Part shown: piece by piece, positions 1-64,000 of the stretch | How the letters are laid out: every line of letters starts with the position of its first letter | How positions within the stretch are numbered: position 1 is the stretch's first letter | Assembly: GCA_015067835.1 (NCBI GenBank) | Contig: SVLS01000003.1 | Coordinates: 50,883-114,882 of the forward strand | DNA: 64,000 nt | Origin: Oscillospiraceae bacterium | Lineage (GTDB): Bacteria > Bacillota > Clostridia > Oscillospirales > Oscillospiraceae | Direction: 5' to 3' | Program-made: the position numbers and the translations under genes | The notes under the pieces: generated by a model | Database searches by the model: none | Told to the model about the DNA's origin: nothing | What the model saw: the letters and a program-made list of their open reading frames with translations, nothing else

Positions 1-848
1 AAAAGGAATACCAACAAAGCTACCAGCATCAGACCGGCAACAATGGCAAAATAAAGATAGTAGTTCATAAAGACATTGCCAGCCGCCGAGGTTTTAAGTA
101 CGATACCCAATCCCAAAATGGCAATACCGCCTGCTGTTCCCATCAAATTGATGACTGCATTGGCCTTGCTTCGCAATGGCTTGATCGTAACATCCGGCAT
201 CAATGCCACCGCCGGAGACCGGAAGATGGACATGGAAACCAGAATCACCAGCAGCACCGCAATAAAGATTATCAAAGCACTGGGGTCCTGGGCTGTGATA
301 TCTGCCACACAGGCTTCCCGGGCAGGCGCAACATAATTGGTATAAGCATCAGAAACCTTATCTTTTCCGGTAACAGGATCCTTCTCATTCATTTTGATTT
401 GAGAGAATTCCTCTTTTGTAAATTTATCATGCAGGACAAATTCGTCGCCTTCCGGCGTCTTCAGCGTGGCATCTGCCTGCTGCTCATAAATACGCACCAG
501 GGTCTGTTGGTCATCAATTTTGGTATACTCTGAGATTTTCTGCAGCTGCATATTATCAACAAAGGAAAGTGCAACCAGTGTTACCGCTGCAATGGTCGTA
601 CCAATGATAATAAACGGCGTACGTCTGCCCCTTCTGTTCTTGCACTTATCAGACAAAGCACCAAACAATGGGAGCATAAACAGCGCCAAAATGTTGTCCG
701 CCGCCATTATCACACCGGACCACAGCTGAGACATTCCGAATTTATTTGTTAAAATAACAGGAATTGTGGCATCATAGGCCTGCCAGAACGCCATAATCAG
801 GAAAAATGCAAAGCCCACTAAAATCGTACGCTTATAATTCAGTTTCAT
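1..848 (-). CDS. MFS transporter, SLC45/GPH-like (partial)
   Basis: The minus-strand frame is open from an ATG at 848 (GGAGG 7-8 nt upstream) to the window edge, so about 282 N-terminal residues are visible and the C-terminus is outside. The ORF track misses it because there is no stop. The protein begins MKLNYKRTILVGFAF and has a first membrane helix, then the loop DKCKNRRGRRTPF, a typical MFS loop 2-3 basic motif of the sugar:cation symporter/SLC45 type. A polar insert of about 75 residues after helix 3-4 precedes further hydrophobic helices. It probably imports or exports a small solute, likely sugar-like, at the cytoplasmic membrane; the substrate cannot be read from sequence. Confidence 0.8.
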   Translation of the reverse strand, partial: MKLNYKRTILVGFAFFLIMAFWQAYDATIPVILTNKFGMSQLWSGVIMAADNILALFMLPLFGALSDKCKNRRGRRTPFIIIGTTIAAVTLVALSFVDNMQLQKISEYTKIDDQQTLVRIYEQQADATLKTPEGDEFVLHDKFTKEEFSQIKMNEKDPVTGKDKVSDAYTNYVAPAREACVADITAQDPSALIIFIAVLLVILVSMSIFRSPAVALMPDVTIKPLRSKANAVINLMGTAGGIAILGLGIVLKTSAAGNVFMNYYLYFAIVAGLMLVALLVFL

Positions 849-923
849 CGTAAAACCTCCTTGAAAACGATACTATTATTATAACCATTTCCCGGGAAAT
901 GTCCAGTAAAATGTTATCAAAGC

Positions 924-951
924 AAAAGCCCCGGGCATAGCCGAGGCTTTT
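924..951 (-). terminator. Rho-independent terminator of tyrS
   Basis: Minus-strand AAAAGCC-type stem pairs with GGGGCTTTT around a short loop, just downstream of the tyrS stop and upstream of the transporter start. Confidence 0.6.
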
Positions 952-971
952 GAATATTTTATACTGCACAA

Positions 972-2195
972 TTAAGCCAGAACCGCTTTGTGGAAAACCT
1001 TTTTACCCTTGCGGATTTTAACACCCTGAGACAGCATATCCCGGGAAACCAGGAAGGTAGGTGCAGGTACTTTCTCATCGTTAACAAACACACCGCCCTG
1101 CTCCACCAGCTGACGGGCCTGCTTGTTGGAGGGTGCCAGACCGCAAGCTACCATCAGGCTCAGGATACCGATGTTGCCATCGTTCAGCTGCTCTTCCGTA
1201 ATCTGCGTTGTAGGCATATTGGCATCATCACCGCCGCCGACAAAAAGAGCCTTGGCTGCATTTTGTGCCTTGACAGCCTCATCCTCGCCGTGTACCAGCT
1301 TTGTCAGCTCAAAGGCCAGGATTTCCTTGGCTGTATTGAGCTGGGCATCCTTCCAGTCTGCCATTGCATCGATTTCCTCCAACGGCAGGAAGGTCAGCAT
1401 CCGGATGCATTTCAGCACATCCTCATCACCTACATTGCGCCAATACTGGTAGAATTCAAAGGGAGATGTCTTGTTGGGATCGAGCCAAACCGCACCAGAG
1501 GCCGTTTTACCCATCTTCTTACCCTCGGAATTAAGCAGCAAGGTGATGGTCATCGCATGGGCATCCTTGCCCAGCTTCTTGCGAATCAGCTCTGTACCGC
1601 CCAGCATATTGCTCCACTGGTCGTTGCCACCAAACTGCATATTGCAGCCGTATTCCTTGAACAGGTAGTAAAAATCGTAGGACTGCATAGGCATATAGTT
1701 GAATTCCAGGAAGGAAAGACCTTTTTCCATTCTTTGCTTGAAGCATTCCGCCCGGAGCATATTATTCACAGAGAAGCATCCGCCGATTTCCCGGATGAAA
1801 TCCACATAATTCAGCTTCAGCAGCCAATCACCGTTGTTGACCATCATTGCCTTGCCTTCGCCGAACTCAATAAAGCGCTCCATCTGCTTTTTAAAGCAAG
1901 CACAGTTGTGCTGAATGGTCTCCTGAGTCATCATAGAACGCATATCTGTACGGCCGGAGGGGTCGCCAATCATTGCCGTACCGCCGCCAATCAATGCAAT
2001 GGGGCGATTGCCGGCCATCTGCAGACGCTTCATAAGGCAAAGCGCCATAAAGTGACCGACATGCAACGAATCAGCTGTAGGGTCAAAGCCAATATAGAAG
2101 GTTGCTTTGCCGTTATCAATCATTTCACGGATTTCATCTTCATTGGTTACCTGCGCAATCAGGCCACGGGCAACCAGCTCGTCATACAATTTCAT
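972..2195 (-). CDS. tyrS: Tyrosyl-tRNA synthetase
   Basis: Charges tRNA-Tyr with tyrosine in the cytoplasm. The class I signature appears as DSLHVGH (HIGH) and KMGKT (KMSKS-type); a C-terminal S4-like RNA-binding domain (VEQGGVFVNDEKV) closes the 407-aa protein, the normal length. The ORF-track start at 2255 adds 20 residues that are translated T-box terminator; the true start is the ATG at 2195 with GGAGG about 8 nt upstream (MKLYDELVARG). Expression is controlled by the tyrosine T-box immediately upstream. Monocistronic, ending in its own terminator. Confidence 0.96.
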   Translation of the reverse strand: MKLYDELVARGLIAQVTNEDEIREMIDNGKATFYIGFDPTADSLHVGHFMALCLMKRLQMAGNRPIALIGGGTAMIGDPSGRTDMRSMMTQETIQHNCACFKKQMERFIEFGEGKAMMVNNGDWLLKLNYVDFIREIGGCFSVNNMLRAECFKQRMEKGLSFLEFNYMPMQSYDFYYLFKEYGCNMQFGGNDQWSNMLGGTELIRKKLGKDAHAMTITLLLNSEGKKMGKTASGAVWLDPNKTSPFEFYQYWRNVGDEDVLKCIRMLTFLPLEEIDAMADWKDAQLNTAKEILAFELTKLVHGEDEAVKAQNAAKALFVGGGDDANMPTTQITEEQLNDGNIGILSLMVACGLAPSNKQARQLVEQGGVFVNDEKVPAPTFLVSRDMLSQGVKIRKGKKVFHKAVLA

Positions 2196-2212
2196 TACCA
2201 ATTCCTCCAAAT

Positions 2213-2464
2213 AAAACACCCTCCGTCCCCATTGGGACAGAGGGTGAAAATTCACGGTACCACCTCTGGTTCAGCTCTGCCTCACGGCACAGCCCTCACG
2301 CCGTCTGACAACGGCTTGCGCTGTATCGGGCGTACCCGTCGCATCCTACTTTGTTCAGAAGCGCCACTCCGGGAGGTATTTCATCAGAATTTCCAGGCTG
2401 CCTTGCACCATCCGGCAGTTCTCTGACAGGAAAGCTTCCGATTACTTCATCCCATCGCTGTGTT
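2213..2464 (-). ncRNA. T-box riboswitch, tyrosine (UAC specifier)
   Basis: Upstream leader of tyrS. The minus strand carries the near-invariant T-box core AGGTGGTACCGTGAA (2251-2265), followed by a strong terminator hairpin CACCCTCTGTCCC...GGGACGGAGGGTG with a T-rich tail (2217-2246). Upstream is the Stem I signature CAGAGAACTGCCGG...GGTGCAAGG and a specifier loop in which UAC (2376-2378) is the Tyr codon, consistent with the downstream gene. Uncharged tRNA-Tyr is expected to favour the antiterminator and switch tyrS on. The 5' end is inferred from the promoter at 2471-2499. Confidence 0.95.
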
Positions 2465-2470
2465 GTGCCT

Positions 2471-2499
2471 ATTTTAGCGAAAAAAGCAGGATTTGTCAA
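2471..2499 (-). promoter_or_regulatory. SigA promoter of tyrS T-box leader
   Basis: Perfect -35 TTGACA (2494-2499), 17-bp spacer, -10 TAAAAT (2471-2476) on the minus strand, placing the transcript start near 2464. Confidence 0.8.
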
Positions 2500-2524
2500 G
2501 GATTATATTCCAATTCCCTTTCTC

Positions 2525-3304
2525 CTACGGATTTAGATAGCTCAAAAATGTGGGGTCCATCAAATCGCTTCTGCGCAGGAATCTTTTGGAAGCATCTACA
2601 TAGCGGTAAGCGCTGTTATCGGTTTGTGTCAGCTTTCCTTCTCCATCGCCGTAATATACCTCCATGTGGAGCATCTCGGTTCCGGAATCGGCACGCAGGA
2701 TTGCCCCAATAACACTTCCCTGTTCTACCCGGTCACCGACTTGCAAATCTGTAGAAATTTCGCAGTAGCGAAGAATGGAACCGTCATCATTTTTCACTTC
2801 AACCGCCCAGGTGTTTTGATAAAACAGTGCAACTCGCTGGACAACGCCGGAGGTAATTGCATACACCTTTGTGCCCTCAGGTGCAACAAAATCCAGCCCT
2901 GCATGAGCACGCTTCCCACCTCCACGGGAGGATGCAAAGGTTCTGCTTCCTACAATTTCACCGAAGGAATCTCTTACCGGGCACCTCCAGGCGATCATCT
3001 TCTCATTGACAAAAGCCTCTACCTTTGGATTGTCCGATACCGGTCTCGTCGCCGGTTGAGTGGCCGGCTTTGTGGTGGGTTGCGTCGGTGCTGTGGTTGG
3101 TGACGTTGTTGGTTGGGTAGTTGGCGGCGTTGTCGGTTGGGTAGACTCCGACGGTGCTGTTGACTGAGAAAGCGATGTGCTTTGACTTGATGACGTATCA
3201 GGCGGTGTGCTTCCGATTTTCAATTCCAGCCAAACGCACATTCCTATCAGGGCTGTCAGCACAAGCCCCAGGAGCAGTGCTGTGATTGTTAAAATTTTCT
3301 TCAT
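2525..3304 (-). CDS. Membrane-anchored M23 (LytM/SpoIIQ-like) peptidase homologue
   Basis: 259 aa: an N-terminal membrane anchor (about residues 5-28), a Ser/Thr/Pro/Gln-rich linker (about 35-90) and a LytM domain. The first zinc motif is present as HAGLD (HxxxD). The second, normally HxH, reads MLHMEVY, so the first His is Met; this is the position of a catalytic His in active LytM enzymes. It may therefore be a binding or scaffold protein, as is the case for Bacillus SpoIIQ, rather than an active endopeptidase. It sits 25 nt after recN, where many Clostridia carry spoIVB, so it is probably co-transcribed. No strong ribosome binding site is seen. Confidence 0.8.
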   Translation of the reverse strand: MKKILTITALLLGLVLTALIGMCVWLELKIGSTPPDTSSSQSTSLSQSTAPSESTQPTTPPTTQPTTSPTTAPTQPTTKPATQPATRPVSDNPKVEAFVNEKMIAWRCPVRDSFGEIVGSRTFASSRGGGKRAHAGLDFVAPEGTKVYAITSGVVQRVALFYQNTWAVEVKNDDGSILRYCEISTDLQVGDRVEQGSVIGAILRADSGTEMLHMEVYYGDGEGKLTQTDNSAYRYVDASKRFLRRSDLMDPTFLSYLNP

Positions 3305-3329
3305 TTTTCTATCTCACACAAAGGATGCA

Positions 3330-4979
3330 CTACGGATGCAGCATTTCCTCCGCACTCTTCAAGGTTGTTTCTGTAATGTGGGTGCCGCCGATAATCCGGG
3401 CAAGCTCCCGCTTGCGCCCTTCCATATCCAAGGGCGTTACGGATGTAAAGGTTCGGCCATTGCGCTCTTCCTTGGAAATCAAGAGGTGATTCTGGGCCAA
3501 AGCAGCCAGCTGCGGCAGGTGCGTCACGCACAAGACCTGCTTGTGGGCAGCCACGCTGCGAAGCTTTTCTGCAACCTTCTGGGCTGCACGGCCGGAAACA
3601 CCGGTGTCCACCTCATCAAAGATAAGCGTAGCAACCTTGTCACGCTCAGCCAGTACATTTTTCATTGCCAGCATTATGCGTGCCAATTCACCGCCGGAAG
3701 CAACCTTATTCAGCGGCTTCAAATCCTCACCGGCATTGGCTGACATATAGAACGCAACACTATCCGCCCCATTTCCGCTTAACGGAATTTGTGCAAAGCG
3801 GCAGACAAACTGCACACGAGGCATATCCAGCTGGCTTAACTCGGTCAAAATCCGTTCTGACATCGCCTGTGCCGCTTCGGTACGATTTTCTCGAAGCTTC
3901 AAAGCCGCATTCCAAGCCTTCTCCTCTGCCTGCACCAGCTTTGCTTTCAAGCGTTCCAGGCGGTCGTCAGCAAATTCAATCTCGTCCAGCTCCTGCTTCG
4001 CTTTTTCAAGGAAGTCCAGAATATCCACGCAAGTCGCACCATACTTCCTGCGCAGCTTATGTATCACATCCAATCGGCTTTCAATCTGCTCCAGCTCCTC
4101 TGCGCTGTAACGCAGGTCATCTCTGGCATCGCGTACCATTTCAGCCGCATCCTGAACCTGATACATCAGGTCAGCCACTTTATCATGGAGCTCTGAAATT
4201 GTTTCGCTGTATTTAGCAATTCTCGCCAAAGCATATTCTGCCGATGACAACATCCCAGACGCGCCATCCGTATCATCATCACCGTAAAGGCACATCACAG
4301 CCTCATTCATACCGTCAGAAATCTTTTCTGCACTTTGCAGCAGCTTCCGACGCTCTTCCAGGGCTTCATCCTCCCCAGCTTCCAGCTCGGCCTTTTCAAT
4401 TTCCGCAATCTGAAAGCGCAGGGTTTCCATCCGCCGTATTTTTTCACCTTCGTCCATGGTCAGCGAATCAATTTCACGGCGCAGCTGCAGAACCTCTGCA
4501 TATTTTTCGCTGTATTCATTGCGCAAAAGCTCATTGTCTGCAAACGCGTCCAGAAAGGATAGATGATTGTCCTCATCGAACAAGGACGCAGAATCATGCT
4601 GCCCGTGAATGTTTATCAGCTGATTGCCCAGCTTGTGCAAAATAGAAACAGAAACCAAGCTGCCGTTTACCCGGCAGATATTTCGTCCGTCCAGAAAAAT
4701 CTCCCGGTGAATGACGGTCTCACTGTCATAGTCCACCGCGTTTTCTTCAAACCAGGGAAAGCGGGGTACATCGGTAAACACAGCACGCACCGACGCTTTT
4801 TCCGCACCGGTACGAATCATATCCCGATAGGCTCTTGCGCCCAGAATTGCCGAAATTGCATCGATAACAATGGATTTACCGGCACCAGTCTCACCGGTCA
4901 AAACCTGAAAGCCGCAGTCAAAGGAAATGTCGGCGCATTCTATGACCGCAATATTCTCAATATGCAGAAGACTGAGCAT
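3330..4979 (-). CDS. recN: DNA repair protein RecN
   Basis: SMC-like ATPase acting early in double-strand break repair. 549 aa, the usual length. Walker A is GETGAGKS near residue 30, a long coiled-coil centre follows, then the ABC signature ASGGELARIMLA and Walker B TLIFDEVDTGVSG near residue 470. ATG start with AGGAGG just upstream. It lies 19 nt after argR in the conserved dxs-tlyA-nadK-argR-recN order of Clostridia. Confidence 0.97.
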   Translation of the reverse strand: MLSLLHIENIAVIECADISFDCGFQVLTGETGAGKSIVIDAISAILGARAYRDMIRTGAEKASVRAVFTDVPRFPWFEENAVDYDSETVIHREIFLDGRNICRVNGSLVSVSILHKLGNQLINIHGQHDSASLFDEDNHLSFLDAFADNELLRNEYSEKYAEVLQLRREIDSLTMDEGEKIRRMETLRFQIAEIEKAELEAGEDEALEERRKLLQSAEKISDGMNEAVMCLYGDDDTDGASGMLSSAEYALARIAKYSETISELHDKVADLMYQVQDAAEMVRDARDDLRYSAEELEQIESRLDVIHKLRRKYGATCVDILDFLEKAKQELDEIEFADDRLERLKAKLVQAEEKAWNAALKLRENRTEAAQAMSERILTELSQLDMPRVQFVCRFAQIPLSGNGADSVAFYMSANAGEDLKPLNKVASGGELARIMLAMKNVLAERDKVATLIFDEVDTGVSGRAAQKVAEKLRSVAAHKQVLCVTHLPQLAALAQNHLLISKEERNGRTFTSVTPLDMEGRKRELARIIGGTHITETTLKSAEEMLHP

Positions 4980-4998
4980 CCCATTTCCCTCCTAAAGG

Positions 4999-5451
4999 TT
5001 AATCCAGCAGGTTCTTAATTTCTCCGCAAAAAGCTGCTGCGGCATTGTTGTCCCGCATAACGACGAAAACCGTATCGTCACCGGCCAATGTTCCCAAAAC
5101 AACACTAAGATTCATTGTATCAATGGCAGACGCTGCCGCATTTGCAAGACCCGGCAGGGTGTGAATGACCAGGATATTTTGGGCATAGTCGAATTTTGTA
5201 ATACACTCCCGGAAAATGGTGTTCAGTCTTCCGGAGAAGGTATTGCTGACCTCGTTGGTAGAAACAGCATAGCGATAAGTTCCAAAGCTGGTCAGCTCCT
5301 TAATAATGCGAAGCTCCTTAATATCTCTGGAAATGGTGGCTTGCGTACTGCGATAACCGGCTTTCTGAAGCTCCGCCAGCAGCTGCTCCTGGGTTTCTAC
5401 ATTTTTATTGGAGATGATCTCCATAATTTTAGCTTGTCTTTTAGATTTCAT
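4999..5451 (-). CDS. argR: Arginine repressor ArgR/AhrC
   Basis: 150 aa with an N-terminal winged helix (about 1-70, STQATISRDIKEL recognition helix) and a C-terminal arginine-binding/oligomerisation domain ending in the GDDTVFVV segment. As in the family, it is expected to repress arginine synthesis genes when arginine is plentiful. The ORF-track start at 5472 overlaps nadK; the ATG at 5451 follows GAGGG by about 7 nt and gives the usual MKSKRQAKI start. Confidence 0.95.
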   Translation of the reverse strand: MKSKRQAKIMEIISNKNVETQEQLLAELQKAGYRSTQATISRDIKELRIIKELTSFGTYRYAVSTNEVSNTFSGRLNTIFRECITKFDYAQNILVIHTLPGLANAAASAIDTMNLSVVLGTLAGDDTVFVVMRDNNAAAAFCGEIKNLLD

Positions 5452-5461
5452 TGTTATTCCC

Positions 5462-6328
5462 TCATCTGCCATCTCTAAACTTCTGATTCACCACATCATA
5501 GAAGCTATGCTTTTTCAGGCGAATCAGACTGGTTTCCAAATTTGACTTCTTAATGGTGGTTACATCGCCCATATTCAGGCGAACGGATTTTCCGCCATCC
5601 ACCGACAAATAAGCATTGCGGCGGGCATTTCTTGTAAGCTTGACGGAAATCACGCGGCGGTCAGAGGCCACCATGCAGCGGCTCCCCACGTCATGGGCAC
5701 AAATCGGTGTAATTAAAATGCTGTGTGCCTCCGGCTCCACAATGGGACCGCCGGCTGAAAGGCTGTATGCTGTTGAGCCGGTAGGTGTTGCAACAATCAC
5801 ACCGTCGCCACCGCACTCCATTGCCTGCACACCATCGCATTCCACTGCCAGATGGACAATACGGGCAACTGCACCCTTGGTAATCACCACATCGTTGAGA
5901 CAAATATCGTGGAACATAATATCCCTGTCCCGAAAGACCGTTACATCCAGCATCATACGCTTGTCCACCGTATAGTCACCGGTTGCAAGACACTTCAGCT
6001 GCTGCAGCTCTGTGCTTTCCAGCTCTGCCATAAAGCCCATTGTGCCAATATTCACACCCAGAATAGGGATGCCGGCCCGTGTTGCGGTCTTGGACATGTG
6101 AAGAATTGTTCCGTCACCGCCAAAGCAGATAATAAAGTCCGCTCCCGGCAACTCCTTATCCAATCTTGAAAAGCGCAAATCCTTGGGCAAATCGTAGGTC
6201 CTGTCCACCTCAAAGGGCAGGCACAGCCGCACTTCCATTCCAGCCTCTTCCAGAATCTGAGCCGCTTGGCGCACGGTTTGAAAATCTTTATCCCGGTATG
6301 GATTCGGCGTCATAATTACTTTCTTCAC
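5462..6328 (-). CDS. nadK: NAD kinase
   Basis: Phosphorylates NAD to NADP. 288 aa with the GGDGT motif (FGGDGTILHMSKT, near residue 70) and the glycine-rich GDGVIVATPTGSTAYSLSAGGP segment near 175. GTG start; its AGGGG Shine-Dalgarno overlaps the tlyA stop, indicating coupled translation within the operon. Confidence 0.96.
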   Translation of the reverse strand: MKKVIMTPNPYRDKDFQTVRQAAQILEEAGMEVRLCLPFEVDRTYDLPKDLRFSRLDKELPGADFIICFGGDGTILHMSKTATRAGIPILGVNIGTMGFMAELESTELQQLKCLATGDYTVDKRMMLDVTVFRDRDIMFHDICLNDVVITKGAVARIVHLAVECDGVQAMECGGDGVIVATPTGSTAYSLSAGGPIVEPEAHSILITPICAHDVGSRCMVASDRRVISVKLTRNARRNAYLSVDGGKSVRLNMGDVTTIKKSNLETSLIRLKKHSFYDVVNQKFRDGR

Positions 6329-6332
6329 ATCG

Positions 6333-7136
6333 TCACCCCTTTAGTGTTTGATGAGCCTGCGCCACAACGGACGCAGTATCCGGGATAATTCCCGGTACAT
6401 TTTCCAAAGTCAAATGTCCTAAAAATTCAATATTCCCCTCCGGACCTTTTACCGGTGAGAAGGTCAGCCCCAGAATGGTAAAGCCCAGCGCTGTTACCGT
6501 TTCCACGAAGCTATCCAGGACCTCCTGATGAATTTCCGGTTCCCGAACAACTCCTTTTTTACCCACCTTTTCCTTGCCGGCCTCAAATTGAGGCTTAATG
6601 AGGCACAGCACCTGTCCTGAAGGCTTCAAAAGTGCCTTGATGGCAGGCAAAACAATTTTTAAGGAGATGAAGCTGACATCAATAACCGAAAGGTCCAGCG
6701 GTTCTCCTAAATCCTCCGGTGTTACATAGCGAATGTTGGTACGCTCCATCACCACAACCCGCTCATCGGAACGAATCTTCCAATCCAGCTGACCGTAGCC
6801 AACATCAATGGCAAAGACCTTCTTTGCCCCCTGCTGAAGCAGACAATCGGTAAATCCACCGGTGGATGCGCCGGAATCACTGCATACGAAGCCCTCCGGG
6901 TTCACGCCAAAATCCCGCAGCGCCTTTTCCAGCTTCAGTCCGCCACGGCTGACATAAGGGCAGGCTGCACCCCGTACCTCTATCTGAACCGTTTCCTCAT
7001 AGGAAACACCCGGTTTATCCGCCTTTTGACCGTTGACATAGACCTGCCCGGCCATAATAATCGCCTGCGCCTTCGCACGGGTCTGCGCAAACATTTGCTC
7101 CACGAGTAAAACATCCAGGCGCTTTTTAATTTTCAC
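6333..7136 (-). CDS. tlyA: TlyA family rRNA 2'-O-methyltransferase
   Basis: 267 aa: N-terminal S4 domain (KKRLDVLLVEQ..., about 1-65) then an FtsJ/RrmJ-type SAM-dependent methyltransferase domain with DSGASTGGFTDC as the SAM-binding loop. The family 2'-O-methylates ribosomal RNA cytidines (known for mycobacterial TlyA); often annotated hemolysin A. The ORF-track start at 7211 lies deep in dxs; the GTG at 7136 is 9 nt after GGAGG and overlaps the dxs end by 11 nt. Confidence 0.93.
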   Translation of the reverse strand: MKIKKRLDVLLVEQMFAQTRAKAQAIIMAGQVYVNGQKADKPGVSYEETVQIEVRGAACPYVSRGGLKLEKALRDFGVNPEGFVCSDSGASTGGFTDCLLQQGAKKVFAIDVGYGQLDWKIRSDERVVVMERTNIRYVTPEDLGEPLDLSVIDVSFISLKIVLPAIKALLKPSGQVLCLIKPQFEAGKEKVGKKGVVREPEIHQEVLDSFVETVTALGFTILGLTFSPVKGPEGNIEFLGHLTLENVPGIIPDTASVVAQAHQTLKG

Positions 7137-9006
7137 TATCAAGCACCTCCGTGATTTTTCTTGCAAGTGCATCGGCATCCAGTCCATAATGCCGGTACAG
7201 CTCCCTGACACTTCCGTGAGTTACAAAATCCGGACCCAAATCCATAGAATGAACCGTCAGATTTCGGTTGTGTTTCGCCAGCTCACAACAAAATGCAGCA
7301 TAAATGCCTGAGCCTGTGCAAGCTTCCTCTGCCAGAATAAAATGCTTACAATCCCCGGCAAGTTCCAGAATCCGCTCCACAGGAAACGCAGAAAGGCAGA
7401 GCAGCTGCAGCACTGTTACCTCAACGCCAAACTGGCTGAGATGGTCTGCGCAGCGAACCGCTTCATTGGTCAGCGTGCCATAGGTTACCAGGACGGCATC
7501 CTTACCTTTCCGGTGGCAGTAAACTGCTCCCTGTGCTGCAAGATTCTGATTCCCGGTAAAATTGGACTCCTGTAAAATGCCATTTCCCCCTCTGGGATAG
7601 CGAATGGCTATCGGCCCATCATAGCTTTCTACTGCCCAGCGAAGCATTGCAGACAGCTCGCTGCAGGTAGCCGGGCACAATACTGTCATTCCGGGAATCT
7701 GACGCAAAAAGCCTACATCGAAAACACCGTGGTGGGTTTCTCCATCCTCACCCACAAGTCCGGCACGGTCGACAGCCAGAACAACATGAAGCTTCAGCAT
7801 TGCAATATCCTGCAAAAGCTGGTCGTAGGAACGCTGTAGAAAGGTAGAATACAAGGCCAAAACGGGCGTCATCCCCTGTTTGGCCAAGCCGCCTGCCATA
7901 GAAGCAGCGTGTTCTTCTGCAATACCGACATCAAACAACCGGTCAGGAAATTGCTCTTTCATTTTCAGCAGACCCGTACCACCGGGCATTGCCGCAGTAA
8001 TGGCGCAAAGGCGGGGATTCGTCTTTGCCAAATCCACCATTGTATCGCCAAAGGCATCGGAAAAAGTGTAAGCTTTGCCCTGAGGCAGCTCGCCGGTATT
8101 GGGGTCAAAGCTTCCGACGCCATGGAATTGAGAAGGTTTTTGCTCCGCCGGCAGATAGCCGTTGCCCTTTTGGGTATAGATATGGAGCAGGGTCGGAGTT
8201 TTCATATCCCTTGCAACCTTCAGCAAACGAACCAGCTCATTTACATCGTGACCGTCCGCCGGTCCCAGGTAAGTAAGACCCATATTTTCAAACATACTGG
8301 TAGGCAGAATAGAGCGTTTTACCCAAGCCTTAAAACGGCTGGTCATACCATAAAACGCTTTACCTCCCGGCACCTTACTTAATGCATCGCGATAACGGCG
8401 CTTCATCCCAAGATAGCGTTCCTTGGTACGCAGGTTGGACAGGTGCTTGGATATACCGCCTACATTGCGGTCAATGGACATCTCATTGTCATTCAAAATG
8501 ATGAGCAAAGGCTCCTTGCTGGCCGCCGCATCATTCATCCCTTCATAAGCCATACCGCCAGTTGCCGCACCGTCACCCAACAATGCAATGACATGGTAAT
8601 TCTCTTTCAAAAGTGTTCTTGCCCGTGCCATTCCAAGGGCAACCGAAACGGAGCTCGATGCGTGACCTGCCACAAAGGCATCTGCATCACTTTCAGATGG
8701 TTTCGGAAATCCGGCGATTCCGCCAAATTGCCGTAAATGCTGAAAATCCGCCTGGCGACCGGTCAGCAGCTTATGCACGTAAGACTGATGACCTACATCG
8801 AACACCAGACGGTCCTTTTGGGTATCAAAAACCGTCTCCAAAGCGACCGTCAGCTCCACAACGCCCAAATTCGACGCCAAATGACCGCCTGTTTTGGAAA
8901 CAGATTCAATTAAAAATTCACGAATTTCACAACACAGCTGGACTCTTTGCTCCTCGTTCAGAGAAAGAAGGTCCTTATGGCCGTTGATATTTTCCAATAT
9001 GCTCAC
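7126..9006 (-). CDS. dxs: 1-deoxy-D-xylulose-5-phosphate synthase
   Basis: First enzyme of the MEP isoprenoid pathway, condensing pyruvate and glyceraldehyde-3-phosphate with thiamine diphosphate. About 626 aa. Seen: KTGGHLASNLG, the TPP-binding GDGAATGGMAYEGMN, VGIAEEHAASMAGG, and DRAGLVGEDGETHHGVFD. The start is uncertain: a TTG at 9018 sits directly on AAGG, whereas the GTG at 9006 gives the family-typical MSILENIN and is preferred. Lies 14 nt or less after oapA. ispE at 23.4-24.3 kb belongs to the same pathway. Confidence 0.96.
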   Translation of the reverse strand: MSILENINGHKDLLSLNEEQRVQLCCEIREFLIESVSKTGGHLASNLGVVELTVALETVFDTQKDRLVFDVGHQSYVHKLLTGRQADFQHLRQFGGIAGFPKPSESDADAFVAGHASSSVSVALGMARARTLLKENYHVIALLGDGAATGGMAYEGMNDAAASKEPLLIILNDNEMSIDRNVGGISKHLSNLRTKERYLGMKRRYRDALSKVPGGKAFYGMTSRFKAWVKRSILPTSMFENMGLTYLGPADGHDVNELVRLLKVARDMKTPTLLHIYTQKGNGYLPAEQKPSQFHGVGSFDPNTGELPQGKAYTFSDAFGDTMVDLAKTNPRLCAITAAMPGGTGLLKMKEQFPDRLFDVGIAEEHAASMAGGLAKQGMTPVLALYSTFLQRSYDQLLQDIAMLKLHVVLAVDRAGLVGEDGETHHGVFDVGFLRQIPGMTVLCPATCSELSAMLRWAVESYDGPIAIRYPRGGNGILQESNFTGNQNLAAQGAVYCHRKGKDAVLVTYGTLTNEAVRCADHLSQFGVEVTVLQLLCLSAFPVERILELAGDCKHFILAEEACTGSGIYAAFCCELAKHNRNLTVHSMDLGPDFVTHGSVRELYRHYGLDADALARKITEVLDSEN

Positions 9007-9020
9007 AACGCGACACAACC

Positions 9021-9617
9021 TTAATTTTTGTTTTTCCTTTTTGTGCCAAAAATAGAACCGATATGACTAATTGCGTAAATCAATCTGCCTGCAAAATGCA
9101 CGATTTTGGTAGAGGAATTCACTGCAAAGCTCTTGCCGATTGCCTTACCGCCGACAGTCAAGCCAGAAACCACCGCCGACATTACAAGGCTTATCAATCT
9201 GGGCCAGGAAAACTCAAAATTCTGAAGAATCTGCGCCGCAATTGTAGCTGATGCCGCACCGGACACAACGCCGCAAATATCGCCCACCACATCGTTACAA
9301 ATCGAGCTGACCCGCTCTGCCCGGCGAAGCAGGCGCAATGCCTCTCTTGCACCCGGCACCTTGCGCGCCGCCATAGAATGAAAAGGGCTGTCATCCGCGG
9401 ATGTTACTGCAACACCAACAACATCGAAAATGATGCCAACGAAAACGATAATCAGCAAAATAGCAAAAGAGGTAATCATACCGCTTTTGCTCATCAGTTC
9501 ATCAGATACCAGCGTAATCAGCGACGTGGTCATCACCGTCACAAGAAATACGGTAATCACCCACCGGATATTCCGGTTGCGCTCCTTTTTTGATTGACTT
9601 GGGTCTGCTTTTGCCAC
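9021..9617 (-). CDS. oapA: OLE-associated membrane protein OapA (DUF21/CNNM-like)
   Basis: 198 aa with three to four hydrophobic segments: about 18-36, 45-70, 110-135 and 140-165. Central residues (VTSADDSPFHSMAARKVPGAREALRL) resemble the DUF21/CNNM membrane domain. It contains a DxxxD motif (NDVVGD). Identification rests mostly on position: it lies directly downstream of the OLE RNA candidate and upstream of dxs, the place of oapA in known OLE-bearing Firmicutes. OapA is known to bind OLE RNA and tether it to the membrane, with a role in stress and Mg2+ tolerance. GTG start, AGGAG 8 nt upstream. Confidence 0.75.
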   Translation of the reverse strand: MAKADPSQSKKERNRNIRWVITVFLVTVMTTSLITLVSDELMSKSGMITSFAILLIIVFVGIIFDVVGVAVTSADDSPFHSMAARKVPGAREALRLLRRAERVSSICNDVVGDICGVVSGAASATIAAQILQNFEFSWPRLISLVMSAVVSGLTVGGKAIGKSFAVNSSTKIVHFAGRLIYAISHIGSIFGTKRKNKN

Positions 9618-9639
9618 AGGAATTTCTCCTTAATTTTTT

Positions 9640-10263
9640 ATAAAAGACGGCGACAAACAGGATAAATCTTACGGCTTAGGTCGGGTTGGATTTCCCCAGA
9701 CAGAACCTGCCGTTGCCGCGCAGGCCGTTTCCGTTTCATCTGTCCGCTTATGCGTTGCCAATCATAAATACCCGATTGCCACTTAGTCCGTACTGTAATC
9801 CCCTGTTTGCCCAGTTACGACAGCCTAGGTGATTTCCACAGCGAAATAAACCATAATCTTAGCCTCTTTTGCAAGTAAGATTTCCAGAGGCAATATCGGT
9901 AGTCACTATGGCCATAGCGACCAACCGCGTGAACCTCTTTCCCAACATACTCACTCAAGGCAGGCTACACTGCACGTAGCAACACGATTCTGCGCACCAC
10001 GCTACAGGTTCATACCAGGCCCGTACGCGAAGGAGGCTTCCCATAAAAGGAGTTCCCATTCTTCGTCGCACAAAACCAGGTCTCCACGGAAACCGGGTCG
10101 TATGCCCCATGCCATTGGAGCGCGCCCGGGATCCTTAACCCCCAGCATCCACCCTAAACTGGGCGTAAAAAGCAGACACCAGGGACTTCATCGATGTGCC
10201 CTTCAAAGGATTTTTAGGCCCTTCCTTGAAAATGGACATTCCGACTAGGATACTGCACCGTCG
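9640..10263 (-). ncRNA. ole: OLE RNA (ornate large extremophilic RNA)
   Basis: A gap of about 720 bases with no ORF on either strand holds GC-rich, structured sequence in a locally AT-rich frame. It has a consensus promoter at its 5' end and leads straight into oapA-dxs-tlyA-nadK-argR-recN, the operon setting established for OLE RNA (about 610 nt). The length from inferred start to the oapA ribosome binding site is about 620 nt. Local stems are visible, for example CCGAC/GTCGG at the 5' end and GTCACTATGG/CCATAGCGAC at 9901-9920. Family membership is inferred from length, position and partner gene; I could not run a covariance search. It lacks the tmRNA ends and the RNase P signature. Confidence 0.8.
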
Positions 10264-10269
10264 GGTTAG

Positions 10270-10298
10270 ATTTTAGCATACTTTTTGTGAATATACAA
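10270..10298 (-). promoter_or_regulatory. Promoter of OLE RNA-oapA-dxs operon
   Basis: Minus-strand -35 TTGTAT (10293-10298), 17-bp spacer, extended -10 TGCTAAAAT (TAAAAT at 10270-10275). Start predicted near 10263. The flanks are very AT-rich. Confidence 0.75.
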
Positions 10299-10339
10299 GT
10301 ATTTTTTCATAAAATACGGTTTTATTTATAAAACATTCA

Positions 10340-10822
10340 TTATTTTGGATATTCATTCCCTTTTATGAACCAATCCTCAACAATGTCACTATGGGTAACA
10401 ACGATGGAAATCTCCTGCAGCTGCTCTGCTGTAAACCAATGCAGCTGCTTTGATTCCTTGCTGATTTTCAGCTGCGTTGATTCCGGCAGCTCCAGTAAAT
10501 AAGCAACAATCACCATCCGCCAAATGCTGCCGTCCCGGTATGCGGCAATCCGCCCCGGTTCTCCATAGACTGCCAGCTTACGGAATTTTTCCTTTGCAAC
10601 GCGGATACCCAGCTCTTCCCGGACTTCTCTGGCAATGGCATCAAGTGGTTCTTCCCATTTTTTGACTCCGCCGCCAATCAGTCCCCAGGTATCAGAATCC
10701 CGGCGCTTTTCCAGCAGGATTTTATTGCCGTCCACAATGATTGCATTGGCACCCAAATGAGCAGGCATCGTGGTCTTGGGTGCATTGGGATCATTTCGAT
10801 AAAATGTCACAATCGGTTTCAT
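10340..10822 (-). CDS. NUDIX hydrolase
   Basis: About 160 aa with a full Nudix box GGGVKKWEEPLDAIAREVREELGI (Gx5Ex7REUxEExGU) near the middle. The family hydrolyses nucleoside diphosphates linked to another moiety; the substrate is not predictable here, though pairing with a Y-family polymerase hints at nucleotide pool cleaning. The reading frame also allows an ATG at 10855 overlapping the dinB stop; the ATG at 10822 follows GAGGG and is preferred. Confidence 0.88.
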   Translation of the reverse strand: MKPIVTFYRNDPNAPKTTMPAHLGANAIIVDGNKILLEKRRDSDTWGLIGGGVKKWEEPLDAIAREVREELGIRVAKEKFRKLAVYGEPGRIAAYRDGSIWRMVIVAYLLELPESTQLKISKESKQLHWFTAEQLQEISIVVTHSDIVEDWFIKGNEYPK

Positions 10823-10844
10823 TGCATCTTTTGCCCTCATTTCA

Positions 10845-12122
10845 CTAAAATTCATCCGGTACAGGCTTGGTCACACCGGTGCGACGCGCCTTATCAAGGC
10901 CGCCGGTCATGTGGCCCTGGGCATCCTTGGCAAACTTTGCCCGGCGAATGACATCTTCCCCATATTTGTCCCGGAGGGCATCCACCGTTTCGTCCAGCCG
11001 CAGCTTCTTTTCATACTGCTCCGGGGTCACACCGGAAAACAGATCAAACTGCTGATAAGGCTCTGCTGTGATTTTCGTCATCTGCACACCGATTTGCCGT
11101 AAGGGTGTCACACCATCCCACGCTTCATCAAATATCCGGCAGGCTTCCTTGAAAATCTGACCGGTAATATTGGTGGCTCCGTTCAGCTGAGATTGATGGG
11201 AAAAGTGGCAAAAATCGTTGGTGCGCAAATGAACTGCAATGCAGCCACCGCATTTTCCATCCCGGCGCATCCGCATTCCTACCGTCTCACAAAGCCCCAA
11301 CAGCACCTGGTACCCTTGCTCCGCTGTTACAACATCAGAGGAAGTGGTAACGGAGTTTCCGTAACCCTTATTTTCTGCCGGCTCCGGTGTCACTGCATCT
11401 GCGTTGCGCCCATTGGCAAAATGCCAAATGGTCTCCCCGTGCTTTCCCAGCCGGCGGCGAATCAGGTTCAAATCTGCCCGTGCCAAATCTCCCACAGTAT
11501 AAATGCCCATCAGCTTCAGCTTCCGCTCTGTGGCCGCACCTACCAAAAACAAATCCCGAACCGGCAACGGAAAAAATTTCTTCTCCATCTCCTCCGGGAA
11601 AAGCGTATGAACCTTGTTGGGCTTTTCAAAATCTCCTGCCATTTTTGCCAGCAGCTTATTGCTGGAAATGCCGATATTGACCGTAAAGCCCAATTCCTCC
11701 CAGATTCTTTTACGCATCTGCTCCGCCGCAGTCAAGGGGCTTCCCCACAATCGCTGTGTGCCGCTCATATCCACCCAGGCTTCATCGATGGAATATTGCT
11801 CTACCTTCGGGCTGAACTGCCGGAGCATTTCTACAAAATGCCGGGAGGCCTCCACATACAGCTCATAATCCGGAGGGATTACCACCAAATCCGGACATTT
11901 TTCCAACGCCTGAAAGAGCGGCTCTCCTGTTTGAATGCCATATTTTTTTGCAGGACCGCTTTTCGCCAGGACAATGCCATGGCGAGAGGCCTTCTCCCCG
12001 GCTACAACCGACGGTATTTCCCGCAGGTCTATCTTCTCCCCCAGCACCTTTAACCGATAGGCTGCTGACCAGCTCAGAAAAGCCGAGTTGGCATCAATAT
12101 GAAATATAATCCGCTCACTCAT
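10845..12122 (-). CDS. dinB: DNA polymerase IV, Y family (DinB)
   Basis: 425 aa translesion polymerase. The N-terminal palm motif is FHIDANSAFLSWSA, the second catalytic motif is YSIDEAWVDMSG, and helix-hairpin-helix and little-finger regions follow (DLARADLNLIRRRLGKHG). The start is the ATG at 12122 after AGGAAGG, overlapping the stop of the upstream small ORF as TGATG. This gives the order hypothetical-dinB-NUDIX in one leftward operon. No LexA/DinR box was recognised in the promoter. Confidence 0.93.
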   Translation of the reverse strand: MSERIIFHIDANSAFLSWSAAYRLKVLGEKIDLREIPSVVAGEKASRHGIVLAKSGPAKKYGIQTGEPLFQALEKCPDLVVIPPDYELYVEASRHFVEMLRQFSPKVEQYSIDEAWVDMSGTQRLWGSPLTAAEQMRKRIWEELGFTVNIGISSNKLLAKMAGDFEKPNKVHTLFPEEMEKKFFPLPVRDLFLVGAATERKLKLMGIYTVGDLARADLNLIRRRLGKHGETIWHFANGRNADAVTPEPAENKGYGNSVTTSSDVVTAEQGYQVLLGLCETVGMRMRRDGKCGGCIAVHLRTNDFCHFSHQSQLNGATNITGQIFKEACRIFDEAWDGVTPLRQIGVQMTKITAEPYQQFDLFSGVTPEQYEKKLRLDETVDALRDKYGEDVIRRAKFAKDAQGHMTGGLDKARRTGVTKPVPDEF

Positions 12123-12388
12123 CAGCAAACCTTCCTCATTAAGCACCAGCTGTGGGTGCGAATGGTGTATTTCAGTTCAAACAGCGTTTTCTTCCCTTCC
12201 ACGGTGGCGCGGCACAGAAAAATCTGCGCCTCAATGCCTACATACTGCACCTTGCGCACACTGATGACCTCTTCAATATCAATCCGCAGCAGCTGATGGG
12301 TCTCCTCCAGCCGCAGGCGCAGAGGGCGAATTTCTCCACAGGCACTGCACATTGAAATCACATCCACCGGACACATATTCATTTCCAA
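12122..12388 (-). CDS. Small conserved-type hypothetical upstream of dinB
   Basis: 88 aa, not recognised. It has a CSACG pair of cysteines and is otherwise soluble and basic at the end. Support for coding: GGAGG 9 nt before a TTG start, a good SigA promoter upstream, and translational coupling to dinB through TGATG. YolD-like proteins often precede UvrX/DinB polymerases in Bacilli, but I see no clear YolD signature here, so no function is assigned. Confidence 0.65.
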   Translation of the reverse strand: MEMNMCPVDVISMCSACGEIRPLRLRLEETHQLLRIDIEEVISVRKVQYVGIEAQIFLCRATVEGKKTLFELKYTIRTHSWCLMRKVC

Positions 12389-12414
12389 AACCCATCACCT
12401 CCGCTTTTTGTTTT

Positions 12415-12443
12415 ATTATAGCACATTTGTTTGCAAATAGCAA
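12415..12443 (-). promoter_or_regulatory. SigA promoter of the dinB operon
   Basis: -35 TTGCTA (12438-12443), 17-bp spacer, -10 TATAAT preceded by TGC (12415-12420), minus strand. Confidence 0.7.
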
Positions 12444-12535
12444 GCAGAAGTTACAGGCAGGAAATACTTTCCGGAAAGCGCTCTTTCTAGAAATATCATA
12501 GCTTTTTTCTGCAGAAAATTCAACAACCATTATAT

Positions 12536-12564
12536 TTGCATATTCAGTACTTTTTTGTTATAAT
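12536..12564 (+). promoter_or_regulatory. SigA promoter of the thioesterase gene
   Basis: -35 TTGCAT (12536-12541), 17-bp spacer, -10 TATAAT (12559-12564). Confidence 0.75.
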
Positions 12565-12597
12565 ACTAAAAGAAATCACGCTGAAAGGATTGTCCTT

Positions 12598-13071
12598 ATG
12601 AGACCTGTTAAAAAAGTCGCCGATTCCCTGACGGAGCAGCAATATCTGGTTCGCCCTTCTCACATCAATCACTACGGCCGTTTGTTTGGCGGTCAATTAC
12701 TGAAATGGATTGATGAAATTGCAGGCATTGTCGCTATCCGCCACGCAAACGCAACCGTCACGACTGCTGCCATCGATAATCTGCAGTTCAAGGCACCGGC
12801 ATACGAAGGAGATTTGATTGTTCTGACCGGACAGGTAACCTATGTAGGACACACTTCAATGGAGGTACGTGTGGACACCCATATTGAAACCATCTATGGT
12901 GATCACATTATGATCAATCGTGCCTATATCGATATGGTCGCCATTAACAACGAAGGCGTAGCCATTGAAGTCCCGGATTTGCTGATTGAAACAGAAGAAC
13001 AGCGTTTGGAATACGAAGCCGCTGTCAAGCGTAAGGAAATGCGCAAGCAGCGCCGTCTGGAAGGATTTTAA
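12598..13071 (+). CDS. Acyl-CoA thioesterase, hotdog fold
   Basis: 157 aa. The YciA/BFIT-type hotdog domain is recognised from the conserved HINHYGRLFGGQLLKWIDEIAGI segment, with the catalytic Asp in WIDE, and from VTTAAIDNLQFKAP. Hydrolyses acyl-CoA thioesters in the cytoplasm; chain-length preference unknown. AAAGG ribosome binding site. The basic C-terminus (KRKEMRKQRRLEGF) is ordinary for the family. 13 nt before the chromate-transporter pair, so possibly co-transcribed. Confidence 0.9.
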   Translation: MRPVKKVADSLTEQQYLVRPSHINHYGRLFGGQLLKWIDEIAGIVAIRHANATVTTAAIDNLQFKAPAYEGDLIVLTGQVTYVGHTSMEVRVDTHIETIYGDHIMINRAYIDMVAINNEGVAIEVPDLLIETEEQRLEYEAAVKRKEMRKQRRLEGF

Positions 13072-13084
13072 CAGGGATGCACTT

Positions 13085-13657
13085 ATGAAAAAATATCTCT
13101 CACTTTTTCTTTCCTTTTTCAAAATCGGCTTGTTCACTTTTGGCGGCGGATATGCAATGATTTCTCTTCTGGAAAACGAATTTGTCGAGCGCAAAAGATG
13201 GATCGACCACGAAGAGTTTATGAATGTAGTGGTGATTGCGGAATCCACACCCGGACCTATTGCGATCAACTCCGCCACCTACATTGGTTATAGGGTTGGA
13301 GGAATCCCTGGCTCGCTGTTGGCAACGCTGGGTATTTGTATTCCCTCCTTTACCATCATTTTTCTGATTTCTTTGTTTTTTGACCGCTTTATAGAAATGA
13401 AGCTGGTGGCCGCAGCTTTTAAAGGCATCCAGGTCTGCGTAATCTATCTCATTCTGTCGGCCGGTATTAAAATGCTGAAGAAAATGAAAAAGCAGGTCTT
13501 TACCGTTTGCCTAACAAGTGCAACTGCCATACTTATGATTCTGCTTACCCTTTTCTCCCTATCCTTCTCCACTATTTTTTACATCATCGCCGGTGGTGCG
13601 CTTGGGATTTTTTATTACCTATGCACAGACAAATTGAAGAAGGGAGAAAAGCTATGA
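13085..13657 (+). CDS. ChrA-family transporter, half-size subunit 1
   Basis: 190 aa hydrophobic protein with the ChrA hallmarks FGGGYAMI near residue 22 and ESTPGPIAINSATYIGY near 60. Half-size ChrA proteins are encoded as adjacent pairs and are thought to assemble antiparallel; members export chromate, but in anaerobes the physiological anion is uncertain. The ORF-track start at 12986 lies inside the thioesterase; the ATG at 13085 gives MKKYLSLFLSFFK. Overlaps the next gene by ATGA. Confidence 0.92.
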   Translation: MKKYLSLFLSFFKIGLFTFGGGYAMISLLENEFVERKRWIDHEEFMNVVVIAESTPGPIAINSATYIGYRVGGIPGSLLATLGICIPSFTIIFLISLFFDRFIEMKLVAAAFKGIQVCVIYLILSAGIKMLKKMKKQVFTVCLTSATAILMILLTLFSLSFSTIFYIIAGGALGIFYYLCTDKLKKGEKL

Positions 13658-14229
13658 TTTATCTTGAACTTTTCCTGACCTTTCTTCAGATCGGAACCAT
13701 CTCCTTTGGCGGTGGTTACGGGATGATTTCGCTGATCCGCGAAGAATGTCTGGCAAGAGGTTGGCTGACAGAGGAAGCATTGATGAATTTCATTGCAGTT
13801 GCAGAATCAACACCGGGGCCGATTGCCGTAAATATGGCCACCTTTGTCGGTTCTTCGCAAGCGGGCTTCTTTGGTTCACTGATTGCAACACTGGGTGTGA
13901 TTCTTCCTTCGTTCATTATCATTTTGCTGATTGCTGCACTGTTCAAAAATCTGATGAAGCTGAAAGGTATTCAGGGTGCGCTTTATGGCATTAAGCCTGT
14001 GGTAATCGGACTGATTCTATCCACTGCTGTTACCCTTTTCCTTTCTAATTTACTGGGGCTTACAACCGTTACCGATTCCCTTTCTGTCAATGGCAGCGGG
14101 CTTGTTATTTTTGCCTGCATGCCTCTGCTTTCTGTGTGTTACCAAAAAATGATTAAGAAGCCCATTTCCCCCATTATCTTGATTCTGTTCTCCGCAGCCC
14201 TTGGAATTGCGTTCTATGGATTTACTTAA
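13654..14229 (+). CDS. ChrA-family transporter, half-size subunit 2
   Basis: 191 aa, homologous to the preceding gene: FGGGYGMI near residue 20 and ESTPGPIAVNMATFVG near 55. Starts with an ATG overlapping the previous stop (ATGA) after a GAAGGGAG ribosome binding site, so the two subunits are translationally coupled. A strong terminator follows at once. Confidence 0.92.
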   Translation: MIYLELFLTFLQIGTISFGGGYGMISLIREECLARGWLTEEALMNFIAVAESTPGPIAVNMATFVGSSQAGFFGSLIATLGVILPSFIIILLIAALFKNLMKLKGIQGALYGIKPVVIGLILSTAVTLFLSNLLGLTTVTDSLSVNGSGLVIFACMPLLSVCYQKMIKKPISPIILILFSAALGIAFYGFT

Positions 14230-14258
14230 AAAATGCCGCCATTGGGCGGCATTTTTTA
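14228..14258 (+). terminator. Rho-independent terminator of the chrA pair
   Basis: AATGCCGCC-ATTG-GGCGGCATT stem flanked by A and T runs, overlapping the stop codon. Confidence 0.9.
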
Positions 14259-14265
14259 TTCTGTG

Positions 14266-14294
14266 GAATGAATGGTATAAATCAGCACATACTA
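14266..14294 (+). promoter_or_regulatory. Sigma-G-type promoter of spoVAD
   Basis: -35 GAATG (14266-14270), 17-bp spacer, -10 CATACTA (14288-14294), matching the GMATR/CATWMTA pattern known for Bacillus sigma-G. Consistent with forespore expression of spoVA genes. Confidence 0.7.
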
Positions 14295-14320
14295 CCTTCA
14301 AAAAGAAAGAGGGAATGATT

Positions 14321-15340
14321 ATGCCGAAAAACAAGCGTGGAAAACAAAGCTTTGTGCTTCCCGAAATGCCGGTTATTACTGCCTGGGCCAGTATAGCCGG
14401 TAAAAAAGAAGGCGAAGGGCCGTTGGCGCACACCTTTGATATTGTCTCCAACGACACCTATTTCGGTCAAAAAACCTGGGAACAGGCGGAAAAGCAAATG
14501 CAGAAAATGGCAATGGATACCGTCATTGAAAAAGCAGGCCTGCAAAAGAACCAAATCGGTTTGGTGTACTCCGGAGACCTGCTGAATCAGTGTATCGGCT
14601 CATCCTTTACTTTGCGGAACACAGGTATCCCCCACTTGGGTCTTTATGGAGCCTGCTCCACAATGGCAGAAGGGCTGCTCTCGGCATCTATGGCGGTCAG
14701 CGGCGGCTTTGCAGACAGGGTAATTGCACTTACCTCCTCTCATTTTGCATCCTCAGAGCGGCAGTATCGCTTTCCTCTTGGTTATGGCGGTCAGCGAACA
14801 CCTACAGCGCAATGGACAGTCACCGGCGCTGGAGCTGCATTACTATGTACTGCAGGCACCGGTCCCCGCATTGACTGCTGTACCATTGGCACTGTAACAG
14901 ATCTGGGGATAAAGGATGCCAATAATATGGGTGCATCTATGGCACCGGCCGCCTATGCAACCATCAAGGCTCACCTGGAGGATATGAAAAGGTCTGTAGA
15001 GGATTTTGACCTGATCATCACCGGAGACCTTGGTCAGTTGGGCAAGGAGCTTCTGATGGAATTGGCGCGGCGGGACGGCATTTATCTGGGCGGACGCATT
15101 GCCGACTGCGGAACATTGGTTTTCGACACAGCCAAACAAGATGTGCACTCCGGTGGCTCCGGCTGTGGCTGCAGCGCCATTACTCTTTGCGGCGAGCTGC
15201 TGGGAAAGCTGAACAGTGGCAAATTGCGCCACATTCTGTTTTGTGGCACTGGTGCATTGCTCTCCCCCACTTCTATACAGCAGGGCTTACCCACTCCCGG
15301 CGTATGCCACGCCGTTTCGATCATAGGAGGGTCGGATTGA
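14321..15340 (+). CDS. spoVAD: Stage V sporulation protein AD
   Basis: 339 aa thiolase-fold protein of the SpoVA channel complex, needed for dipicolinic acid uptake into the forespore and release at germination; SpoVAD is known to bind DPA. Seen: GACSTMAEGLLSASMAVSGGFADR, SSHFASSERQYRFPLGYGGQRTPTAQWTVTGAGA, and HSGGSGCGCSA. The ORF-track start at 14201 runs through a terminator; the ATG at 14321 follows GAGGG by 7 nt. spoVAC, usually upstream, is not in this window. Confidence 0.95.
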   Translation: MPKNKRGKQSFVLPEMPVITAWASIAGKKEGEGPLAHTFDIVSNDTYFGQKTWEQAEKQMQKMAMDTVIEKAGLQKNQIGLVYSGDLLNQCIGSSFTLRNTGIPHLGLYGACSTMAEGLLSASMAVSGGFADRVIALTSSHFASSERQYRFPLGYGGQRTPTAQWTVTGAGAALLCTAGTGPRIDCCTIGTVTDLGIKDANNMGASMAPAAYATIKAHLEDMKRSVEDFDLIITGDLGQLGKELLMELARRDGIYLGGRIADCGTLVFDTAKQDVHSGGSGCGCSAITLCGELLGKLNSGKLRHILFCGTGALLSPTSIQQGLPTPGVCHAVSIIGGSD

Positions 15341-15341
15341 T

Positions 15342-15698
15342 ATGGACTATGTAATCGCATTTATCATCGGTGGATTATTCTGCCTGATTGGGCAAATTTT
15401 GATTGACAAAACGACCCTGACACCGGCACGAATTCTGGTCAGCTATGTCGTAACCGGTGTTGCTCTCACCGCTCTTCAGCTATACCAGCCCATTGTGGAT
15501 TTTGCCGGAGCAGGTGCTACCGTTCCCTTGACCGGTTTTGGCTATTCTCTTGCCAAGGGCGTAAAAGAAGCCGTTGATACCCACGGCTTTCTTGGAATCT
15601 TTATGGGAGGCTTGAAGGCAACAGCTGGCGGTATTACTGCCGCTGTGATAACCGGGCTGCTTGCCAGTTTGATTTTTAAAGCACGGGATAAATCTTAA
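15342..15698 (+). CDS. spoVAE: Stage V sporulation protein AEb
   Basis: 118 aa with three to four membrane segments, the normal size of SpoVAEb: FIIGGLFCLIGQILIDKT at the N-terminus and LTGFGYSLAKGVKEAV in the middle, both typical. Part of the inner-membrane SpoVA DPA channel of the spore. Begins one nucleotide after the spoVAD stop, so translation is coupled. Confidence 0.95.
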   Translation: MDYVIAFIIGGLFCLIGQILIDKTTLTPARILVSYVVTGVALTALQLYQPIVDFAGAGATVPLTGFGYSLAKGVKEAVDTHGFLGIFMGGLKATAGGITAAVITGLLASLIFKARDKS

Positions 15699-15714
15699 TA
15701 AAAAGGGCATACTA
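15686..15714 (+). promoter_or_regulatory. Sigma-G-like promoter of the Asn/Gln-rich peptide
   Basis: -35 GGATA (15686-15690; one mismatch to GMATR), 17-bp spacer, -10 CATACTA (15708-15714), the same -10 and spacing as for spoVAD. Confidence 0.6.
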
Positions 15715-15759
15715 ATGACGCGGCAAGTCCGCAGTACAGATAATTTTGGAGGTAGAATC

Positions 15760-15870
15760 ATGAATAACAAGCAGAATCAGCAGAACCAGAACAATCAGCA
15801 GAATCAGCAGAACCAGAACAATCACCAGAACCAGAATCAGAACAATCAGCAGAACCAGAACAATCGCTAA
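15760..15870 (+). CDS. Asn/Gln-rich 36-aa spore mini-protein candidate
   Basis: Too short for the ORF track. ATG 8 nt after a perfect GGAGG, then 36 codons that are nearly all Asn and Gln (MNNKQNQQNQNNQQ...NNR), built on repeats of QNQ and NNQQ, then a stop and a strong terminator. A sigma-G-like promoter lies upstream, next to spoVA genes, so forespore expression is inferred. Composition recalls gamma-type small acid-soluble spore proteins, which are Gln/Asn-rich and serve as amino acid stores, but the protein is much shorter and lacks their Gly/Ser/Thr and protease site, so homology is not claimed. Confidence 0.7.
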   Translation: MNNKQNQQNQNNQQNQQNQNNHQNQNQNNQQNQNNR

Positions 15871-15911
15871 AAGAATGTGGCCTGTTGCGAATGCAACAGG
15901 CCAGTATTCTT
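15871..15911. terminator. Bidirectional terminator
   Basis: Ten-pair stem GGCCTGTTGC/GCAACAGGCC with GAAT loop (15879-15902), extended by AAGAAT/ATTCTT flanks. Serves the mini-protein (+) and addA (-), which converge here. Confidence 0.85.
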
Positions 15912-18900
15912 ATTGAACGGCAACCGCTTGATTGTTTCCAAAGAAGTAAAGCCAGGCTTCCTTTACCGGACGCTGATAGATTTGACTCATTGCCTGGGCA
16001 TAAGCAAGAATTTGCGGACGGTAATGTGTTACCTTATCCGCCAGATTCCCCTGCGTTACATAATCGGTTTTAAAGTCAATGACGACGATTCCATCCTCAT
16101 CTACCATTGCGCAGTCCACAACACCCTGAAGCAGGATTTCTTCTCCGGCAAGGGCATCATCATAAGCTTCGGCATTTTCCAATACCGTGAACTTAAATTC
16201 ACGTAAAACATCCTTGTGCTTTTGCAGGCGTTTGCCCAATTCCGTATTGAAAAACGCCGCAATTTTCCGGCAGTCCACCATTTCCCCCTGCTCTACCGTC
16301 AGAAAATGCTCCTGTATCAGCCGCTGCACTTCCTTTTGAACGCCTTGTTCGTCTGTGCAGCAATCGTAGCGAATGTACTGCATTACAGCATGGGTCGCCG
16401 TACCTGCTGCCGCGCCATCTTGCTTTTGCTTTGAGAATGTGGGCTTGCGCCAAGTGGGACGGAACGCTTCATTGGATACAGCATCCTCCTGCGCCTCCGC
16501 ATCCTTTTGACGACCCTTTCGCTGGGTTGCTGTTTGCTTTGATGCTACCAGAGTTGCCGCCTGATGTCCATACACAAAGGAAAGCCCTGCTTGCATCTTC
16601 TCAATATATTCCTTCGGAATCTCCGGTGTGACAGATGCTTCCATTTGGCTATTGCCGTATTCAGCCTGCCGAACCAACCCGATTTTCCAGGGATGCTCTC
16701 CAACATGGGTCTGAGGTGTTGTATCGCACAAGGCTAAGAATTCGCCTGCTTCCGTGCGTTGCAGAGCCGCCATCATCACCCAGTCTCCCAGGCAGGAAAC
16801 ATCCTGAATCAGCTGCTCACGCTCCACAAGGCTCATCCTGGCGGCAAGCTCTGAAATACTTTCCTTCAGTTTTTTGGCACCATAGGTCATAATCAGCCTG
16901 TCTCTGGCCCGGGTCAGTGCAACATACAACACCCGGATGCTTTCGGAAAGACCGTCCACATCGATTTTCGCTGCAACCGCGTTTTTCGCAAAAGAAGGAT
17001 ATCGGACGCGGTTTTTATGGTCAATGGTCGTCATCCCCAGTCCCAAGTCCTTATCGCAAAGGAATGCACCGGTTGTACTCTGGCTGCTGAAGGTATGGGC
17101 AAGGTCACTGACAAATACAACGGGATACTCAAGACCTTTGGATTTATGGATGGTCATAATGGTAACGGAGTTGCCGCCGCTTTGCTCCTTCAGCGGAACC
17201 ATGCCCTTTTTCCCGAAGCCCTGAAGATGCTGCAGGAACTGCTCCAAATCCCGGCGGCCGATTTTTTCGTAGGAAACCGCCTGCTCATAGAAGGTCTGAA
17301 GATTCTCCTGTCTCTCAAAACCATTCGGCATTGCGGCAAAAATGCTGTCCATCCGGGTCATCGCAAAAATGGATTCCACCAATTTTGCCAGTGGCTGCAA
17401 TCTGGCGTCCCTGCGCCACACGCTCAGGCAGCGCAGAAATTCAAGGATTTTAGGATTGCTTGAAGACTGAATGGCATCATAAATGCAACCGTAGCGATTT
17501 TCGCTGCGGATTTGTGCCAATTCATCCGCTGAAACACAGAAAATGGGACTTGCCAAAACCGCCAGCAACGGAATATCCTGTCGGGGATTGCTGATTACCT
17601 GCAAAATTGCGTGCAGCAGCTGCCCTTCCTGTGTTTGAAGAATATCCTCTCCACCTTCGGAAGTACAGGGGATTCCACGCTGTTCCAAAGCTTTTTTGTA
17701 ATGCACTGCCACATTGCTTTTCGTCCGAAGCAAAATGGCAATATCCCCCAGCTCTATTGGCCGCAAGCCAGTCTTCGAGCGCACAAGATGGGTTCCATCC
17801 GTCAGCTCCCGAATTCTCTGGGCAACAAAGGCTGCTTCATCCACATAAGCACCGTTCTCCGTTTCAATGGCCCAAAGCTCCACTTCCGGTTCACCTATGG
17901 ATTCGTGAGGAGTCCCCTCCTCCAGCGCCTCTTCTTTTCCGTAAATCAGGCCGCCCACATCCGTGGACATACAATAAGAAAACACATCATTTGCACCAGC
18001 CAGTACGCCACCGCCGGAACGGAAATTGCTGGAAAGTGTCACCTTCCTGCTTTGAGGACTGACTGCTTGCTTTACCGGAAGATATTCATTGTACTTTTTC
18101 AGAAAAATTCCGGGGTCTGCCTGTCTGAACTGGTAAATAGACTGCTTCACATCTCCGACCATAAAGCAGTTTTGACGAGCCTCCGTCAAGGTCATATAGA
18201 TGGCATCCTGGGTGGCGTTGGAGTCCTGATACTCATCAACCATAATCTCACGGAAGCGATTGCTTATCTCTTTTGCCGCAGCCGTTGGTCCGCTTCTGCT
18301 TTTTCCCAAGAGCAAATCCAGCGTATAATGCTCCAAATCGTTGAAATCCACCATCCGCATTCTGCGCTTTGCTGCGGTATAAGCCCGGTCAAAGCTCTCA
18401 AGCAGCTTGATTAGCCCACGGGTAGCCGCCTGAGTTTGCTGAATATCTTCGAAAAGAACCTCGCTTTTTTCCGTAAAGACCTTCAGGCGCTCTGTGAGCA
18501 TATCCTTGCAGAATTTATGCGTTGTTCTTAAGCTTTCAATCAACTGCTCATCCACATTTTTTCTTGGAAAGTTCAACCGCCCAAAGTCAATTTTCTTTCG
18601 CTCAACCACCTCATCCCAGGTTCGGGCTTCCTGTAAATACTGAAGGCTTACTGCAATGCTGCGAAACAGCGTTGCGGGATTGGAAAGTCCACCCTCATCT
18701 GCCGCCTGCGCCAGTTTTTCGTAGGTTTTGATTTGCAAGGACAGGTATCGCTGCAGATTGTCAATCAAATATTCGCCCCAGGGCGTTTGTCCCATATCGT
18801 TAACACCGGAGGTTTGTGTTCTGTCAATGCAGTTTTGAAACCATTCCCTGGGATTCAGGCTGCACCGGGCATTGTCATAGACCTTCAAAAGCAAGGGTAC

Positions 18901-19416
18901 AATGGCATCATCATTGCGCCCCCAGCCCTGACTGTCAATAAATGCATAAAAGTCCAAATCCTCAGACTGGGTGTACGCCTCCTCCAGGCATTGATTCAGG
19001 CAGGCATCTCTTAAAATGGCACATTCATTTTCATCTGCCACACGAAAATCTGCCGGCAAATCCACCTGATAGGCATATTCCCGTAAAACATCTGCGCAAA
19101 AGGAATGGACTGTGGATATTTTTGCAAGGTACAGCCGCTGCATCTGCCGATGCAGATGGCGATTTTCCGGGAACTGTGCCATCAGCTCGGAAAGCTTGTT
19201 GGAAATTTTGGTTCGCAATTCCGATGCCGCAGCCTTGGTAAAGGTAATAATCAAAAAGTCATCCAGGTTTGCCGGATTTTCCGGGTCAAGAACATAGCTC
19301 ATCAGGCGGTCAACCAGCACCTTTGTCTTGCCGGAGCCGGCAGCGGCGGAAACCAGCAATCTGCCGCCACGGTCATATACAGCGTCGCGCTGTTGAAGTG
19401 TCAGTTCTTCAGCCAT
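15910..19416 (-). CDS. addA: ATP-dependent helicase/nuclease subunit A (AddA)
   Basis: 1168 aa, usual length. UvrD-type helicase: Walker A SAAAGSGKT near residue 22, VDEYQDSN near 390, GDVKQSIYQFRQADP, and MTIHKSKGLEYPVVF near 750. The C-terminal RecB-type nuclease shows GVVDCAMVDEDGIVVIDFKTD. With AddB it resects double-strand breaks for RecA loading, replacing RecBCD in Firmicutes. The ATG at 19416 follows GGAGG and overlaps the addB stop by 8 nt. Confidence 0.97.
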   Translation of the reverse strand: MAEELTLQQRDAVYDRGGRLLVSAAAGSGKTKVLVDRLMSYVLDPENPANLDDFLIITFTKAAASELRTKISNKLSELMAQFPENRHLHRQMQRLYLAKISTVHSFCADVLREYAYQVDLPADFRVADENECAILRDACLNQCLEEAYTQSEDLDFYAFIDSQGWGRNDDAIVPLLLKVYDNARCSLNPREWFQNCIDRTQTSGVNDMGQTPWGEYLIDNLQRYLSLQIKTYEKLAQAADEGGLSNPATLFRSIAVSLQYLQEARTWDEVVERKKIDFGRLNFPRKNVDEQLIESLRTTHKFCKDMLTERLKVFTEKSEVLFEDIQQTQAATRGLIKLLESFDRAYTAAKRRMRMVDFNDLEHYTLDLLLGKSRSGPTAAAKEISNRFREIMVDEYQDSNATQDAIYMTLTEARQNCFMVGDVKQSIYQFRQADPGIFLKKYNEYLPVKQAVSPQSRKVTLSSNFRSGGGVLAGANDVFSYCMSTDVGGLIYGKEEALEEGTPHESIGEPEVELWAIETENGAYVDEAAFVAQRIRELTDGTHLVRSKTGLRPIELGDIAILLRTKSNVAVHYKKALEQRGIPCTSEGGEDILQTQEGQLLHAILQVISNPRQDIPLLAVLASPIFCVSADELAQIRSENRYGCIYDAIQSSSNPKILEFLRCLSVWRRDARLQPLAKLVESIFAMTRMDSIFAAMPNGFERQENLQTFYEQAVSYEKIGRRDLEQFLQHLQGFGKKGMVPLKEQSGGNSVTIMTIHKSKGLEYPVVFVSDLAHTFSSQSTTGAFLCDKDLGLGMTTIDHKNRVRYPSFAKNAVAAKIDVDGLSESIRVLYVALTRARDRLIMTYGAKKLKESISELAARMSLVEREQLIQDVSCLGDWVMMAALQRTEAGEFLALCDTTPQTHVGEHPWKIGLVRQAEYGNSQMEASVTPEIPKEYIEKMQAGLSFVYGHQAATLVASKQTATQRKGRQKDAEAQEDAVSNEAFRPTWRKPTFSKQKQDGAAAGTATHAVMQYIRYDCCTDEQGVQKEVQRLIQEHFLTVEQGEMVDCRKIAAFFNTELGKRLQKHKDVLREFKFTVLENAEAYDDALAGEEILLQGVVDCAMVDEDGIVVIDFKTDYVTQGNLADKVTHYRPQILAYAQAMSQIYQRPVKEAWLYFFGNNQAVAVQ

Positions 19417-22400
19417 TGCGGTTTACCTCCTTTTCTACATCTGCCCAAAATTCCTGCGCAGAAATTGTCTTATAATCCCGGCGCTCCGGCACATCTTTCT
19501 GATGGCAAATGCTTCCATAGGGGCAATATCTGCAGGCATTGTGACTGCTGCCGCGGGTATAGGGATTGGCTTGCACGCTTCCTGCGGCAATTTCGTCAAT
19601 CATATTGCGCAGCAATGCAAAGATGTATTGCTCAAGTAGCTCAAACTGACCGCTGTCTGCCAAATCGCCGCTCAGCTCCCCATCCGGTGACAGCTTACAG
19701 CACACACGGTACATATTTTCGCCGGGGTTCATCGCTTCAATGACTTGTGCATTATTTAACAGCAATCCGCTTCGCTTCCAATTTGCTCTGCGCTTTAAAT
19801 CCGCCTTTTCCTTAGCAAGACAGCTATCTGCAGAAATAACTGGCGATCCGGCGGTAAAATACTGAACACCCGCCGCAACAGGGCTATTACCCACCACTTT
19901 CTCTCCATTTCTGCGCAATGCGAAAAGATACAGAAGCATTTGCAGACCAACGCCGTTATAAATATCACAATAGTCCAGAGACTTTTTTCCCGTCTTGTAG
20001 TCAACAACGCGGAAATAATGCTTTCCGCCCTGCTCCCAAATATCCATACGGTCCACTTTACCACGCAGGAAGGTGGGAATTGCCGCACCGTCAATGGATA
20101 TGGCCGGCATATCGCCGTCTTCGTTGCTGAAATTAAGCTCAAAGGCTTCCGGACGGAACTTGGCATCCTTTAATTCACACCACAGCTCCTCCAGAATCAA
20201 CACAAGCTCATTCCAGTTCCGTTCGAACAGATAGCTAACCCGCTGAGAATCTACCTGACTGAAGCGCTGACCGGCATAAGCCTCGGACTCTTTCTTTGCA
20301 ATCTCCAATGTCTCTTCCAACGACACGGTTTCAAAGCCGCCGCGAGCCATTACTTCTTTGGCAGTATGCTCCAAAACATCGTGGACATAAGTACCGAATT
20401 CTGCCGCATCGATGGTGATTTCCTTCCGTTCCTTCGCGCGCAGACCATATTTCAGGAAATAGGACAGTCGGCACTCGGCAAATTGATTAATTTGAGAAGC
20501 AGAAAGATTCAACTGACTTCCATACAGCTTTTTGACCGCATCTTCAGACACCTTTCCCACAGAATACTCCATTCTGTTTTTGGTGTCATAGTACCACTTT
20601 TCAACACCAAGCGCCTTCGCAGTTTTGACATCCTGCCAACGGGCCAAATAAGCACCGCTTTCCCGCATATCCACGCCTGCCGCACCAAGCGATTCCTTTA
20701 TGGTCTGCTCACCACCGGCAACCTTCGCAATACGGCGATAGAGGTAAGACCCCTCTCCACCGGGGTAGGAAATATATACGGATTCCGTCGCACCGCAGAA
20801 AAGGCCGTAAATTTCAGCAAATTCTGCCTGCAAGCCTTCCATTGCGCCGCCGGTCAGAGGTACGCCCATTTGACGCAGTGCCACTCGCTCCTGGTCGGTC
20901 AACAGCCCTTTGGAGCCGCCATAGCCGGGCAATGCACCCTCCGATGCGCCCAATACCAGCAAATGCTTTGCCTCCTGACAGCGCATTGCGCTGACAGAGC
21001 CAAATGTAACCGCATCCAAAGCCGGTGGAATTGTCCCCACCTGATACTGCGCCAGAAGAATGGTCAAAAGGCGGATGAACATCTCCGGCTCCCAAACTGT
21101 CTGACCCAGCATATCATACATCTGCTCCAGCGCAGACAAAAGAATTTCCCAAATCTGATTGAGAATTTGAACCTCTCTCAGCTGTCCGGCTTCCTCCATT
21201 TGAGCAGACAGCTTCTCCAGCTTCTCTACAAAGGAAATCTCTTCCAGGAAATCATAAAGTGCCTGCACCTGCTGGCTGAGATTTGTTGCCCTTTTGAAAT
21301 TCTGCTGCAGCTTTGCCAAGGGAGAAATCGCCATCTGCCGCGCCTCATTCAGCGTTTCCAGTAATTTCGTTGCCTGGTCGTTCCAATCCTTCCCCAAGCC
21401 CTCCGGATGCCCATCCCAGCTCTTCAGGAAGCCATTGTAGCGAATGCCCCAGGTAATGACATAATTTTCCACCTGGTCGCAGGTATCCGTATCCAACGGA
21501 GAGAGAAGGGATTTTAGGTAGCGCAGTACCGCAGACTGCTCGAAGCCGCCCAAGGCCGCATCCAGCGCGGACAGCACCGTAGAAATCACTGTTTTCTGCA
21601 GAATGTCCTCTCTTCCCGATTGATACAGCGGGATTCCGTACCGGCGGAAATTCAATTCCATCACGCTCTGGTACTGGTTCATATCTGCACACACAATGCT
21701 GATATCCCGGTATCTGCAGCCACTTTGCACCAGCTCCATCACACGGTCTGCGGCAGACAGCACCTCCACATGGATAGAATCTGCGCAAACTGCACGAACA
21801 CGGTTATGCAGCTCTTCCGACTCCGGCAATTTTCCCTGAAACAAAGAATCGTACAGCAACATCATTGCATCTGTTCGGCTTTCCACCGCCTCAATTTCCA
21901 CAGGAATTCCGGCATTTTTAGCGCAACGAAGCAGCTGCTTTGCTGTATCACCTGCCTTTTCAAAGGCCAGGTTATCCGTTTCGATGCTGTCGCAGTTCAT
22001 GCTGATCGTAACCGAGGGTGACTCTTTGATTAAATGCTCCAGAATTGCCAAATGCTGGCGGGTAAAATCCGGGAAGCCGTCGATGTAAAAGGTATGCTCC
22101 CGGGCGAAGGAATCCTCCTCCAGCTGCTCCAAACACCAGGTCATCTGGTCCCGCGGGTCACGGCGACCTTGGGCGCAAATGGCATCATAGGCATCCAGAA
22201 TCAAAGCCAGCTCCTCCAGCTTAACCGACAAGGTGCCATCGGTCATTTTGGACGCTGCCATCAAATCCTGGGATGTGATGCAGCAGCGTTTGAACTCGTC
22301 AACTGCATCCACCAGCTCCTTCAGAAACTCCGGCTTTGTTTCAACCGATGCATAGGCCTTGATTTTGCTATGTAATTGATGGGTCGCAGCTGCCATGGCA

Positions 22401-22672
22401 ATCATCCGGCCGCCATTATCCAGACAAGAAGCTGCCGTATTTCCAACCCGGGCTGCCACACGGGTCGCCAGGCGGGGAAAAGACAGCACCTCCGCATAGC
22501 GGCTTACTGTATTGCCTGCTGCTTTGCAAAGTCTGCGTTCTACATCATAGCTAATCAGCTCCGGGACAATCAAAACTCTTCCCGGCAGTCCGTTTGCCAC
22601 ATCTGAAGCGATGCAGGACAGTATTTTATTACGACCGGCAATCCAGTCTTTGGAAAGCAAAAGACGCAGCAT
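19409..22672 (-). CDS. addB: ATP-dependent helicase/nuclease subunit B (AddB)
   Basis: 1087 aa. N-terminal helicase-like part without a clear Walker A; C-terminal nuclease motif LRGKVDRMDIW...FRVVDYKTGKKSL; iron-sulfur Cys set formed by FAECRLSYF and ACRYCPYGSICH. Acts with AddA, contributing the second nuclease and Chi recognition in known systems. The start was moved from 22720 to the ATG at 22672 (MLRLLLSKDW), 7 nt after GGAGGG. A TGCTATAAT extended -10 lies at 22700-22708 on the minus strand. Confidence 0.96.
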   Translation of the reverse strand: MLRLLLSKDWIAGRNKILSCIASDVANGLPGRVLIVPELISYDVERRLCKAAGNTVSRYAEVLSFPRLATRVAARVGNTAASCLDNGGRMIAMAAATHQLHSKIKAYASVETKPEFLKELVDAVDEFKRCCITSQDLMAASKMTDGTLSVKLEELALILDAYDAICAQGRRDPRDQMTWCLEQLEEDSFAREHTFYIDGFPDFTRQHLAILEHLIKESPSVTISMNCDSIETDNLAFEKAGDTAKQLLRCAKNAGIPVEIEAVESRTDAMMLLYDSLFQGKLPESEELHNRVRAVCADSIHVEVLSAADRVMELVQSGCRYRDISIVCADMNQYQSVMELNFRRYGIPLYQSGREDILQKTVISTVLSALDAALGGFEQSAVLRYLKSLLSPLDTDTCDQVENYVITWGIRYNGFLKSWDGHPEGLGKDWNDQATKLLETLNEARQMAISPLAKLQQNFKRATNLSQQVQALYDFLEEISFVEKLEKLSAQMEEAGQLREVQILNQIWEILLSALEQMYDMLGQTVWEPEMFIRLLTILLAQYQVGTIPPALDAVTFGSVSAMRCQEAKHLLVLGASEGALPGYGGSKGLLTDQERVALRQMGVPLTGGAMEGLQAEFAEIYGLFCGATESVYISYPGGEGSYLYRRIAKVAGGEQTIKESLGAAGVDMRESGAYLARWQDVKTAKALGVEKWYYDTKNRMEYSVGKVSEDAVKKLYGSQLNLSASQINQFAECRLSYFLKYGLRAKERKEITIDAAEFGTYVHDVLEHTAKEVMARGGFETVSLEETLEIAKKESEAYAGQRFSQVDSQRVSYLFERNWNELVLILEELWCELKDAKFRPEAFELNFSNEDGDMPAISIDGAAIPTFLRGKVDRMDIWEQGGKHYFRVVDYKTGKKSLDYCDIYNGVGLQMLLYLFALRRNGEKVVGNSPVAAGVQYFTAGSPVISADSCLAKEKADLKRRANWKRSGLLLNNAQVIEAMNPGENMYRVCCKLSPDGELSGDLADSGQFELLEQYIFALLRNMIDEIAAGSVQANPYTRGSSHNACRYCPYGSICHQKDVPERRDYKTISAQEFWADVEKEVNRNG

Positions 22673-22723
22673 TGCATTCCCTCCTTTTATGTTTGACTTA
22701 TTATAGCATATTAATTGCAAAAA

Positions 22724-22749
22724 GGACAGGCTTTTTTCAAAGCCTGTCC
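22724..22749 (-). terminator. Rho-independent terminator of spoIIR
   Basis: Minus-strand GGACAGGCTTT/AAAGCCTGTCC stem followed by TTTTT. Confidence 0.85.
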
Positions 22750-22756
22750 ATATTAT

Positions 22757-23368
22757 TTATCCTGCGTAAAACAGGTTCTCAATCCACCCCAGACAGTCCA
22801 TCACAAAAAACCGGGCGCGGTATGGGGGTTCGTCTGTTAAAGCTCCTGTCAGGGAGTCTCCAAAGCCGGCACCGGCTGCAGTATCTTCAAATGCCTCCGT
22901 CGTTGCACCGAAGCACAGCCCGGGAAAAACAACACACCACCAGTTTTTCCCTTCCCCACTGCCGATGGTAATGCGCAGGGATTCATAAATACCGGACGGG
23001 AGAGAGAAAGTGTCATACTTCCGAGCCGGAAAGGCTTCCTTGGCAAAACTCACAACTGCCTTGCAGCCTTGCCCCGCCTTTTCCAAAACCTCATTGGCAA
23101 TCCGCTCCAGCTCCGGGAGCTGCGCCTGGATATATTCCCTGGCAGATTCCATATCGGGAAGGCTGTTTACCGCACTTTGAAGCTTATTCAGCACTGCGTC
23201 TCTTACCTGAAGCTTGATGCTTTGAGCCTCTTCAGAATCAGAATCCGCAACCACATGCAAGCGTATGACACTGTTTTGCAGCGCTCTTATATCCGCCGTT
23301 ACACTTCCAAGCCAGAATGCCGCCACAATCAACAGCAATGTACAAACGAATTTCAAAAACTTCTTCAT
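22757..23368 (-). CDS. spoIIR: Stage II sporulation protein R
   Basis: 203 aa secreted forespore signal that triggers SpoIIGA processing of pro-sigma-E in the mother cell. N-terminal signal/anchor (MKKFLKFVCTLLLIVAAFWLG), conserved IRLHVVADSDSEEAQSIKLQVRDAV, and IGSGEGKNWWCVVFPGLC near residue 150, all family hallmarks. The ORF track starts four codons earlier at 23380. A sigma-F-like promoter lies upstream, fitting the known control of spoIIR. Confidence 0.95.
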   Translation of the reverse strand: MKKFLKFVCTLLLIVAAFWLGSVTADIRALQNSVIRLHVVADSDSEEAQSIKLQVRDAVLNKLQSAVNSLPDMESAREYIQAQLPELERIANEVLEKAGQGCKAVVSFAKEAFPARKYDTFSLPSGIYESLRITIGSGEGKNWWCVVFPGLCFGATTEAFEDTAAGAGFGDSLTGALTDEPPYRARFFVMDCLGWIENLFYAG

Positions 23369-23398
23369 AAAAAACACCATCCATACCGGTTATACTAC

Positions 23399-23428
23399 CA
23401 GTATGGACGGTTTCAGTCAAAATGATAC
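23399..23428 (-). promoter_or_regulatory. Sigma-F-like promoter of spoIIR
   Basis: Minus strand: -35 GTATC (23424-23428; consensus GYATA), 15-bp spacer, -10 GTCCATACTG (23399-23408; consensus GGnnAnAHTR with one mismatch). The -35 overlaps the 3' end of ispE. Confidence 0.55.
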
Positions 23429-24283
23429 AGGTTTGGCAATAAATACTTGCGGATAGTTTTCTTTCAGCATCTGACAAATCACAGCAGCGTACTCAAATTC
23501 CGGAGTAATACAGAATACTGCTGAGCCGGAGCCGGTCATTTGCTGACCGATAGAGCCGTATGCATTGAAAATGGATTTGATATAATTCAGTTCCAGATGC
23601 TCAGCCGTCACCACCGGGTCAAATACATTGTACAAATTCTGGGCAATTTCCGGTAAGTTACCGGTGACAATTGCTTTTTCCATCAAAAGATGCTCCGGAC
23701 GCTTGCCGATGGGAGTTTCGTCAAGTTTTGCATATAATACCGGTGTTGATACGGAGAAATCCGGCTTGCACACCACAAAAATACAATCCGGCATATCCGG
23801 CAATTTCCGCAGTTTTTCACCCCTGCCTTCCACGAGAGCAGTCCCCCCTATGACGCAGAAAGGCACATCGCTTCCCACCAAGCTGCCCAATTCCGCCAAT
23901 GCTGCAACAGAAAGCGGTGAACCGTAATGACGGTTCAAAGCACGGAGCACAGCTGCCGCATCCGCACTGCCGCCACCCATACCGGCCTCGCTGGGAATTC
24001 GCTTTGTAATGCGAATTTCGATGCCGTTGGGGTCGATTTTAACAGTCTCAAAAAAGACCTTTGCCGCCTTCCATGCAAGATTGCGCTCATCACAGGGAAT
24101 ATCATCCCGGTCGCAATGCAGACACCAGGGCTTACCTGTCTCCACATCGATTTCCACATCATCCCGCACAGAAATCGTCTGCATCACGCTTTTCAGGTCG
24201 TGATAGCCGTCCGGGCGCTTGCCCAGAACATCCATTGTCAAATTCAGTTTTGCGTATGCACCTTCATACAGCGTCGTCATCAT
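23417..24283 (-). CDS. ispE: 4-diphosphocytidyl-2-C-methyl-D-erythritol kinase
   Basis: MEP pathway kinase of the GHMP superfamily, 288 aa. Seen: AYAKLNLTMDVLGKRPDGYHDL at the N-terminus, the ATP loop PSEAGMGGGSADAAA near 100, and MTGSGSAVFC near 260. The ORF-track start at 24313 is too long; tandem ATGs at 24283/24280 follow AGGAG. Supplies the same pathway as dxs at 7-9 kb but is separately placed beside spoIIR. Confidence 0.95.
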   Translation of the reverse strand: MMTTLYEGAYAKLNLTMDVLGKRPDGYHDLKSVMQTISVRDDVEIDVETGKPWCLHCDRDDIPCDERNLAWKAAKVFFETVKIDPNGIEIRITKRIPSEAGMGGGSADAAAVLRALNRHYGSPLSVAALAELGSLVGSDVPFCVIGGTALVEGRGEKLRKLPDMPDCIFVVCKPDFSVSTPVLYAKLDETPIGKRPEHLLMEKAIVTGNLPEIAQNLYNVFDPVVTAEHLELNYIKSIFNAYGSIGQQMTGSGSAVFCITPEFEYAAVICQMLKENYPQVFIAKPVSF

Positions 24284-24410
24284 CAGCGCTCCTTTAACCG
24301 TTATGCCAGCCATTATAACGAATTTTTATCTGTTTTTCAAGAGGATGAATATTTTGCATTTCAATGGGGATTCTATAAACAGCCACAAAATGGAATGGAG
24401 GTAACACATA

Positions 24411-24614
24411 ATGGATACAATCGCATTGATTCTCTCTATCATTGGTAGCCTGAACTGGGGTCTGGTCGGTATCTTCCAGTTTGACCTGGTAGCGTGGCTT
24501 TTCGGCGGTCAGGATGCTATCATCAGCCGCATTGTCTACACCCTTGTGGGACTGGCAGGTCTGTGGTGCATTTCCCTGCTGTTCCGCAGATGGAAACGTG
24601 TGGATGGAGAATAA
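24411..24614 (+). CDS. DUF378 small membrane protein
   Basis: 67 aa with two membrane helices (about 5-30 and 40-60) and the DUF378 signature SLNWGLVGIFQFDLV near residue 13. Common in Firmicutes; function unknown. GGAGG 8-9 nt before the ATG. Followed directly by a terminator, so probably monocistronic. Confidence 0.9.
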   Translation: MDTIALILSIIGSLNWGLVGIFQFDLVAWLFGGQDAIISRIVYTLVGLAGLWCISLLFRRWKRVDGE

Positions 24615-24615
24615 G

Positions 24616-24652
24616 AAAAATCACCAAAGTCCTGGACTTTGGTGATTTTTTT
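24616..24652. terminator. Bidirectional terminator
   Basis: AAAATCACCAAAGTCC pairs with GGACTTTGGTGATTTT, followed by Ts; convergent DUF378 (+) and Big2 protein (-) genes end on either side. Confidence 0.9.
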
Positions 24653-24656
24653 GTAC

Positions 24657-25889
24657 TCATTCGCCAGCTTTCACATAGACCACGCAGGAATATGTAGCTC
24701 CCTCATATTCGGTAGAAACGATAACCTTGGTCAGCTTGGAAACGGTACCGCCGGTAATCTTGCTGCCGTTAATCTCTACGATACCGTCAATATCGGCTTT
24801 CCATTCCACGCCCTGTGCCTTTGCCTCGGTTTCCTTGTGCATCAGGTACAGGAAGAAGGTTTCACCCTTTGCGATTGTAACATCTGTTTTGCTAATCTTG
24901 TAATCTGTTGGCTCTGTGGGAGGCGCGGCATCAAAGGCACAAATAACCTTACAGGTTGCAGTCTGGTCACCAATGGTAGCTGTAATCATTGCTACACCGC
25001 GGTCAACGCCAACAACCTTACCGTTTTCAACAGTCGCAATGCTGGGATCAGATGTGGTCCAGGTAATATCCTCCGGCTTGATGCCAAGGGTTTCCGTGTA
25101 AAGCGTTGCTCTGCCGCCCTCTGTTGCAATGGTAATCTCGCCACTGTCCTTATAGGTCTTCAGCTTCAGGATAAAGCCAGCAGGAAGACTGGGTTCCGGA
25201 ACAGAAGGTGCAGGAGGTGTTCCCACCTTGGAATCCACCGGACACATTGCCACCACCGTGCCGCAAGTTGCGGTGATTGTGGTCTGACCGTAGCCAACAC
25301 CAACAACCAGACCGTTGGCATCAACTGTAGCAACCTCAGGGTTCTGAGAAGTGTAAATCACAGTCTTATTGGTGGTGTTCTCAGGCTCAATGACAGCATC
25401 CAGCTGGAACTGGGGTGCTGCAGCAGTCAGTTCAATAAAGCTGGCATTCAGCTTCACACCTGTGCAGAGAATCGTATCTCCTCCGGTAGGATTGTTCGGG
25501 TCATCAGAAGGTGTCGTCTGGCCTGTTGGCTCACTTGCAGGTGCACTGCTTTGTATCCACTTCACACCAACATAAATGCCTACTGCAACAATCGCCAGCA
25601 GCAGAATCACCACTACGGCAATCAAAACCATATTGTTCTCTTTGGGAACGTCATTGCGCTTCTGATTGGAATTGCGCTCAGATGCTCTGCTCTGGGTTGC
25701 ACGCTCTACATTGCTCTTTGCAAACCGACCGCCCTTTGCATACTGACCGGCCGTTGTCCGCTCCCGCTCAGGCGCTTCATCGCCGATAACGGTCTTCGCA
25801 TCTGCCACCGGTGCACAACCGCAAATCGGACAATTTGTTGCTGTATCGGGAAAGGAAGTTCCGCAAACATCACAAATAATTTTACTCAT
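24657..25889 (-). CDS. Zinc-ribbon, transmembrane, Big2-repeat surface protein
   Basis: 410 aa. N-terminal zinc ribbon (CDVCGTSFPDTATNCPICGC, residues 6-25), a charged stretch, one membrane helix (about 85-108), a Ser/Pro/Thr linker, then two to three bacterial Ig-like (Big2) units at about 140-220, 225-305 and 310-410. Cues are repeated NPEVATVDANGLVVGVGYGQTTITAT-like segments. Predicted topology: zinc ribbon in the cytoplasm, Ig-like domains outside. Start at the ATG 25889 after GGAGG, not 25979. Divergent from the pseudokinase gene with 230 bp between, so a shared surface role is possible but unproven. Confidence 0.8.
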   Translation of the reverse strand: MSKIICDVCGTSFPDTATNCPICGCAPVADAKTVIGDEAPERERTTAGQYAKGGRFAKSNVERATQSRASERNSNQKRNDVPKENNMVLIAVVVILLLAIVAVGIYVGVKWIQSSAPASEPTGQTTPSDDPNNPTGGDTILCTGVKLNASFIELTAAAPQFQLDAVIEPENTTNKTVIYTSQNPEVATVDANGLVVGVGYGQTTITATCGTVVAMCPVDSKVGTPPAPSVPEPSLPAGFILKLKTYKDSGEITIATEGGRATLYTETLGIKPEDITWTTSDPSIATVENGKVVGVDRGVAMITATIGDQTATCKVICAFDAAPPTEPTDYKISKTDVTIAKGETFFLYLMHKETEAKAQGVEWKADIDGIVEINGSKITGGTVSKLTKVIVSTEYEGATYSCVVYVKAGE

Positions 25890-25938
25890 AAAGTAACCTC
25901 CAGTCCGGACCTTAACTATAAGGTCTCTGTTTTTCGTC

Positions 25939-25967
25939 ATTATATCATAAGATAAGCTTGATTGCAA
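25939..25967 (-). promoter_or_regulatory. SigA promoter of the Big2 protein
   Basis: -35 TTGCAA (25962-25967), 17-bp spacer, -10 TATAAT (25939-25944), minus strand. An inverted repeat AAGGTCCGGACT lies between promoter and gene. Confidence 0.75.
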
Positions 25968-26120
25968 GTATCCTTTCAAGCCATCCGTGACGAATAAAAG
26001 ATGAATTTGTCAAAAATCAATAACCATTTCCGGAAAAAACCTGATAAATATGGTTGCTTTTTTGTCAAAGATAAATTAAAATATATTTTAAGCAATGTTC
26101 AAAGGAAAGAGGCGATTATT

Positions 26121-29100
26121 ATGTCAGCACCCCAGTTGATTTCTCCGATGCTGGATGGCTTTGTGATGGGCGACCCCATCAGCGACCACGATGGCGTGCG
26201 TTCCTGCCCCGCAATGCATCTGGAATCCGAACAGAAATACATTGTAAAAATCATCTCCCTGCCGGCTTCTCAGTCCAAAATTGATGCACTGCTTTTAGCC
26301 GGTGCATTTAATGACAAGGAATCCGCTTTGTCCTATTTTAAGGACTTGGCTGATGATGTTTTAGAGGAAGCTGAATTACTGCAAAAGCTTTCCCGGTACG
26401 AGGGCTTTGTTGCATTTGAAAACTGGCAGATTGTTCCAATGACCGACGATGAAACAGGCTTTGATATTTATCTCCTCAGCCCCTATCAGCCGACTTTGGA
26501 AGCCCTGCTGAAAAGCAATGAAATGACCCATTTGAACGCGGTTAATCTGGGTCTTGACCTGTGTGCAGCATTGTCTGTCGCCCGCCGGTCCGGGTATCTT
26601 TACAGTAACCTGCGGCCTTCCAATGTTTACATCTGCAACGAGCGGGAATTCCGCATTGGCGATTTGGGCTTTATCAGCCTTCCCTCTTTACCCTATGCAT
26701 CCTTACCGGACAAGTATCGCAGTGATTATACTCCGCCGGAAATTTCCGATGCTTATTCCGCGCTGAACAGCACAATGGATACCTACGCGGTCGGTCTGAT
26801 TCTTTATCAGGCTTACAACGGCGGCAAGCTTCCCCCTGTGGGTTATGGGATGGAAGCTCCCTGTTATGCTGACAGCGAGCTGTCTCAGATTATTTTGAAA
26901 GCCTGCTCTGCCGACCCGGCCGAGCGTTGGCAGGATCCTGTGCAAATGGGGCAGGCTTTGGCAAATTATTTGCAAAGCAATACCGTCAATGATACGCCCA
27001 TCATCCCTGTTGTGGTGGAAGAAGAGCCTGTCATGGCGGTTGCCGAGGAGCAGGCGCAGAGCGACGAACCCACAACAGAGGATATTCTCGCTGAGGTGGA
27101 CGAAGCTCTGGAAGCTGCACCGGTTATTATCCCCACGGCAGAAAGTGAGCCTGTTGAGGAAGAAGTGGCCGAGGCGGAAGCCGAAGAACCGGAAGTTGCA
27201 GAAGACTCCTCCGCAGCAGAGGTTGCAGTTACAGATGAGGACGAGATTGTCGTCGCAGCTGTCACAGAAGAAGCGGAAGAAGCTGTAGAAGCCGAAGAAG
27301 TATCCGAAGAGGAAGAACCTGAGACTACATCCGCTGAAGAAACTGTCGAAGCCGAAAATGCAGAGGAGACTGAAGAAGCGCATGACGAAACTGCGCAGAT
27401 TCTGGCACAGGCAGACGATTTAATCGCCCATCAGCTCCCTGACCCGGTGGTTGCCCCGGAGGAAATTGAGGTCAGTCTCCCTACCCCTGAGGCAGAAGCA
27501 GAGCCCGAGGAAGAACCGAGTGTTGAGGTTGAGGAAGTTGCAGAAGACACTGCTGCTGCGGAGGATACAATCGAGGAAGAAGCTTCCGAAGAGGAGGATG
27601 AGGAAGACGCTCTTCTTGCCAAGCGCCAGAAGCGTCTGAAGATTTTTGGAATTGTTGCCGCAATCGTCCTGTTCCTGGGTGTTGCCGGATACCTGTTCTA
27701 TCAGCACTTTTATACACAAACCATCCACGCCATTGTTTTGAAGGGTACAGAGGATAAACTGACCGTTTCCATCGCAACAGAAATCCCCAATGAAAAGCTC
27801 TCTGTAAAATGTACGGATACTCACGGCAATGCATTGACGGAGGATGTAAAAAATGGCGTCGCCCATTTTGTTGGTCTGAAGCCCGGCACTTCCTATAAGG
27901 TAGAGGTGCGAATTGACGGCTTCCACAGATTGGTGGGCGAAACAACCAAAAACTATACTACAGTTTCTCAAACGGTTATCGGCGGATTTTATGCCGCCAC
28001 CGGCACGGAAGAAAGCTCTGTCATACTCAGCTTTACCGTGCAGGGACCGGACAGTCCTCAATGGACAGTTACATACAGCGCAGAAGATGAAGAGGAAAAA
28101 TCCATCACCTTTGGCGGTCACATGGTAACCATCAACGGCTTAACCACCGGCAAAGAGTACACCTTCAAGCTGCAGCCCTATACAACGCTGTATCTGTCCG
28201 GAACGGATACTGTAACTTATGTTCCAAAGGCTCTGGTATACGCAGAGCAGCTGCAGTTGGTCAGCTTCCTCAATCAGCAGCTGACTGTCAGCTGGGCAAC
28301 CCCGGAAGGCATCACCGTTCCAAAATGGTACATCCGTTGTTCCAACGATGCAGGCTTCGACCAAACCCTCAGCACCACAGAGAATTCCATCGTTTTTGAA
28401 GGTTTGGATGCAAATGGCGGCTACAATATCGAAGTCACCGCAGAGGGTATGACCCTTGGCGTGCGCACCTTCCTTTCTCCCAATTCCATTCATATTACGC
28501 AGATTGAGACAGACGACTCTGACCGGAATAATCTTGTTGTAAAATGGAGCTTTGAAGGTGACGCTCCTGCAGATGGCTGGCTGCTGATGTACAGTCTGGA
28601 CGGCAGTTCTGACCGGCAGGTTATCCGCTGCACGGAGGCAACCGGTACGATTACGCCCCTGATTCCCGGCGCAAAGTACACCATCGCTGTTCAGCCCACT
28701 GATGGGACGACCGCTTTCAACGGCACACTGGAATATCAGTCCCCTGCCCCGACCATTTTTAACAGCTATGAGATCAGTGCAGACGATATGGAATTTGATA
28801 TGTGTCTGACACCCAATGTAACAAATTGGGATCGGTACGATGTCAAGCAGTACACCCAGTCCTTTAAGGTTGGTGCAAGTGCTTCCTTCGTGATGCACGT
28901 CACAAAGAGAACCTCCCAGACCAGCGACAAAGTGGTTACCCTTTATGTTATTCGGGATGCACAAGGAAATGTGGTCAGCAGCAAATATGAGTCCCGCTCC
29001 TGGGATGATATGTGGCTGAACCGCTACGGAAAATTGACCATCCCGGTTATGCCTGAAGAGCCCGGTACTTATTCCGTTTCTGTTTATTTCAACGGTGCCG

Positions 29101-29135
29101 CTGTCACCAAGCAGAATTTCACCGTTACCGCTTAA
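26121..29135 (+). CDS. Membrane pseudokinase with fibronectin III-like ectodomain
   Basis: 1004 aa from the ATG at 26121 (AAAGAGG upstream; the track adds 40 residues). Order: protein-kinase-like domain (about 1-290), a very acidic Glu/Ala-rich linker (about 293-500), one membrane helix (about 510-532), then about four fibronectin III-like repeats to the end. In the kinase domain the beta-3 Lys is kept (YIVKII) and DFG reads DLG. The HRDxKPxN loop reads YSNLRPSN, so the catalytic Asp is Asn, which suggests no phosphotransfer. Likely a cytoplasmic sensor or scaffold coupled to an extracellular binding region; ligand unknown. Confidence 0.82.
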   Translation: MSAPQLISPMLDGFVMGDPISDHDGVRSCPAMHLESEQKYIVKIISLPASQSKIDALLLAGAFNDKESALSYFKDLADDVLEEAELLQKLSRYEGFVAFENWQIVPMTDDETGFDIYLLSPYQPTLEALLKSNEMTHLNAVNLGLDLCAALSVARRSGYLYSNLRPSNVYICNEREFRIGDLGFISLPSLPYASLPDKYRSDYTPPEISDAYSALNSTMDTYAVGLILYQAYNGGKLPPVGYGMEAPCYADSELSQIILKACSADPAERWQDPVQMGQALANYLQSNTVNDTPIIPVVVEEEPVMAVAEEQAQSDEPTTEDILAEVDEALEAAPVIIPTAESEPVEEEVAEAEAEEPEVAEDSSAAEVAVTDEDEIVVAAVTEEAEEAVEAEEVSEEEEPETTSAEETVEAENAEETEEAHDETAQILAQADDLIAHQLPDPVVAPEEIEVSLPTPEAEAEPEEEPSVEVEEVAEDTAAAEDTIEEEASEEEDEEDALLAKRQKRLKIFGIVAAIVLFLGVAGYLFYQHFYTQTIHAIVLKGTEDKLTVSIATEIPNEKLSVKCTDTHGNALTEDVKNGVAHFVGLKPGTSYKVEVRIDGFHRLVGETTKNYTTVSQTVIGGFYAATGTEESSVILSFTVQGPDSPQWTVTYSAEDEEEKSITFGGHMVTINGLTTGKEYTFKLQPYTTLYLSGTDTVTYVPKALVYAEQLQLVSFLNQQLTVSWATPEGITVPKWYIRCSNDAGFDQTLSTTENSIVFEGLDANGGYNIEVTAEGMTLGVRTFLSPNSIHITQIETDDSDRNNLVVKWSFEGDAPADGWLLMYSLDGSSDRQVIRCTEATGTITPLIPGAKYTIAVQPTDGTTAFNGTLEYQSPAPTIFNSYEISADDMEFDMCLTPNVTNWDRYDVKQYTQSFKVGASASFVMHVTKRTSQTSDKVVTLYVIRDAQGNVVSSKYESRSWDDMWLNRYGKLTIPVMPEEPGTYSVSVYFNGAAVTKQNFTVTA

Positions 29136-29144
29136 TAAAAAAGT

Positions 29145-29172
29145 ACGTCCACCGGATTTTTCCGGTGGACGT
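29145..29172. terminator. Bidirectional terminator
   Basis: ACGTCCACCGGA-TTTT-TCCGGTGGACGT perfect 12-bp stem with flanking A and T runs, between convergent genes. Confidence 0.92.
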
Positions 29173-29175
29173 TTT

Positions 29176-30417
29176 TTATTCATTGTTCTCTTGTTGGTCG
29201 GGATTATCCTTTTTCTTCTTTTTCTTCAGCCTCTCCCGCAAGGGAGTCACAGGATGGTCCTGCAGCTTTTCCTTTGGGATTCCCCGCTTTTCAAGCCGTT
29301 TTGCTGTAAACTCTCTGAGCAAGGCATAGCAGACAGAGGCAACCGGAATCAGCAACAGCATACCACTCACGCCCATTAAATCGCCACCAACACCTACAGC
29401 AACCAGCACCCACATTCCGGGCAGGCCTATGGAGCTGCCTACAACTCTGGGATAAATCAGATTCCCTTCAATCTGCTGAATAATCAGGAACATCACCACA
29501 AACCAGAATGCCATAACCGGGTCTTCCACAAGGATAAAGAAGGCACCGATAAAGCAACCGGTAAAGGCTCCTACAATGGGAACAAGGGCTGTCACTGCAA
29601 TGACTACACTGACCAGCGGCACAAAGGGCATACCGAAAATGGTCATTGCCACAGCAAACATTGCTCCCAGAATGACAGCTTCCAGGCATTGCCCGGAGAT
29701 AAATCTGGAAAAGGTAACATTCGCCATTCGCAGGACACGAATCACTTCGTCGGAGATATGCTCCGGCAGCACCGAATATAAAAGCCGCCTGCCCTGCCGT
29801 GCCAGAATTTCCTTGCGTACCAGGCAGTAAAATGCAAAGAAAATGCTCAGAATTCCGTTGAACACGCCTGTTCCCAAGCCCACTGCGGCAGCCACCACCT
29901 TATCGATGACGCTGCCTACACTTCCGGTAATGAGTGACACTGCACCTTGAATAATACTGTCCCAATTCCAGGAGCTTACATCCGCATAATTGCCAAGCAA
30001 GTTCTTAATCTGAGGATTACTCTCCAGAAAACCCACGAAGGCATTTTGTGCCCGTTCTATAAAGCCCGGAAGCTTCTGCCCCAGAGACTCAATGGTGCTT
30101 GTCAGCTGTGGGAACAGCAAATATATCACACCAACCAACACCAAAAGCACCGCAAGAACCGTTAAAAACAGCGCCAGCGCACGGCGCAGCCCCTTGCTTT
30201 TCAGCTTTTTGATTTTCGCCAAACCTGATTCAATCGCCCGCATCGGCACATTGAGGATAAAGGCAATGGCTGCACCAACCAAAAACGGCGAAAGCATATT
30301 AAAAATCCTGCCCAGGACCGCCATCACCTGACTTGTTTCATGAAGCAGCCAGTAAACAATGATACACAGGATAACGCCAATAAAAATATTTCGCAGCGTC
30401 TTCTTATTCCATTCCAC
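29176..30417 (-). CDS. AI-2E family (DUF20) transporter
   Basis: 413 aa polytopic membrane protein. Seen: hydrophobic pair at 5-50, a long amphipathic centre, and the conserved late segment PIVGAFTGCFIGAFFILVEDPVMA...QQIEGNLIYPRVVGSSIGLPGMWVL. The C-terminal tail is strongly basic (KKKKKKD). Family members move small molecules or ions; export of AI-2 is known only for TqsA, so the substrate is open. The ORF-track start at 30705 is wrong; a GTG at 30417 lies 8 nt after GGAGG. Confidence 0.9.
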   Translation of the reverse strand: MEWNKKTLRNIFIGVILCIIVYWLLHETSQVMAVLGRIFNMLSPFLVGAAIAFILNVPMRAIESGLAKIKKLKSKGLRRALALFLTVLAVLLVLVGVIYLLFPQLTSTIESLGQKLPGFIERAQNAFVGFLESNPQIKNLLGNYADVSSWNWDSIIQGAVSLITGSVGSVIDKVVAAAVGLGTGVFNGILSIFFAFYCLVRKEILARQGRRLLYSVLPEHISDEVIRVLRMANVTFSRFISGQCLEAVILGAMFAVAMTIFGMPFVPLVSVVIAVTALVPIVGAFTGCFIGAFFILVEDPVMAFWFVVMFLIIQQIEGNLIYPRVVGSSIGLPGMWVLVAVGVGGDLMGVSGMLLLIPVASVCYALLREFTAKRLEKRGIPKEKLQDHPVTPLRERLKKKKKKDNPDQQENNE

Positions 30418-30528
30418 GATTCGTCCCTCCTTTTTGCTTATTATAATCCCTGGTCGGTGAAATTTCCATAGGCAAATGTAAAATATTCTGATATTTATGT
30501 AATTTTTCCTCTCTCCTCCGTCTGTGGC

Positions 30529-30555
30529 ATAACCAGCCTGCTCTGCACATAGGGT
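30529..30555 (+). promoter_or_regulatory. Sigma-E-like promoter of spoIIID
   Basis: -35 ATA (30529-30531), 16-bp spacer, -10 CATAGGGT (30548-30555; consensus CATACAnT). spoIIID is sigma-E dependent in Bacillus, which supports the call. Confidence 0.5.
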
Positions 30556-30589
30556 TTTATGGTAGCACACAGCATCGGAGGGAAAATTT

Positions 30590-30838
30590 ATGCCTGACAC
30601 CATTGAAGAACGGGCCTGCGAATTGGCTGTGTACATGATTGAAACCGGTGCAACTGTCCGTGCGGCAGCAAAGCATTTCGGCATTTCCAAATCTACAGTC
30701 CACAAGGATTTGTCTCAGCATCTGCCTCGATGTCATCCTATTCTCTACCAGCAGGTGCGACAGGTTTTAGAGGTCAACAAGCGTGAACGGCACATCCGCG
30801 GCGGAATGGCCACCCGTCGAAAATACCGAAAAGAATGA
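30590..30838 (+). CDS. spoIIID: Sporulation transcription factor SpoIIID
   Basis: 82 aa DNA-binding regulator of mother-cell genes. The helix-turn-helix TVRAAAKHFGISKSTVHKDLSQHLP is nearly the family consensus, followed by the basic C-terminal helix (ERHIRGGMATRRKYRKE). GGAGGG ribosome binding site. Single-gene unit with a terminator behind it. Confidence 0.96.
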   Translation: MPDTIEERACELAVYMIETGATVRAAAKHFGISKSTVHKDLSQHLPRCHPILYQQVRQVLEVNKRERHIRGGMATRRKYRKE

Positions 30839-30842
30839 AAAG

Positions 30843-30872
30843 GTCTCCGGCATAGCCTTTATGCCGGAGACT
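30843..30872. terminator. Bidirectional terminator
   Basis: GTCTCCGGCATA/TATGCCGGAGAC stem between spoIIID (+) and the small minus-strand gene. Confidence 0.85.
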
Positions 30873-30876
30873 TTCA

Positions 30877-31035
30877 CTATAAATCATCCACATCCTGAAC
30901 CGGATAATCTTTTCCATCTAAAGGAATTCCTGTGTAGCTGCCCTGTGGATCTGACACAATCATTCCCAACGGGTCAAATTTGTCACGGGTCATCGGCAGG
31001 TAAGAAAGAATATCCCGCTTGTTTCTCTCCTTCAT
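30877..31035 (-). CDS. Small conserved hypothetical (DPxGSYTG-type)
   Basis: 52 aa, below the ORF-track cut-off. ATG 6 nt after GGAGG. Sequence MKERNKRDILSYLP... contains SDPQGSYTGIPLDG and ends PVQDVDDL; I recognise this arrangement (D-x-x-GSYTG...PVQDADDL) from small uncharacterised proteins in many Clostridia, without known function. Shares the intergenic space with spoIIID and rlmH, and ends at a shared terminator. Confidence 0.75.
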   Translation of the reverse strand: MKERNKRDILSYLPMTRDKFDPLGMIVSDPQGSYTGIPLDGKDYPVQDVDDL

Positions 31036-31049
31036 AAGCATCCTCCGTG

Positions 31050-31078
31050 TTGCGATTTTGGTTTCCCTATGATATAAT
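31050..31078 (+). promoter_or_regulatory. SigA promoter of rlmH
   Basis: -35 TTGCGA (31050-31055), 17-bp spacer, -10 TATAAT (31073-31078). Confidence 0.75.
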
Positions 31079-31098
31079 GCCCCAAAAGGGGGATTTTT

Positions 31099-31581
31099 AT
31101 GTTTGAAATCACGTTAATCGCCATGGGAAAGCTGAAGGAAAAGTTTTACCTCAGCGCTGCAGAGGAATACTCCAAACGCCTGAAGGGCTTTTGCAGCTTT
31201 CATTTATTGGAGCTGCCGGAATACCGTCTGCCGGAGTCCCCTTCTCCCACGGAAATTGCCGCAGGTCTTGAAAAGGAAGCGGAAACGATTTTGGCAAAAA
31301 TCCCAAAGAGTGCCTGGTTCTGTGTTTTAACACCGGAAGGAAAGCAGCTCTCCAGCGAAAGTCTTGCGGGCAAGCTATCTGATGTAAAAAATGCAGGCAA
31401 AAGCAGCGTGTGCTTTCTCATTGGCTCGTCCTTCGGAATGTCTCCCCGCGTAAAAGACCGGGCGGATTTCAAACTTTCTATGGGTCCTATGACTTTCCCT
31501 CATCATCTGGCAAGAATTATGGTGCTGGAGCAGCTGTACCGGGCAGAATCCATTCAGGCCGGCACCAAATATCACAAATAA
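31099..31581 (+). CDS. rlmH: 23S rRNA pseudouridine-1915 N3-methyltransferase
   Basis: 160 aa SPOUT methyltransferase acting on the 70S ribosome in helix 69. Family marks: ITLIAMGKLKEKFY at the start, FLIGSSFGMSP (knot glycine loop) and the C-terminal MTFPHHLARIMVLEQLYRAESIQAGTKYHK, nearly invariant. AAAGGGGG ribosome binding site. Monocistronic with a strong terminator. Confidence 0.97.
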   Translation: MFEITLIAMGKLKEKFYLSAAEEYSKRLKGFCSFHLLELPEYRLPESPSPTEIAAGLEKEAETILAKIPKSAWFCVLTPEGKQLSSESLAGKLSDVKNAGKSSVCFLIGSSFGMSPRVKDRADFKLSMGPMTFPHHLARIMVLEQLYRAESIQAGTKYHK

Positions 31582-31584
31582 AAG

Positions 31585-31612
31585 AAAGGGCATCGCCATT
31601 GCGATGCCCTTT
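31585..31612. terminator. Terminator between rlmH and rsmE
   Basis: AAAGGGCATCGC-CATT-GCGATGCCCTTT perfect stem; the genes converge here. Confidence 0.9.
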
Positions 31613-31634
31613 GCAGTGCAGGCCGCACATCTAA

Positions 31635-32366
31635 TTAAAATTCACCACAATCGTACATCACTGCTGACAGGGCGCACAGCGGCGCAGTCTCACACCGCAA
31701 AATACGCTTGCCCAGCGTACAAATCTGAAAGCCCATTTCCCTGGCCATTGCCACCTCTTGCTCCTCCAGACCGCCTTCCGGGCCTGTCAGCAGGCTGACG
31801 CTTCTCTTTTCACCTGCAGAAAGCGCCATCTTAAGGGTTGTAGCTTGCTCATTTTCATAGAACAGAAGGGGTTTATCCGCCTGACTGCCCCGCTCCAGGG
31901 CTGAACGGAGGCTGGGTAATACCACAACATTTGGAATTCTGCCCCGTCCGGATTGCTCAGCTGCAGCAGCTGCAATTTTTTGCCAACGCTCCAGCTTCTT
32001 TGCCAGACTTTTTTCATCCGGTCTGGAAACGCATCTGGCAGAGGGAAACGCAACAATCTCGTAGGCGCCCAATTCCGTTGCTTTCTGAATAACATGCTCC
32101 AGCTTATCTGCCTTAGGGAATGCCATATAAACGCTGACACGCACCTGTGCCTCTGACAGAGACTGACGGCGACTGTTGACTGCCAAACTGATTTGACCGG
32201 GACTCACATCACTGATTGTGCAGATACATTCCTTACCCTGGCCATCGCATACCAGCACTTCTTCCCCGTTTTTCAAACGCAAAACCTTGGCGTGCTGAGC
32301 ATTCTCCCCTGTCAATACAAGGAAGTTGGGCTGGAGTTCCTCCGGCGAAACAAAAAAGCGTACCAT
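31635..32366 (-). CDS. rsmE: 16S rRNA m3U1498 methyltransferase
   Basis: 243 aa SPOUT enzyme. Seen: MVRFFVSPEE start, GENAQHAKVLRLKNGEEV (PUA-like N-domain), ATELGAYEIVAFPSARCV, and the SAM-knot LLTGPEGGLEEQEVAMAREMGFQICTLGKRILRCETA. The start was trimmed from 32420 to the ATG at 32366 after GGGAGA. Often next to prmA; not so here. Confidence 0.95.
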   Translation of the reverse strand: MVRFFVSPEELQPNFLVLTGENAQHAKVLRLKNGEEVLVCDGQGKECICTISDVSPGQISLAVNSRRQSLSEAQVRVSVYMAFPKADKLEHVIQKATELGAYEIVAFPSARCVSRPDEKSLAKKLERWQKIAAAAAEQSGRGRIPNVVVLPSLRSALERGSQADKPLLFYENEQATTLKMALSAGEKRSVSLLTGPEGGLEEQEVAMAREMGFQICTLGKRILRCETAPLCALSAVMYDCGEF

Positions 32367-32438
32367 ACTTTCTCTCCCATTGTTTTCTCCTATCTTATCA
32401 CAACAGCAATATGGAAGCAAGTAATTTCTTGATGTCCC

Positions 32439-32467
32439 TTGACTTTTCCATGGTGAAATGATATAGT
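32439..32467 (+). promoter_or_regulatory. SigA promoter of tRNA-Ser
   Basis: -35 TTGACT (32439-32444), 17-bp spacer, -10 TATAGT (32462-32467), 10 nt before the mature tRNA. Confidence 0.75.
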
Positions 32468-32477
32468 TTCCCAGTAC

Positions 32478-32566
32478 GGAGAGATGTCCGAGCGGTTTAA
32501 GGAGCTAGTCTTGAAAACTAGTGATACCGAAAGGTACCGTGGGTTCGAATCCCACTCTCTCCGCCA
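32478..32566 (+). tRNA. tRNA-Ser (UGA anticodon)
   Basis: 89 nt class II tRNA. Acceptor stem GGAGAGA/TCTCTCC with encoded GCCA end, D-arm TGTCCGAGCGGTTTAAGG, anticodon stem CTAGT/ACTAG with loop CTTGAAA (anticodon TGA), long variable arm TGATACCGAAAGGTACC, T-arm GTGGGTTCGAATCCCAC. Confidence 0.98.
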
Positions 32567-32567
32567 G

Positions 32568-32599
32568 AAAAACCGACAAGTTTCGACTTGTCGGTTTTT
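32568..32599 (+). terminator. Terminator of tRNA-Ser
   Basis: AAAACCGACAAG-TTTCGA-CTTGTCGGTTTTT, directly after the tRNA CCA. Confidence 0.9.
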
Positions 32600-32603
32600 C
32601 AAC

Positions 32604-32782
32604 TAAATCCACCCCTTCGGGTGGGTGAAATATTGCTTCGCAATGTGAAATACGCCTACGGCGTGTGAAATTCGCCTCGACGGCGAGTGGGTGGATTTAA
32701 TTTCACATTTTGCCGAAAGGCAAAATATTTCATCCAAAACTTGTTTTGGATTTCACCGTGAGCGAAAGCGAACGATTTCACT
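32604..32782. repeat. Hairpin-array intergenic element
   Basis: About 180 bp without an ORF made of short perfect hairpins: CCACCC/GGGTGG (32609-32624), ATTGC/GCAAT (32632-32644), ACGCC/GGCGT (32652-32664), TCGCC/GGCGA (32672-32686), ATTTTGCC-GAAA-GGCAAAAT (32707-32726), ATCCAAAA/TTTTGGAT (32732-32751). The first four are joined by GTGAAAT, the later ones by its complement ATTTCAC. An 11-bp outer repeat TAAATCCACCC/GGGTGGATTTA (32604-32614, 32689-32699) encloses hairpins 2-4 and competes with hairpin 1. Resembles dispersed REP/MITE-like elements; copy number cannot be seen here. Confidence 0.7.
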
Positions 32783-32848
32783 AAAAGATGTGAAAGTTCA
32801 AATTCATACGCAAAACTACTGAAAATATCTTTTTCGTAGCCCATAGAC

Positions 32849-32880
32849 AAAAAAGCACTTGCTTTCGCAAGTGCTTTTTT
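32849..32880 (-). terminator. Terminator of the CDF exporter gene
   Basis: AAAAAAGCACTTGC-TTTC-GCAAGTGCTTTTTT perfect stem just beyond the minus-strand stop at 32885. Confidence 0.9.
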
Positions 32881-32884
32881 CTGT

Positions 32885-33790
32885 TTAATGGTGATGGTGC
32901 CCGTGGTGATGACCGTGATGGTGGCTATCCGTATGAGGTATCCCTTCACAACCGGACTCCCGGCACTCTTCTTCAGGTGCTTCACATTCCACCGTTACAT
33001 GCACAATTCCGTGCTCGGCCAATTCCTGCTTGACCAGCTTCTTAACCTGCGCCGTATCACCCGCGGTAACAACATGCAGCGTGGCAGCATTTTTATAACC
33101 GTCCATACTCCAAATGTGCAGATGGTGTACAGATTGCACGCCGTTTAGATGCGTCAAATGCTCTGTTATTTCAGCAATATCCACATTGCCCGGCGTTTTT
33201 TCCAGAAAAATGTCCAAAACAACTTTTAGATTTTTCAAGGCATTAAAGGCGATAAATACCGCCAGACAAATCGATAAGACCGGGTCAAGAAACGCCCAAT
33301 CTGTAAAGTGCATTACGACCGCACCAATCAATACAATCGCCCAACCCAGGACATCCTCTATCATGTGCAGATTGATTGCCTTGCGATTCAGCGATTCGCC
33401 ACCCGCTGTAAACCACGCAGCAATAAAATTAACTGCAAAGCCCACAATGGCAAGGACAATCATGCCGTTATAGTGAATGGGCTGCGGATGAAGCAGGCGC
33501 ATCACTGCGTGGTATATTACCAAAACAGAGCCGCCAAGCAAGATTGCAGACTGAATCACGCTGCCCAGAACAGAATAACGATAATAACCGTATGTATAGT
33601 GCTTATCCGGTTTTTTCAGGCTGACCCGTTCAAAAATGTAGGATGCGCCAATGCTGAAGGCGTCCCCAAAATCGTGAATGGAGTCCGAAATAATCGCAAC
33701 ACTTCCGGTAAAAAGTCCACCAACAAATTCTACAACCGAAAACAAAAGGTTCAAGCAAAACGCAAGAAGTATTTTACCGTCAGATTTCAT
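32885..33790 (-). CDS. Cation diffusion facilitator family metal exporter
   Basis: 301 aa, CzcD/ZitB-like. Six membrane helices in the first 200 residues. Metal-binding pairs are seen as SDSIHDFGDAFS (helix II, D and HxxxD) and HMIEDVLGW (helix V, HxxxD), followed by a cytoplasmic ferredoxin-like domain (HHLHIWSMDGYKNAATLHVV) and a very His-rich tail (HHHGHHHGHHHH). The HxxxD pattern and His tail fit Zn2+ export driven by protons. AGGAG ribosome binding site. 15 nt after the Gfo/Idh/MocA gene; same strand. Confidence 0.94.
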   Translation of the reverse strand: MKSDGKILLAFCLNLLFSVVEFVGGLFTGSVAIISDSIHDFGDAFSIGASYIFERVSLKKPDKHYTYGYYRYSVLGSVIQSAILLGGSVLVIYHAVMRLLHPQPIHYNGMIVLAIVGFAVNFIAAWFTAGGESLNRKAINLHMIEDVLGWAIVLIGAVVMHFTDWAFLDPVLSICLAVFIAFNALKNLKVVLDIFLEKTPGNVDIAEITEHLTHLNGVQSVHHLHIWSMDGYKNAATLHVVTAGDTAQVKKLVKQELAEHGIVHVTVECEAPEEECRESGCEGIPHTDSHHHGHHHGHHHH

Positions 33791-33804
33791 GACTGCAATC
33801 TCCT

Positions 33805-34665
33805 TTACGCCCGATGAACAGGCTCTTCCTCACCGCTGGCCAAAGACCGGTAAATGGCATTGAGCACATATACGGGTGCAAAAAAATCCTCATAGCTCTG
33901 CTTTTGAGGCTTACCCTGAAGTAAATTGTGGAATTCCTTAAACTCTCTTTGGAAGCCATCCTGGAAGGTAAAGGCATAGCCCTTTACCTCCTGCTCACAG
34001 CTGATGCTAGCATAGTAGATGCTGCTGCCACCAGTAAAGGCAATACTTACATCGTAGTCCGGATACCGCACGATACAGGTAATAATGGCACCGTTTTGAT
34101 AGGCCTTCACACTCTGGGGATAGCAACCAAAAATTTCCATCATCACCTGTGCCAGATGTTGGGAATAGAAGAAAAAGCCGCCGTAGGGACTGCCCATCAT
34201 CACCGGTGCGCGCAAATATCCGCCCAGGGTTTTCCCGTACTTCTCTGTCGCAACCGCATTTTTCAGCTCCTGTACATCGTCATCCAGCACGCAGACAGAG
34301 CCGCCGCTGATAGGGATTTTCCGCTCCTTCAGCTCTTTCATAAAGGCTCTTGCGTCCTCTTCTGTGCAGGTGATGGGCTTATCAATAAAAATCGGAATAT
34401 TGCTGTCAAGATAGGGCTTGGCGTATTTATAATGATTGTCGCCGTGGCGGGCTGTGATGATAATACCGTCCACCTTGCCAACAAAGGAATCATAGGATTC
34501 TCCAACCGGGACACCATACTCCCGATTCAGCTTTGCAGAAGCTTCCGGCTCGTTGCTGTACACACCGACAAACTCCACATCATCCACAATCTTCTCCCGG
34601 ATAACCGCCTTCAGGAAATTATCAGCATGGGAGTTTTCACAGCCCAAAATTGCAATTTTATACAT
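33805..34665 (-). CDS. Gfo/Idh/MocA family oxidoreductase
   Basis: 286 aa NAD(P)-dependent sugar-type dehydrogenase. N-terminal Rossmann segment KIAILGCENSHADNF; the conserved FIDKPITCTEEDAR (EKP-like, here DKP) near residue 100; the C-terminal domain has GGFFFYSQHLAQVMMEIFG. The normal GxGxxG is changed to GCENSH, typical of a subfamily with unusual N-termini. Substrate unknown. Overlaps the branching-enzyme stop by 8 nt, so it is translationally coupled to that gene. Confidence 0.85.
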   Translation of the reverse strand: MYKIAILGCENSHADNFLKAVIREKIVDDVEFVGVYSNEPEASAKLNREYGVPVGESYDSFVGKVDGIIITARHGDNHYKYAKPYLDSNIPIFIDKPITCTEEDARAFMKELKERKIPISGGSVCVLDDDVQELKNAVATEKYGKTLGGYLRAPVMMGSPYGGFFFYSQHLAQVMMEIFGCYPQSVKAYQNGAIITCIVRYPDYDVSIAFTGGSSIYYASISCEQEVKGYAFTFQDGFQREFKEFHNLLQGKPQKQSYEDFFAPVYVLNAIYRSLASGEEEPVHRA

Positions 34666-36670
34666 TTTCCTTCTCCTTTTTGCTATTTTTACTCAGTTTT
34701 TGACGAAGAACGGTTGCCGTTCGGCAGGGCAGATAAATCTGCAGTCCAATCCGTCCGTCCGCATTTTTTTGCGTGTGATAGCTTTGGTGATAGATACGAC
34801 CCTGACCGCCGTAGCAATAGTCATCGGAGGACAGTATCACCTCATACTCCCCTTCCTCAACCAGGGGCACAAAATAGCCATCATAGGAGCGAACGGGGTC
34901 AAAATTGAACAGGAATATTGCTTTTCCTTTTTGATAAGCCAGCAAATGGTCGCTGTTATGAACCAGCAGCTGCCTGTCCGGGCTGCCAATCACCTTTTGC
35001 TTCTTGGCCAATGCCAGCATATCCCGGTCAAAGCTTTGCAGATATTCGTATTTCAGCTGAGGATTATCCGCCAAACTCCATTGCCGGCGACAGTAGTGAT
35101 AGCTCCAGCCATTGCCCTCTCTGGGGAAATCAATCCATTCCGGATGTCCGAACTCATTGCCCATAAAGGTCAGATATCCCTCACCGCCCAGAGACATGGT
35201 CAAAAGCCGCAGCATCTTATGAAGGGCCATACCCCGGTCAATGATGCTGTTATCCTTGCTTTTTTCCATCGCCCAATACATTTCCTGATCGCACAGGCGG
35301 AACATCAGAGTTTTGTCCCCTACCAATGCCTGGTCGTGGGACTCGCAGTAGCCGATAACACTTTCATCCGGCCATCGGTTAGTCAGCTCATAGTAAATGT
35401 GATTCAAATCCCAGTGCTCATCAGGACATTCCTTCAAAAGGCGAATCCACATATCCGGCTCACCCATTGCAAGGCGGTAATCAAAGCCGATGCCGCCATC
35501 ACGAATGCTCAGACACAGACCGGGTATTGCAGACATATCCTCTGCAATTAAGATTGCGTTGGGATTTACCTGCCGGGCAAGCTCCGTTGCCAGCTGCAAA
35601 TAGGTAACTGCCTCTGTATCCGTATTTTCCGAGAAATAATAGGAAGGATCGGTAAAGGCAGTTCCAAGCCCGTGGTCCTTGTACAGCATAGAGGTAACCC
35701 CATCAAAACGGAAGCCGTCGAAATGGTATTCCTCCAGCCAGAATTTCAAATTGGAGAGGAGGAAATGAAGAACCTCGTGCTTGCCATAGTTGAAGCATTT
35801 CGTGCCCCAGGCACTATGATCGCCCTGCGCTCCATCGTGGAAAAACTGATAGGCTGTACCGTCAAACTCATTGATACCCTCCCGGGTGTTACGGCAGGCA
35901 TGGGAATGCACCACATCCAGCAGCACGGCAATACCCATTTCGTGGGCAGCATTTATGAGTTCTTTCAATTCCTCCGGCATGCCGAACCGAGAGGATGCAG
36001 CATAGAAGTTGGTGACCTGATAGCCAAAGGATGCGTAGTACGGATGCTCCATCACAGCCATAATTTGAATGGTGTTATAGCCCAGGCGGTGAATCCGAGG
36101 TAAAACTTTCTCCCGGAATTCTGTATAAGTGCCGACCTTTCCCTCTTCCTGCGCCATACCAATGTGGCACTCATAAATCATCAGCTTTTTTTCCGGGCGG
36201 AAGGACGCATCCGTCCAGGGGAAGGGCTGCATCCGATGTATGACCGCATTCCACTGGTGATTCATCTCCTGCACCACTCTGGTGGCGTAAATGGGAATGC
36301 GCTCCAGCTCCTCGCCATCGTGAACCACAATCGCCAAGACCCGCTGACCGTCCCGCAGGGCATCCACGCCTTCCAAAAACAGCTCAAAAACACCATTGCC
36401 AATGGGCGTCATTGGATGTGCATAGCGCTCCCATCCGCAGAAATCGCCTGTCAGGTACATCTTTTGCGCACCGGGTGCCCATTCCCGATAATACCAGCCT
36501 GCGGCAGTTTGATGAAATCCAAAATAGTGATGAGCATTGGCAAAATCCGACAGCGTTCCGCCATTGGCAAGCAAGGCTTTTTTCCTTTGCCGGTAGTTAT
36601 CCATCCGCTGCTTTAGCTGTGCAGCATAGGGCGCAAGGCAGGGGTTCTTTTTCAGTATTTTCAATTCCAT
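34658..36670 (-). CDS. glgB: 1,4-alpha-glucan branching enzyme, GH13_8-like
   Basis: 670 aa. N-terminal CBM48 (FANAHHYFGFHQTAAGWYYREWAPGAQKMYLTGDF), then the GH13 barrel: LLDVVHSHACRN, GFRFDGVTSMLY (nucleophile Asp), LIAEDMSAIPGL (acid/base Glu) and SHDQ. The short NEFDGT and the wording of these motifs match the eukaryote-like branching enzymes (GH13_8) rather than E. coli GlgB. Forms alpha-1,6 branches in glycogen. No other glycogen genes are near. ATG at 36670 after GGAGGGCGGG. Confidence 0.93.
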   Translation of the reverse strand: MELKILKKNPCLAPYAAQLKQRMDNYRQRKKALLANGGTLSDFANAHHYFGFHQTAAGWYYREWAPGAQKMYLTGDFCGWERYAHPMTPIGNGVFELFLEGVDALRDGQRVLAIVVHDGEELERIPIYATRVVQEMNHQWNAVIHRMQPFPWTDASFRPEKKLMIYECHIGMAQEEGKVGTYTEFREKVLPRIHRLGYNTIQIMAVMEHPYYASFGYQVTNFYAASSRFGMPEELKELINAAHEMGIAVLLDVVHSHACRNTREGINEFDGTAYQFFHDGAQGDHSAWGTKCFNYGKHEVLHFLLSNLKFWLEEYHFDGFRFDGVTSMLYKDHGLGTAFTDPSYYFSENTDTEAVTYLQLATELARQVNPNAILIAEDMSAIPGLCLSIRDGGIGFDYRLAMGEPDMWIRLLKECPDEHWDLNHIYYELTNRWPDESVIGYCESHDQALVGDKTLMFRLCDQEMYWAMEKSKDNSIIDRGMALHKMLRLLTMSLGGEGYLTFMGNEFGHPEWIDFPREGNGWSYHYCRRQWSLADNPQLKYEYLQSFDRDMLALAKKQKVIGSPDRQLLVHNSDHLLAYQKGKAIFLFNFDPVRSYDGYFVPLVEEGEYEVILSSDDYCYGGQGRIYHQSYHTQKNADGRIGLQIYLPCRTATVLRQKLSKNSKKEKENV

Positions 36671-36762
36671 CCCGCCCTCCATTTCATTTTTTCATATCTA
36701 TACTATACACCATTTTGCCCCAAATGAAAAGTGGGTTTTTCTTCTTCCGGTCAGAAAAAGAA

Positions 36763-36787
36763 AAAAGCCCCCATCAAGGAGGCTTTT
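36763..36787 (-). terminator. Terminator of carD-like gene
   Basis: Minus strand AAAAGCCTCC-TTGAT-GGGGGCTTTTTT, one G-T wobble, just past the stop at 36793. Confidence 0.8.
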
Positions 36788-36792
36788 CAATC

Positions 36793-37293
36793 TCAATTAT
36801 CTAAAAAGGACAAAATATACGCTTCAACCTGGGCAGGTGTCATATCCAATACCATTGCAATCTCTCTGTCAAGAATGCGTTTTGCATCATTCAGGAAGTT
36901 TTCATCGCACTGGTGGAATTTTCGGCCGGCCGCGAGCTGCTCCTTCTTGTGGCGGCACAAAGCCCCCACCATCGCCATCAATGCTCCCCGATCTGTGCCG
37001 GAAATCAGCTGACGATAAATCTGTTTGCGTTGATTTTCATCCGCAATCCACAAGCTGTTTTGCACTTTATCAGAACGCAGGATGCTGTCCAGCTCCTGAC
37101 GTGTCATTAAAGGACGAAGCTTTGAAACTGCAACCGGATTGTCAACCGGAACCAAAAATACCGTTTGCTCCTGTTCCAACGGAACCAGCGCATAATAGGT
37201 TACCATTTTTTGCTGAACCTTTCGTTTCTCCAAAGAGGAAACCCGGCATACGCCGTGTATTCCGTAGACCACACAATCGCCGATTTTATACAT
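36793..37293 (-). CDS. CarD/CdnL-family transcription regulator
   Basis: 166 aa. N-terminal RNA-polymerase-interacting Tudor-like domain (KIGDCVVYGIHGVCRV...YYALVPLE...FLVPVDN) and a helical C-terminal DNA-binding domain (residues about 65-166). CarD proteins bind the RNA polymerase beta lobe and stabilise open complexes. Good start with GGAGGG. Monocistronic. Confidence 0.92.
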   Translation of the reverse strand: MYKIGDCVVYGIHGVCRVSSLEKRKVQQKMVTYYALVPLEQEQTVFLVPVDNPVAVSKLRPLMTRQELDSILRSDKVQNSLWIADENQRKQIYRQLISGTDRGALMAMVGALCRHKKEQLAAGRKFHQCDENFLNDAKRILDREIAMVLDMTPAQVEAYILSFLDN

Positions 37294-37370
37294 TTTCTCC
37301 CTCCTGTCCCTGTTTTTCCCATTATATCACAGGAGAAATTGAATTTCACGTGGTAATTTTGCCTAAAAAT

Positions 37371-37399
37371 ATCCTGTTGCCGGTAACCGGCAACAGGAT
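37371..37399 (-). terminator. Terminator of asnB
   Basis: ATCCTGTTGCCGG-TAA-CCGGCAACAGGAT, followed by ATTTTT on the minus strand. Confidence 0.9.
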
Positions 37400-37417
37400 T
37401 CCTGGTATAGGTCTGCG

Positions 37418-39235
37418 CTAAATGGCAAGGTCAATACGATACCGCTCCAGCCAGGTATTGATTTGCAGCAGATATGCCAGCGTCTGGGGACGGCGCATCA
37501 GCTGCCCATACCACGGCCAGGCTGGCTCTTGTTCTATCAGCTGACGAACGCCGTCTGCGCTGACCAATTCAAACAGTGGCGCGTTCTTCTTTTTCAGCAA
37601 ATCTTCCATTCTCTGCTTCACCAAATGGAAATAATGCGGATCCATGGTTTTGGGGTACGGGCTTTTCTTTCGCCAAAGCACCTCGTCCGGCAGAATGCCC
37701 TCCATTGCCATTCGCAACAGTCCTTTTTCCTTACTGCGATAATCTTTAAAGGCCCAGGGAATGCCGTACAGATACTCCACAATACGATAATCGCAAAACG
37801 GCACACGCACCTCCAGACCGGAATACATACTCATTCTGTCCTTGCGGTCCAGAAGTGTTTGCATAAACCACCGCAGGTTCAGATTGACCATCTGCTTCAT
37901 CCGTACCTCCTGAGCTGTACAACCGGGAAGAATGTCGCTTTCTGCACAAGTTTTTTCATAATGTGCCCGCACATAAGCCTCTCCGTCCAAATGCTCACGC
38001 AACCCGGGACGCATCAGATTCGTACGATAGGCAGTGCTTTGCGCCCAGGGAAAGCCATCCTGGTTACGCACCTGAGGATCCCGATACCATGGATAGCCGC
38101 CAAAAATTTCATCCGCACACTCCCCTGACAAGGCAACGGTCACATCCTTCTTAATCTGTCGGCAAAACGCCAGCAAGGAGAAGTCCACATCCGCCATTCC
38201 CGGCAAATCCCGTGCATAGGTTGCATTTTCCAATTCTGCAATCAAATCCTCCGGGGACAGCACGCACCAGTGATGATCGGTACGGAAGGTTCGCTCCATC
38301 AAGCGGATGTATTCCCCATCGGAATTGGGCTGGAATTTGTTGGGAACGAAATACTTATCGTTATCCACATAGTCAACAGAAAAAGTTGGTAACGGACGAC
38401 TGCCCATTTTCTTCGCACAAACAGCAGTGATCAGACTGGAATCCAGCCCGCCGGACAGGAATGTTCCAACAGGAACATCCGATACGGTCTGGCTCAGAAT
38501 CGCATCCAGTACCAGCTGGCGTACATGCTGTGCCGCCTCCTGAAAATTTTCCCGGTGCTCCCGATCCTTCAATGTCCAATAGCTTCGGATATGCATACGT
38601 CCGTCCTCAAAACGGGCGCACTGCCCCGGCTCTAATTCCTGAATGCCGTGAAAGACCCCGCTCCCGGGTATTCTCCCCGGTCCTAACAGAAGGATTTGTG
38701 CCACGCCCTCCCGGTCCAGTCTGGCAGGCACCGACGGATGCTCCAAGATGGTTTTTATCTCCGAAGCGAACAGCAGCTTTTCACCTTGCAATGTAAAAAA
38801 TAACGGCTTGACACCCATTCGGTCACGGGCCAAAAACAGACTTTGGCGGCGCTCCTGCCAGACTGCAAAGGCAAAGATACCGTTCAGCTTCTCCAGGCAC
38901 TTCTCCCCCCATTGCACATAGCAGTGAAGCAAGACCTCTGTGTCGGAACGGCCATCAAAATGATGTCCCAGCTTTTCCAGCTCCTGCCTTAACTGAGGGG
39001 TGTTATACAGCTCTCCGTTATACACAATAGTATATGTCTCCTTTCCATCGTTAACGGTCATAGGCTGCTTGCCACCCTCGGGTTCGATCACCGCCAGTCT
39101 GCTGTGCAGCAAAGCTCCGTTTCTAAGGGGATAAATCCCCGACGCATCCGGTCCTCTGCGCTGCATTGTCCACAGCATCTTTTGCAAAATATCCTCACGG
39201 GCTTCCATCCCGATGATTCCGGCGATTGCGCACAT
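37418..39235 (-). CDS. asnB: Asparagine synthase, glutamine-hydrolysing
   Basis: 605 aa. Class II glutaminase domain starting at Cys2 (MCAIAGIIG), with RGPDASGIY and NGELYN, then the ATP-pyrophosphatase synthetase domain with SGGLDSSLI near residue 255 and GECADEIFGGYPWY near 345. Converts Asp, Gln and ATP to Asn. Start trimmed by 6 codons to the ATG at 39235 so that Cys2 is exposed; GAGGAGG lies upstream. Confidence 0.95.
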   Translation of the reverse strand: MCAIAGIIGMEAREDILQKMLWTMQRRGPDASGIYPLRNGALLHSRLAVIEPEGGKQPMTVNDGKETYTIVYNGELYNTPQLRQELEKLGHHFDGRSDTEVLLHCYVQWGEKCLEKLNGIFAFAVWQERRQSLFLARDRMGVKPLFFTLQGEKLLFASEIKTILEHPSVPARLDREGVAQILLLGPGRIPGSGVFHGIQELEPGQCARFEDGRMHIRSYWTLKDREHRENFQEAAQHVRQLVLDAILSQTVSDVPVGTFLSGGLDSSLITAVCAKKMGSRPLPTFSVDYVDNDKYFVPNKFQPNSDGEYIRLMERTFRTDHHWCVLSPEDLIAELENATYARDLPGMADVDFSLLAFCRQIKKDVTVALSGECADEIFGGYPWYRDPQVRNQDGFPWAQSTAYRTNLMRPGLREHLDGEAYVRAHYEKTCAESDILPGCTAQEVRMKQMVNLNLRWFMQTLLDRKDRMSMYSGLEVRVPFCDYRIVEYLYGIPWAFKDYRSKEKGLLRMAMEGILPDEVLWRKKSPYPKTMDPHYFHLVKQRMEDLLKKKNAPLFELVSADGVRQLIEQEPAWPWYGQLMRRPQTLAYLLQINTWLERYRIDLAI

Positions 39236-39289
39236 AATATTTCCTCCTCTCAACAGAAGTATCTTATGCTATCCATAAAAAAATGGTAC

Positions 39290-39318
39290 GAATAAATCCA
39301 AAAATCTACAACATACTA
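39290..39318 (+). promoter_or_regulatory. Sigma-G-type promoter of the 142-aa spore protein
   Basis: -35 GAATA (39290-39294), 17-bp spacer, -10 CATACTA (39312-39318): full match to GMATR/CATWMTA and the same geometry as the spoVAD promoter. Confidence 0.65.
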
Positions 39319-39334
39319 CCATTGGGTGATGAAA

Positions 39335-39763
39335 ATGAAAGACAGCAAAGACATTCTATCCTCCCTCCTGAAAACAACCCAAATGGGTCAGGTTGGAATC
39401 CGCAGTGTTGAAAAAGCGGCAAACGGCGCAAAGTTAAAAAAGGCGCTGAAATCGCAGCTCCAGGAATACAATCATATCGAGCAGGAAGCCTACCGTCTGG
39501 CTGAGGAACGGGGCTGGGTACTAAACGAGCTGAATCCGGCCGCCCGTACGATGGCAGATATGGCCGCACGCAGCAAGCTGATGTACAACAAAAATGACTC
39601 CCGCATTGCTGAAATGATGGTTCAGGGCAACACCCGGGGCGTCATTAAGAGCCTGAAAAATCTCCACCGTTATCACCAAAACGACGGGAGCGTTACTGCT
39701 CTGGCCAACAAGCTGCTGGAGTGCGAGAACAACAACATCGCGCAAATGGAAAACTTTTTATAA
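39335..39763 (+). CDS. Helical ferritin-like/coat-like protein, sigma-G controlled
   Basis: About 142 aa, all-helical, charged, no cysteines or membrane segments. Two helical pairs (MGQVGIRSVEKAAN..., EYNHIEQEAYRLAEERGW; NTRGVIKSLKNLHRYH, KLLECENNNIAQMENFL) suggest a four-helix bundle similar to CotF/DUF2383-like proteins; this is inference from pattern only. Start unclear: GTG 39326, ATG 39329 and ATG 39335 are in frame, and the promoter predicts transcription starting near 39325, so the ATG at 39335 is preferred. Heads the spore cluster. Confidence 0.7.
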   Translation: MKDSKDILSSLLKTTQMGQVGIRSVEKAANGAKLKKALKSQLQEYNHIEQEAYRLAEERGWVLNELNPAARTMADMAARSKLMYNKNDSRIAEMMVQGNTRGVIKSLKNLHRYHQNDGSVTALANKLLECENNNIAQMENFL

Positions 39764-39768
39764 AGGGT

Positions 39769-39788
39769 ACCCCCTCTGACGAGGGGGT
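39769..39788 (+). terminator. Rho-independent terminator
   Basis: ACCCCCTC-TGAC-GAGGGGGT then TT. Confidence 0.8.
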
Positions 39789-39791
39789 TTC

Positions 39792-39819
39792 ACATTTCAT
39801 ACACCTCCGGCATATAATA
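39792..39819 (+). promoter_or_regulatory. Candidate sigma-K/E promoter of the spore peptidoglycan cluster
   Basis: AC (39792-39793), 17-bp spacer, CATATAATA (39811-39819), fitting the sigma-K pattern AC/CATAnnnTA; the -10 also matches 7 of 8 sigma-E positions. A short motif, so tentative. Confidence 0.4.
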
Positions 39820-39829
39820 ACTCGAATGT

Positions 39830-40228
39830 ATGAAAGGAGTGATTGTTCTGCCAGCAACAGGATACATACAGGTACACGCTTATACCAGTAATGCGCAAAT
39901 TCCCTTGCAAAACGCATCTGTTTCCGTTACGGCATCAGACGGAACAGCCATTGCATTGCGATTAACAGACCGAAGCGGTCGCATTGAGCCCATTCCCATT
40001 CCCGTTCCGGATCGGGCAGACAGCTTGACACCAAATCCGCCGGAAATCCCCTTTGCTACCGTCAACATTGTCGCGCGGCTTCAGGACTATGAGCAAATTT
40101 TTATAGACAATGTGCAGGTATTTGCAGACATTGTAACAGATCAGGATTTGGTGATGATTCCCCTTTCAGAGCTGCCGGCAAGCCGGAACAAAGCGGAGGT
40201 TTTCAACACTCCGCCCCAGAACCTGTAA
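39830..40228 (+). CDS. Spore cluster protein with carboxypeptidase-regulatory-like fold
   Basis: Up to 132 aa. A beta-rich unit: GYIQVHAYTSNAQIPLQNASVSVTA, then a Pro-rich PIPIPVPDRADS stretch, resembling CarboxypepD_reg/transthyretin-like domains. No signal peptide. The ATG at 39830 contains the ribosome binding site itself (AAAGGAG follows within it); a CTG at 39848, spaced 8 nt after AAAGGAG and giving MPATGYIQV, may be the true start. First of three consecutive genes with the SpoIID-like and peptidoglycan-binding proteins, so a role in the spore envelope is inferred. Confidence 0.65.
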   Translation: MKGVIVLPATGYIQVHAYTSNAQIPLQNASVSVTASDGTAIALRLTDRSGRIEPIPIPVPDRADSLTPNPPEIPFATVNIVARLQDYEQIFIDNVQVFADIVTDQDLVMIPLSELPASRNKAEVFNTPPQNL

Positions 40229-40240
40229 AGGAGGAAGTTT

Positions 40241-41488
40241 ATGCCTGTTGTCTTACCTGCTATTCCCAGAACCATCACCGTTCATCTGGGCTCCCCCTCC
40301 TCTTACGCCGCCAATGTCACCGTCCCATTCGTGGACTATGTAAAAAATGTAGCCTCCAGTGAAATCTATCCCACTTGGGACGAAAGTGCTTTGGAAGCGA
40401 ATATTCTTGCCATCGTTTCCTTCGCTCTTAATCGGGTCTATACTGAATTTTACCGCAGCCGCGGCTATGATTTTGACATTACAAGCAGCACCGCGATTGA
40501 CCAGGCCTTTGTCAACGGGAGAAGCTACTTTGAGAATATTTCCCGCATCGTCGACCGCTTATTCAACGACTATCTCCGCAGACCGGGATTTGTAGAGCCT
40601 CTTGCCGCCAAATTTTGCAACGGCACGACCGTCACCTGTGAAGGACTCAGTCAATGGGGCAGTCAAAATCTTGCGCAGCAAGGGCTGAATTCCACACAAA
40701 TTTTGCGTAATTATTATGGAAATGTGGAAATTGTCAATAATGCTCCTATACGAGGTATCACCTCCTCTTATCCCGGGACGCCTCTGCGGCGTGGAAGCTC
40801 CGGTCCAGCTGTTGTTGTGATACAGGTGGAATTAAACCGCATATCCCAGAATTATCCCTCTATTCCCAAGGTAGCCACCGACGGCATTTTTGGCAGTCGT
40901 ACAGAGGCTTCTGTCCGGCGTTTCCAGGAAATATTCAATCTGACACCGGACGGCATTGTGGGCAAAGCCACCTGGTATGCCCTTGTTCGGTTGTATACCG
41001 CCGTAACAGATTTATCAGAACTGCGCAGCCAGGGACAGCAGTTTTATTCTATCAACTGGGAATATCCCGACCCCATTCAGGAGGGCGACACCGGCGATAA
41101 GGTACGGCATTTGCAGTATATGCTTTCTGTGCTGTCCTCTTACATCAATAACATTCCGTCCATTGCGGTAGACGGCATTTTCGGTCCTGCAACCAGAGAT
41201 GCCGTGGTTGCCGCCCAACGGTGGTTTGGCTTGCCGGAGACCGGTCAGGTTGACGACCGAACCTGGGATGAAATCTATGACCAGTTTGCCGGTATTGAGA
41301 ATACCAGCCTGCGTGACGGGGAGGTCTTCCCTGCATTGCGCAGCACAAGTTCTGCCAGAGCCGTTCCGGCATTTGCAGGCAGTGCCGCCCGTACGCGTTA
41401 CACTCAATCCACTACTTTAACAAATTTCCCATCCGAGGATTTACGCCTTGGAAGGCAGGATCCCATTTCTCAGGAGGTGATAAGATGA
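40241..41488 (+). CDS. Spore protein: SpoIID-like N-domain plus two peptidoglycan-binding domains
   Basis: 415 aa. The N-terminal half (about 1-165; VPFVDYVKNVASSEIYPTWDESALEANILAIVSFALNRVYTEFYR) resembles the SpoIID/LytB fold. Two PG_binding_1 repeats follow (about 180-250 and 285-345), each with VATDGIFGSRT/VDGIFGPATRDAV and QxxxGL...G.vd..TW motifs. No signal peptide. AAAGGAGGA ribosome binding site. Overlaps the next gene (ATGA). The domain set points to binding of spore cortex peptidoglycan. Confidence 0.85.
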   Translation: MPVVLPAIPRTITVHLGSPSSYAANVTVPFVDYVKNVASSEIYPTWDESALEANILAIVSFALNRVYTEFYRSRGYDFDITSSTAIDQAFVNGRSYFENISRIVDRLFNDYLRRPGFVEPLAAKFCNGTTVTCEGLSQWGSQNLAQQGLNSTQILRNYYGNVEIVNNAPIRGITSSYPGTPLRRGSSGPAVVVIQVELNRISQNYPSIPKVATDGIFGSRTEASVRRFQEIFNLTPDGIVGKATWYALVRLYTAVTDLSELRSQGQQFYSINWEYPDPIQEGDTGDKVRHLQYMLSVLSSYINNIPSIAVDGIFGPATRDAVVAAQRWFGLPETGQVDDRTWDEIYDQFAGIENTSLRDGEVFPALRSTSSARAVPAFAGSAARTRYTQSTTLTNFPSEDLRLGRQDPISQEVIR

Positions 41489-42021
41489 GACCGAATGAAT
41501 CATTTGTCGGGCAGCCGGTACGAAGTCTGCAAACCATGCTGCGGGTCATTGCTGAAAATGACGAATTACAGCCCAGCGTCATTCCCGACGGCATATACGG
41601 ACCGCAAACTGTCACTGCGGTTTCTACCTTTCAGCGGCGAAACGGATTACCAGTCACCGGTGTAACAGATTTGCAGACCTGGGAGCAAATTGTGGCTGTT
41701 TATGAAACAGCACTGATTCAGGTAGGCCCGGTTGCGCCGCTGGAAATTATCTTAGACCCCGGTCAGGTCATCCGTCAGGGAGAGGAAAATCCCAATATCT
41801 ATCTTGTCCAGGCTATTTTGACGGTTCTGTCCCAAACCTATGGTAGTATTTCGGCACCTGCGGTCACCGGTGTTTTGGATGTTCCCACAGCCAATGCTTT
41901 AACCGAATTTCAGCTGCTGTCCCTATTACCGGCCACAGGCGAGCTGGACCGGCAGACCTGGTATCATCTTGCACGCCAATATCCAATGGCAACAATCCCC
42001 AAAAATCAACAAATTTCATAA
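41485..42021 (+). CDS. Tandem peptidoglycan-binding domain protein (spore cluster)
   Basis: 178 aa made of two PG_binding_1 domains: residues about 5-70 (VIPDGIYGPQTVTAVSTFQRRNGLPVTGVTDLQTW) and about 95-165 (VTGVLDVPTANALTEFQ...ATGELDRQTW). No catalytic domain. ATG overlaps the upstream stop after GGAGG. Probably completes the binding surface of the preceding protein, from which it may have split. Confidence 0.88.
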   Translation: MRPNESFVGQPVRSLQTMLRVIAENDELQPSVIPDGIYGPQTVTAVSTFQRRNGLPVTGVTDLQTWEQIVAVYETALIQVGPVAPLEIILDPGQVIRQGEENPNIYLVQAILTVLSQTYGSISAPAVTGVLDVPTANALTEFQLLSLLPATGELDRQTWYHLARQYPMATIPKNQQIS

Positions 42022-42048
42022 AGTTTCATTAATTTTCCACTTTTCCAC

Positions 42049-42077
42049 TTGATTATCCGGGACAAAGTCACTATAAT
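42049..42077 (+). promoter_or_regulatory. SigA promoter of the pgsA-like gene
   Basis: -35 TTGATT (42049-42054), 17-bp spacer, -10 TATAAT (42072-42077). Confidence 0.75.
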
Positions 42078-42123
42078 GTTACTTTAGTGAAATGGTTGTG
42101 ATTTAGTCACCGGAGGAAATGGA

Positions 42124-42723
42124 ATGTATATCAAAGATTGGAAGAAAGACGTATTTACAATTCCAAATATGCTTAGCCTGTTTCGCCTGCTTTTGATTCC
42201 GGTTTACATTGTTATCTATCTGAATGCAGACAGCGATGTGGACTATTATCTGGCAGGTGCGATTCTGGCGGTTTCCTGTTTGACGGATTTGGTCGACGGT
42301 CAAATCGCCCGGCATTTTAATATGATCTCCACCGTGGGCAAGGTGTTGGATCCGCTGGCTGACAAATTCACCCAGTTTGCCCTGATTATCTGTCTGGTTA
42401 TTAAGTACCCCATTCTTCTGGGAATGATGATCCTGTTTATCGTCAAGGAAATTTTCCAGCTTGTAGCCGGTTTTGTGGCGCTGCATAAGGGAAAAATGCT
42501 CAACGGTGCTTTGATTTCCGGAAAGATTTCCACCACGGTGCTTTTCATCAGCTTAATTGTATTGGTGCTTTTCCCCAGCATTGATGCGAAATATGTGGAA
42601 ATTATTATGTGGGTGGACACGGCCGTGCTTCTGATTGCATTTGCCCACTACGCAATTACCTACTTTACCAACGGCTCTATGATTAAGGATGTGGAGCCTT
42701 TGCAAAAAGAGGAAAAAGAATAA
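42124..42723 (+). CDS. pgsA: CDP-alcohol phosphatidyltransferase (PgsA-like)
   Basis: 199 aa, about five membrane helices. The catalytic signature DGx2ARx8Gx3Dx3D is complete: DGQIARHFNMISTVGKVLDPLAD. N-terminal TIPNMLSLFRLLLIPVYI is typical of phosphatidylglycerophosphate synthases, so glycerol-3-phosphate is the likely acceptor. GGAGG ribosome binding site. Monocistronic between a SigA promoter and a terminator. Confidence 0.9.
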   Translation: MYIKDWKKDVFTIPNMLSLFRLLLIPVYIVIYLNADSDVDYYLAGAILAVSCLTDLVDGQIARHFNMISTVGKVLDPLADKFTQFALIICLVIKYPILLGMMILFIVKEIFQLVAGFVALHKGKMLNGALISGKISTTVLFISLIVLVLFPSIDAKYVEIIMWVDTAVLLIAFAHYAITYFTNGSMIKDVEPLQKEEKE

Positions 42724-42730
42724 AAATCGA

Positions 42731-42755
42731 ACCCCCAACGCTCATCGTTGGGGGT
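42731..42755. terminator. Terminator of the pgsA-like gene (bidirectional)
   Basis: ACCCCCAACG-CTCAT-CGTTGGGGGT with T tail on both strands. Confidence 0.88.
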
Positions 42756-42909
42756 TTTACCTTGTATATCGGCAGGAAAGGTGTCACAGGCGCACCGTCG
42801 CCACATCCGCAGATATTTCCACGGCATCGGCTTGCCTCCATTCCCATAAGACCGCAATCAGTATAGCAGATACTTACCGGGAATCCTCGGGAAAACCGTC
42901 AGGTGTTTC

Positions 42910-42938
42910 TTGACTTTCCGGAAAAATTCTGCTATTAC
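42910..42938 (+). promoter_or_regulatory. SigA promoter of the 100-aa membrane protein
   Basis: -35 TTGACT (42910-42915), 17-bp spacer ending TGC, -10 TATTAC (42933-42938). Confidence 0.6.
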
Positions 42939-42960
42939 TTTCATAAAGGAGGGCAGTAAA

Positions 42961-43263
42961 ATGAAGCAACTGATCAAGAGAATCTGGATTCCTGTCGCTG
43001 TATATTGGAGCGTGTGGCTGAGTATGTACCTGTTTCTGGCAACAGCCACTGAGGAGCTTTTAATTCTGGTAATCCTGGTATTCGTCGTCTACCGTTTTAT
43101 GCTTTGGATTTCTCCCTTTCTCTTTACCCCTTTGATTTGGGGAATGCATTTTATTCGCCCACGACCGAAAGCTTGGGAAACAATTTTAGTGAATCTGTGG
43201 GTATTGACAATCAATTTTGGCTGTTACTATCTGCAATATCTGCTTATGGGCGAATGGTATTAA
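42961..43263 (+). CDS. Small membrane protein, unknown
   Basis: 100 aa with three predicted helices (about 8-28, 32-60, 75-95) and many aromatic residues. Not recognised. Coding support: AAAGGAGGG ribosome binding site, a promoter upstream and a terminator downstream. Confidence 0.7.
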   Translation: MKQLIKRIWIPVAVYWSVWLSMYLFLATATEELLILVILVFVVYRFMLWISPFLFTPLIWGMHFIRPRPKAWETILVNLWVLTINFGCYYLQYLLMGEWY

Positions 43264-43267
43264 AAAA

Positions 43268-43291
43268 CGGCTGGCACAAACTGTGCCAGCC
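43268..43291. terminator. Bidirectional terminator
   Basis: CGGCTGGCACA-AAC-TGTGCCAGCCG-like stem between the membrane protein (+) and metA (-). Confidence 0.85.
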
Positions 43292-43297
43292 GATATT

Positions 43298-44227
43298 TTA
43301 TTCTTCCCGGTTGCCAATGGACATAATGTCGTAAGGCGTCGTCTGGTAAACGAAATAGTTCAGCCAGTTGGAAAACAGCAGGTTTGCGTGACCACGCCAA
43401 CGAACAATCGGAGCCTGTGTATCATCGTCGTTGGGGAAATAGTTCTCCGGCAAGCGGATGGGAAGTCCCCGGGATTTATCCCGCAAATACTCCCCCTTCA
43501 AGGTCTCCGGGTCATATTCAGAGTGTCCGGTAACGAAAATCTGGCGACCGCCCTTATTCAGCAACGCATAAACGCCGGCCCGCTCTGAGGATGCCAGAAT
43601 CTTCAGTTCCGGAACTGCCTCAATATCCTCCCGGGCAATGGTTGTATGTCGGGAATGGGGTGCCCAGAAGCAGTCATCAAAGCCGCGAAGCAGAATGGAG
43701 CGCTTATACTCCACCTGATGAGGATACACGCCAAACAGCTTCTCAGGCAAGTCCTGCTTGCCGATGCCGTAATGGTAGTAAAGACCCGCTTGTGCACCCC
43801 AGCAAATATGGAATGTGGAATGCACATGTGTCTTGCTCCACTCCATAATCTGACACAGCTCGTCCCAATAATCCACTTCCTCGAAGGGCATCTGCTCCAC
43901 CGGTGCTCCGGTAATCACCATACCGTCAAATTTCCGGTGCTTCAGCTCCTCAAAGCTTTTGTAAAAGGAGAGCAAATGCTCCTGAGAAACATTCTTGCTG
44001 CGATGAGAGGTGGTATGCATAAGCTCCAGATTCACCTGCAGAGGTGTGTTTCCCAACAGGCGGCTGAGCTGTGTCTCCGTCACGATTTTCGTGGGCATTA
44101 AATTGAGCAGCACAATTTCAAGAGGACGAATATCCTGCGTGACTGCACGGTCCTGCGGCATCACAAAAATATTCTCCTGCTGCAAAACCCCGGCTGCAGG
44201 CAGGTCGTTAGGAATACGAATAGGCAA
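43298..44227 (-). CDS. metA: Homoserine O-acetyltransferase (MetA/MetAA type)
   Basis: 309 aa, glutamine-amidotransferase-like fold. Catalytic Cys in [10 protein letters not shown] near residue 142, catalytic His/Glu in TGHSEYD near 235. At the acyl-CoA selectivity position the sequence is TGAPVE: Glu here is known to favour acetyl-CoA, whereas Gly (as in E. coli) favours succinyl-CoA, so acetylation is predicted. First committed step to methionine. TTG start about 7 nt after GGAGG. 33 nt after spoIID on the same strand; no S-box or T-box seen. Confidence 0.93.
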
Positions 44228-44260
44228 AGAAACCCCTCCTTTGCAGATTTTAGGAGTATT

Positions 44261-45229
44261 TTACCCTACATCTTCCATTTTGTCAATTCTTGTCCCCGGA
44301 TAATAGTGCAGAAGGATTTGTTCATACTGTTTGCCCTGCAACGCCATCGCCTGTGCGCCAGACTGACTCATTCCCACGCGGTGTCCCTTTCCAAGTGTGG
44401 TGACCTGAATACCGCTTTGCGTTGCCTCCATAGTAAAAGCTGTGGAATACAGCTTCAGCAGCTTGCGCAATTGGACTCCCTCGTAGGCTTTGCCGGCAAA
44501 ATACATTCTGTCCACGCCGCCACCGGTGGTATAGGTGGTCCAGCCAATCCAGCTTTTTGGCGTTCCGGACAATTCCCTTCCCAGCAGCTTTTCCAGTTCT
44601 TCCTTTGTAAAAGCCACGGTATCCTGATAGTGCTCCATTTCCTCTTCGCCGGGGCTGTCCACGGACTGCAGATACGGGTAGTCCACACCCCAAACCGCCA
44701 CTGCTTCCTCCGTCCGCCCGCCGGAGCAATGAAAATAGGTTGCCTCAATCAAAGCACCACCATAGGTTAAAACCAAATCCTTTGTGGTTTTTACTGCTTC
44801 TGCGGCAATTTCAATATCCTGTGGGAATCCCAAGCCGTCCAAATATGTATTCTCAGCAACATAAGCCTGACAGCATTCGGAATCGGTGCAAATGGCTCCG
44901 CCTGGATGCCGCCCTTCCCCCTGTCGCTTCAAGGCGTAGGTCCGTGCGACAATTGCCTGGGACTGCAAGGCCGGCAATGCATAGGAAGTGGGCATTTCCG
45001 CCAAAATTACACCCACCAAATAATCCTGCAGGTCCATTGTCACGGTTTCTTCCGTGGGAAGTAAAACCTGAATCTTCTTATTTAGTGCCGGTTGTGTCGC
45101 GGTTTCCGATGGCTTTGTCTGCTGAAGTTCCAGCGGCTGTATAGGCGGTTTACAGAGCTGTACCACCAATATAGGCAGCATTGCTCCTACCAGCACTGCA
45201 TAAAGCACCTGAAGACATTTTTCCTTCAC
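44261..45229 (-). CDS. spoIID: Stage II sporulation protein D
   Basis: 322 aa lytic transglycosylase of the engulfment DMP complex. N-terminal membrane anchor (about 8-28), then the SpoIID/LytB domain: YLVGVILAEMPTSYALPALQSQAIVARTYAL contains the catalytic Glu; later CSGGRTEEAVAVWGVDYPYLQSVDSPGE and GHRVGMSQSGAQAMA. GTG start after AGGAGG. spoIIQ/spoIIM/spoIIP partners are not adjacent; the M23 protein at 2.5 kb may be the SpoIIQ-like one. Confidence 0.95.
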   Translation of the reverse strand: MKEKCLQVLYAVLVGAMLPILVVQLCKPPIQPLELQQTKPSETATQPALNKKIQVLLPTEETVTMDLQDYLVGVILAEMPTSYALPALQSQAIVARTYALKRQGEGRHPGGAICTDSECCQAYVAENTYLDGLGFPQDIEIAAEAVKTTKDLVLTYGGALIEATYFHCSGGRTEEAVAVWGVDYPYLQSVDSPGEEEMEHYQDTVAFTKEELEKLLGRELSGTPKSWIGWTTYTTGGGVDRMYFAGKAYEGVQLRKLLKLYSTAFTMEATQSGIQVTTLGKGHRVGMSQSGAQAMALQGKQYEQILLHYYPGTRIDKMEDVG

Positions 45230-45318
45230 GCCGCATCCCTCCTGTAGGCATCATACCAAAAAGAGAATGCGCATTTTGCTGCAATGAGACGAAAATTTTT
45301 CCAAATTCCCCGCAGTTC

Positions 45319-45347
45319 TTGACAGCCACATTTCCAGTCGTTATAAT
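45319..45347 (+). promoter_or_regulatory. Consensus SigA promoter of the TPR/LRR gene
   Basis: -35 TTGACA (45319-45324), 17-bp spacer, -10 TATAAT (45342-45347): perfect hexamers. Confidence 0.85.
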
Positions 45348-45378
45348 TGTGTTAGAAAACCTCGAAACGGAGCATATT

Positions 45379-47091
45379 ATGAAGCGTGTATTGAAGCGTT
45401 TAATACCAATCCTACTGTGTTTGGTTGTCATATTCAGTATTATCTGGTACCTATTTTGGTACGACCGCGGCTTTACTCAGGAATTGCTGTTGGGTACTGC
45501 CAGATTCTTTGAACAGCACGGCAATCACTCGGTCGCCTCCTGGCTTTATAAACAGGCCTATAACCAGACCGGAAATGATGACAGCATTGTTATTGAGCTG
45601 GCCAACCGCTTCAAGGAAGCCGGCAACTACACCCAGGCTGAAATAGCCTTGACCAATGCCATTGCAGAAGGCGGCTCTGTTGACCTGTATCTCGCACTTT
45701 CCAAGACTTATGTGGAGCAGGACAAGCTTTTGGATGCCGCAAATATGCTGGAAAACATCACCAATCCGGAGATCAAAGCGCAGTTGGATGAAATGCGTCC
45801 GGCCGCTCCTGTTGCATCTCCCGCTCCCGGGTTTTACAGCCAGTACATGAACGTTCAGGTGAACGCTGCCCCCACTGACCGGCTGTTTATCACCACCACC
45901 GGAGACTTTCCCTCTTTAAAGGATGAGGGCAATCGGGACATCACACTTGTTGGCGGTGAAAACGCAATTTACGCCATTGCAGTTGGCGAAAACGGTCTGG
46001 TCAGCGTCCCCTCATATTTTGGCTACACCGTCGGCGGCGTTATTGAGGAAGTCTCTATCTCCGACTCGGTGTTGGATGCCTATATTCGCAACGAGCTGGA
46101 CATCGGTGCGGACACACAGCTGTTCACCAGCGACCTTTGGAAAATTACATCCCTGACTGTACCGGAAGGCGTGGAGGACTTCACCGATATTGGCCGTCTC
46201 ATTTACCTGGAAACCCTTGTCATTGACTCCCGCAGCATCGACCATCTGGAAATGCTTTCCACCTTGGCACAGCTTAAAGAGCTGACGGTTCGCAACTCTC
46301 CCCTGTCCGCTACGGATTTGGCCGTTATTGCCAAACTTCCTATGTTGGAAAAGCTGACTTTAAGTGGCTGCAGCCTTTCCAATATTACGCCCCTTTCTGA
46401 AGCTTCCAAGCTGACCTATCTGGATCTCAGCCGAAATGCAATCGCGGATGTTTCACCGCTGTCCTTTATGGAAAACCTGACAACCCTGGATCTGAACAAC
46501 AATGCACTTTCCAACCTCAACGCATTGAGTGCACTGGAGAATCTGGAGGTTTTGGATGTATCCTTTAACTCTCTGACCTCCATCGCTCCCCTGTCTGTCT
46601 GTCCTTCCCTGAAAGGGCTGATTGCCAACAACAATCAGATTTCCGAGATTCCTGTATTCCAAAATCCGTCGGTGCTTTCGATTTTGACCATTTCCAATAA
46701 CAATCTAACCAATGTCGAACCGCTTTCTCAGTACACCTCCCTGACGGGTCTGAATATCGCCTATAACCAGATTAAGGACATTACGCCTCTGGCTTCCCTG
46801 AAGCAGCTGGTGTCTGTCGATTTTTCTCACAATCAGGTAACGGCTCTTCCTACCTGGGATAAAAGCAGTATGCTTGTGGTGCTGGACGGCTCTTACAACA
46901 AAATTTCCTCTGTAAAGCCGCTGCGCGGATTGATGTTCCTCAACAAGGTCGTTCTGGACTACAATAAAATTACCAATGTGGATGCTCTGGCAGATTGCCC
47001 GCTAATGGCAGAAGTAAGCATTTATGGCAACAGCGTCAAGGATGTTTCGAAATTGACAGACCTCAGCATCATCGTCTATCACATTCCGTAA
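45379..47091 (+). CDS. Membrane-anchored TPR and leucine-rich repeat protein
   Basis: 570 aa. Membrane anchor at residues about 8-28; TPR-like helices about 40-130 (WLYKQAYNQTGNDDSIVIELANRFKEAGNYTQAEIAL); a chitobiase/Fn-like beta unit about 145-225; then about twelve SDS22-type leucine-rich repeats of 21-22 residues (LTYLDLSRNAIADVSPLSFMENL...) to the end. Topology predicts the repeats outside. Likely binds a protein or peptide; partner unknown. ATG at 45379 after GGAG; the ORF-track start at 45181 lies upstream of the promoter. Confidence 0.85.
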   Translation: MKRVLKRLIPILLCLVVIFSIIWYLFWYDRGFTQELLLGTARFFEQHGNHSVASWLYKQAYNQTGNDDSIVIELANRFKEAGNYTQAEIALTNAIAEGGSVDLYLALSKTYVEQDKLLDAANMLENITNPEIKAQLDEMRPAAPVASPAPGFYSQYMNVQVNAAPTDRLFITTTGDFPSLKDEGNRDITLVGGENAIYAIAVGENGLVSVPSYFGYTVGGVIEEVSISDSVLDAYIRNELDIGADTQLFTSDLWKITSLTVPEGVEDFTDIGRLIYLETLVIDSRSIDHLEMLSTLAQLKELTVRNSPLSATDLAVIAKLPMLEKLTLSGCSLSNITPLSEASKLTYLDLSRNAIADVSPLSFMENLTTLDLNNNALSNLNALSALENLEVLDVSFNSLTSIAPLSVCPSLKGLIANNNQISEIPVFQNPSVLSILTISNNNLTNVEPLSQYTSLTGLNIAYNQIKDITPLASLKQLVSVDFSHNQVTALPTWDKSSMLVVLDGSYNKISSVKPLRGLMFLNKVVLDYNKITNVDALADCPLMAEVSIYGNSVKDVSKLTDLSIIVYHIP

Positions 47092-47093
47092 TA

Positions 47094-47119
47094 AAAACCC
47101 CGCTTTTCAGCGGGGTTTT
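47094..47119. terminator. Bidirectional terminator
   Basis: AAAACCCCGC-TTTTCA-GCGGGGTTTT between the LRR gene (+) and the feo operon (-). Confidence 0.9.
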
Positions 47120-47124
47120 CTTTT

Positions 47125-47247
47125 TTACTGATGACAGCCGCTGCATTGGGAACAGTCTCCACAGCAGCCTTTTTTCTTTTTTCGCAGAAGCACAAAAAGC
47201 GCATATCCTGCAATCGCTGATAACAGCACCCAGTCCATTAAGGCCAT
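47125..47247 (-). CDS. FeoB-associated Cys-rich membrane protein
   Basis: 40 aa, below the ORF-track limit from its real start. One membrane helix (WVLLSAIAGYALFVLL), then KKKKGCCGDCSQCSGCHQ with six cysteines, matching the small FeoB-associated family. The ATG at 47247 overlaps the feoB stop by 10 nt and lies 6 nt after GGAGG. Probably handles or senses iron at the FeoB channel; role not established. Confidence 0.9.
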   Translation of the reverse strand: MALMDWVLLSAIAGYALFVLLRKKKKGCCGDCSQCSGCHQ

Positions 47248-49244
47248 ATAAAACCTCCTACCATATAGACAATCCACGCAACAACCCAGGCAACCGCGCA
47301 TTGCATCAATACAATTCCCACTGTTTTCCATGTGGAATTCATCTCCCGGCGAATGGCTGCCACTGCCGCCACACAGGGAGTATACAGCAAGGTAAAGGTC
47401 AAAAAGCTGCAGGCACTGCGCATTGTGAACAGGCTGTGCAGTGCTGTTGGCAGCTGTTCATTGCCCACGCCCAAAATGACACCAAATGTACCTACCACAG
47501 CTTCCTTTGCAGTGAAGCCGGAAACAAGTGCCGTTACCATCCGCCAGTCTCCAAATCCCAGCGGTTCAAAAATCGGCGCTACAAATTTACCGATACTGGC
47601 CAAGATGGAATCGGCGCTGTCAGACACGGTGTTAAACTGCAAATCAAAGTTTTGCAGGAACCAGATGATGATGGTAATCACAAAAATCACGCTGAACGCC
47701 CGCTGCAGAAAGTCCTTCGCCTTTTCCCACATTAACAGGAACACGCTCCTTGCCGATGGAAAACGGTAATTGGGAAGCTCCATAACAAAGGGAATCGGCT
47801 TTCCCTGAAAGGTAGTGGATTTCATAATGAGTGCTGCCAAAACGCCTACAACCATTCCGCCAAAATACAGTGCAATCATCACCAGCACTTCATATCCGGG
47901 AAAAAACGCCGCTGCAAACACCGTGTAAATGGGGATTTTGGCAGAACAACTCATGTAAGGTGTCAGTACAATGGTCATTTTTCTGTCCCGCTCTGAAGAA
48001 AGCGTGCGCGTTGCCATAATCGCCGGAACAGAGCAGCCGAAGCCGATCAGCATCGGCACAAAGCTGCGGCCGGACAGGCCAATCTTGCGCAGCAGCTTAT
48101 CCATTACAAATGCCACCCGGGCCATATACCCGGAATCCTCCAAAATCGACAGGAAGAAAAACAGCACCACAATAATGGGCAGGAAGCTGAGAACGCTTCC
48201 AACGCCGGAGAAAATTCCCTCAATAATCAAGCTATGTACAACAGGGTTGATGCCCCAGCTTGTCAGCAGGCCATCCACAAAGACCGTCAGTCCGTCAATG
48301 GCATAAGCCAGCAAATCCGACAGCCACGCACCAAAAACATCAAAGGTCAAAAAGAACACCAGTCCCATCAGACCAATGAACACAGGCAGCGCCCAAATCC
48401 GATGGGTCAATACCTTATCAATATTGACACTTCGGCGATGCTCCTTGCTCTCCTGTGCCTTTACCACACACTCGCTGCACACGGATTCAATGAAATTATA
48501 CCGCATATCTGCCAGGGCTGCATTCCGGTCCAGACCGGTCTCATTTTCCATTTCAATCAGAGAATGCTCCAGAAGCTCCTTTTCGTTCTGGCTCAAACCC
48601 AGCTTATCCGTAAATTCTTCGTCGTTTTCCATCAGCTTGATGGCGCAGAACCGGCGTGAAATTCCCACATTTCTGGCGTGGTCCTCAATCAAATGGCTTA
48701 CAGCGTGGATACATCTGTGAACCGGTCCGTCAGGACAGAAGTCCACCACCTTAGGGAGGATTTGTGCCTTTGCCGTTTTCTCCAGAATGTCCACCAACTC
48801 CGAAACGCCCTCGTGCTTCACCGCGCTGATGGGAACAACCGGAACTCCCAGCAGCTCCGACATTTTTTTCACATCCACGCTGCCGCCGTTGCCGCGAAGC
48901 TCATCCATCATATTCAGGGCAATCACAGTCGGAACACGCAGAGATAAAAGCTGCAGCGTCAGATATAGATTTCGCTCCATATTGGTAGCATCCACGATAT
49001 TCAAAATCGCATCAGGTTTTTGCTTCAAAATGAAATCCCGGGTGACGATTTCCTCTTCCGAATAGGGCCGGATGGAATAGATACCCGGCAAATCCACAAC
49101 CTGATGCTCCGTTCCCCGGATGACACCAATTTTCTGGTCAACGGTTACGCCGGGAAAATTACCCACATGCTGATTGGCGCCGGTCAGAGCATTGAAAAGA
49201 GTCGTTTTGCCGCAATTTTGATTGCCGGCCAATGCAAAAATCAT
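47238..49244 (-). CDS. feoB: Ferrous iron transporter B
   Basis: 668 aa. N-terminal G-domain: G1 GNQNCGKTTLFN near residue 7, G3 DLPG, G4 NMMD; helical GDI region; two Gate domains in the membrane part (SGRSFVPMLIGFGCSVPAIMATRT and GFTAKEAVVGTFGV). Takes up Fe2+ under anaerobic conditions. ATG overlaps the feoA stop (ATGA-type). Confidence 0.97.
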   Translation of the reverse strand: MIFALAGNQNCGKTTLFNALTGANQHVGNFPGVTVDQKIGVIRGTEHQVVDLPGIYSIRPYSEEEIVTRDFILKQKPDAILNIVDATNMERNLYLTLQLLSLRVPTVIALNMMDELRGNGGSVDVKKMSELLGVPVVPISAVKHEGVSELVDILEKTAKAQILPKVVDFCPDGPVHRCIHAVSHLIEDHARNVGISRRFCAIKLMENDEEFTDKLGLSQNEKELLEHSLIEMENETGLDRNAALADMRYNFIESVCSECVVKAQESKEHRRSVNIDKVLTHRIWALPVFIGLMGLVFFLTFDVFGAWLSDLLAYAIDGLTVFVDGLLTSWGINPVVHSLIIEGIFSGVGSVLSFLPIIVVLFFFLSILEDSGYMARVAFVMDKLLRKIGLSGRSFVPMLIGFGCSVPAIMATRTLSSERDRKMTIVLTPYMSCSAKIPIYTVFAAAFFPGYEVLVMIALYFGGMVVGVLAALIMKSTTFQGKPIPFVMELPNYRFPSARSVFLLMWEKAKDFLQRAFSVIFVITIIIWFLQNFDLQFNTVSDSADSILASIGKFVAPIFEPLGFGDWRMVTALVSGFTAKEAVVGTFGVILGVGNEQLPTALHSLFTMRSACSFLTFTLLYTPCVAAVAAIRREMNSTWKTVGIVLMQCAVAWVVAWIVYMVGGFIWP

Positions 49245-49471
49245 ATCTGCTCCTCCCGCAATGTAATCTGTTTGGCATCCTCTCTGCGAATGCTTAGCTC
49301 ATAGCCCCGCAGGCGAAGCTGGATAGGGTCGCCCATTGGCGCTACCTTCTGCAGCGTCACCTTTGTGCCGGGAATCAAGCCCATATCCAAAAAACGAAGC
49401 CGCAATGCACCTTCTCCACCAACGGCGGCAATCACGCCGCTGTCGCCAATCTTCAAATCATTAATGGTCAT
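49241..49471 (-). CDS. feoA: Ferrous iron transport protein A
   Basis: 76 aa SH3-like cytoplasmic partner of FeoB, with LRLRFLDMGLIPGTKVTLQKVAPMGDPIQLRLRGYELSIRREDAKQI, the family core. AGGAGGG ribosome binding site. First gene of feoA-feoB-Cys-rich protein. Confidence 0.96.
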   Translation of the reverse strand: MTINDLKIGDSGVIAAVGGEGALRLRFLDMGLIPGTKVTLQKVAPMGDPIQLRLRGYELSIRREDAKQITLREEQI

Positions 49472-49506
49472 TCTATCCCTCCTATAAGTTGCTTCCCGTC
49501 GCAGGA

Positions 49507-49522
49507 GTTAGTTTATGCTAAC
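49507..49522. promoter_or_regulatory. Palindromic operator, probable DtxR/IdeR-type iron box
   Basis: GTTAGTTTATGCTAAC: 5-bp arms GTTAG/CTAAC around 6 bp, lying just downstream of the feoA -10, where a bound repressor would block transcription. The half-site TTAG...CTAA is like DtxR/IdeR boxes. The regulator is inferred, not identified in the window. Confidence 0.55.
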
Positions 49523-49525
49523 CGG

Positions 49526-49554
49526 AGTATATCACAAATTTTACCAGTTTGCAA
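49526..49554 (-). promoter_or_regulatory. SigA promoter of feoAB
   Basis: -35 TTGCAA (49549-49554), 17-bp spacer, -10 TATACT (49526-49531), minus strand, adjoining the operator. Confidence 0.75.
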
Positions 49555-49583
49555 TAGCTAACACAAAATTCAGGAAAAAAGTT

Positions 49584-49607
49584 TGTCCGCTGCAAGCGCA
49601 GCGGACA
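49584..49607 (-). terminator. Terminator of the thiI-pncC unit
   Basis: TGTCCGCTGC/GCAGCGGACA stem followed by a T run on the minus strand. Confidence 0.85.
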
Positions 49608-49611
49608 TTTG

Positions 49612-50073
49612 TTACGATAATTCCAAAACTAGTTTCAGCGCCGCTTCCACCGCCTTATGGCGAATTTGCGCCCGATCGCCGGCAAAATGGAACTGCTTTG
49701 CGATGCATTGATGCGCATCGGCATAGCCAACAAAAACTGTTCCAACAGGGTTTCCGAATTCATCTCCATCCGGACCCGCCAGACCGGTAACCGACACTGC
49801 AATATCCGCCTGGAGCGTTTCTCTTGCTCCTCTCGCCATTTCTCTGGCAACCGGAGCGGAAACTGCACCGCAGGCAAAAAGAGTATCCCGGGACACCTTC
49901 AAAAGCTCTGCTTTGACTTCATTGCAATAGCTGATGATTCCGCCCTTATATACTGCAGATGCACCGGGAACAGCGGTCAGCGCATTTCCGATTCCTCCGC
50001 CGGTACAGCTTTCCGCTGTAACAAGGGTTTTTCCCTGCAGCTTGGAGAGCACATCAAATGCGAGGCTCATCAT
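49612..50073 (-). CDS. pncC: CinA C-terminal domain protein, nicotinamide-nucleotide amidase
   Basis: 153 aa, stand-alone CinA-C domain. Signature TLVTAESCTGGGIGNALTAVPGAS (catalytic Ser/Lys region) and VSVTGLAGPDG. Converts NMN to nicotinic acid mononucleotide in known members. Starts inside the thiI end (20-nt overlap; tandem ATGs), so coupled. Confidence 0.92.
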   Translation of the reverse strand: MMSLAFDVLSKLQGKTLVTAESCTGGGIGNALTAVPGASAVYKGGIISYCNEVKAELLKVSRDTLFACGAVSAPVAREMARGARETLQADIAVSVTGLAGPDGDEFGNPVGTVFVGYADAHQCIAKQFHFAGDRAQIRHKAVEAALKLVLELS

Positions 50074-51244
50074 CGAATTTCACCCCGATTCGTTCCACTG
50101 TCTGCACAGCCTTTTCCATCAAGGCCTCCCGGTCCAGCTTTGCCTCCGCGTGGAGCAGCTGCCCAATGGTAGGCTTGGTTTTGGGATGTCTGGGTGTGAA
50201 GACGGTACAGCAGTCCTCATAGGGCAAAATGGACGTTTCAAATGCGCCGATTTTACGGGAAATAGTGACAATTTCTTCTTTATCCATACCAACCAGCGGC
50301 ATAAAAATCGGAATGTCCACCACCGCACCGGTAACCGTCATTGCTTCCATGGTCTGGCTGGCCACCTGGCCCAGATTTTCACCGGTAATCAACGCCCCGC
50401 AGCCGTCATTTTTCGCCAGACGTTGGGCAATCTCCATCATAAAACGCCGCATAATGAGGGTAAAATACTCTTCCGGACAGTTATCCCGTATGGCCTCCTG
50501 AATTTCCGTGAAGGAGACAACATTCACCGTCATTCGACCGGAGTATTTGGTAACCAGCCGTGCCAGCTCCAACACCTTATCCTTAGCAAGCTGAGAAGTG
50601 TAGGGATAGGAGAAGAAATGCACGCACTCAATTTCCACGCCCCGTTTGGCAATCATATATGCCGCCACAGGAGAGTCGATACCTCCACTAAGCAGGCACA
50701 TCGCACGACCGCCCACTCCCGTGGGAAGCCCGCCTGCACCGGGCTCTGCCGGTCCGTGGACATACGCTGCCAAATCCCGAACCTCTACATAAACGGTATA
50801 CTCCGGCTTATGGACATCCACCTCCACGGTAGGATGAGCTTCTGCCAAACGACCGCCAATTTCCCGGGAAATCTCCATAGAGTTCATAGGGAATCGCTTA
50901 TCAGAGCGCTTGGACTCCACCTTAAAGGTCCTGGCGCAGTCCAGTTCCTCGCCCAGATATTCTTCCACCGCATTGTAGATGGCATCAATATCCTTTTCGC
51001 AGGGACGGCAACGGCACAGGCTCACCACACCGAAAATGCAATGGCACGCCTCCCAGGCTCCATCCACATCCGCCTGGTCATCTTCCGGCACCACATAGAG
51101 GGTGGACTGCATAATATAGACGTCAAAATTACCGTAATGCTTCATACGGCGGCGCACATTCTGCCGCAATTTGTTTTCAAATTGGCGACGGTTGGCGCCC
51201 TTCAGCACAATTTCGCCCAATTTCATCAAAAAGATTTCTTTCAC
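50054..51244 (-). CDS. thiI: tRNA 4-thiouridine synthetase ThiI
   Basis: 396 aa. N-terminal ferredoxin-like and THUMP domains (about 1-165), then a PP-loop ATPase with LLSGGIDSPVAAYM near residue 185. There is no C-terminal rhodanese domain, as in most Firmicutes. Sulfurates U8 in tRNA and may serve thiazole synthesis. No cysteine desulfurase gene is adjacent. GTG start after AAGGAG. Confidence 0.94.
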   Translation of the reverse strand: MKEIFLMKLGEIVLKGANRRQFENKLRQNVRRRMKHYGNFDVYIMQSTLYVVPEDDQADVDGAWEACHCIFGVVSLCRCRPCEKDIDAIYNAVEEYLGEELDCARTFKVESKRSDKRFPMNSMEISREIGGRLAEAHPTVEVDVHKPEYTVYVEVRDLAAYVHGPAEPGAGGLPTGVGGRAMCLLSGGIDSPVAAYMIAKRGVEIECVHFFSYPYTSQLAKDKVLELARLVTKYSGRMTVNVVSFTEIQEAIRDNCPEEYFTLIMRRFMMEIAQRLAKNDGCGALITGENLGQVASQTMEAMTVTGAVVDIPIFMPLVGMDKEEIVTISRKIGAFETSILPYEDCCTVFTPRHPKTKPTIGQLLHAEAKLDREALMEKAVQTVERIGVKFDDEPRI

Positions 51245-51259
51245 AGTATTTCTCCTTCG

Positions 51260-52777
51260 TTAACGGTTTCCCAGATTTACAGTCCGATACTGGATGGCCT
51301 CAGCAATATGCTGCGGCTGAATTGTTTCGCTTCCATCCAGATCTGCCACTGTACGGGCAACCTTCAAAATCCGGTCATAGCTCCGGGCAGTCAGCCCCAT
51401 GGCATCAAAGGCCTGCTTCATAAGGGTCTGCCCTGCCTCATCCAGCGAGCAGAAGCTCCGCATTTCATCCGGACCCATTCTGGCATTGCACATAGTGGTA
51501 TTCGCACCAAAGCGCTGATGCTGCCGCCGACGGGCCGCATCCACCCGCTTTTTAATGTCAGCAGATGGCTCTGCCTCCGCTCTTGCACGCAAATCCTCGA
51601 AATGGACAGCAGGTACTTCCACCACGATGTCAATTCGATCCAGCAGCGGACCTGAAATGCGCCCTCTGTAATTCTGTACCGACATTTCCGAGCAAGTGCA
51701 ACGGCCGGAAGCATCGCCATACCAGCCGCATTTACAGGGGTTCATCGCACAAACCAGCATAAATTCCGCCGGGTAAGTAACCGCTCCGGAAACACGGGAA
51801 ATGGTCACCGCACCATCCTCCAATGGCTGACGCATCATATCCAGCGTATCCTTGCGAAATTCCGGCAATTCATCCAAAAACAGCACGCCCTTATGTGCCA
51901 TTGAAATTTCACCGGGCTTAGGATTAGAACCGCCGCCGGCCAGGCCGGCATTGGAAATGGTATGGTGTGGTGAACGGAAGGGGCGACGGGACACCAGCGG
52001 CTCTTTTGCAGTCAGCATACCCATAACAGAATAAATCTGACTGACCTCCAGCGCTTCATCCCAGGTCATATCCGGTAAAATGGACGGCAAACGCTTGGAC
52101 AGCATACTCTTACCGGAGCCGGGCGGACCAATGAGAAGAACATTATGGGAGCCGGCTGCCGCCACCTCCAATGCCCGTTTCACATTCTCCTGACCCACTA
52201 CGTCCTTGAAATCCAAACCGCCAACCTCAGTCTGAGACGGTTCCCACAAAGGCTCCGGTTTCAAAACCGTTTCCCCGTTCAGACCGGCAGCCAATTCTCT
52301 CAGATTGCGGATACCGTAAACCTCCGGTCCGCGGGCAAGGGTCGCCTCTGCCGCATTTTCAAAAGGAACAAACAGAGCTTTAATTCCTGCCTTCTTAGCT
52401 GCCAAAGCCATGGGCAAAACGCCGGAAATCGGGCGAAGCTGACCGTCCAGACTCACCTCGCCTAAAAAGGCACTGGTGGAACGGGGTCTGCGAACGCTTC
52501 CTGCAGCGCAGAGAATGCTAAGCAAAATGGGCAAATCATAGTGCGTACCCGCTTTTTTCAGGTTTGCCGGTGCAAGATTCACCGTAATCCGACTGGCCGG
52601 AAAGGTCAAACCTGAATTCTTGGCAGCCGCTCGGACACGCTCCCGGGCTTCTTTCACTGCCGCATCCGGAAGTCCTACAATATCAAAGCCGGGCAGTCCA
52701 TTGGAGATGTAGCATTCAGCCACAACCTCCGTTCCGCGAATACCGGTGATTCCCAATGTACGAATGCTGCAAATCAC
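51260..52777 (-). CDS. YifB/ComM-family Mg-chelatase-like AAA+ ATPase
   Basis: 505 aa. N-terminal ChlI domain (GLPGFDIVGLPDAAVKEARERVRAA), Walker A LIGPPGSGKSM near residue 215, Walker B VLFLDELPEF, then the C-terminal helical domain. A four-Cys segment (CAMNPCKCGWYGDASGRCTC) is typical. ComM homologues are helicases promoting branch migration in transformation. GTG start with an AAAGGGG ribosome binding site. 15 nt upstream of thiI. Confidence 0.94.
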   Translation of the reverse strand: MICSIRTLGITGIRGTEVVAECYISNGLPGFDIVGLPDAAVKEARERVRAAAKNSGLTFPASRITVNLAPANLKKAGTHYDLPILLSILCAAGSVRRPRSTSAFLGEVSLDGQLRPISGVLPMALAAKKAGIKALFVPFENAAEATLARGPEVYGIRNLRELAAGLNGETVLKPEPLWEPSQTEVGGLDFKDVVGQENVKRALEVAAAGSHNVLLIGPPGSGKSMLSKRLPSILPDMTWDEALEVSQIYSVMGMLTAKEPLVSRRPFRSPHHTISNAGLAGGGSNPKPGEISMAHKGVLFLDELPEFRKDTLDMMRQPLEDGAVTISRVSGAVTYPAEFMLVCAMNPCKCGWYGDASGRCTCSEMSVQNYRGRISGPLLDRIDIVVEVPAVHFEDLRARAEAEPSADIKKRVDAARRRQHQRFGANTTMCNARMGPDEMRSFCSLDEAGQTLMKQAFDAMGLTARSYDRILKVARTVADLDGSETIQPQHIAEAIQYRTVNLGNR

Positions 52778-52980
52778 TTCTTTTCGCCCCTTTCACTGTT
52801 TACGGACATTGTAACCCATTTTTCTGAAAAAGACAAGTGGTATTCTCATTTCCCATCTGGATGTGCTTGTATTGTCTCTTTATGGAACTTGTCTGCGGTT
52901 ATATCCTGTAAAACAGCCATCTGGCAGTATCTTCTGCAGGTTCATCTGTATTTTTTTCGCAAAAGTTCGGGGATTATGGC

Positions 52981-53009
52981 TTTACAAATCGAATAGAAAG
53001 TGCTATGAT
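52981..53009 (+). promoter_or_regulatory. SigA promoter of nifJ
   Basis: -35 TTTACA (52981-52986), 17-bp spacer ending TGC, -10 TATGAT (53004-53009). The remainder of the 275-nt gap after yifB (52778-52980) shows no ORF or clear structure; no Rex-type operator was recognised. Confidence 0.65.
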
Positions 53010-53051
53010 ATGTGAGTAAAAATTTGAATACTAATTAGGAGGTATTTCATC

Positions 53052-56000
53052 TTGGCAAGAAAATTCAAGACTATGGACGGCAATACCGCTGCCGCCCACG
53101 TCAGCTATGCCTTTACGGAAGTAGCTGGCATCTACCCCATTACCCCGTCCAGCCCTATGGCTGACAATGTAGACCAGTGGTCTGCTGCCGGTCGGAAGAA
53201 CATCTTCGGCGACACCGTTAAGGTCGTTGAGATGCAGTCCGAAGCCGGTGCTGCCGGTACCGTTCACGGCTCTCTGGCCGCCGGTGCTCTGACCACCACC
53301 TACACCGCATCCCAGGGTCTGCTGCTGATGATCCCCAATATGTACAAAATTGCCGGCGAGCTGCTCCCCTCCGTGTTCCATGTTTCTGCCCGTACCGTTG
53401 CAACACAGGCTCTGAACATCTTCGGTGACCATTCCGACGTTTACGCCTGCCGTCAGACCGGCTTTGCTATGCTGGCTGAATCCAACGTACAGGAAGTTAT
53501 GGACCTGGGTGCTGTTGCACACCTTGCTTCCATTGAGGGTCGCGTTCCCTTCATCAACTTCTTCGACGGTTTCCGTACATCCCACGAGATCCAGAAGATC
53601 GCCATCTGGGATTACGAGGATCTGAAGGAAATGACCAATATGGAGGCTGTGGAAGCTTTCCGCAAGCACTCTTTGAATCCTGAGCGCCCTGCAATGCGCG
53701 GCTCTCATGAAAATGACGACATCTTCTTCCAGCACCGCGAGGCCTGCAACAAGTACTACACCGCTCTGCCCGCAGTGGTTGAGAAGTATATGAACAAGGT
53801 TAACGAAAAGCTGGGCACCAACTATCAGCTGTTCAATTACTACGGTGCTGCTGATGCTGACCGCATCATCGTTTGTATGGGCTCCTTCTGCGATGTTGCT
53901 GAGGAAGTCATCGACTATCTGAATGCCCACGGCGAGAAGGTCGGTCTGATCAAGGTTCGCCTGTTCCGTCCTTGGAGCAGCAAGCACCTGTTGGATGCTA
54001 TCCCCGCTTCTGTTAAGAAGATTGCTGTTCTGGACCGCACCAAGGAGCCCGGCTCTCAGGGCGAGCCCCTGTACCAGGATGTGGTGATGGCACTGGCAAA
54101 GGCTGGCAAGAACGACATTACCGTTATCGGCGGTCGTTACGGCCTGGGTTCCAAGGATACCCATCCCGCTTCCGTATTCGCAGTTTATGAGGAACTGGCT
54201 AAGGATGCTCCCAAGAATGAGTTCACTCTGGGCATCGTAGACGATGTTACCAACCTGTCTCTCCCCGAGAAGGCCTCTCCCAACACCGCTGCAGCCGGCA
54301 CCATCGAGTGCAAGTTCTGGGGTCTGGGCGGCGACGGCACTGTCGGTGCAAACAAGAACTCCATTAAGATTATCGGTGACCACACCGGCAAGTACGTACA
54401 GGCTTACTTCCAGTACGACTCCAAGAAGACCGGCGGTGTTACCGTTTCTCACCTGCGGTTTGGTGACAACGCCATCAAGTCCCCCTACTACATCAACAAG
54501 GCTGACTTCGTGGCCTGCCACAACCCCTCCTACATCACCAAGGGCTTCAAGATTGTTCAGGACGTAAAGCCCGGCGGTGTATTCCTGATTAACTGCCAGT
54601 GGAATCTGGAGGAGCTGGAGCATCACCTGGATGCCGCTTCCAAGCGCTACATCGCTGAAAACAACATTCAGCTGTACACCATCAACGCCATCGACCTGGC
54701 TATTAAGGTTGGTATGGGTAAGCGCACCAATACCATTCTGCAGTCCGCTTTCTTCTCCCTGGCAAAGGTTATGCCTGCCGAGGATGCAATTAAGTATATG
54801 AAGGACGCCGCTGAGAAGTCCTACGCCAAGAAGGGTATGGACGTTGTTGAGAAGAACTGGAACGCCATCGATGCAGGCGCCACCGCTTACGTGAAGATTG
54901 ATGTTCCTGCTTCCTGGGCAACTGCAGAGGCTGCTGCTAATGATGTGGAATTGGAAGGACCTGCAGATACCGTTAAGGTTGTCAAGACCATTCTGAACCC
55001 CGTTGGCAAGATGGACGGCTACTCCCTGCCTGTCTCCGCATTCGACGACTTGGCAGACGGTCAATTCCCCCTGGGCGCTGCTGCTTACGAAAAGCGCGGT
55101 GTCGCTGTGACTGTTCCTGAGTGGGATGCAACAAAGTGTATCCAGTGTAACAACTGTGCTTATGTCTGTCCCCACGCTACCATTCGTCCCTATGCTCTGA
55201 CTGAGGCTGAAGCTGCTGCAGCTCCCGCTGCCGCAAAGATTGTTCCTGTCAAGGCTGGTAAGGGCAAGGGCGTTTACTCCTACACAATGGCTGTATCTCC
55301 CCTGGATTGTATGGGCTGCGGCGTTTGTGTTGGCGTATGTCCCACCAATGCCATTACAATGGTTCCTCAGGAAACCCAGCTGCCCCAGCAGGATGTATTC
55401 AACTACATGGTTTCCAAGGTTGCACCCAAGGAAGATATGCAGGATAACACCGTTAAGGGCAGCCAGTTCAAGAAGCCCTTGCTGGAGTTCTCCGGCTCCT
55501 GCGCAGGCTGTGCAGAAACTTCTTATGCCCGCCTGGTGACTCAGCTGTTCGGCGACCGGATGTACATCTCCAACGCCACCGGCTGTTCCTCCATCTGGGG
55601 CGGTCCTGCCGCAACCTCTCCCTACTGCGTCAACGAAGATGGTCACGGTCCTGCATGGTCCAACTCCCTGTTTGAAGACAACGCAGAGCACGGCTTGGGT
55701 ATGTACACTGCACAGGCTGTTATCCGTGAATCTCTGGCCAACAAGGTTCGCACCGTAATGGAAGAAACCGTTTCCGAAGAGCGCAAGGCCGCTTGTGCCG
55801 CATGGCTGGAAACCTTCAATGACGGTGAAGCAAACAAGGCTGCTACCAAGGCTTTGATTGCAAATCTGGAAGCTAAGGTTTGCTGCGATACCGTTAAGGA
55901 AATCCTGGCAAAGAAGGAATACCTGTCCAAGAAGTCCGTTTGGATCTTCGGCGGCGACGGTTGGGCATACGACATTGGCTTCGGTGGCGTCGACCACGTT

Positions 56001-56579
56001 CTGGCTTCCAATAAGGATGTCAACATCTTCGTCTTCGATACTGAGGTTTACTCCAACACCGGCGGACAGGCCTCCAAGGCTTCCAACATCGGTCAGGTTG
56101 CACAGTTTGCAGCTTCCGGTAAGGAAACCAAGAAGAAGTCCCTGGCTGAGATTGCAATGAGCTATGGCTATGTCTATGTTGCTCAGATCGCAATGGGTGC
56201 AAACCAGGCTCAGACCATCAAGGCTATTACTGAGGCGGAAGCCTACAACGGTCCTTCCCTCATCATCGGCTACGCTCCCTGTGAAATGCACTCCATCAAG
56301 GGTGGTATGATGAACTGCCAGGCCGAGATGAAGAAGGCTGTGGAATGTGGCTACTGGAATCTGTTCCGCTTTGATCCCTCCAAGGAGACCGGCAAGTTCA
56401 CTCTGGACTCCAAGGCTCCCAAGGATGGCTATCAGGAGTTCCTGATGAACGAAGCCCGTTACAGCCGCTTGACCCGCGAGTTCCCCGAGCGTGCAACCGA
56501 ACTGTTCGCAAGGAACGAAGCTGCTGCCAAGGAGCGTTATGAGCACCTGCTGAAGCTGGTCGAAATGTACAAGGATTAA
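53052..56579 (+). CDS. nifJ: Pyruvate:ferredoxin (flavodoxin) oxidoreductase
   Basis: 1175 aa single-chain PFOR, oxidising pyruvate to acetyl-CoA and CO2 with reduced ferredoxin. Order: domain I (YPITPSSPMADNVDQW), domain II, the gamma domain, a two-[4Fe-4S] ferredoxin domain (CIQCNNCAYVCPHATI and CMGCGVCVGVCPTNAI, about residues 697-765), and the TPP domain (SCAGCAETSYARL, FGGDGWAYDIGFGG, YSNTGGQASKA). TTG start 9 nt after AGGAGG. Codon use is far more restricted than in neighbours (AAG, CTG, ACC), a sign of high expression; this also produces a full-length antisense ORF. Confidence 0.97.
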   Translation: MARKFKTMDGNTAAAHVSYAFTEVAGIYPITPSSPMADNVDQWSAAGRKNIFGDTVKVVEMQSEAGAAGTVHGSLAAGALTTTYTASQGLLLMIPNMYKIAGELLPSVFHVSARTVATQALNIFGDHSDVYACRQTGFAMLAESNVQEVMDLGAVAHLASIEGRVPFINFFDGFRTSHEIQKIAIWDYEDLKEMTNMEAVEAFRKHSLNPERPAMRGSHENDDIFFQHREACNKYYTALPAVVEKYMNKVNEKLGTNYQLFNYYGAADADRIIVCMGSFCDVAEEVIDYLNAHGEKVGLIKVRLFRPWSSKHLLDAIPASVKKIAVLDRTKEPGSQGEPLYQDVVMALAKAGKNDITVIGGRYGLGSKDTHPASVFAVYEELAKDAPKNEFTLGIVDDVTNLSLPEKASPNTAAAGTIECKFWGLGGDGTVGANKNSIKIIGDHTGKYVQAYFQYDSKKTGGVTVSHLRFGDNAIKSPYYINKADFVACHNPSYITKGFKIVQDVKPGGVFLINCQWNLEELEHHLDAASKRYIAENNIQLYTINAIDLAIKVGMGKRTNTILQSAFFSLAKVMPAEDAIKYMKDAAEKSYAKKGMDVVEKNWNAIDAGATAYVKIDVPASWATAEAAANDVELEGPADTVKVVKTILNPVGKMDGYSLPVSAFDDLADGQFPLGAAAYEKRGVAVTVPEWDATKCIQCNNCAYVCPHATIRPYALTEAEAAAAPAAAKIVPVKAGKGKGVYSYTMAVSPLDCMGCGVCVGVCPTNAITMVPQETQLPQQDVFNYMVSKVAPKEDMQDNTVKGSQFKKPLLEFSGSCAGCAETSYARLVTQLFGDRMYISNATGCSSIWGGPAATSPYCVNEDGHGPAWSNSLFEDNAEHGLGMYTAQAVIRESLANKVRTVMEETVSEERKAACAAWLETFNDGEANKAATKALIANLEAKVCCDTVKEILAKKEYLSKKSVWIFGGDGWAYDIGFGGVDHVLASNKDVNIFVFDTEVYSNTGGQASKASNIGQVAQFAASGKETKKKSLAEIAMSYGYVYVAQIAMGANQAQTIKAITEAEAYNGPSLIIGYAPCEMHSIKGGMMNCQAEMKKAVECGYWNLFRFDPSKETGKFTLDSKAPKDGYQEFLMNEARYSRLTREFPERATELFARNEAAAKERYEHLLKLVEMYKD

Positions 56580-56596
56580 TCCTTTGTAAAACCGCA

Positions 56597-56624
56597 ATCC
56601 GCCCCTGTGCAAGCAGGGGCGGAT
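56597..56624 (+). terminator. Terminator of nifJ
   Basis: ATCCGCCCCTG-TGCAAG-CAGGGGCGGAT followed by TTTTAGG; the T run is partly the ribosome binding site region of the next small gene. Confidence 0.85.
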
Positions 56625-56640
56625 TTTTAGGAGGAATTGA

Positions 56641-56796
56641 ATGTACTGCCGCATTATCGATATTCGTGGCGATTACGCCTATGTCAAATACGAGGACACC
56701 GGTGTGGTTTCTGAGGTTGCCATTGCCCTACTTCCCTTTGGTGTAGATGTAGGTGACCGGCTGCTGTTCCAAAATTATGAGTTCCAAATTGTATAA
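56641..56796 (+). CDS. Small hypothetical, DUF3006-like
   Basis: 51 aa, below the ORF-track limit. ATG 6 nt after GGAGG. Sequence MYCRIIDIRGDYAYVKYEDTG...LLPFGVDVGDRLLF looks like a small beta-barrel protein of the DUF3006 kind (IIDRFEGDFAVCE...LP...GD), but similarity is only by eye. It follows the nifJ terminator closely, so it may be expressed by read-through. Confidence 0.65.
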   Translation: MYCRIIDIRGDYAYVKYEDTGVVSEVAIALLPFGVDVGDRLLFQNYEFQIV

Positions 56797-56812
56797 AATG
56801 TCAAAATTGCAC

Positions 56813-56841
56813 TTGAAATCCTAAGTAGATGGTGCTATAAT
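56813..56841 (+). promoter_or_regulatory. SigA promoter of the aro operon leader
   Basis: -35 TTGAAA (56813-56818), 17-bp spacer ending TGC, -10 TATAAT (56836-56841). Located at the start of a 245-nt leader before aroF. Confidence 0.8.
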
Positions 56842-56873
56842 AAGGAAAATCCATCGTGAGAGGTCATTTGTTT

Positions 56874-56939
56874 ATGATTATCGCCAATCTTACTGCACAG
56901 TTTTATTTTAACTATTACTTTTATGGTGACAAAAAGTAA
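56874..56939 (+). CDS. Phe/Tyr-rich attenuation leader peptide of the aro operon
   Basis: 21 aa: MIIANLTAQFYFNYYFYGDKK. Seven of eight consecutive residues in FYFNYYFY are Phe or Tyr (3 Phe, 4 Tyr). GAGAGG about 10 nt upstream of the ATG, start about 30 nt after the promoter. Ends 50 nt before a strong terminator that precedes aroF. This is the layout of ribosome-mediated attenuation, where slow Phe/Tyr decoding would relieve termination. Confidence 0.8.
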   Translation: MIIANLTAQFYFNYYFYGDKK

Positions 56940-56989
56940 TAGCGTTTTGTGCTGCATGGATTTCTCGAAGCAAATGTAAAGATTTATCA

Positions 56990-57025
56990 ATCGCCGCACG
57001 ATTCGCAGTCGTGTGGCGATTTTTT
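56990..57025 (+). terminator. Transcription attenuator before aroF
   Basis: ATCGCCGCACGA-TTCGCAG-TCGTGTGGCGAT (12 pairs, one G-U) followed by TTTTTATT, between the leader peptide and aroF. Termination here would silence the whole operon. Confidence 0.85.
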
Positions 57026-57041
57026 ATTGGGAGATGATGTT

Positions 57042-58043
57042 ATGATAGCCGTGCTGAAGCAAGGTACTACACAGACACAAACAGAGCATTTGATTCAATG
57101 GCTCAAGGACCGGAATCTGGATGTGCATATTTCACAAGGCAAAGAGGTCACCATTTTAGGTTTGATTGGCGACACTAGCCGTGTGGATATGGAGCTTCTG
57201 AGCTCGCTGGATATTGTCGAAAGTGTCAAGCGCGTATCAGAGCCCTTTAAGCAGGTAAACAGGACCTTCCATCCGCTGGACACAGTCGTCGAGGCTGGCT
57301 CTGCAAAAATCGGCGGCGGTCATTTTGCAATGATAGCCGGACCTTGCAGCGTGGAATCCGAGGATCAAATTATTCAGGTAGCTTCCGCAGTAAAGGATGC
57401 CGGCGCAACCATTCTCCGGGGCGGTGCATTCAAGCCCCGTACCTCCCCTTACGCCTTTCAGGGAATGAAGGATGAGGGCATTCTGCTTCTTTTGAAGGCA
57501 AAGGCCGCCACAGGACTGCCCATCGTCACAGAAATTATGAACATCAGTACACTGGACTTGTTTGCAGATGTGGATATCATTCAGGTTGGCGCCCGGAATA
57601 TGCAAAATTTTGACCTGCTGAAGGAACTGGGTAAGACAAAGAAACCCATCCTCTTAAAGCGGGGTCTTGCCAACACCTTGCAGGAGCTGTTGATGAGCGC
57701 AGAATATATTCTGAGCGAAGGCAATGAAAATGTCATCCTCTGTGAACGGGGAATTCGTACCTTTGAGACCTATACCAGAAACACTCTGGACCTGTCCGCC
57801 GTTTCTGTTTTACAGGATTTAAGCCACCTGCCGGTCATTGTTGACCCCAGCCATGCGACCGGAAAAGCGCGTTTGGTTCCGCCGATGGCTCTTGCCGCCA
57901 CCGCAGCAGGTGCTGACGGTTTGATGATTGAGGTGCATAATAACCCCTCCTGTGCTCTTTGCGACGGCGCACAGTCCCTGACGCCGGAGCAGTTTGCAGA
58001 GCTCAACCAAAAAGTTCAGCAGATTCGTGAGGTGGTCAAATGA
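57042..58043 (+). CDS. aroF: 3-deoxy-7-phosphoheptulonate synthase (DAHP synthase)
   Basis: 333 aa, AroA-beta type. N-terminal ferredoxin-like regulatory domain (about 1-75, MIAVLKQGTTQTQTEHL), the part that senses Tyr/Phe in Thermotoga-type enzymes; then the barrel: AGPCSVESEDQI, LRGGAFKPRTSPYAFQG, VGARNMQNFDLLKE, and VDPSHATGKARLV. Condenses PEP and erythrose-4-phosphate as first step to chorismate. The start was moved from 56949, which lies in the attenuator, to the ATG at 57042 after GGGAGA. Overlaps tyrA (ATGA). Confidence 0.95.
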   Translation: MIAVLKQGTTQTQTEHLIQWLKDRNLDVHISQGKEVTILGLIGDTSRVDMELLSSLDIVESVKRVSEPFKQVNRTFHPLDTVVEAGSAKIGGGHFAMIAGPCSVESEDQIIQVASAVKDAGATILRGGAFKPRTSPYAFQGMKDEGILLLLKAKAATGLPIVTEIMNISTLDLFADVDIIQVGARNMQNFDLLKELGKTKKPILLKRGLANTLQELLMSAEYILSEGNENVILCERGIRTFETYTRNTLDLSAVSVLQDLSHLPVIVDPSHATGKARLVPPMALAATAAGADGLMIEVHNNPSCALCDGAQSLTPEQFAELNQKVQQIREVVK

Positions 58044-58870
58044 AGGTCGGCATTTTAGGTCTTGGACTGATTGGCGGTTCTATGGCCCGTGCCTTTTCCA
58101 AAGCCGGACACACCGTTTACGCCGCAGAGCAGGATGAGGCCATCCGCAGCTTTGCAGAATTGGCCGGTGCAGTACACGGCAAGCTGGATGCTACCACCAT
58201 CGGAAGCTGTCAGTTGCTTCTTCTCGCAATTTTCCCGGATGGCTGTATCAACTGGCTGGCGGAGAATGCAGAAAAAATTACTCCCGGCACGCTGGTAATA
58301 GATTTATGCGGTGTTAAGGAGGAAATCTGTAACCGCTGTTTCCCTCTGGCAGAGCAATATGGCTTCACCTTTGTGGGTGGCCACCCTATGGCCGGTTCTC
58401 ACAATTCCGGCTTTAAGTATAGCCGCTCCAATCTGTTCCAGGGCGCTCCCATGGTGCTTGTTCCTCCCCGCTTTGACGACATTCAACTGCTGCAACAGGT
58501 GGAGGATAGCCTTGCACCCTGCCATTTTGGCTCTTTTTCTGTTTGCACCGCGACGGAACACGATAAAATGATTGCTTTCACATCGCAACTGCCCCATATT
58601 GTAAGCAACGCCTTTATCAAATCCCCCACCGCCCAAAAGCATAAGGGCTTTTCCGCCGGAAGCTATAAGGATCTAACCCGGGTCGCCTGGCTAAATCCGC
58701 AGATGTGGGCCCAGCTGTGCCTGGAAAACCAGGAAAATATGCTGTTTGAACTGGATACCCTTGTTCAAAATCTTGTTTTATATCGAGATGCCCTTGCCAA
58801 CCGTGATGCCAATACTTTGGTTACACTTTTGGATGAAGGGCGAAGACGAAAAGAGGAAGTAGACGGATGA
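58040..58870 (+). CDS. tyrA: Prephenate dehydrogenase
   Basis: 276 aa. Rossmann motif VGILGLGLIGGSMARAF at the N-terminus, GGHPMAGSHNSGF near 115, and HDKMIAFTSQLPHIVSNAF near 175. Oxidises prephenate to 4-hydroxyphenylpyruvate for tyrosine. No ACT domain or fused chorismate mutase, so control is probably at the operon leader and aroF. ATGA overlaps both sides (aroF and aroB). No pheA is in the window. Confidence 0.94.
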   Translation: MKVGILGLGLIGGSMARAFSKAGHTVYAAEQDEAIRSFAELAGAVHGKLDATTIGSCQLLLLAIFPDGCINWLAENAEKITPGTLVIDLCGVKEEICNRCFPLAEQYGFTFVGGHPMAGSHNSGFKYSRSNLFQGAPMVLVPPRFDDIQLLQQVEDSLAPCHFGSFSVCTATEHDKMIAFTSQLPHIVSNAFIKSPTAQKHKGFSAGSYKDLTRVAWLNPQMWAQLCLENQENMLFELDTLVQNLVLYRDALANRDANTLVTLLDEGRRRKEEVDG

Positions 58871-59919
58871 ATATTGTAAAAGTCAATACCTCCTCCCATT
58901 ATGAGGTAAAAATCGGTTCCGGCCTGCTTGCCAGTATCGGTCAAGAGGTTGCTGCCGTTACAAAAAGCAAAATCACCGCAATCGTCAGCGACACCAATGT
59001 ATGGCCGCTTTATGGCGATATTGTTTCAAATTCTTTGAAAAACGCCGGATTTGCTGTTGTTTCCTATGTTTTTGAAGCGGGTGAAAGCAGCAAAAGCGGA
59101 ACGACATATCTGGATCTGCTGTCCTTTTTAGCCAAAGAGCATATCACCCGCACGGATTGTATCATCGCCCTCGGCGGTGGCGTGGTGGGAGATTTGTCCG
59201 GCTTTGTCGCCGCAACCTATCTGCGCGGCATCCCCTATGTTCAGGTTCCCACCACCCTTTTGGCGGCAGTTGATTCCTCCGTGGGTGGAAAAACTGCCAT
59301 CGATTTGGACTGTGGCAAAAACCTGGTGGGCGCATTTTATCAGCCGAAGCTGGTGCTTTGCGACACAGATACACTAAATACCCTTCCGAAGGATGTTTTT
59401 CAGGACGGCTGTGCTGAGGTGATTAAATACGGCGTATTGTACGATGCGGCCTTGTTCTCCCATTTGCAGGAAAAGGGATTGGATTTTGACCGTGAAAGCG
59501 TCATCACCCGCTGCGTCGAGCTGAAAAGAGATACCGTGACAGCGGATGAATTTGACACCGGTTGCCGTATGAAGCTCAATCTGGGGCATACCATCGGCCA
59601 CGGCATCGAGCTCCTGAGCAGCTATGAGATTTCTCACGGAAAGGCTGTTGCCGCCGGAATGGCGCTTGTCAGCCGTGCTGCACAGCATTACGGTCTGTGC
59701 AGTGCCGAAGACACTGCAGCCATCATCGATACGCTAACCCTGTTCGGTCTGCCGACGCAAGTCAACTATTCCCCTGAGATGCTTTATGAAAGTGCACTTT
59801 CCGACAAGAAGAGAGCCGGTAACCTGGTGCATCTGATTGTGCCGCGGGCTATCGGAAACTGCGAGATTCGTCAAACTCCCACACAAGAGCTGGAGGCCTT
59901 TATAAAGGCAGGATTTTAA
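58867..59919 (+). CDS. aroB: 3-dehydroquinate synthase
   Basis: 350 aa. NAD-binding ALGGGVVGDLSGFVAATYLRGI, the metal/substrate region VPTTLLAAVDSSVGGKTAID, and the zinc ligands Glu in GCAEVIKYG and His in LGHTIGHGIE. Forms the first ring of the pathway. Overlaps tyrA by ATGA. Confidence 0.97.
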   Translation: MNIVKVNTSSHYEVKIGSGLLASIGQEVAAVTKSKITAIVSDTNVWPLYGDIVSNSLKNAGFAVVSYVFEAGESSKSGTTYLDLLSFLAKEHITRTDCIIALGGGVVGDLSGFVAATYLRGIPYVQVPTTLLAAVDSSVGGKTAIDLDCGKNLVGAFYQPKLVLCDTDTLNTLPKDVFQDGCAEVIKYGVLYDAALFSHLQEKGLDFDRESVITRCVELKRDTVTADEFDTGCRMKLNLGHTIGHGIELLSSYEISHGKAVAAGMALVSRAAQHYGLCSAEDTAAIIDTLTLFGLPTQVNYSPEMLYESALSDKKRAGNLVHLIVPRAIGNCEIRQTPTQELEAFIKAGF

Positions 59920-59920
59920 T

Positions 59921-61099
59921 ATGGATATTACAATTTATCCCCAAAAGCTTTGCGGTACTGTCACCGCAATCCCATCAAAATCTCAGGCGCACCGCCTGCT
60001 GATTTGTGCTGCTTTCGCTGACAAGCCTACGATTTTGCATTGCTTTCAGACCAATAAAGATATGCAGGCAACAGTGGCTTGTTTGGAAGCATTGGGTGCT
60101 AAAATCAACACCACTGCTGATGGCTATATCGTCAATCCGGTGACTTCTCTGCCAAAAGAAGCCGTTCTCCCCTGTGGAGAAAGTGGTTCTACCCTGCGGT
60201 TTTTGCTGCCAGTGGTCGGCGCGTTGGGTGTGGATGCGCTGTTTAAGCTGGAAGGCAGACTCCCCTATCGCCCCCTTTCTCCCCTGTGGGAGGAAATGGA
60301 ACGAATGGGCTGTCGGCTGTCCCGGCCACAGGAAAACACCGTTCGCTGTACAGGAAAGCTGAAAAGCGGTGTCTATCAGATAGACGGTGGTGTTTCGAGC
60401 CAGTTTATTACCGGCCTGCTGCTTAGCCTGTCATTGCTGGAGGGAGAAAGTCAATTACAGATTACCGGAAAAGTGGAATCTGCACCTTATATTGCTATGA
60501 CGAAGGCTGTTTTGTCGCAATTTGGCGTTGATTACACCGCTCTGGGAACGCAGCATTTTCACTCTCCCGGAGAAATCACCGTAGAAGGCGATTGGAGCAA
60601 TGCCGCCTTTTTCCTCGCTGCTCAATCACTGGGCAGTGATGTAACTGCAACCAATCTCGACCACGCTTCTGAGCAAGGTGACCGTGAAGTTGCTCAGCTT
60701 TTGCCCAAATTACATTCCGGCTGCCCCACCATCGATGCATCTGACATTCCCGATTTGATTCCCATTCTGTCTGTTGTGGCCGCTGCAAATCAAGGTGCGG
60801 TTTTCACCCACATTCAGCGTCTGCGTTTGAAGGAATCCGACCGTGTCGCATCCACGATTGCAATGCTGGAGGCCCTCGGGGGCAGCGCAACCGCCACAGA
60901 TGACACCCTCACTGTCTCCCCATCCCGGCTTACCGGCGGTGTCGTAGACAGTCACAATGACCATCGCATTGCAATGTCTGCCGCCATCGCGGCAACAGTT
61001 TGCACACAAAATGTTACCGTGTTAGGTGCCGAATGTGTCAGCAAGTCTTATCCTACATTTTGGCAGGAATATCGCCGTTTAGGAGGTAAATATGAGTAG
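59921..61099 (+). CDS. aroA: EPSP synthase (3-phosphoshikimate 1-carboxyvinyltransferase)
   Basis: 392 aa, short relative to E. coli (427). Seen: SKSQAHRLLICAAFAD, the LPCGESGSTLRFLLP region, and RLKESDRVAS. The PEP-binding loop motif usually written NAGTAMR reads ESGSTLR, as in class II-like clostridial enzymes, which can be less glyphosate-sensitive; this is inference from motif only. One base after the aroB stop. Confidence 0.95.
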   Translation: MDITIYPQKLCGTVTAIPSKSQAHRLLICAAFADKPTILHCFQTNKDMQATVACLEALGAKINTTADGYIVNPVTSLPKEAVLPCGESGSTLRFLLPVVGALGVDALFKLEGRLPYRPLSPLWEEMERMGCRLSRPQENTVRCTGKLKSGVYQIDGGVSSQFITGLLLSLSLLEGESQLQITGKVESAPYIAMTKAVLSQFGVDYTALGTQHFHSPGEITVEGDWSNAAFFLAAQSLGSDVTATNLDHASEQGDREVAQLLPKLHSGCPTIDASDIPDLIPILSVVAAANQGAVFTHIQRLRLKESDRVASTIAMLEALGGSATATDDTLTVSPSRLTGGVVDSHNDHRIAMSAAIAATVCTQNVTVLGAECVSKSYPTFWQEYRRLGGKYE

Positions 61100-62180
61100 T
61101 ACCTACGGAAAAAGTTTGAAATTATCCATTTTCGGTCAGTCTCACGGTGCCGGAATCGGTATGGTTCTGGACGGGATCCCCGCAGGTCTGAAGGTGGATG
61201 AAGAAAATCTGCAGGAATTTCTTTCCCGTCGGGCACCCGGTCAGGGTGGTCACACCACCAGCCGCAAGGAAGCGGATAAGGTGGAATTTCTGTCAGGAAT
61301 TGTTGACGGCTTTACCTGTGGCGCACCCATCGCCGCCGTCATCCATAACTCCAATACGCGTTCCGAGGATTACAGCAATCTTATGGACTGCCCCCGCCCC
61401 GGACACGCGGACTATACGGCACAGGTCAAATACGGCGGCTTTCAGGATGCAGCCGGCGGCGGTCATTTTTCAGGACGGCTGACTGCACCGCTGTGCATTG
61501 CCGGCGGACTTTGCCTGCAATGGCTCTCCGATTCCGGCATTCGTATCGGTGCGCAAATTCTGCAAATCGGCAGCATTAAGGATGAAGAATTGAATGCCTG
61601 TCATCCGGAGCTTGACCGTATTGACAGCGCATTTCCTGTTGTGAATTCCGATGCAGGGGAGAAAATGCTGGATGCCATCGCACAGGCAAAAGCCCATGGC
61701 GACAGCTTGGGCGGCATTATCCAGTGCTATGCCACCGGCATCCCGGCAGGTTTGGGCGAGCCCATGTTCGGCGGCGTTGAAAATCGCATCAGCGAAATCG
61801 TCTACGGAATCCCCGCAGTCAAGGGCGTTCAGTTCGGCACCGGCTTTGCCGCAGCACTTGCTGCCGGCAGTGAAAACAACGATTCATTCTATATTGAAAA
61901 TGGCAAGGTAAAAACCCTTACCAATCATTGCGGCGGTATTCTTGGCGGCATTACCAACGGTATGCCCTTGGTATTCTCCGTTGCAATCAAGCCCACTCCG
62001 TCCATTACCTGTGAGCAGCAAAGCATTTCCCTGAGCACGATGCAGAGCGCATCCCTGATTGTAAACGGTCGGCACGATCCTTGTATTGTACCGCGGGCTG
62101 TTCCAGTTGTGGAAGCCGCAGCAGCCATTGCAATTTACGACCTGATACTCAGCAACACACAGACGAACAAAAGAAAATAA
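61092..62180 (+). CDS. aroC: Chorismate synthase
   Basis: 362 aa FMN enzyme producing chorismate. Seen: IFGQSHGAGIGMVLDGIPAG, RRAPGQGGHTTSRKEADKVEFLSG, RPGHADYTAQVKYG and GGRLTA-type GGGHFSGRLTA, and the C-terminal RHDPCIVPRAVPVVEAA. ATG after AGGAGGT; overlaps the aroA end by 8 nt. Confidence 0.97.
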   Translation: MSSTYGKSLKLSIFGQSHGAGIGMVLDGIPAGLKVDEENLQEFLSRRAPGQGGHTTSRKEADKVEFLSGIVDGFTCGAPIAAVIHNSNTRSEDYSNLMDCPRPGHADYTAQVKYGGFQDAAGGGHFSGRLTAPLCIAGGLCLQWLSDSGIRIGAQILQIGSIKDEELNACHPELDRIDSAFPVVNSDAGEKMLDAIAQAKAHGDSLGGIIQCYATGIPAGLGEPMFGGVENRISEIVYGIPAVKGVQFGTGFAAALAAGSENNDSFYIENGKVKTLTNHCGGILGGITNGMPLVFSVAIKPTPSITCEQQSISLSTMQSASLIVNGRHDPCIVPRAVPVVEAAAAIAIYDLILSNTQTNKRK

Positions 62181-62204
62181 TACGAATTCGCTGGAGGAAC
62201 AGCA

Positions 62205-63425
62205 ATGAATTGTGGTCTGTTAGGTGAAAAATTGGGGCACAGCTACTCCCCTTTTATTCACAAATATCTGGGAGATTACACTTATTCCCTTTTTGAAATA
62301 AGTTCGGATAACCTGGGAGATTTCTTGAAAAACGGGGATTTCCACGCAGTAAATGTTACAATTCCATACAAGCAGGCTGTTATTCCCTATTGTGCCTCTC
62401 TCTCCCCCATCGCTTTCAAGCTGGGTGCTGTGAACATTCTGGTACGCCAGGATGACGGCACGTTAATCGGACACAATTCCGATTATTTCGGATTTGAAAC
62501 TCTCCTGCTCCGCTCCGGTCTGCAGGTCAACGGCAAGAAGGCGTTGGTTCTGGGAACCGGAGGCGCCGCCAAGACCGCGATTGCCTCCTTGCAGAGCAAG
62601 GGCGCGAATGTGGTGGTGATTTCACGCTCCGGTGAGAATCACTACGGAAATTTGCAGCTTCACAGCGATGCCGCCGTGATTGTAAACGCCACCCCTGTGG
62701 GAATGTATCCCCACACCGGCGTTTCCCCATTGTCTTTGGATTTGTTCCCACAGCTGGAAGGCGTATTGGACGCCATCTACAACCCGGCTCGCACTCAGCT
62801 TTTACTGGATGCGGAAGAACGGGGCTTAGTGGCAATGAACGGCCTGTGGATGCTGGTAGCGCAAGCCAAGGAAGCCTCTGAATGGTTCACTGACAACAAA
62901 ATCCCTGATGAGCAAATCGATGCGCTTTACCGCATTTTGCAAAAGCAAATGCAAAATATTGTTTTAATCGGAATGCCCGGATGCGGAAAAACCACTGTAG
63001 GCAAGTTAATTGCAGAAAAAACCAGCAAAAAATTTGTAGATGCCGACAAGGTAATTCTGGAAAAAACCGGCTGTACTGCCGGGCAAATCATTAAAGATCA
63101 GGGTGAGGAAGCCTTCCGCAAGCTGGAAAGTCAGGTTTTGTCGGAATTGGGCAAACAATCATCTCTGGTTATTGCCACCGGCGGCGGATGCGTCACCCGC
63201 GAGGAAAATTTCCAATATCTGCACCAAAATGGGCAGATTTTCTGCCTGCATCGGGCGTTGGAGCGGCTTTCCACAGAAGGAAGACCTCTTTCCCAACGCA
63301 ATTCCCTTGCGGAATTATATCGCGTTCGTCAGCCACTGTATGAGCGCTTTGCAGACGAGCATATTGACAATAACGGTGATGTATCTCAGGCAGTATCCAA
63401 AATCCTTGAAATTTGGGAGGGCTGA
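62205..63425 (+). CDS. aroE-aroK: Shikimate dehydrogenase-shikimate kinase fusion
   Basis: 406 aa, two enzymes in one chain. Residues about 1-240: AroE with LGHSYSPFIH, NVTIPYK (substrate Lys), GHNSDYFGF and LVLGTGGAAKTA (NADP). Residues about 247-406: AroK with IGMPGCGKTTVGK (Walker A), DADK, TGGGCV and the RPL lid (STEGRPLSQRN). Thus steps 4 and 5 are fused, with a linker near residue 243. GGAGG ribosome binding site 24 nt after aroC. The AroE part is slightly shorter than free AroE (about 270-280 aa). Confidence 0.95.
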   Translation: MNCGLLGEKLGHSYSPFIHKYLGDYTYSLFEISSDNLGDFLKNGDFHAVNVTIPYKQAVIPYCASLSPIAFKLGAVNILVRQDDGTLIGHNSDYFGFETLLLRSGLQVNGKKALVLGTGGAAKTAIASLQSKGANVVVISRSGENHYGNLQLHSDAAVIVNATPVGMYPHTGVSPLSLDLFPQLEGVLDAIYNPARTQLLLDAEERGLVAMNGLWMLVAQAKEASEWFTDNKIPDEQIDALYRILQKQMQNIVLIGMPGCGKTTVGKLIAEKTSKKFVDADKVILEKTGCTAGQIIKDQGEEAFRKLESQVLSELGKQSSLVIATGGGCVTREENFQYLHQNGQIFCLHRALERLSTEGRPLSQRNSLAELYRVRQPLYERFADEHIDNNGDVSQAVSKILEIWEG

Positions 63426-63426
63426 A

Positions 63427-63858
63427 ATGAAAATACTTGTTATCAATGGACCGAATATCAATTTTCTCGGCATCCGTGAACCGGCTATTTACGGAAAAAA
63501 CTCATACGCAGACCTGCTTTCCCTTCTGGAGTCCGTCCAGCAGGAGGAAGGCATTTCCTTGGAGCATTTCCAATCCAACCACGAAGGTGCAATCGTAGAT
63601 ACCATCCAGGCCGCCTACCAAAAGTTTGACGGCATTGTGATTAACCCCGCGGCCTACACCCACACTTCTGTGGCCATTCTGGATGCGCTGAAGGCAGTGG
63701 GCATCCCGGCTGTGGAGGTACACATTTCGGATGTAGATGCCAGAGAGCCCTTCCGGCAGATTTCCTACCCAGGGCTGTACTGTGAAAAAACCATCAAAGG
63801 TCAGGGCATTGCAGGCTACCGCCAGGCAATTCTCTACTTGAAAGAAAAATACGGTTAA
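63427..63858 (+). CDS. aroQ: 3-dehydroquinate dehydratase, type II
   Basis: 143 aa dodecameric dehydroquinase. Seen: VINGPNINFLGIREPAIYG (with catalytic Tyr), FQSNHEGAIVDTIQ, NPAAYTHTSVAILDAL and VEVHISDVDAREPFR. One base after the aroE-aroK stop; last gene of the operon. The ORF-track start at 63103 lies inside the upstream gene and is wrong. Confidence 0.97.
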   Translation: MKILVINGPNINFLGIREPAIYGKNSYADLLSLLESVQQEEGISLEHFQSNHEGAIVDTIQAAYQKFDGIVINPAAYTHTSVAILDALKAVGIPAVEVHISDVDAREPFRQISYPGLYCEKTIKGQGIAGYRQAILYLKEKYG

Positions 63859-63875
63859 TAAAAAGGCTGTCGTAA

Positions 63876-64000
63876 TGAACTGCCCCAGTTTGTGCGGACA
63901 GCACAAAAAAGGGATTCCCTTGCAGGATAATTAAATTTCAAGCGGAGTGGCGTAGCGTCAGCGGCGCCACTCCCGTTCTGTTTTGGATTCGTTCATGGTT
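63876..64000. mobile_element. Probable end of an insertion sequence (IS3-like), partial
   Basis: TGAACTGCCCCAGTTTGTGCGGACA at 63876-63900 resembles the terminal repeat of IS3/IS150-type elements (TGAACTGNCCCC...GGACA). It is followed by ORF-free sequence with a GGAGTGGCG/CGCCACTCC hairpin (63944-63973) and runs off the window, so no transposase is visible. Identification is by motif resemblance alone. Confidence 0.4.

Follow-up and report, generated by a model that had tools for sequence, protein, structure and literature searches.

Membrane Ser/Thr kinases of the PknB/PrkC/Stk1 type, i.e. the PASTA kinases, consist of an N-terminal cytoplasmic kinase domain, a single transmembrane (TM) helix and a repeat ectodomain. 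The receptor-like protein described here, which is encoded in a 64,000-nucleotide stretch of Oscillospiraceae DNA (the window), has the same general order of domains, and PknB is its best match in both structural and profile comparisons. It differs from the PASTA kinases in that it carries an array of FN3-like domains without PASTA, its glycine loop is degenerate and its catalytic Asp is replaced; its genome encodes separate PASTA kinases. The PASTA-kinase equivalog NF033483 gave 37.6 bits against a cut-off of 450, no PASTA match was found in the profile searches, and the NCBIfam matches to MADS6 and MacP were far under cut-off.

Several groups of bacterial pseudokinases are outlined in PMC12599244. 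EssB/YukC of the T7SSb is, like the receptor, a pseudokinase of Firmicutes that crosses the membrane once; its role is non-catalytic, and it is a precedent for such a protein serving a structural purpose. However, all three catalytic motifs of EssB/YukC are degraded and it serves secretion, whereas the receptor keeps the Lys and the DFG Asp. ActPs2 shares the Asp-to-Asn replacement in the HRD motif with the receptor but, as described there, also has a Lys-to-Arg replacement and a DFG deletion. The DYD group has Lys-to-Arg and lacks the alpha-C Glu, whereas the receptor family conserves K43 and E83; the CP1 pseudokinases are described without TM segments, whereas the receptor has one; and DLHK, in which the ATP- and metal-binding motifs are degraded and the HRD Asp is kept, is unlike the receptor family. 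Families of mixed activity are known from the same source, i.e. about 40% of the CP1 and 60% of the DYD members are pseudokinases.

In terms of the active site, the receptor resembles HER3 and JAK2 JH2, which have Asn for the catalytic Asp and keep the Lys, the catalytic-loop Asn, the DFG Asp and ATP binding; HER3 is a receptor too (PMC4718504). These proteins are eukaryotic, their ectodomains are unrelated, and the available part of that source describes no alternation of Asp, Asn, Ala and Gly among orthologues. The nearest parallel for the latter is vertebrate PSKH2, where one and the same orthologous gene has HRD or HRN depending on the species, and His in whales (PMC9988210, PMC7586955). 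The PSKH2 change is recent, in primates, whereas the bacterial family described here shows about twenty losses, with Asn, Ala or Gly as the new residue. The literature searches turned up no description of a kinase with the layout of the receptor. The family is apparently an unnamed variant of bacterial pseudokinase, set apart from ActPs2, DYD and CP1 as these are described in PMC12599244, and it may already bear a name.

Domain layout and active site of the receptor

The features of the locus are collected in Table 1. The start codon of the receptor gene at 26121 is favoured over an upstream ATG at 26001 by the ribosome binding site AAAGAGG (26106-26112). The promoter candidates, TTGCAA-17-TATAAT (25967-25939, minus strand) and TTGTCA-16-TATTTT (26062-26089, plus strand), are consensus matches only. 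The gene is probably transcribed alone, since it is followed by a strong terminator-like hairpin.

Table 1. Positions of the genes, domains and key codons of the receptor locus, numbered from the first letter of the window
Feature	Position	Strand	Remarks
Receptor (pseudo)kinase gene, 1004 aa	26121..29135	+	ORF; about 20 genera have orthologues (790-1130 aa)
Kinase-like domain, residues 1-290	26121..26990	+	Pfam, family profile, Foldseek, alignment
ATP-binding Lys43 codon	26247..26249	+	Lys in 97/97 genus sequences with a letter there
Asn163 codon, replaces HRD catalytic Asp (YSNLRPSN)	26607..26609	+	Alignment
DFG Asp181 codon (GDLGF)	26661..26663	+	Alignment
Cytoplasmic linker, residues 291-507 (217 aa)	26991..27641	+	38% Asp/Glu, net charge -77
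Single TM helix, residues 508-526, preceded by RQKRLK	27642..27698	+	
Ectodomain, residues 527-1004 (478 aa)	27699..29132	+	Four FN3-like domains and a C-terminal beta sandwich
Intrinsic-terminator-like hairpin 3' of receptor gene	29145..29172	+	12 pairs
Divergent promoter region	25939..26089	.	Consensus matches only
Divergent partner gene, 410 aa	24657..25889	-	Zinc ribbon, basic cytoplasmic segment, one TM helix, Big_2 domains
Partner zinc ribbon (CxxC/CPxC)	25821..25874	-	C6, C9, C20 and C23 invariant in 34 sequences
Small DUF378 membrane protein gene, 67 aa	24411..24614	+	Convergent with partner; 6.5e-28

The initial annotation, made from the letters alone, had described a membrane pseudokinase with an acidic linker of roughly 200 residues and an FN3-like ectodomain, and the general layout was borne out. 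The ectodomain is about 480 aa long in most orthologues. Its structural model is of good quality (mean pLDDT 89.6) with fibronectin as the best match (4.8e-16), and the Pfam fn3 match of the receptor has an E value of 4.5e-18. The acidic linker is real in this protein but it is not conserved, i.e. the orthologous linkers range from 60 to 304 aa in length and from -87 to +6 in net charge, and we rejected it as a defining feature of the family. Residue 991 of the ectodomain (29091-29093) is a second alignment column occupied nearly exclusively by Asn and Asp (29 N, 15 D, 1 A), likely a beta turn; two-state Asp/Asn positions thus arise for structural reasons too.

The kinase homology of the N-terminal domain is firm. 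Taken alone, the receptor reaches 28.9 bits (E 9e-7) with Pfam Pkinase, which is under the cut-off of 31.7. A family profile of 43 sequences, on the other hand, matches PknB structures in the PDB at 2.9e-24, and an orthologue from another genus (L075) gives 76.6 bits with Pkinase (2.7e-21). A Foldseek search with the AlphaFold2 model of the kinase-like domain, the check proposed in the initial annotation, returned kinases with PknB on top (E 6.6e-11). Since the C-lobe of this model is of low confidence (mean pLDDT 57.7, pTM 0.43), the assignment of the fold leans on the profile, the Pfam score of the orthologue and the Foldseek result jointly. The domain belongs to the eukaryotic-like protein kinase superfamily.

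The residues K43, E83 (alpha-C Glu), N168 (catalytic-loop Asn), D181 and E207 are all present, so that the ATP-binding Lys and the DFG Asp are retained as first annotated, and the Asn annotated at the position of the catalytic Asp in HRD is N163. In the alignment the HRD position reads YSN and the glycine loop is degenerate. Most members of the family likewise have a degenerate glycine loop and lack the HRD Arg; L075 and L076 keep both the GxGxxG loop and the catalytic Asp. In the wider family Lys43 is kept in every sequence but L079, which has Arg. By the usual sequence definition, i.e. the loss of the beta3 Lys, the HRD Asp or the DFG Asp, the receptor is a pseudokinase. It may well bind ATP, which is less than certain because of the degenerate glycine loop.

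Repeated loss of the catalytic Asp under purifying selection

A true orthologue of the receptor was found in 45 of the 301 genomes sampled from the family, nearly always in a single copy and in about 20 of the 106 genera. In its own genus 89 of 101 genomes, and 27 of the 28 of high quality, carry the gene, which makes it a core gene of this genus of gut Oscillospiraceae. Among 394 genomes sampled from the order, the ectodomain profile detected the receptor in none outside the family, so it looks lineage-restricted. The named records among the orthologue matches are Oscillospiraceae metagenome assemblies, some of them marked "Lapin" or goat rectum.

The identity of the catalytic residue was mapped on a tree of 54 family sequences that was built without the column of this position. 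The residue is Asp in 26, Asn in 27 and Gly in one of the sequences, and 13 changes are needed, 9-10 of which are forced by well-supported branches. Among 98 members of the receptor's own genus the counts are 71 Asp, 13 Asn, 9 Ala and 5 Gly, with at least 12 changes from Asp, 10 of them forced in the same sense. As the two counts share about two events, the losses add up to roughly twenty or more, and well-supported branches within the genus by itself account for at least 10. Of the 11 genera represented by at least two sequences, eight contain more than one state of this residue. In other words, this is one mostly single-copy orthologous family which loses its catalytic Asp repeatedly. From the first 54 orthologues it appeared that only Asp or Asn was tolerated; this idea was rejected as a sampling effect because Ala and Gly occur in the more densely sampled genus.

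The clade of the window receptor (L015, L014, L005 and L006), in which the residue is Asn, is the sister of L123, its nearest Asp-bearing relative, at 74% identity. The initial annotation had proposed to check whether the Asn is conserved across orthologues, and it is not, i.e. close relatives keep Asp and others have Ala or Gly. It had named Asp-bearing orthologues as evidence against its reading, and these do exist; the term pseudokinase is apt for the clade of the window and for many others, but not for the family as a whole.

The loss of the Asp leaves the rest of the domain strongly preserved. K43, N168, E207 (the APE Glu) and D220 (the F-helix Asp) are nearly invariant in Asp and non-Asp members alike, both in the family and in the genus, and in nine supported independent Asp/Asn contrasts there was no consistent accompanying change at H161, R162 or K165. 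The DFG Asp is missing only where the catalytic Asp is also lost (L061, L068 and L079; L160-L162), a pattern of three or four events only that suggests an order of loss.

Selection was estimated as dN/dS for pairs of orthologues, not all of which are independent. In the genus, the kinase domains of non-Asp pairs gave 0.028-0.107 and those of Asp pairs 0.041-0.148, and the values of other Asn pairs were 0.06-0.15. The ectodomain gave 0.18-0.49 where dS was unsaturated, which excludes the pair of the window receptor and L014, and the kinase domain was lower in every such case. The kinase domain is thus as constrained in the Asn, Ala and Gly lineages as in the Asp lineages, which is not a picture of decay; the equally low values indicate that selection maintains the domain after catalysis should have vanished. 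This bears on the reading that the protein serves as a surface adhesin or in a structural role and that its kinase part is a decaying, functionless remnant. Such a reading would agree with the FN3 ectodomain and with the Pkinase score under the Pfam cut-off, but it is hardly credible, as no part of the protein is more constrained than the kinase domain (0.03-0.15 against 0.18-0.49 at unsaturated dS) and the non-Asp lineages are no more relaxed than the Asp lineages; we rejected a vestigial kinase domain on these grounds.

The opposite view is that the receptor is still a kinase, i.e. that a target is phosphorylated by the Asp members, and that the Asn form either has a weak activity that suffices or is deamidated to Asp. 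HRN pseudokinases can retain traces of activity, HER3 and JAK2 JH2 with their Asn being weakly active (PMC4718504), deamidation has been speculated for PSKH2 (PMC9988210, PMC7586955), and K43, E83, N168 and D181 are all in place here. We regard this as distinctly improbable, since close relatives have Ala (9) or Gly (5) at the position, residues that can neither serve as a base nor become Asp, and since the domains with Ala and Gly are under equally strong selection. The same residues led us to reject deamidation as a general explanation.

The whole family might also be inactive, the Asp forms included, so that Asp, Asn, Ala and Gly would be nearly neutral in a nucleotide-binding or scaffold domain. 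This agrees with the degenerate glycine loop, with the absence of the HRD Arg in most members and with the repeated changes of the catalytic residue with nothing else altered, and there is a precedent in PSKH2, whose natural HRD and HRN variants are both inactive (PMC9988210). On the 54-sequence tree, moreover, a model with reversion is better than irreversible loss (2dlnL 11.8), which tree error could explain; a regain of Asp from Asn is conceivable and the changes may possibly run in both directions. However, 71 of 98 genus members and roughly half of the sequences from the wider family have Asp, a larger share than free drift would leave, and members such as L075 and L076 retain the GxGxxG loop together with the Asp. 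We consider a wholly inactive family unlikely on balance.

Studies of the passage from kinase to pseudokinase mostly rely on single, ancient events. In this family there are about twenty parallel losses, many of them at short distance and with Asp-bearing close orthologues for contrast. With an ATP site that is otherwise intact and a conserved partner, the need for catalysis, the role of the ATP site and the reversibility of the loss become directly testable.

The divergent partner and a proposed mode of action

The divergent neighbour was annotated as a protein with a cytoplasmic zinc ribbon, one helix and Ig-like domains outside, which agrees with the CxxC/CPxC motif, the TM helix and the Big_2 domains found here. 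In about 18 genera, most receptor loci have a divergent neighbour of this type next to the receptor gene. At more than 230 bits, the partner profile matched 40 of the 45 genomes with the receptor and 2 of the 256 others, and the suggested co-occurrence of the two genes is thus confirmed; in four of the five genomes with the receptor only, the partner is represented by fragments or by partial matches, and of the two matches without a receptor one is at the start of a contig. Six genomes (G242, G012, G180, G125, G033 and G096) have the partner on another contig or 40 kb off; some of these cases may be contig breaks, though not G033, where both genes are on one contig. Within the genus the partner is also absent from 11 of the 12 genomes without the receptor, most of which are incomplete assemblies in which the joint absence of two adjacent genes is not independent. 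The association is real on the genomic evidence, and the two proteins make up an apparently undescribed envelope system, for which the idea of a sensing pair is plausible.

A GG[RK][FY]S motif conserved in the partner was considered as a candidate substrate site that would track the receptor Asp; only 2 independent pairs were available for the comparison. Shorter zinc-ribbon/TM/Big_2 proteins (about 320-430 aa; L103-L112) occur in genomes without the receptor; the possibility that they stand beside another kinase was rejected, as none was nearby in the 10 loci inspected.

We infer that the receptor binds ATP without catalysis, senses a ligand, contacts the partner and passes on an output, so that shape and binding, not the addition of phosphate, are probably its means of signalling. 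The FN3 array would bind an envelope or surface ligand outside the cell; the inner kinase-like domain would bind ATP/Mg and act as a conformational or docking module that depends on nucleotide and ligand; and the receptor would work jointly with the divergently encoded partner, with its zinc ribbon inside and its Big_2 domains outside. One possible route of output would be control of the active Ser/Thr kinases of the genome. Both HER3 and JAK2 JH2 carry this Asp-to-Asn replacement, bind ATP and work as allosteric proteins (PMC4718504). Overall, a single-pass envelope receptor that works with the zinc-ribbon partner through ATP-dependent conformation or docking, phosphotransfer not being obligatory, is the reading that we favour with a little more confidence than doubt. 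The Asp-type orthologues may be active kinases, and the ancestral output could have been phosphorylation. More tentatively, and with somewhat more doubt than confidence, catalysis could be an evolvable switch, i.e. orthologous receptors would shift between kinase and pseudokinase while the ATP site, the ectodomain and the partner stay fixed; the conserved output would then be conformational and phosphotransfer an optional addition.

The receptor could instead be an allosteric subunit of the canonical HRD kinases of its genome, as HER3 is with EGFR. The kinases in question, on contig 11, are its closest paralogues in the genome, and the ectodomain of one of them has PASTA and Big_2 domains; their contig is not that of the receptor, however, and we give this arrangement little credence. 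Two canonical HRD kinase genes are adjacent on contig 11 (L113), at 5835-8261 (809 aa) and 8249-11779 (1177 aa; PASTA, Flg_new and Big_2).

Among the genes near the receptor are addB, spoIIR, ispE, DUF378 and a PerM-like gene; T7SS genes were not seen in this neighbourhood. The DUF378 gene recurs at the receptor locus in several genera; an apparent conserved ORF beyond the partner was rejected as a gene, being antisense to it. addB, spoIIR and ispE lie beside the pair at 19409-24313 (minus strand), and ispE and spoIIR are near the receptor in several other genera as well. In two loci of one genus (L067:5825-8649 and L082:3071-5956) the receptor is followed, as judged by eye, by an apparent MBOAT acyltransferase gene and a companion.
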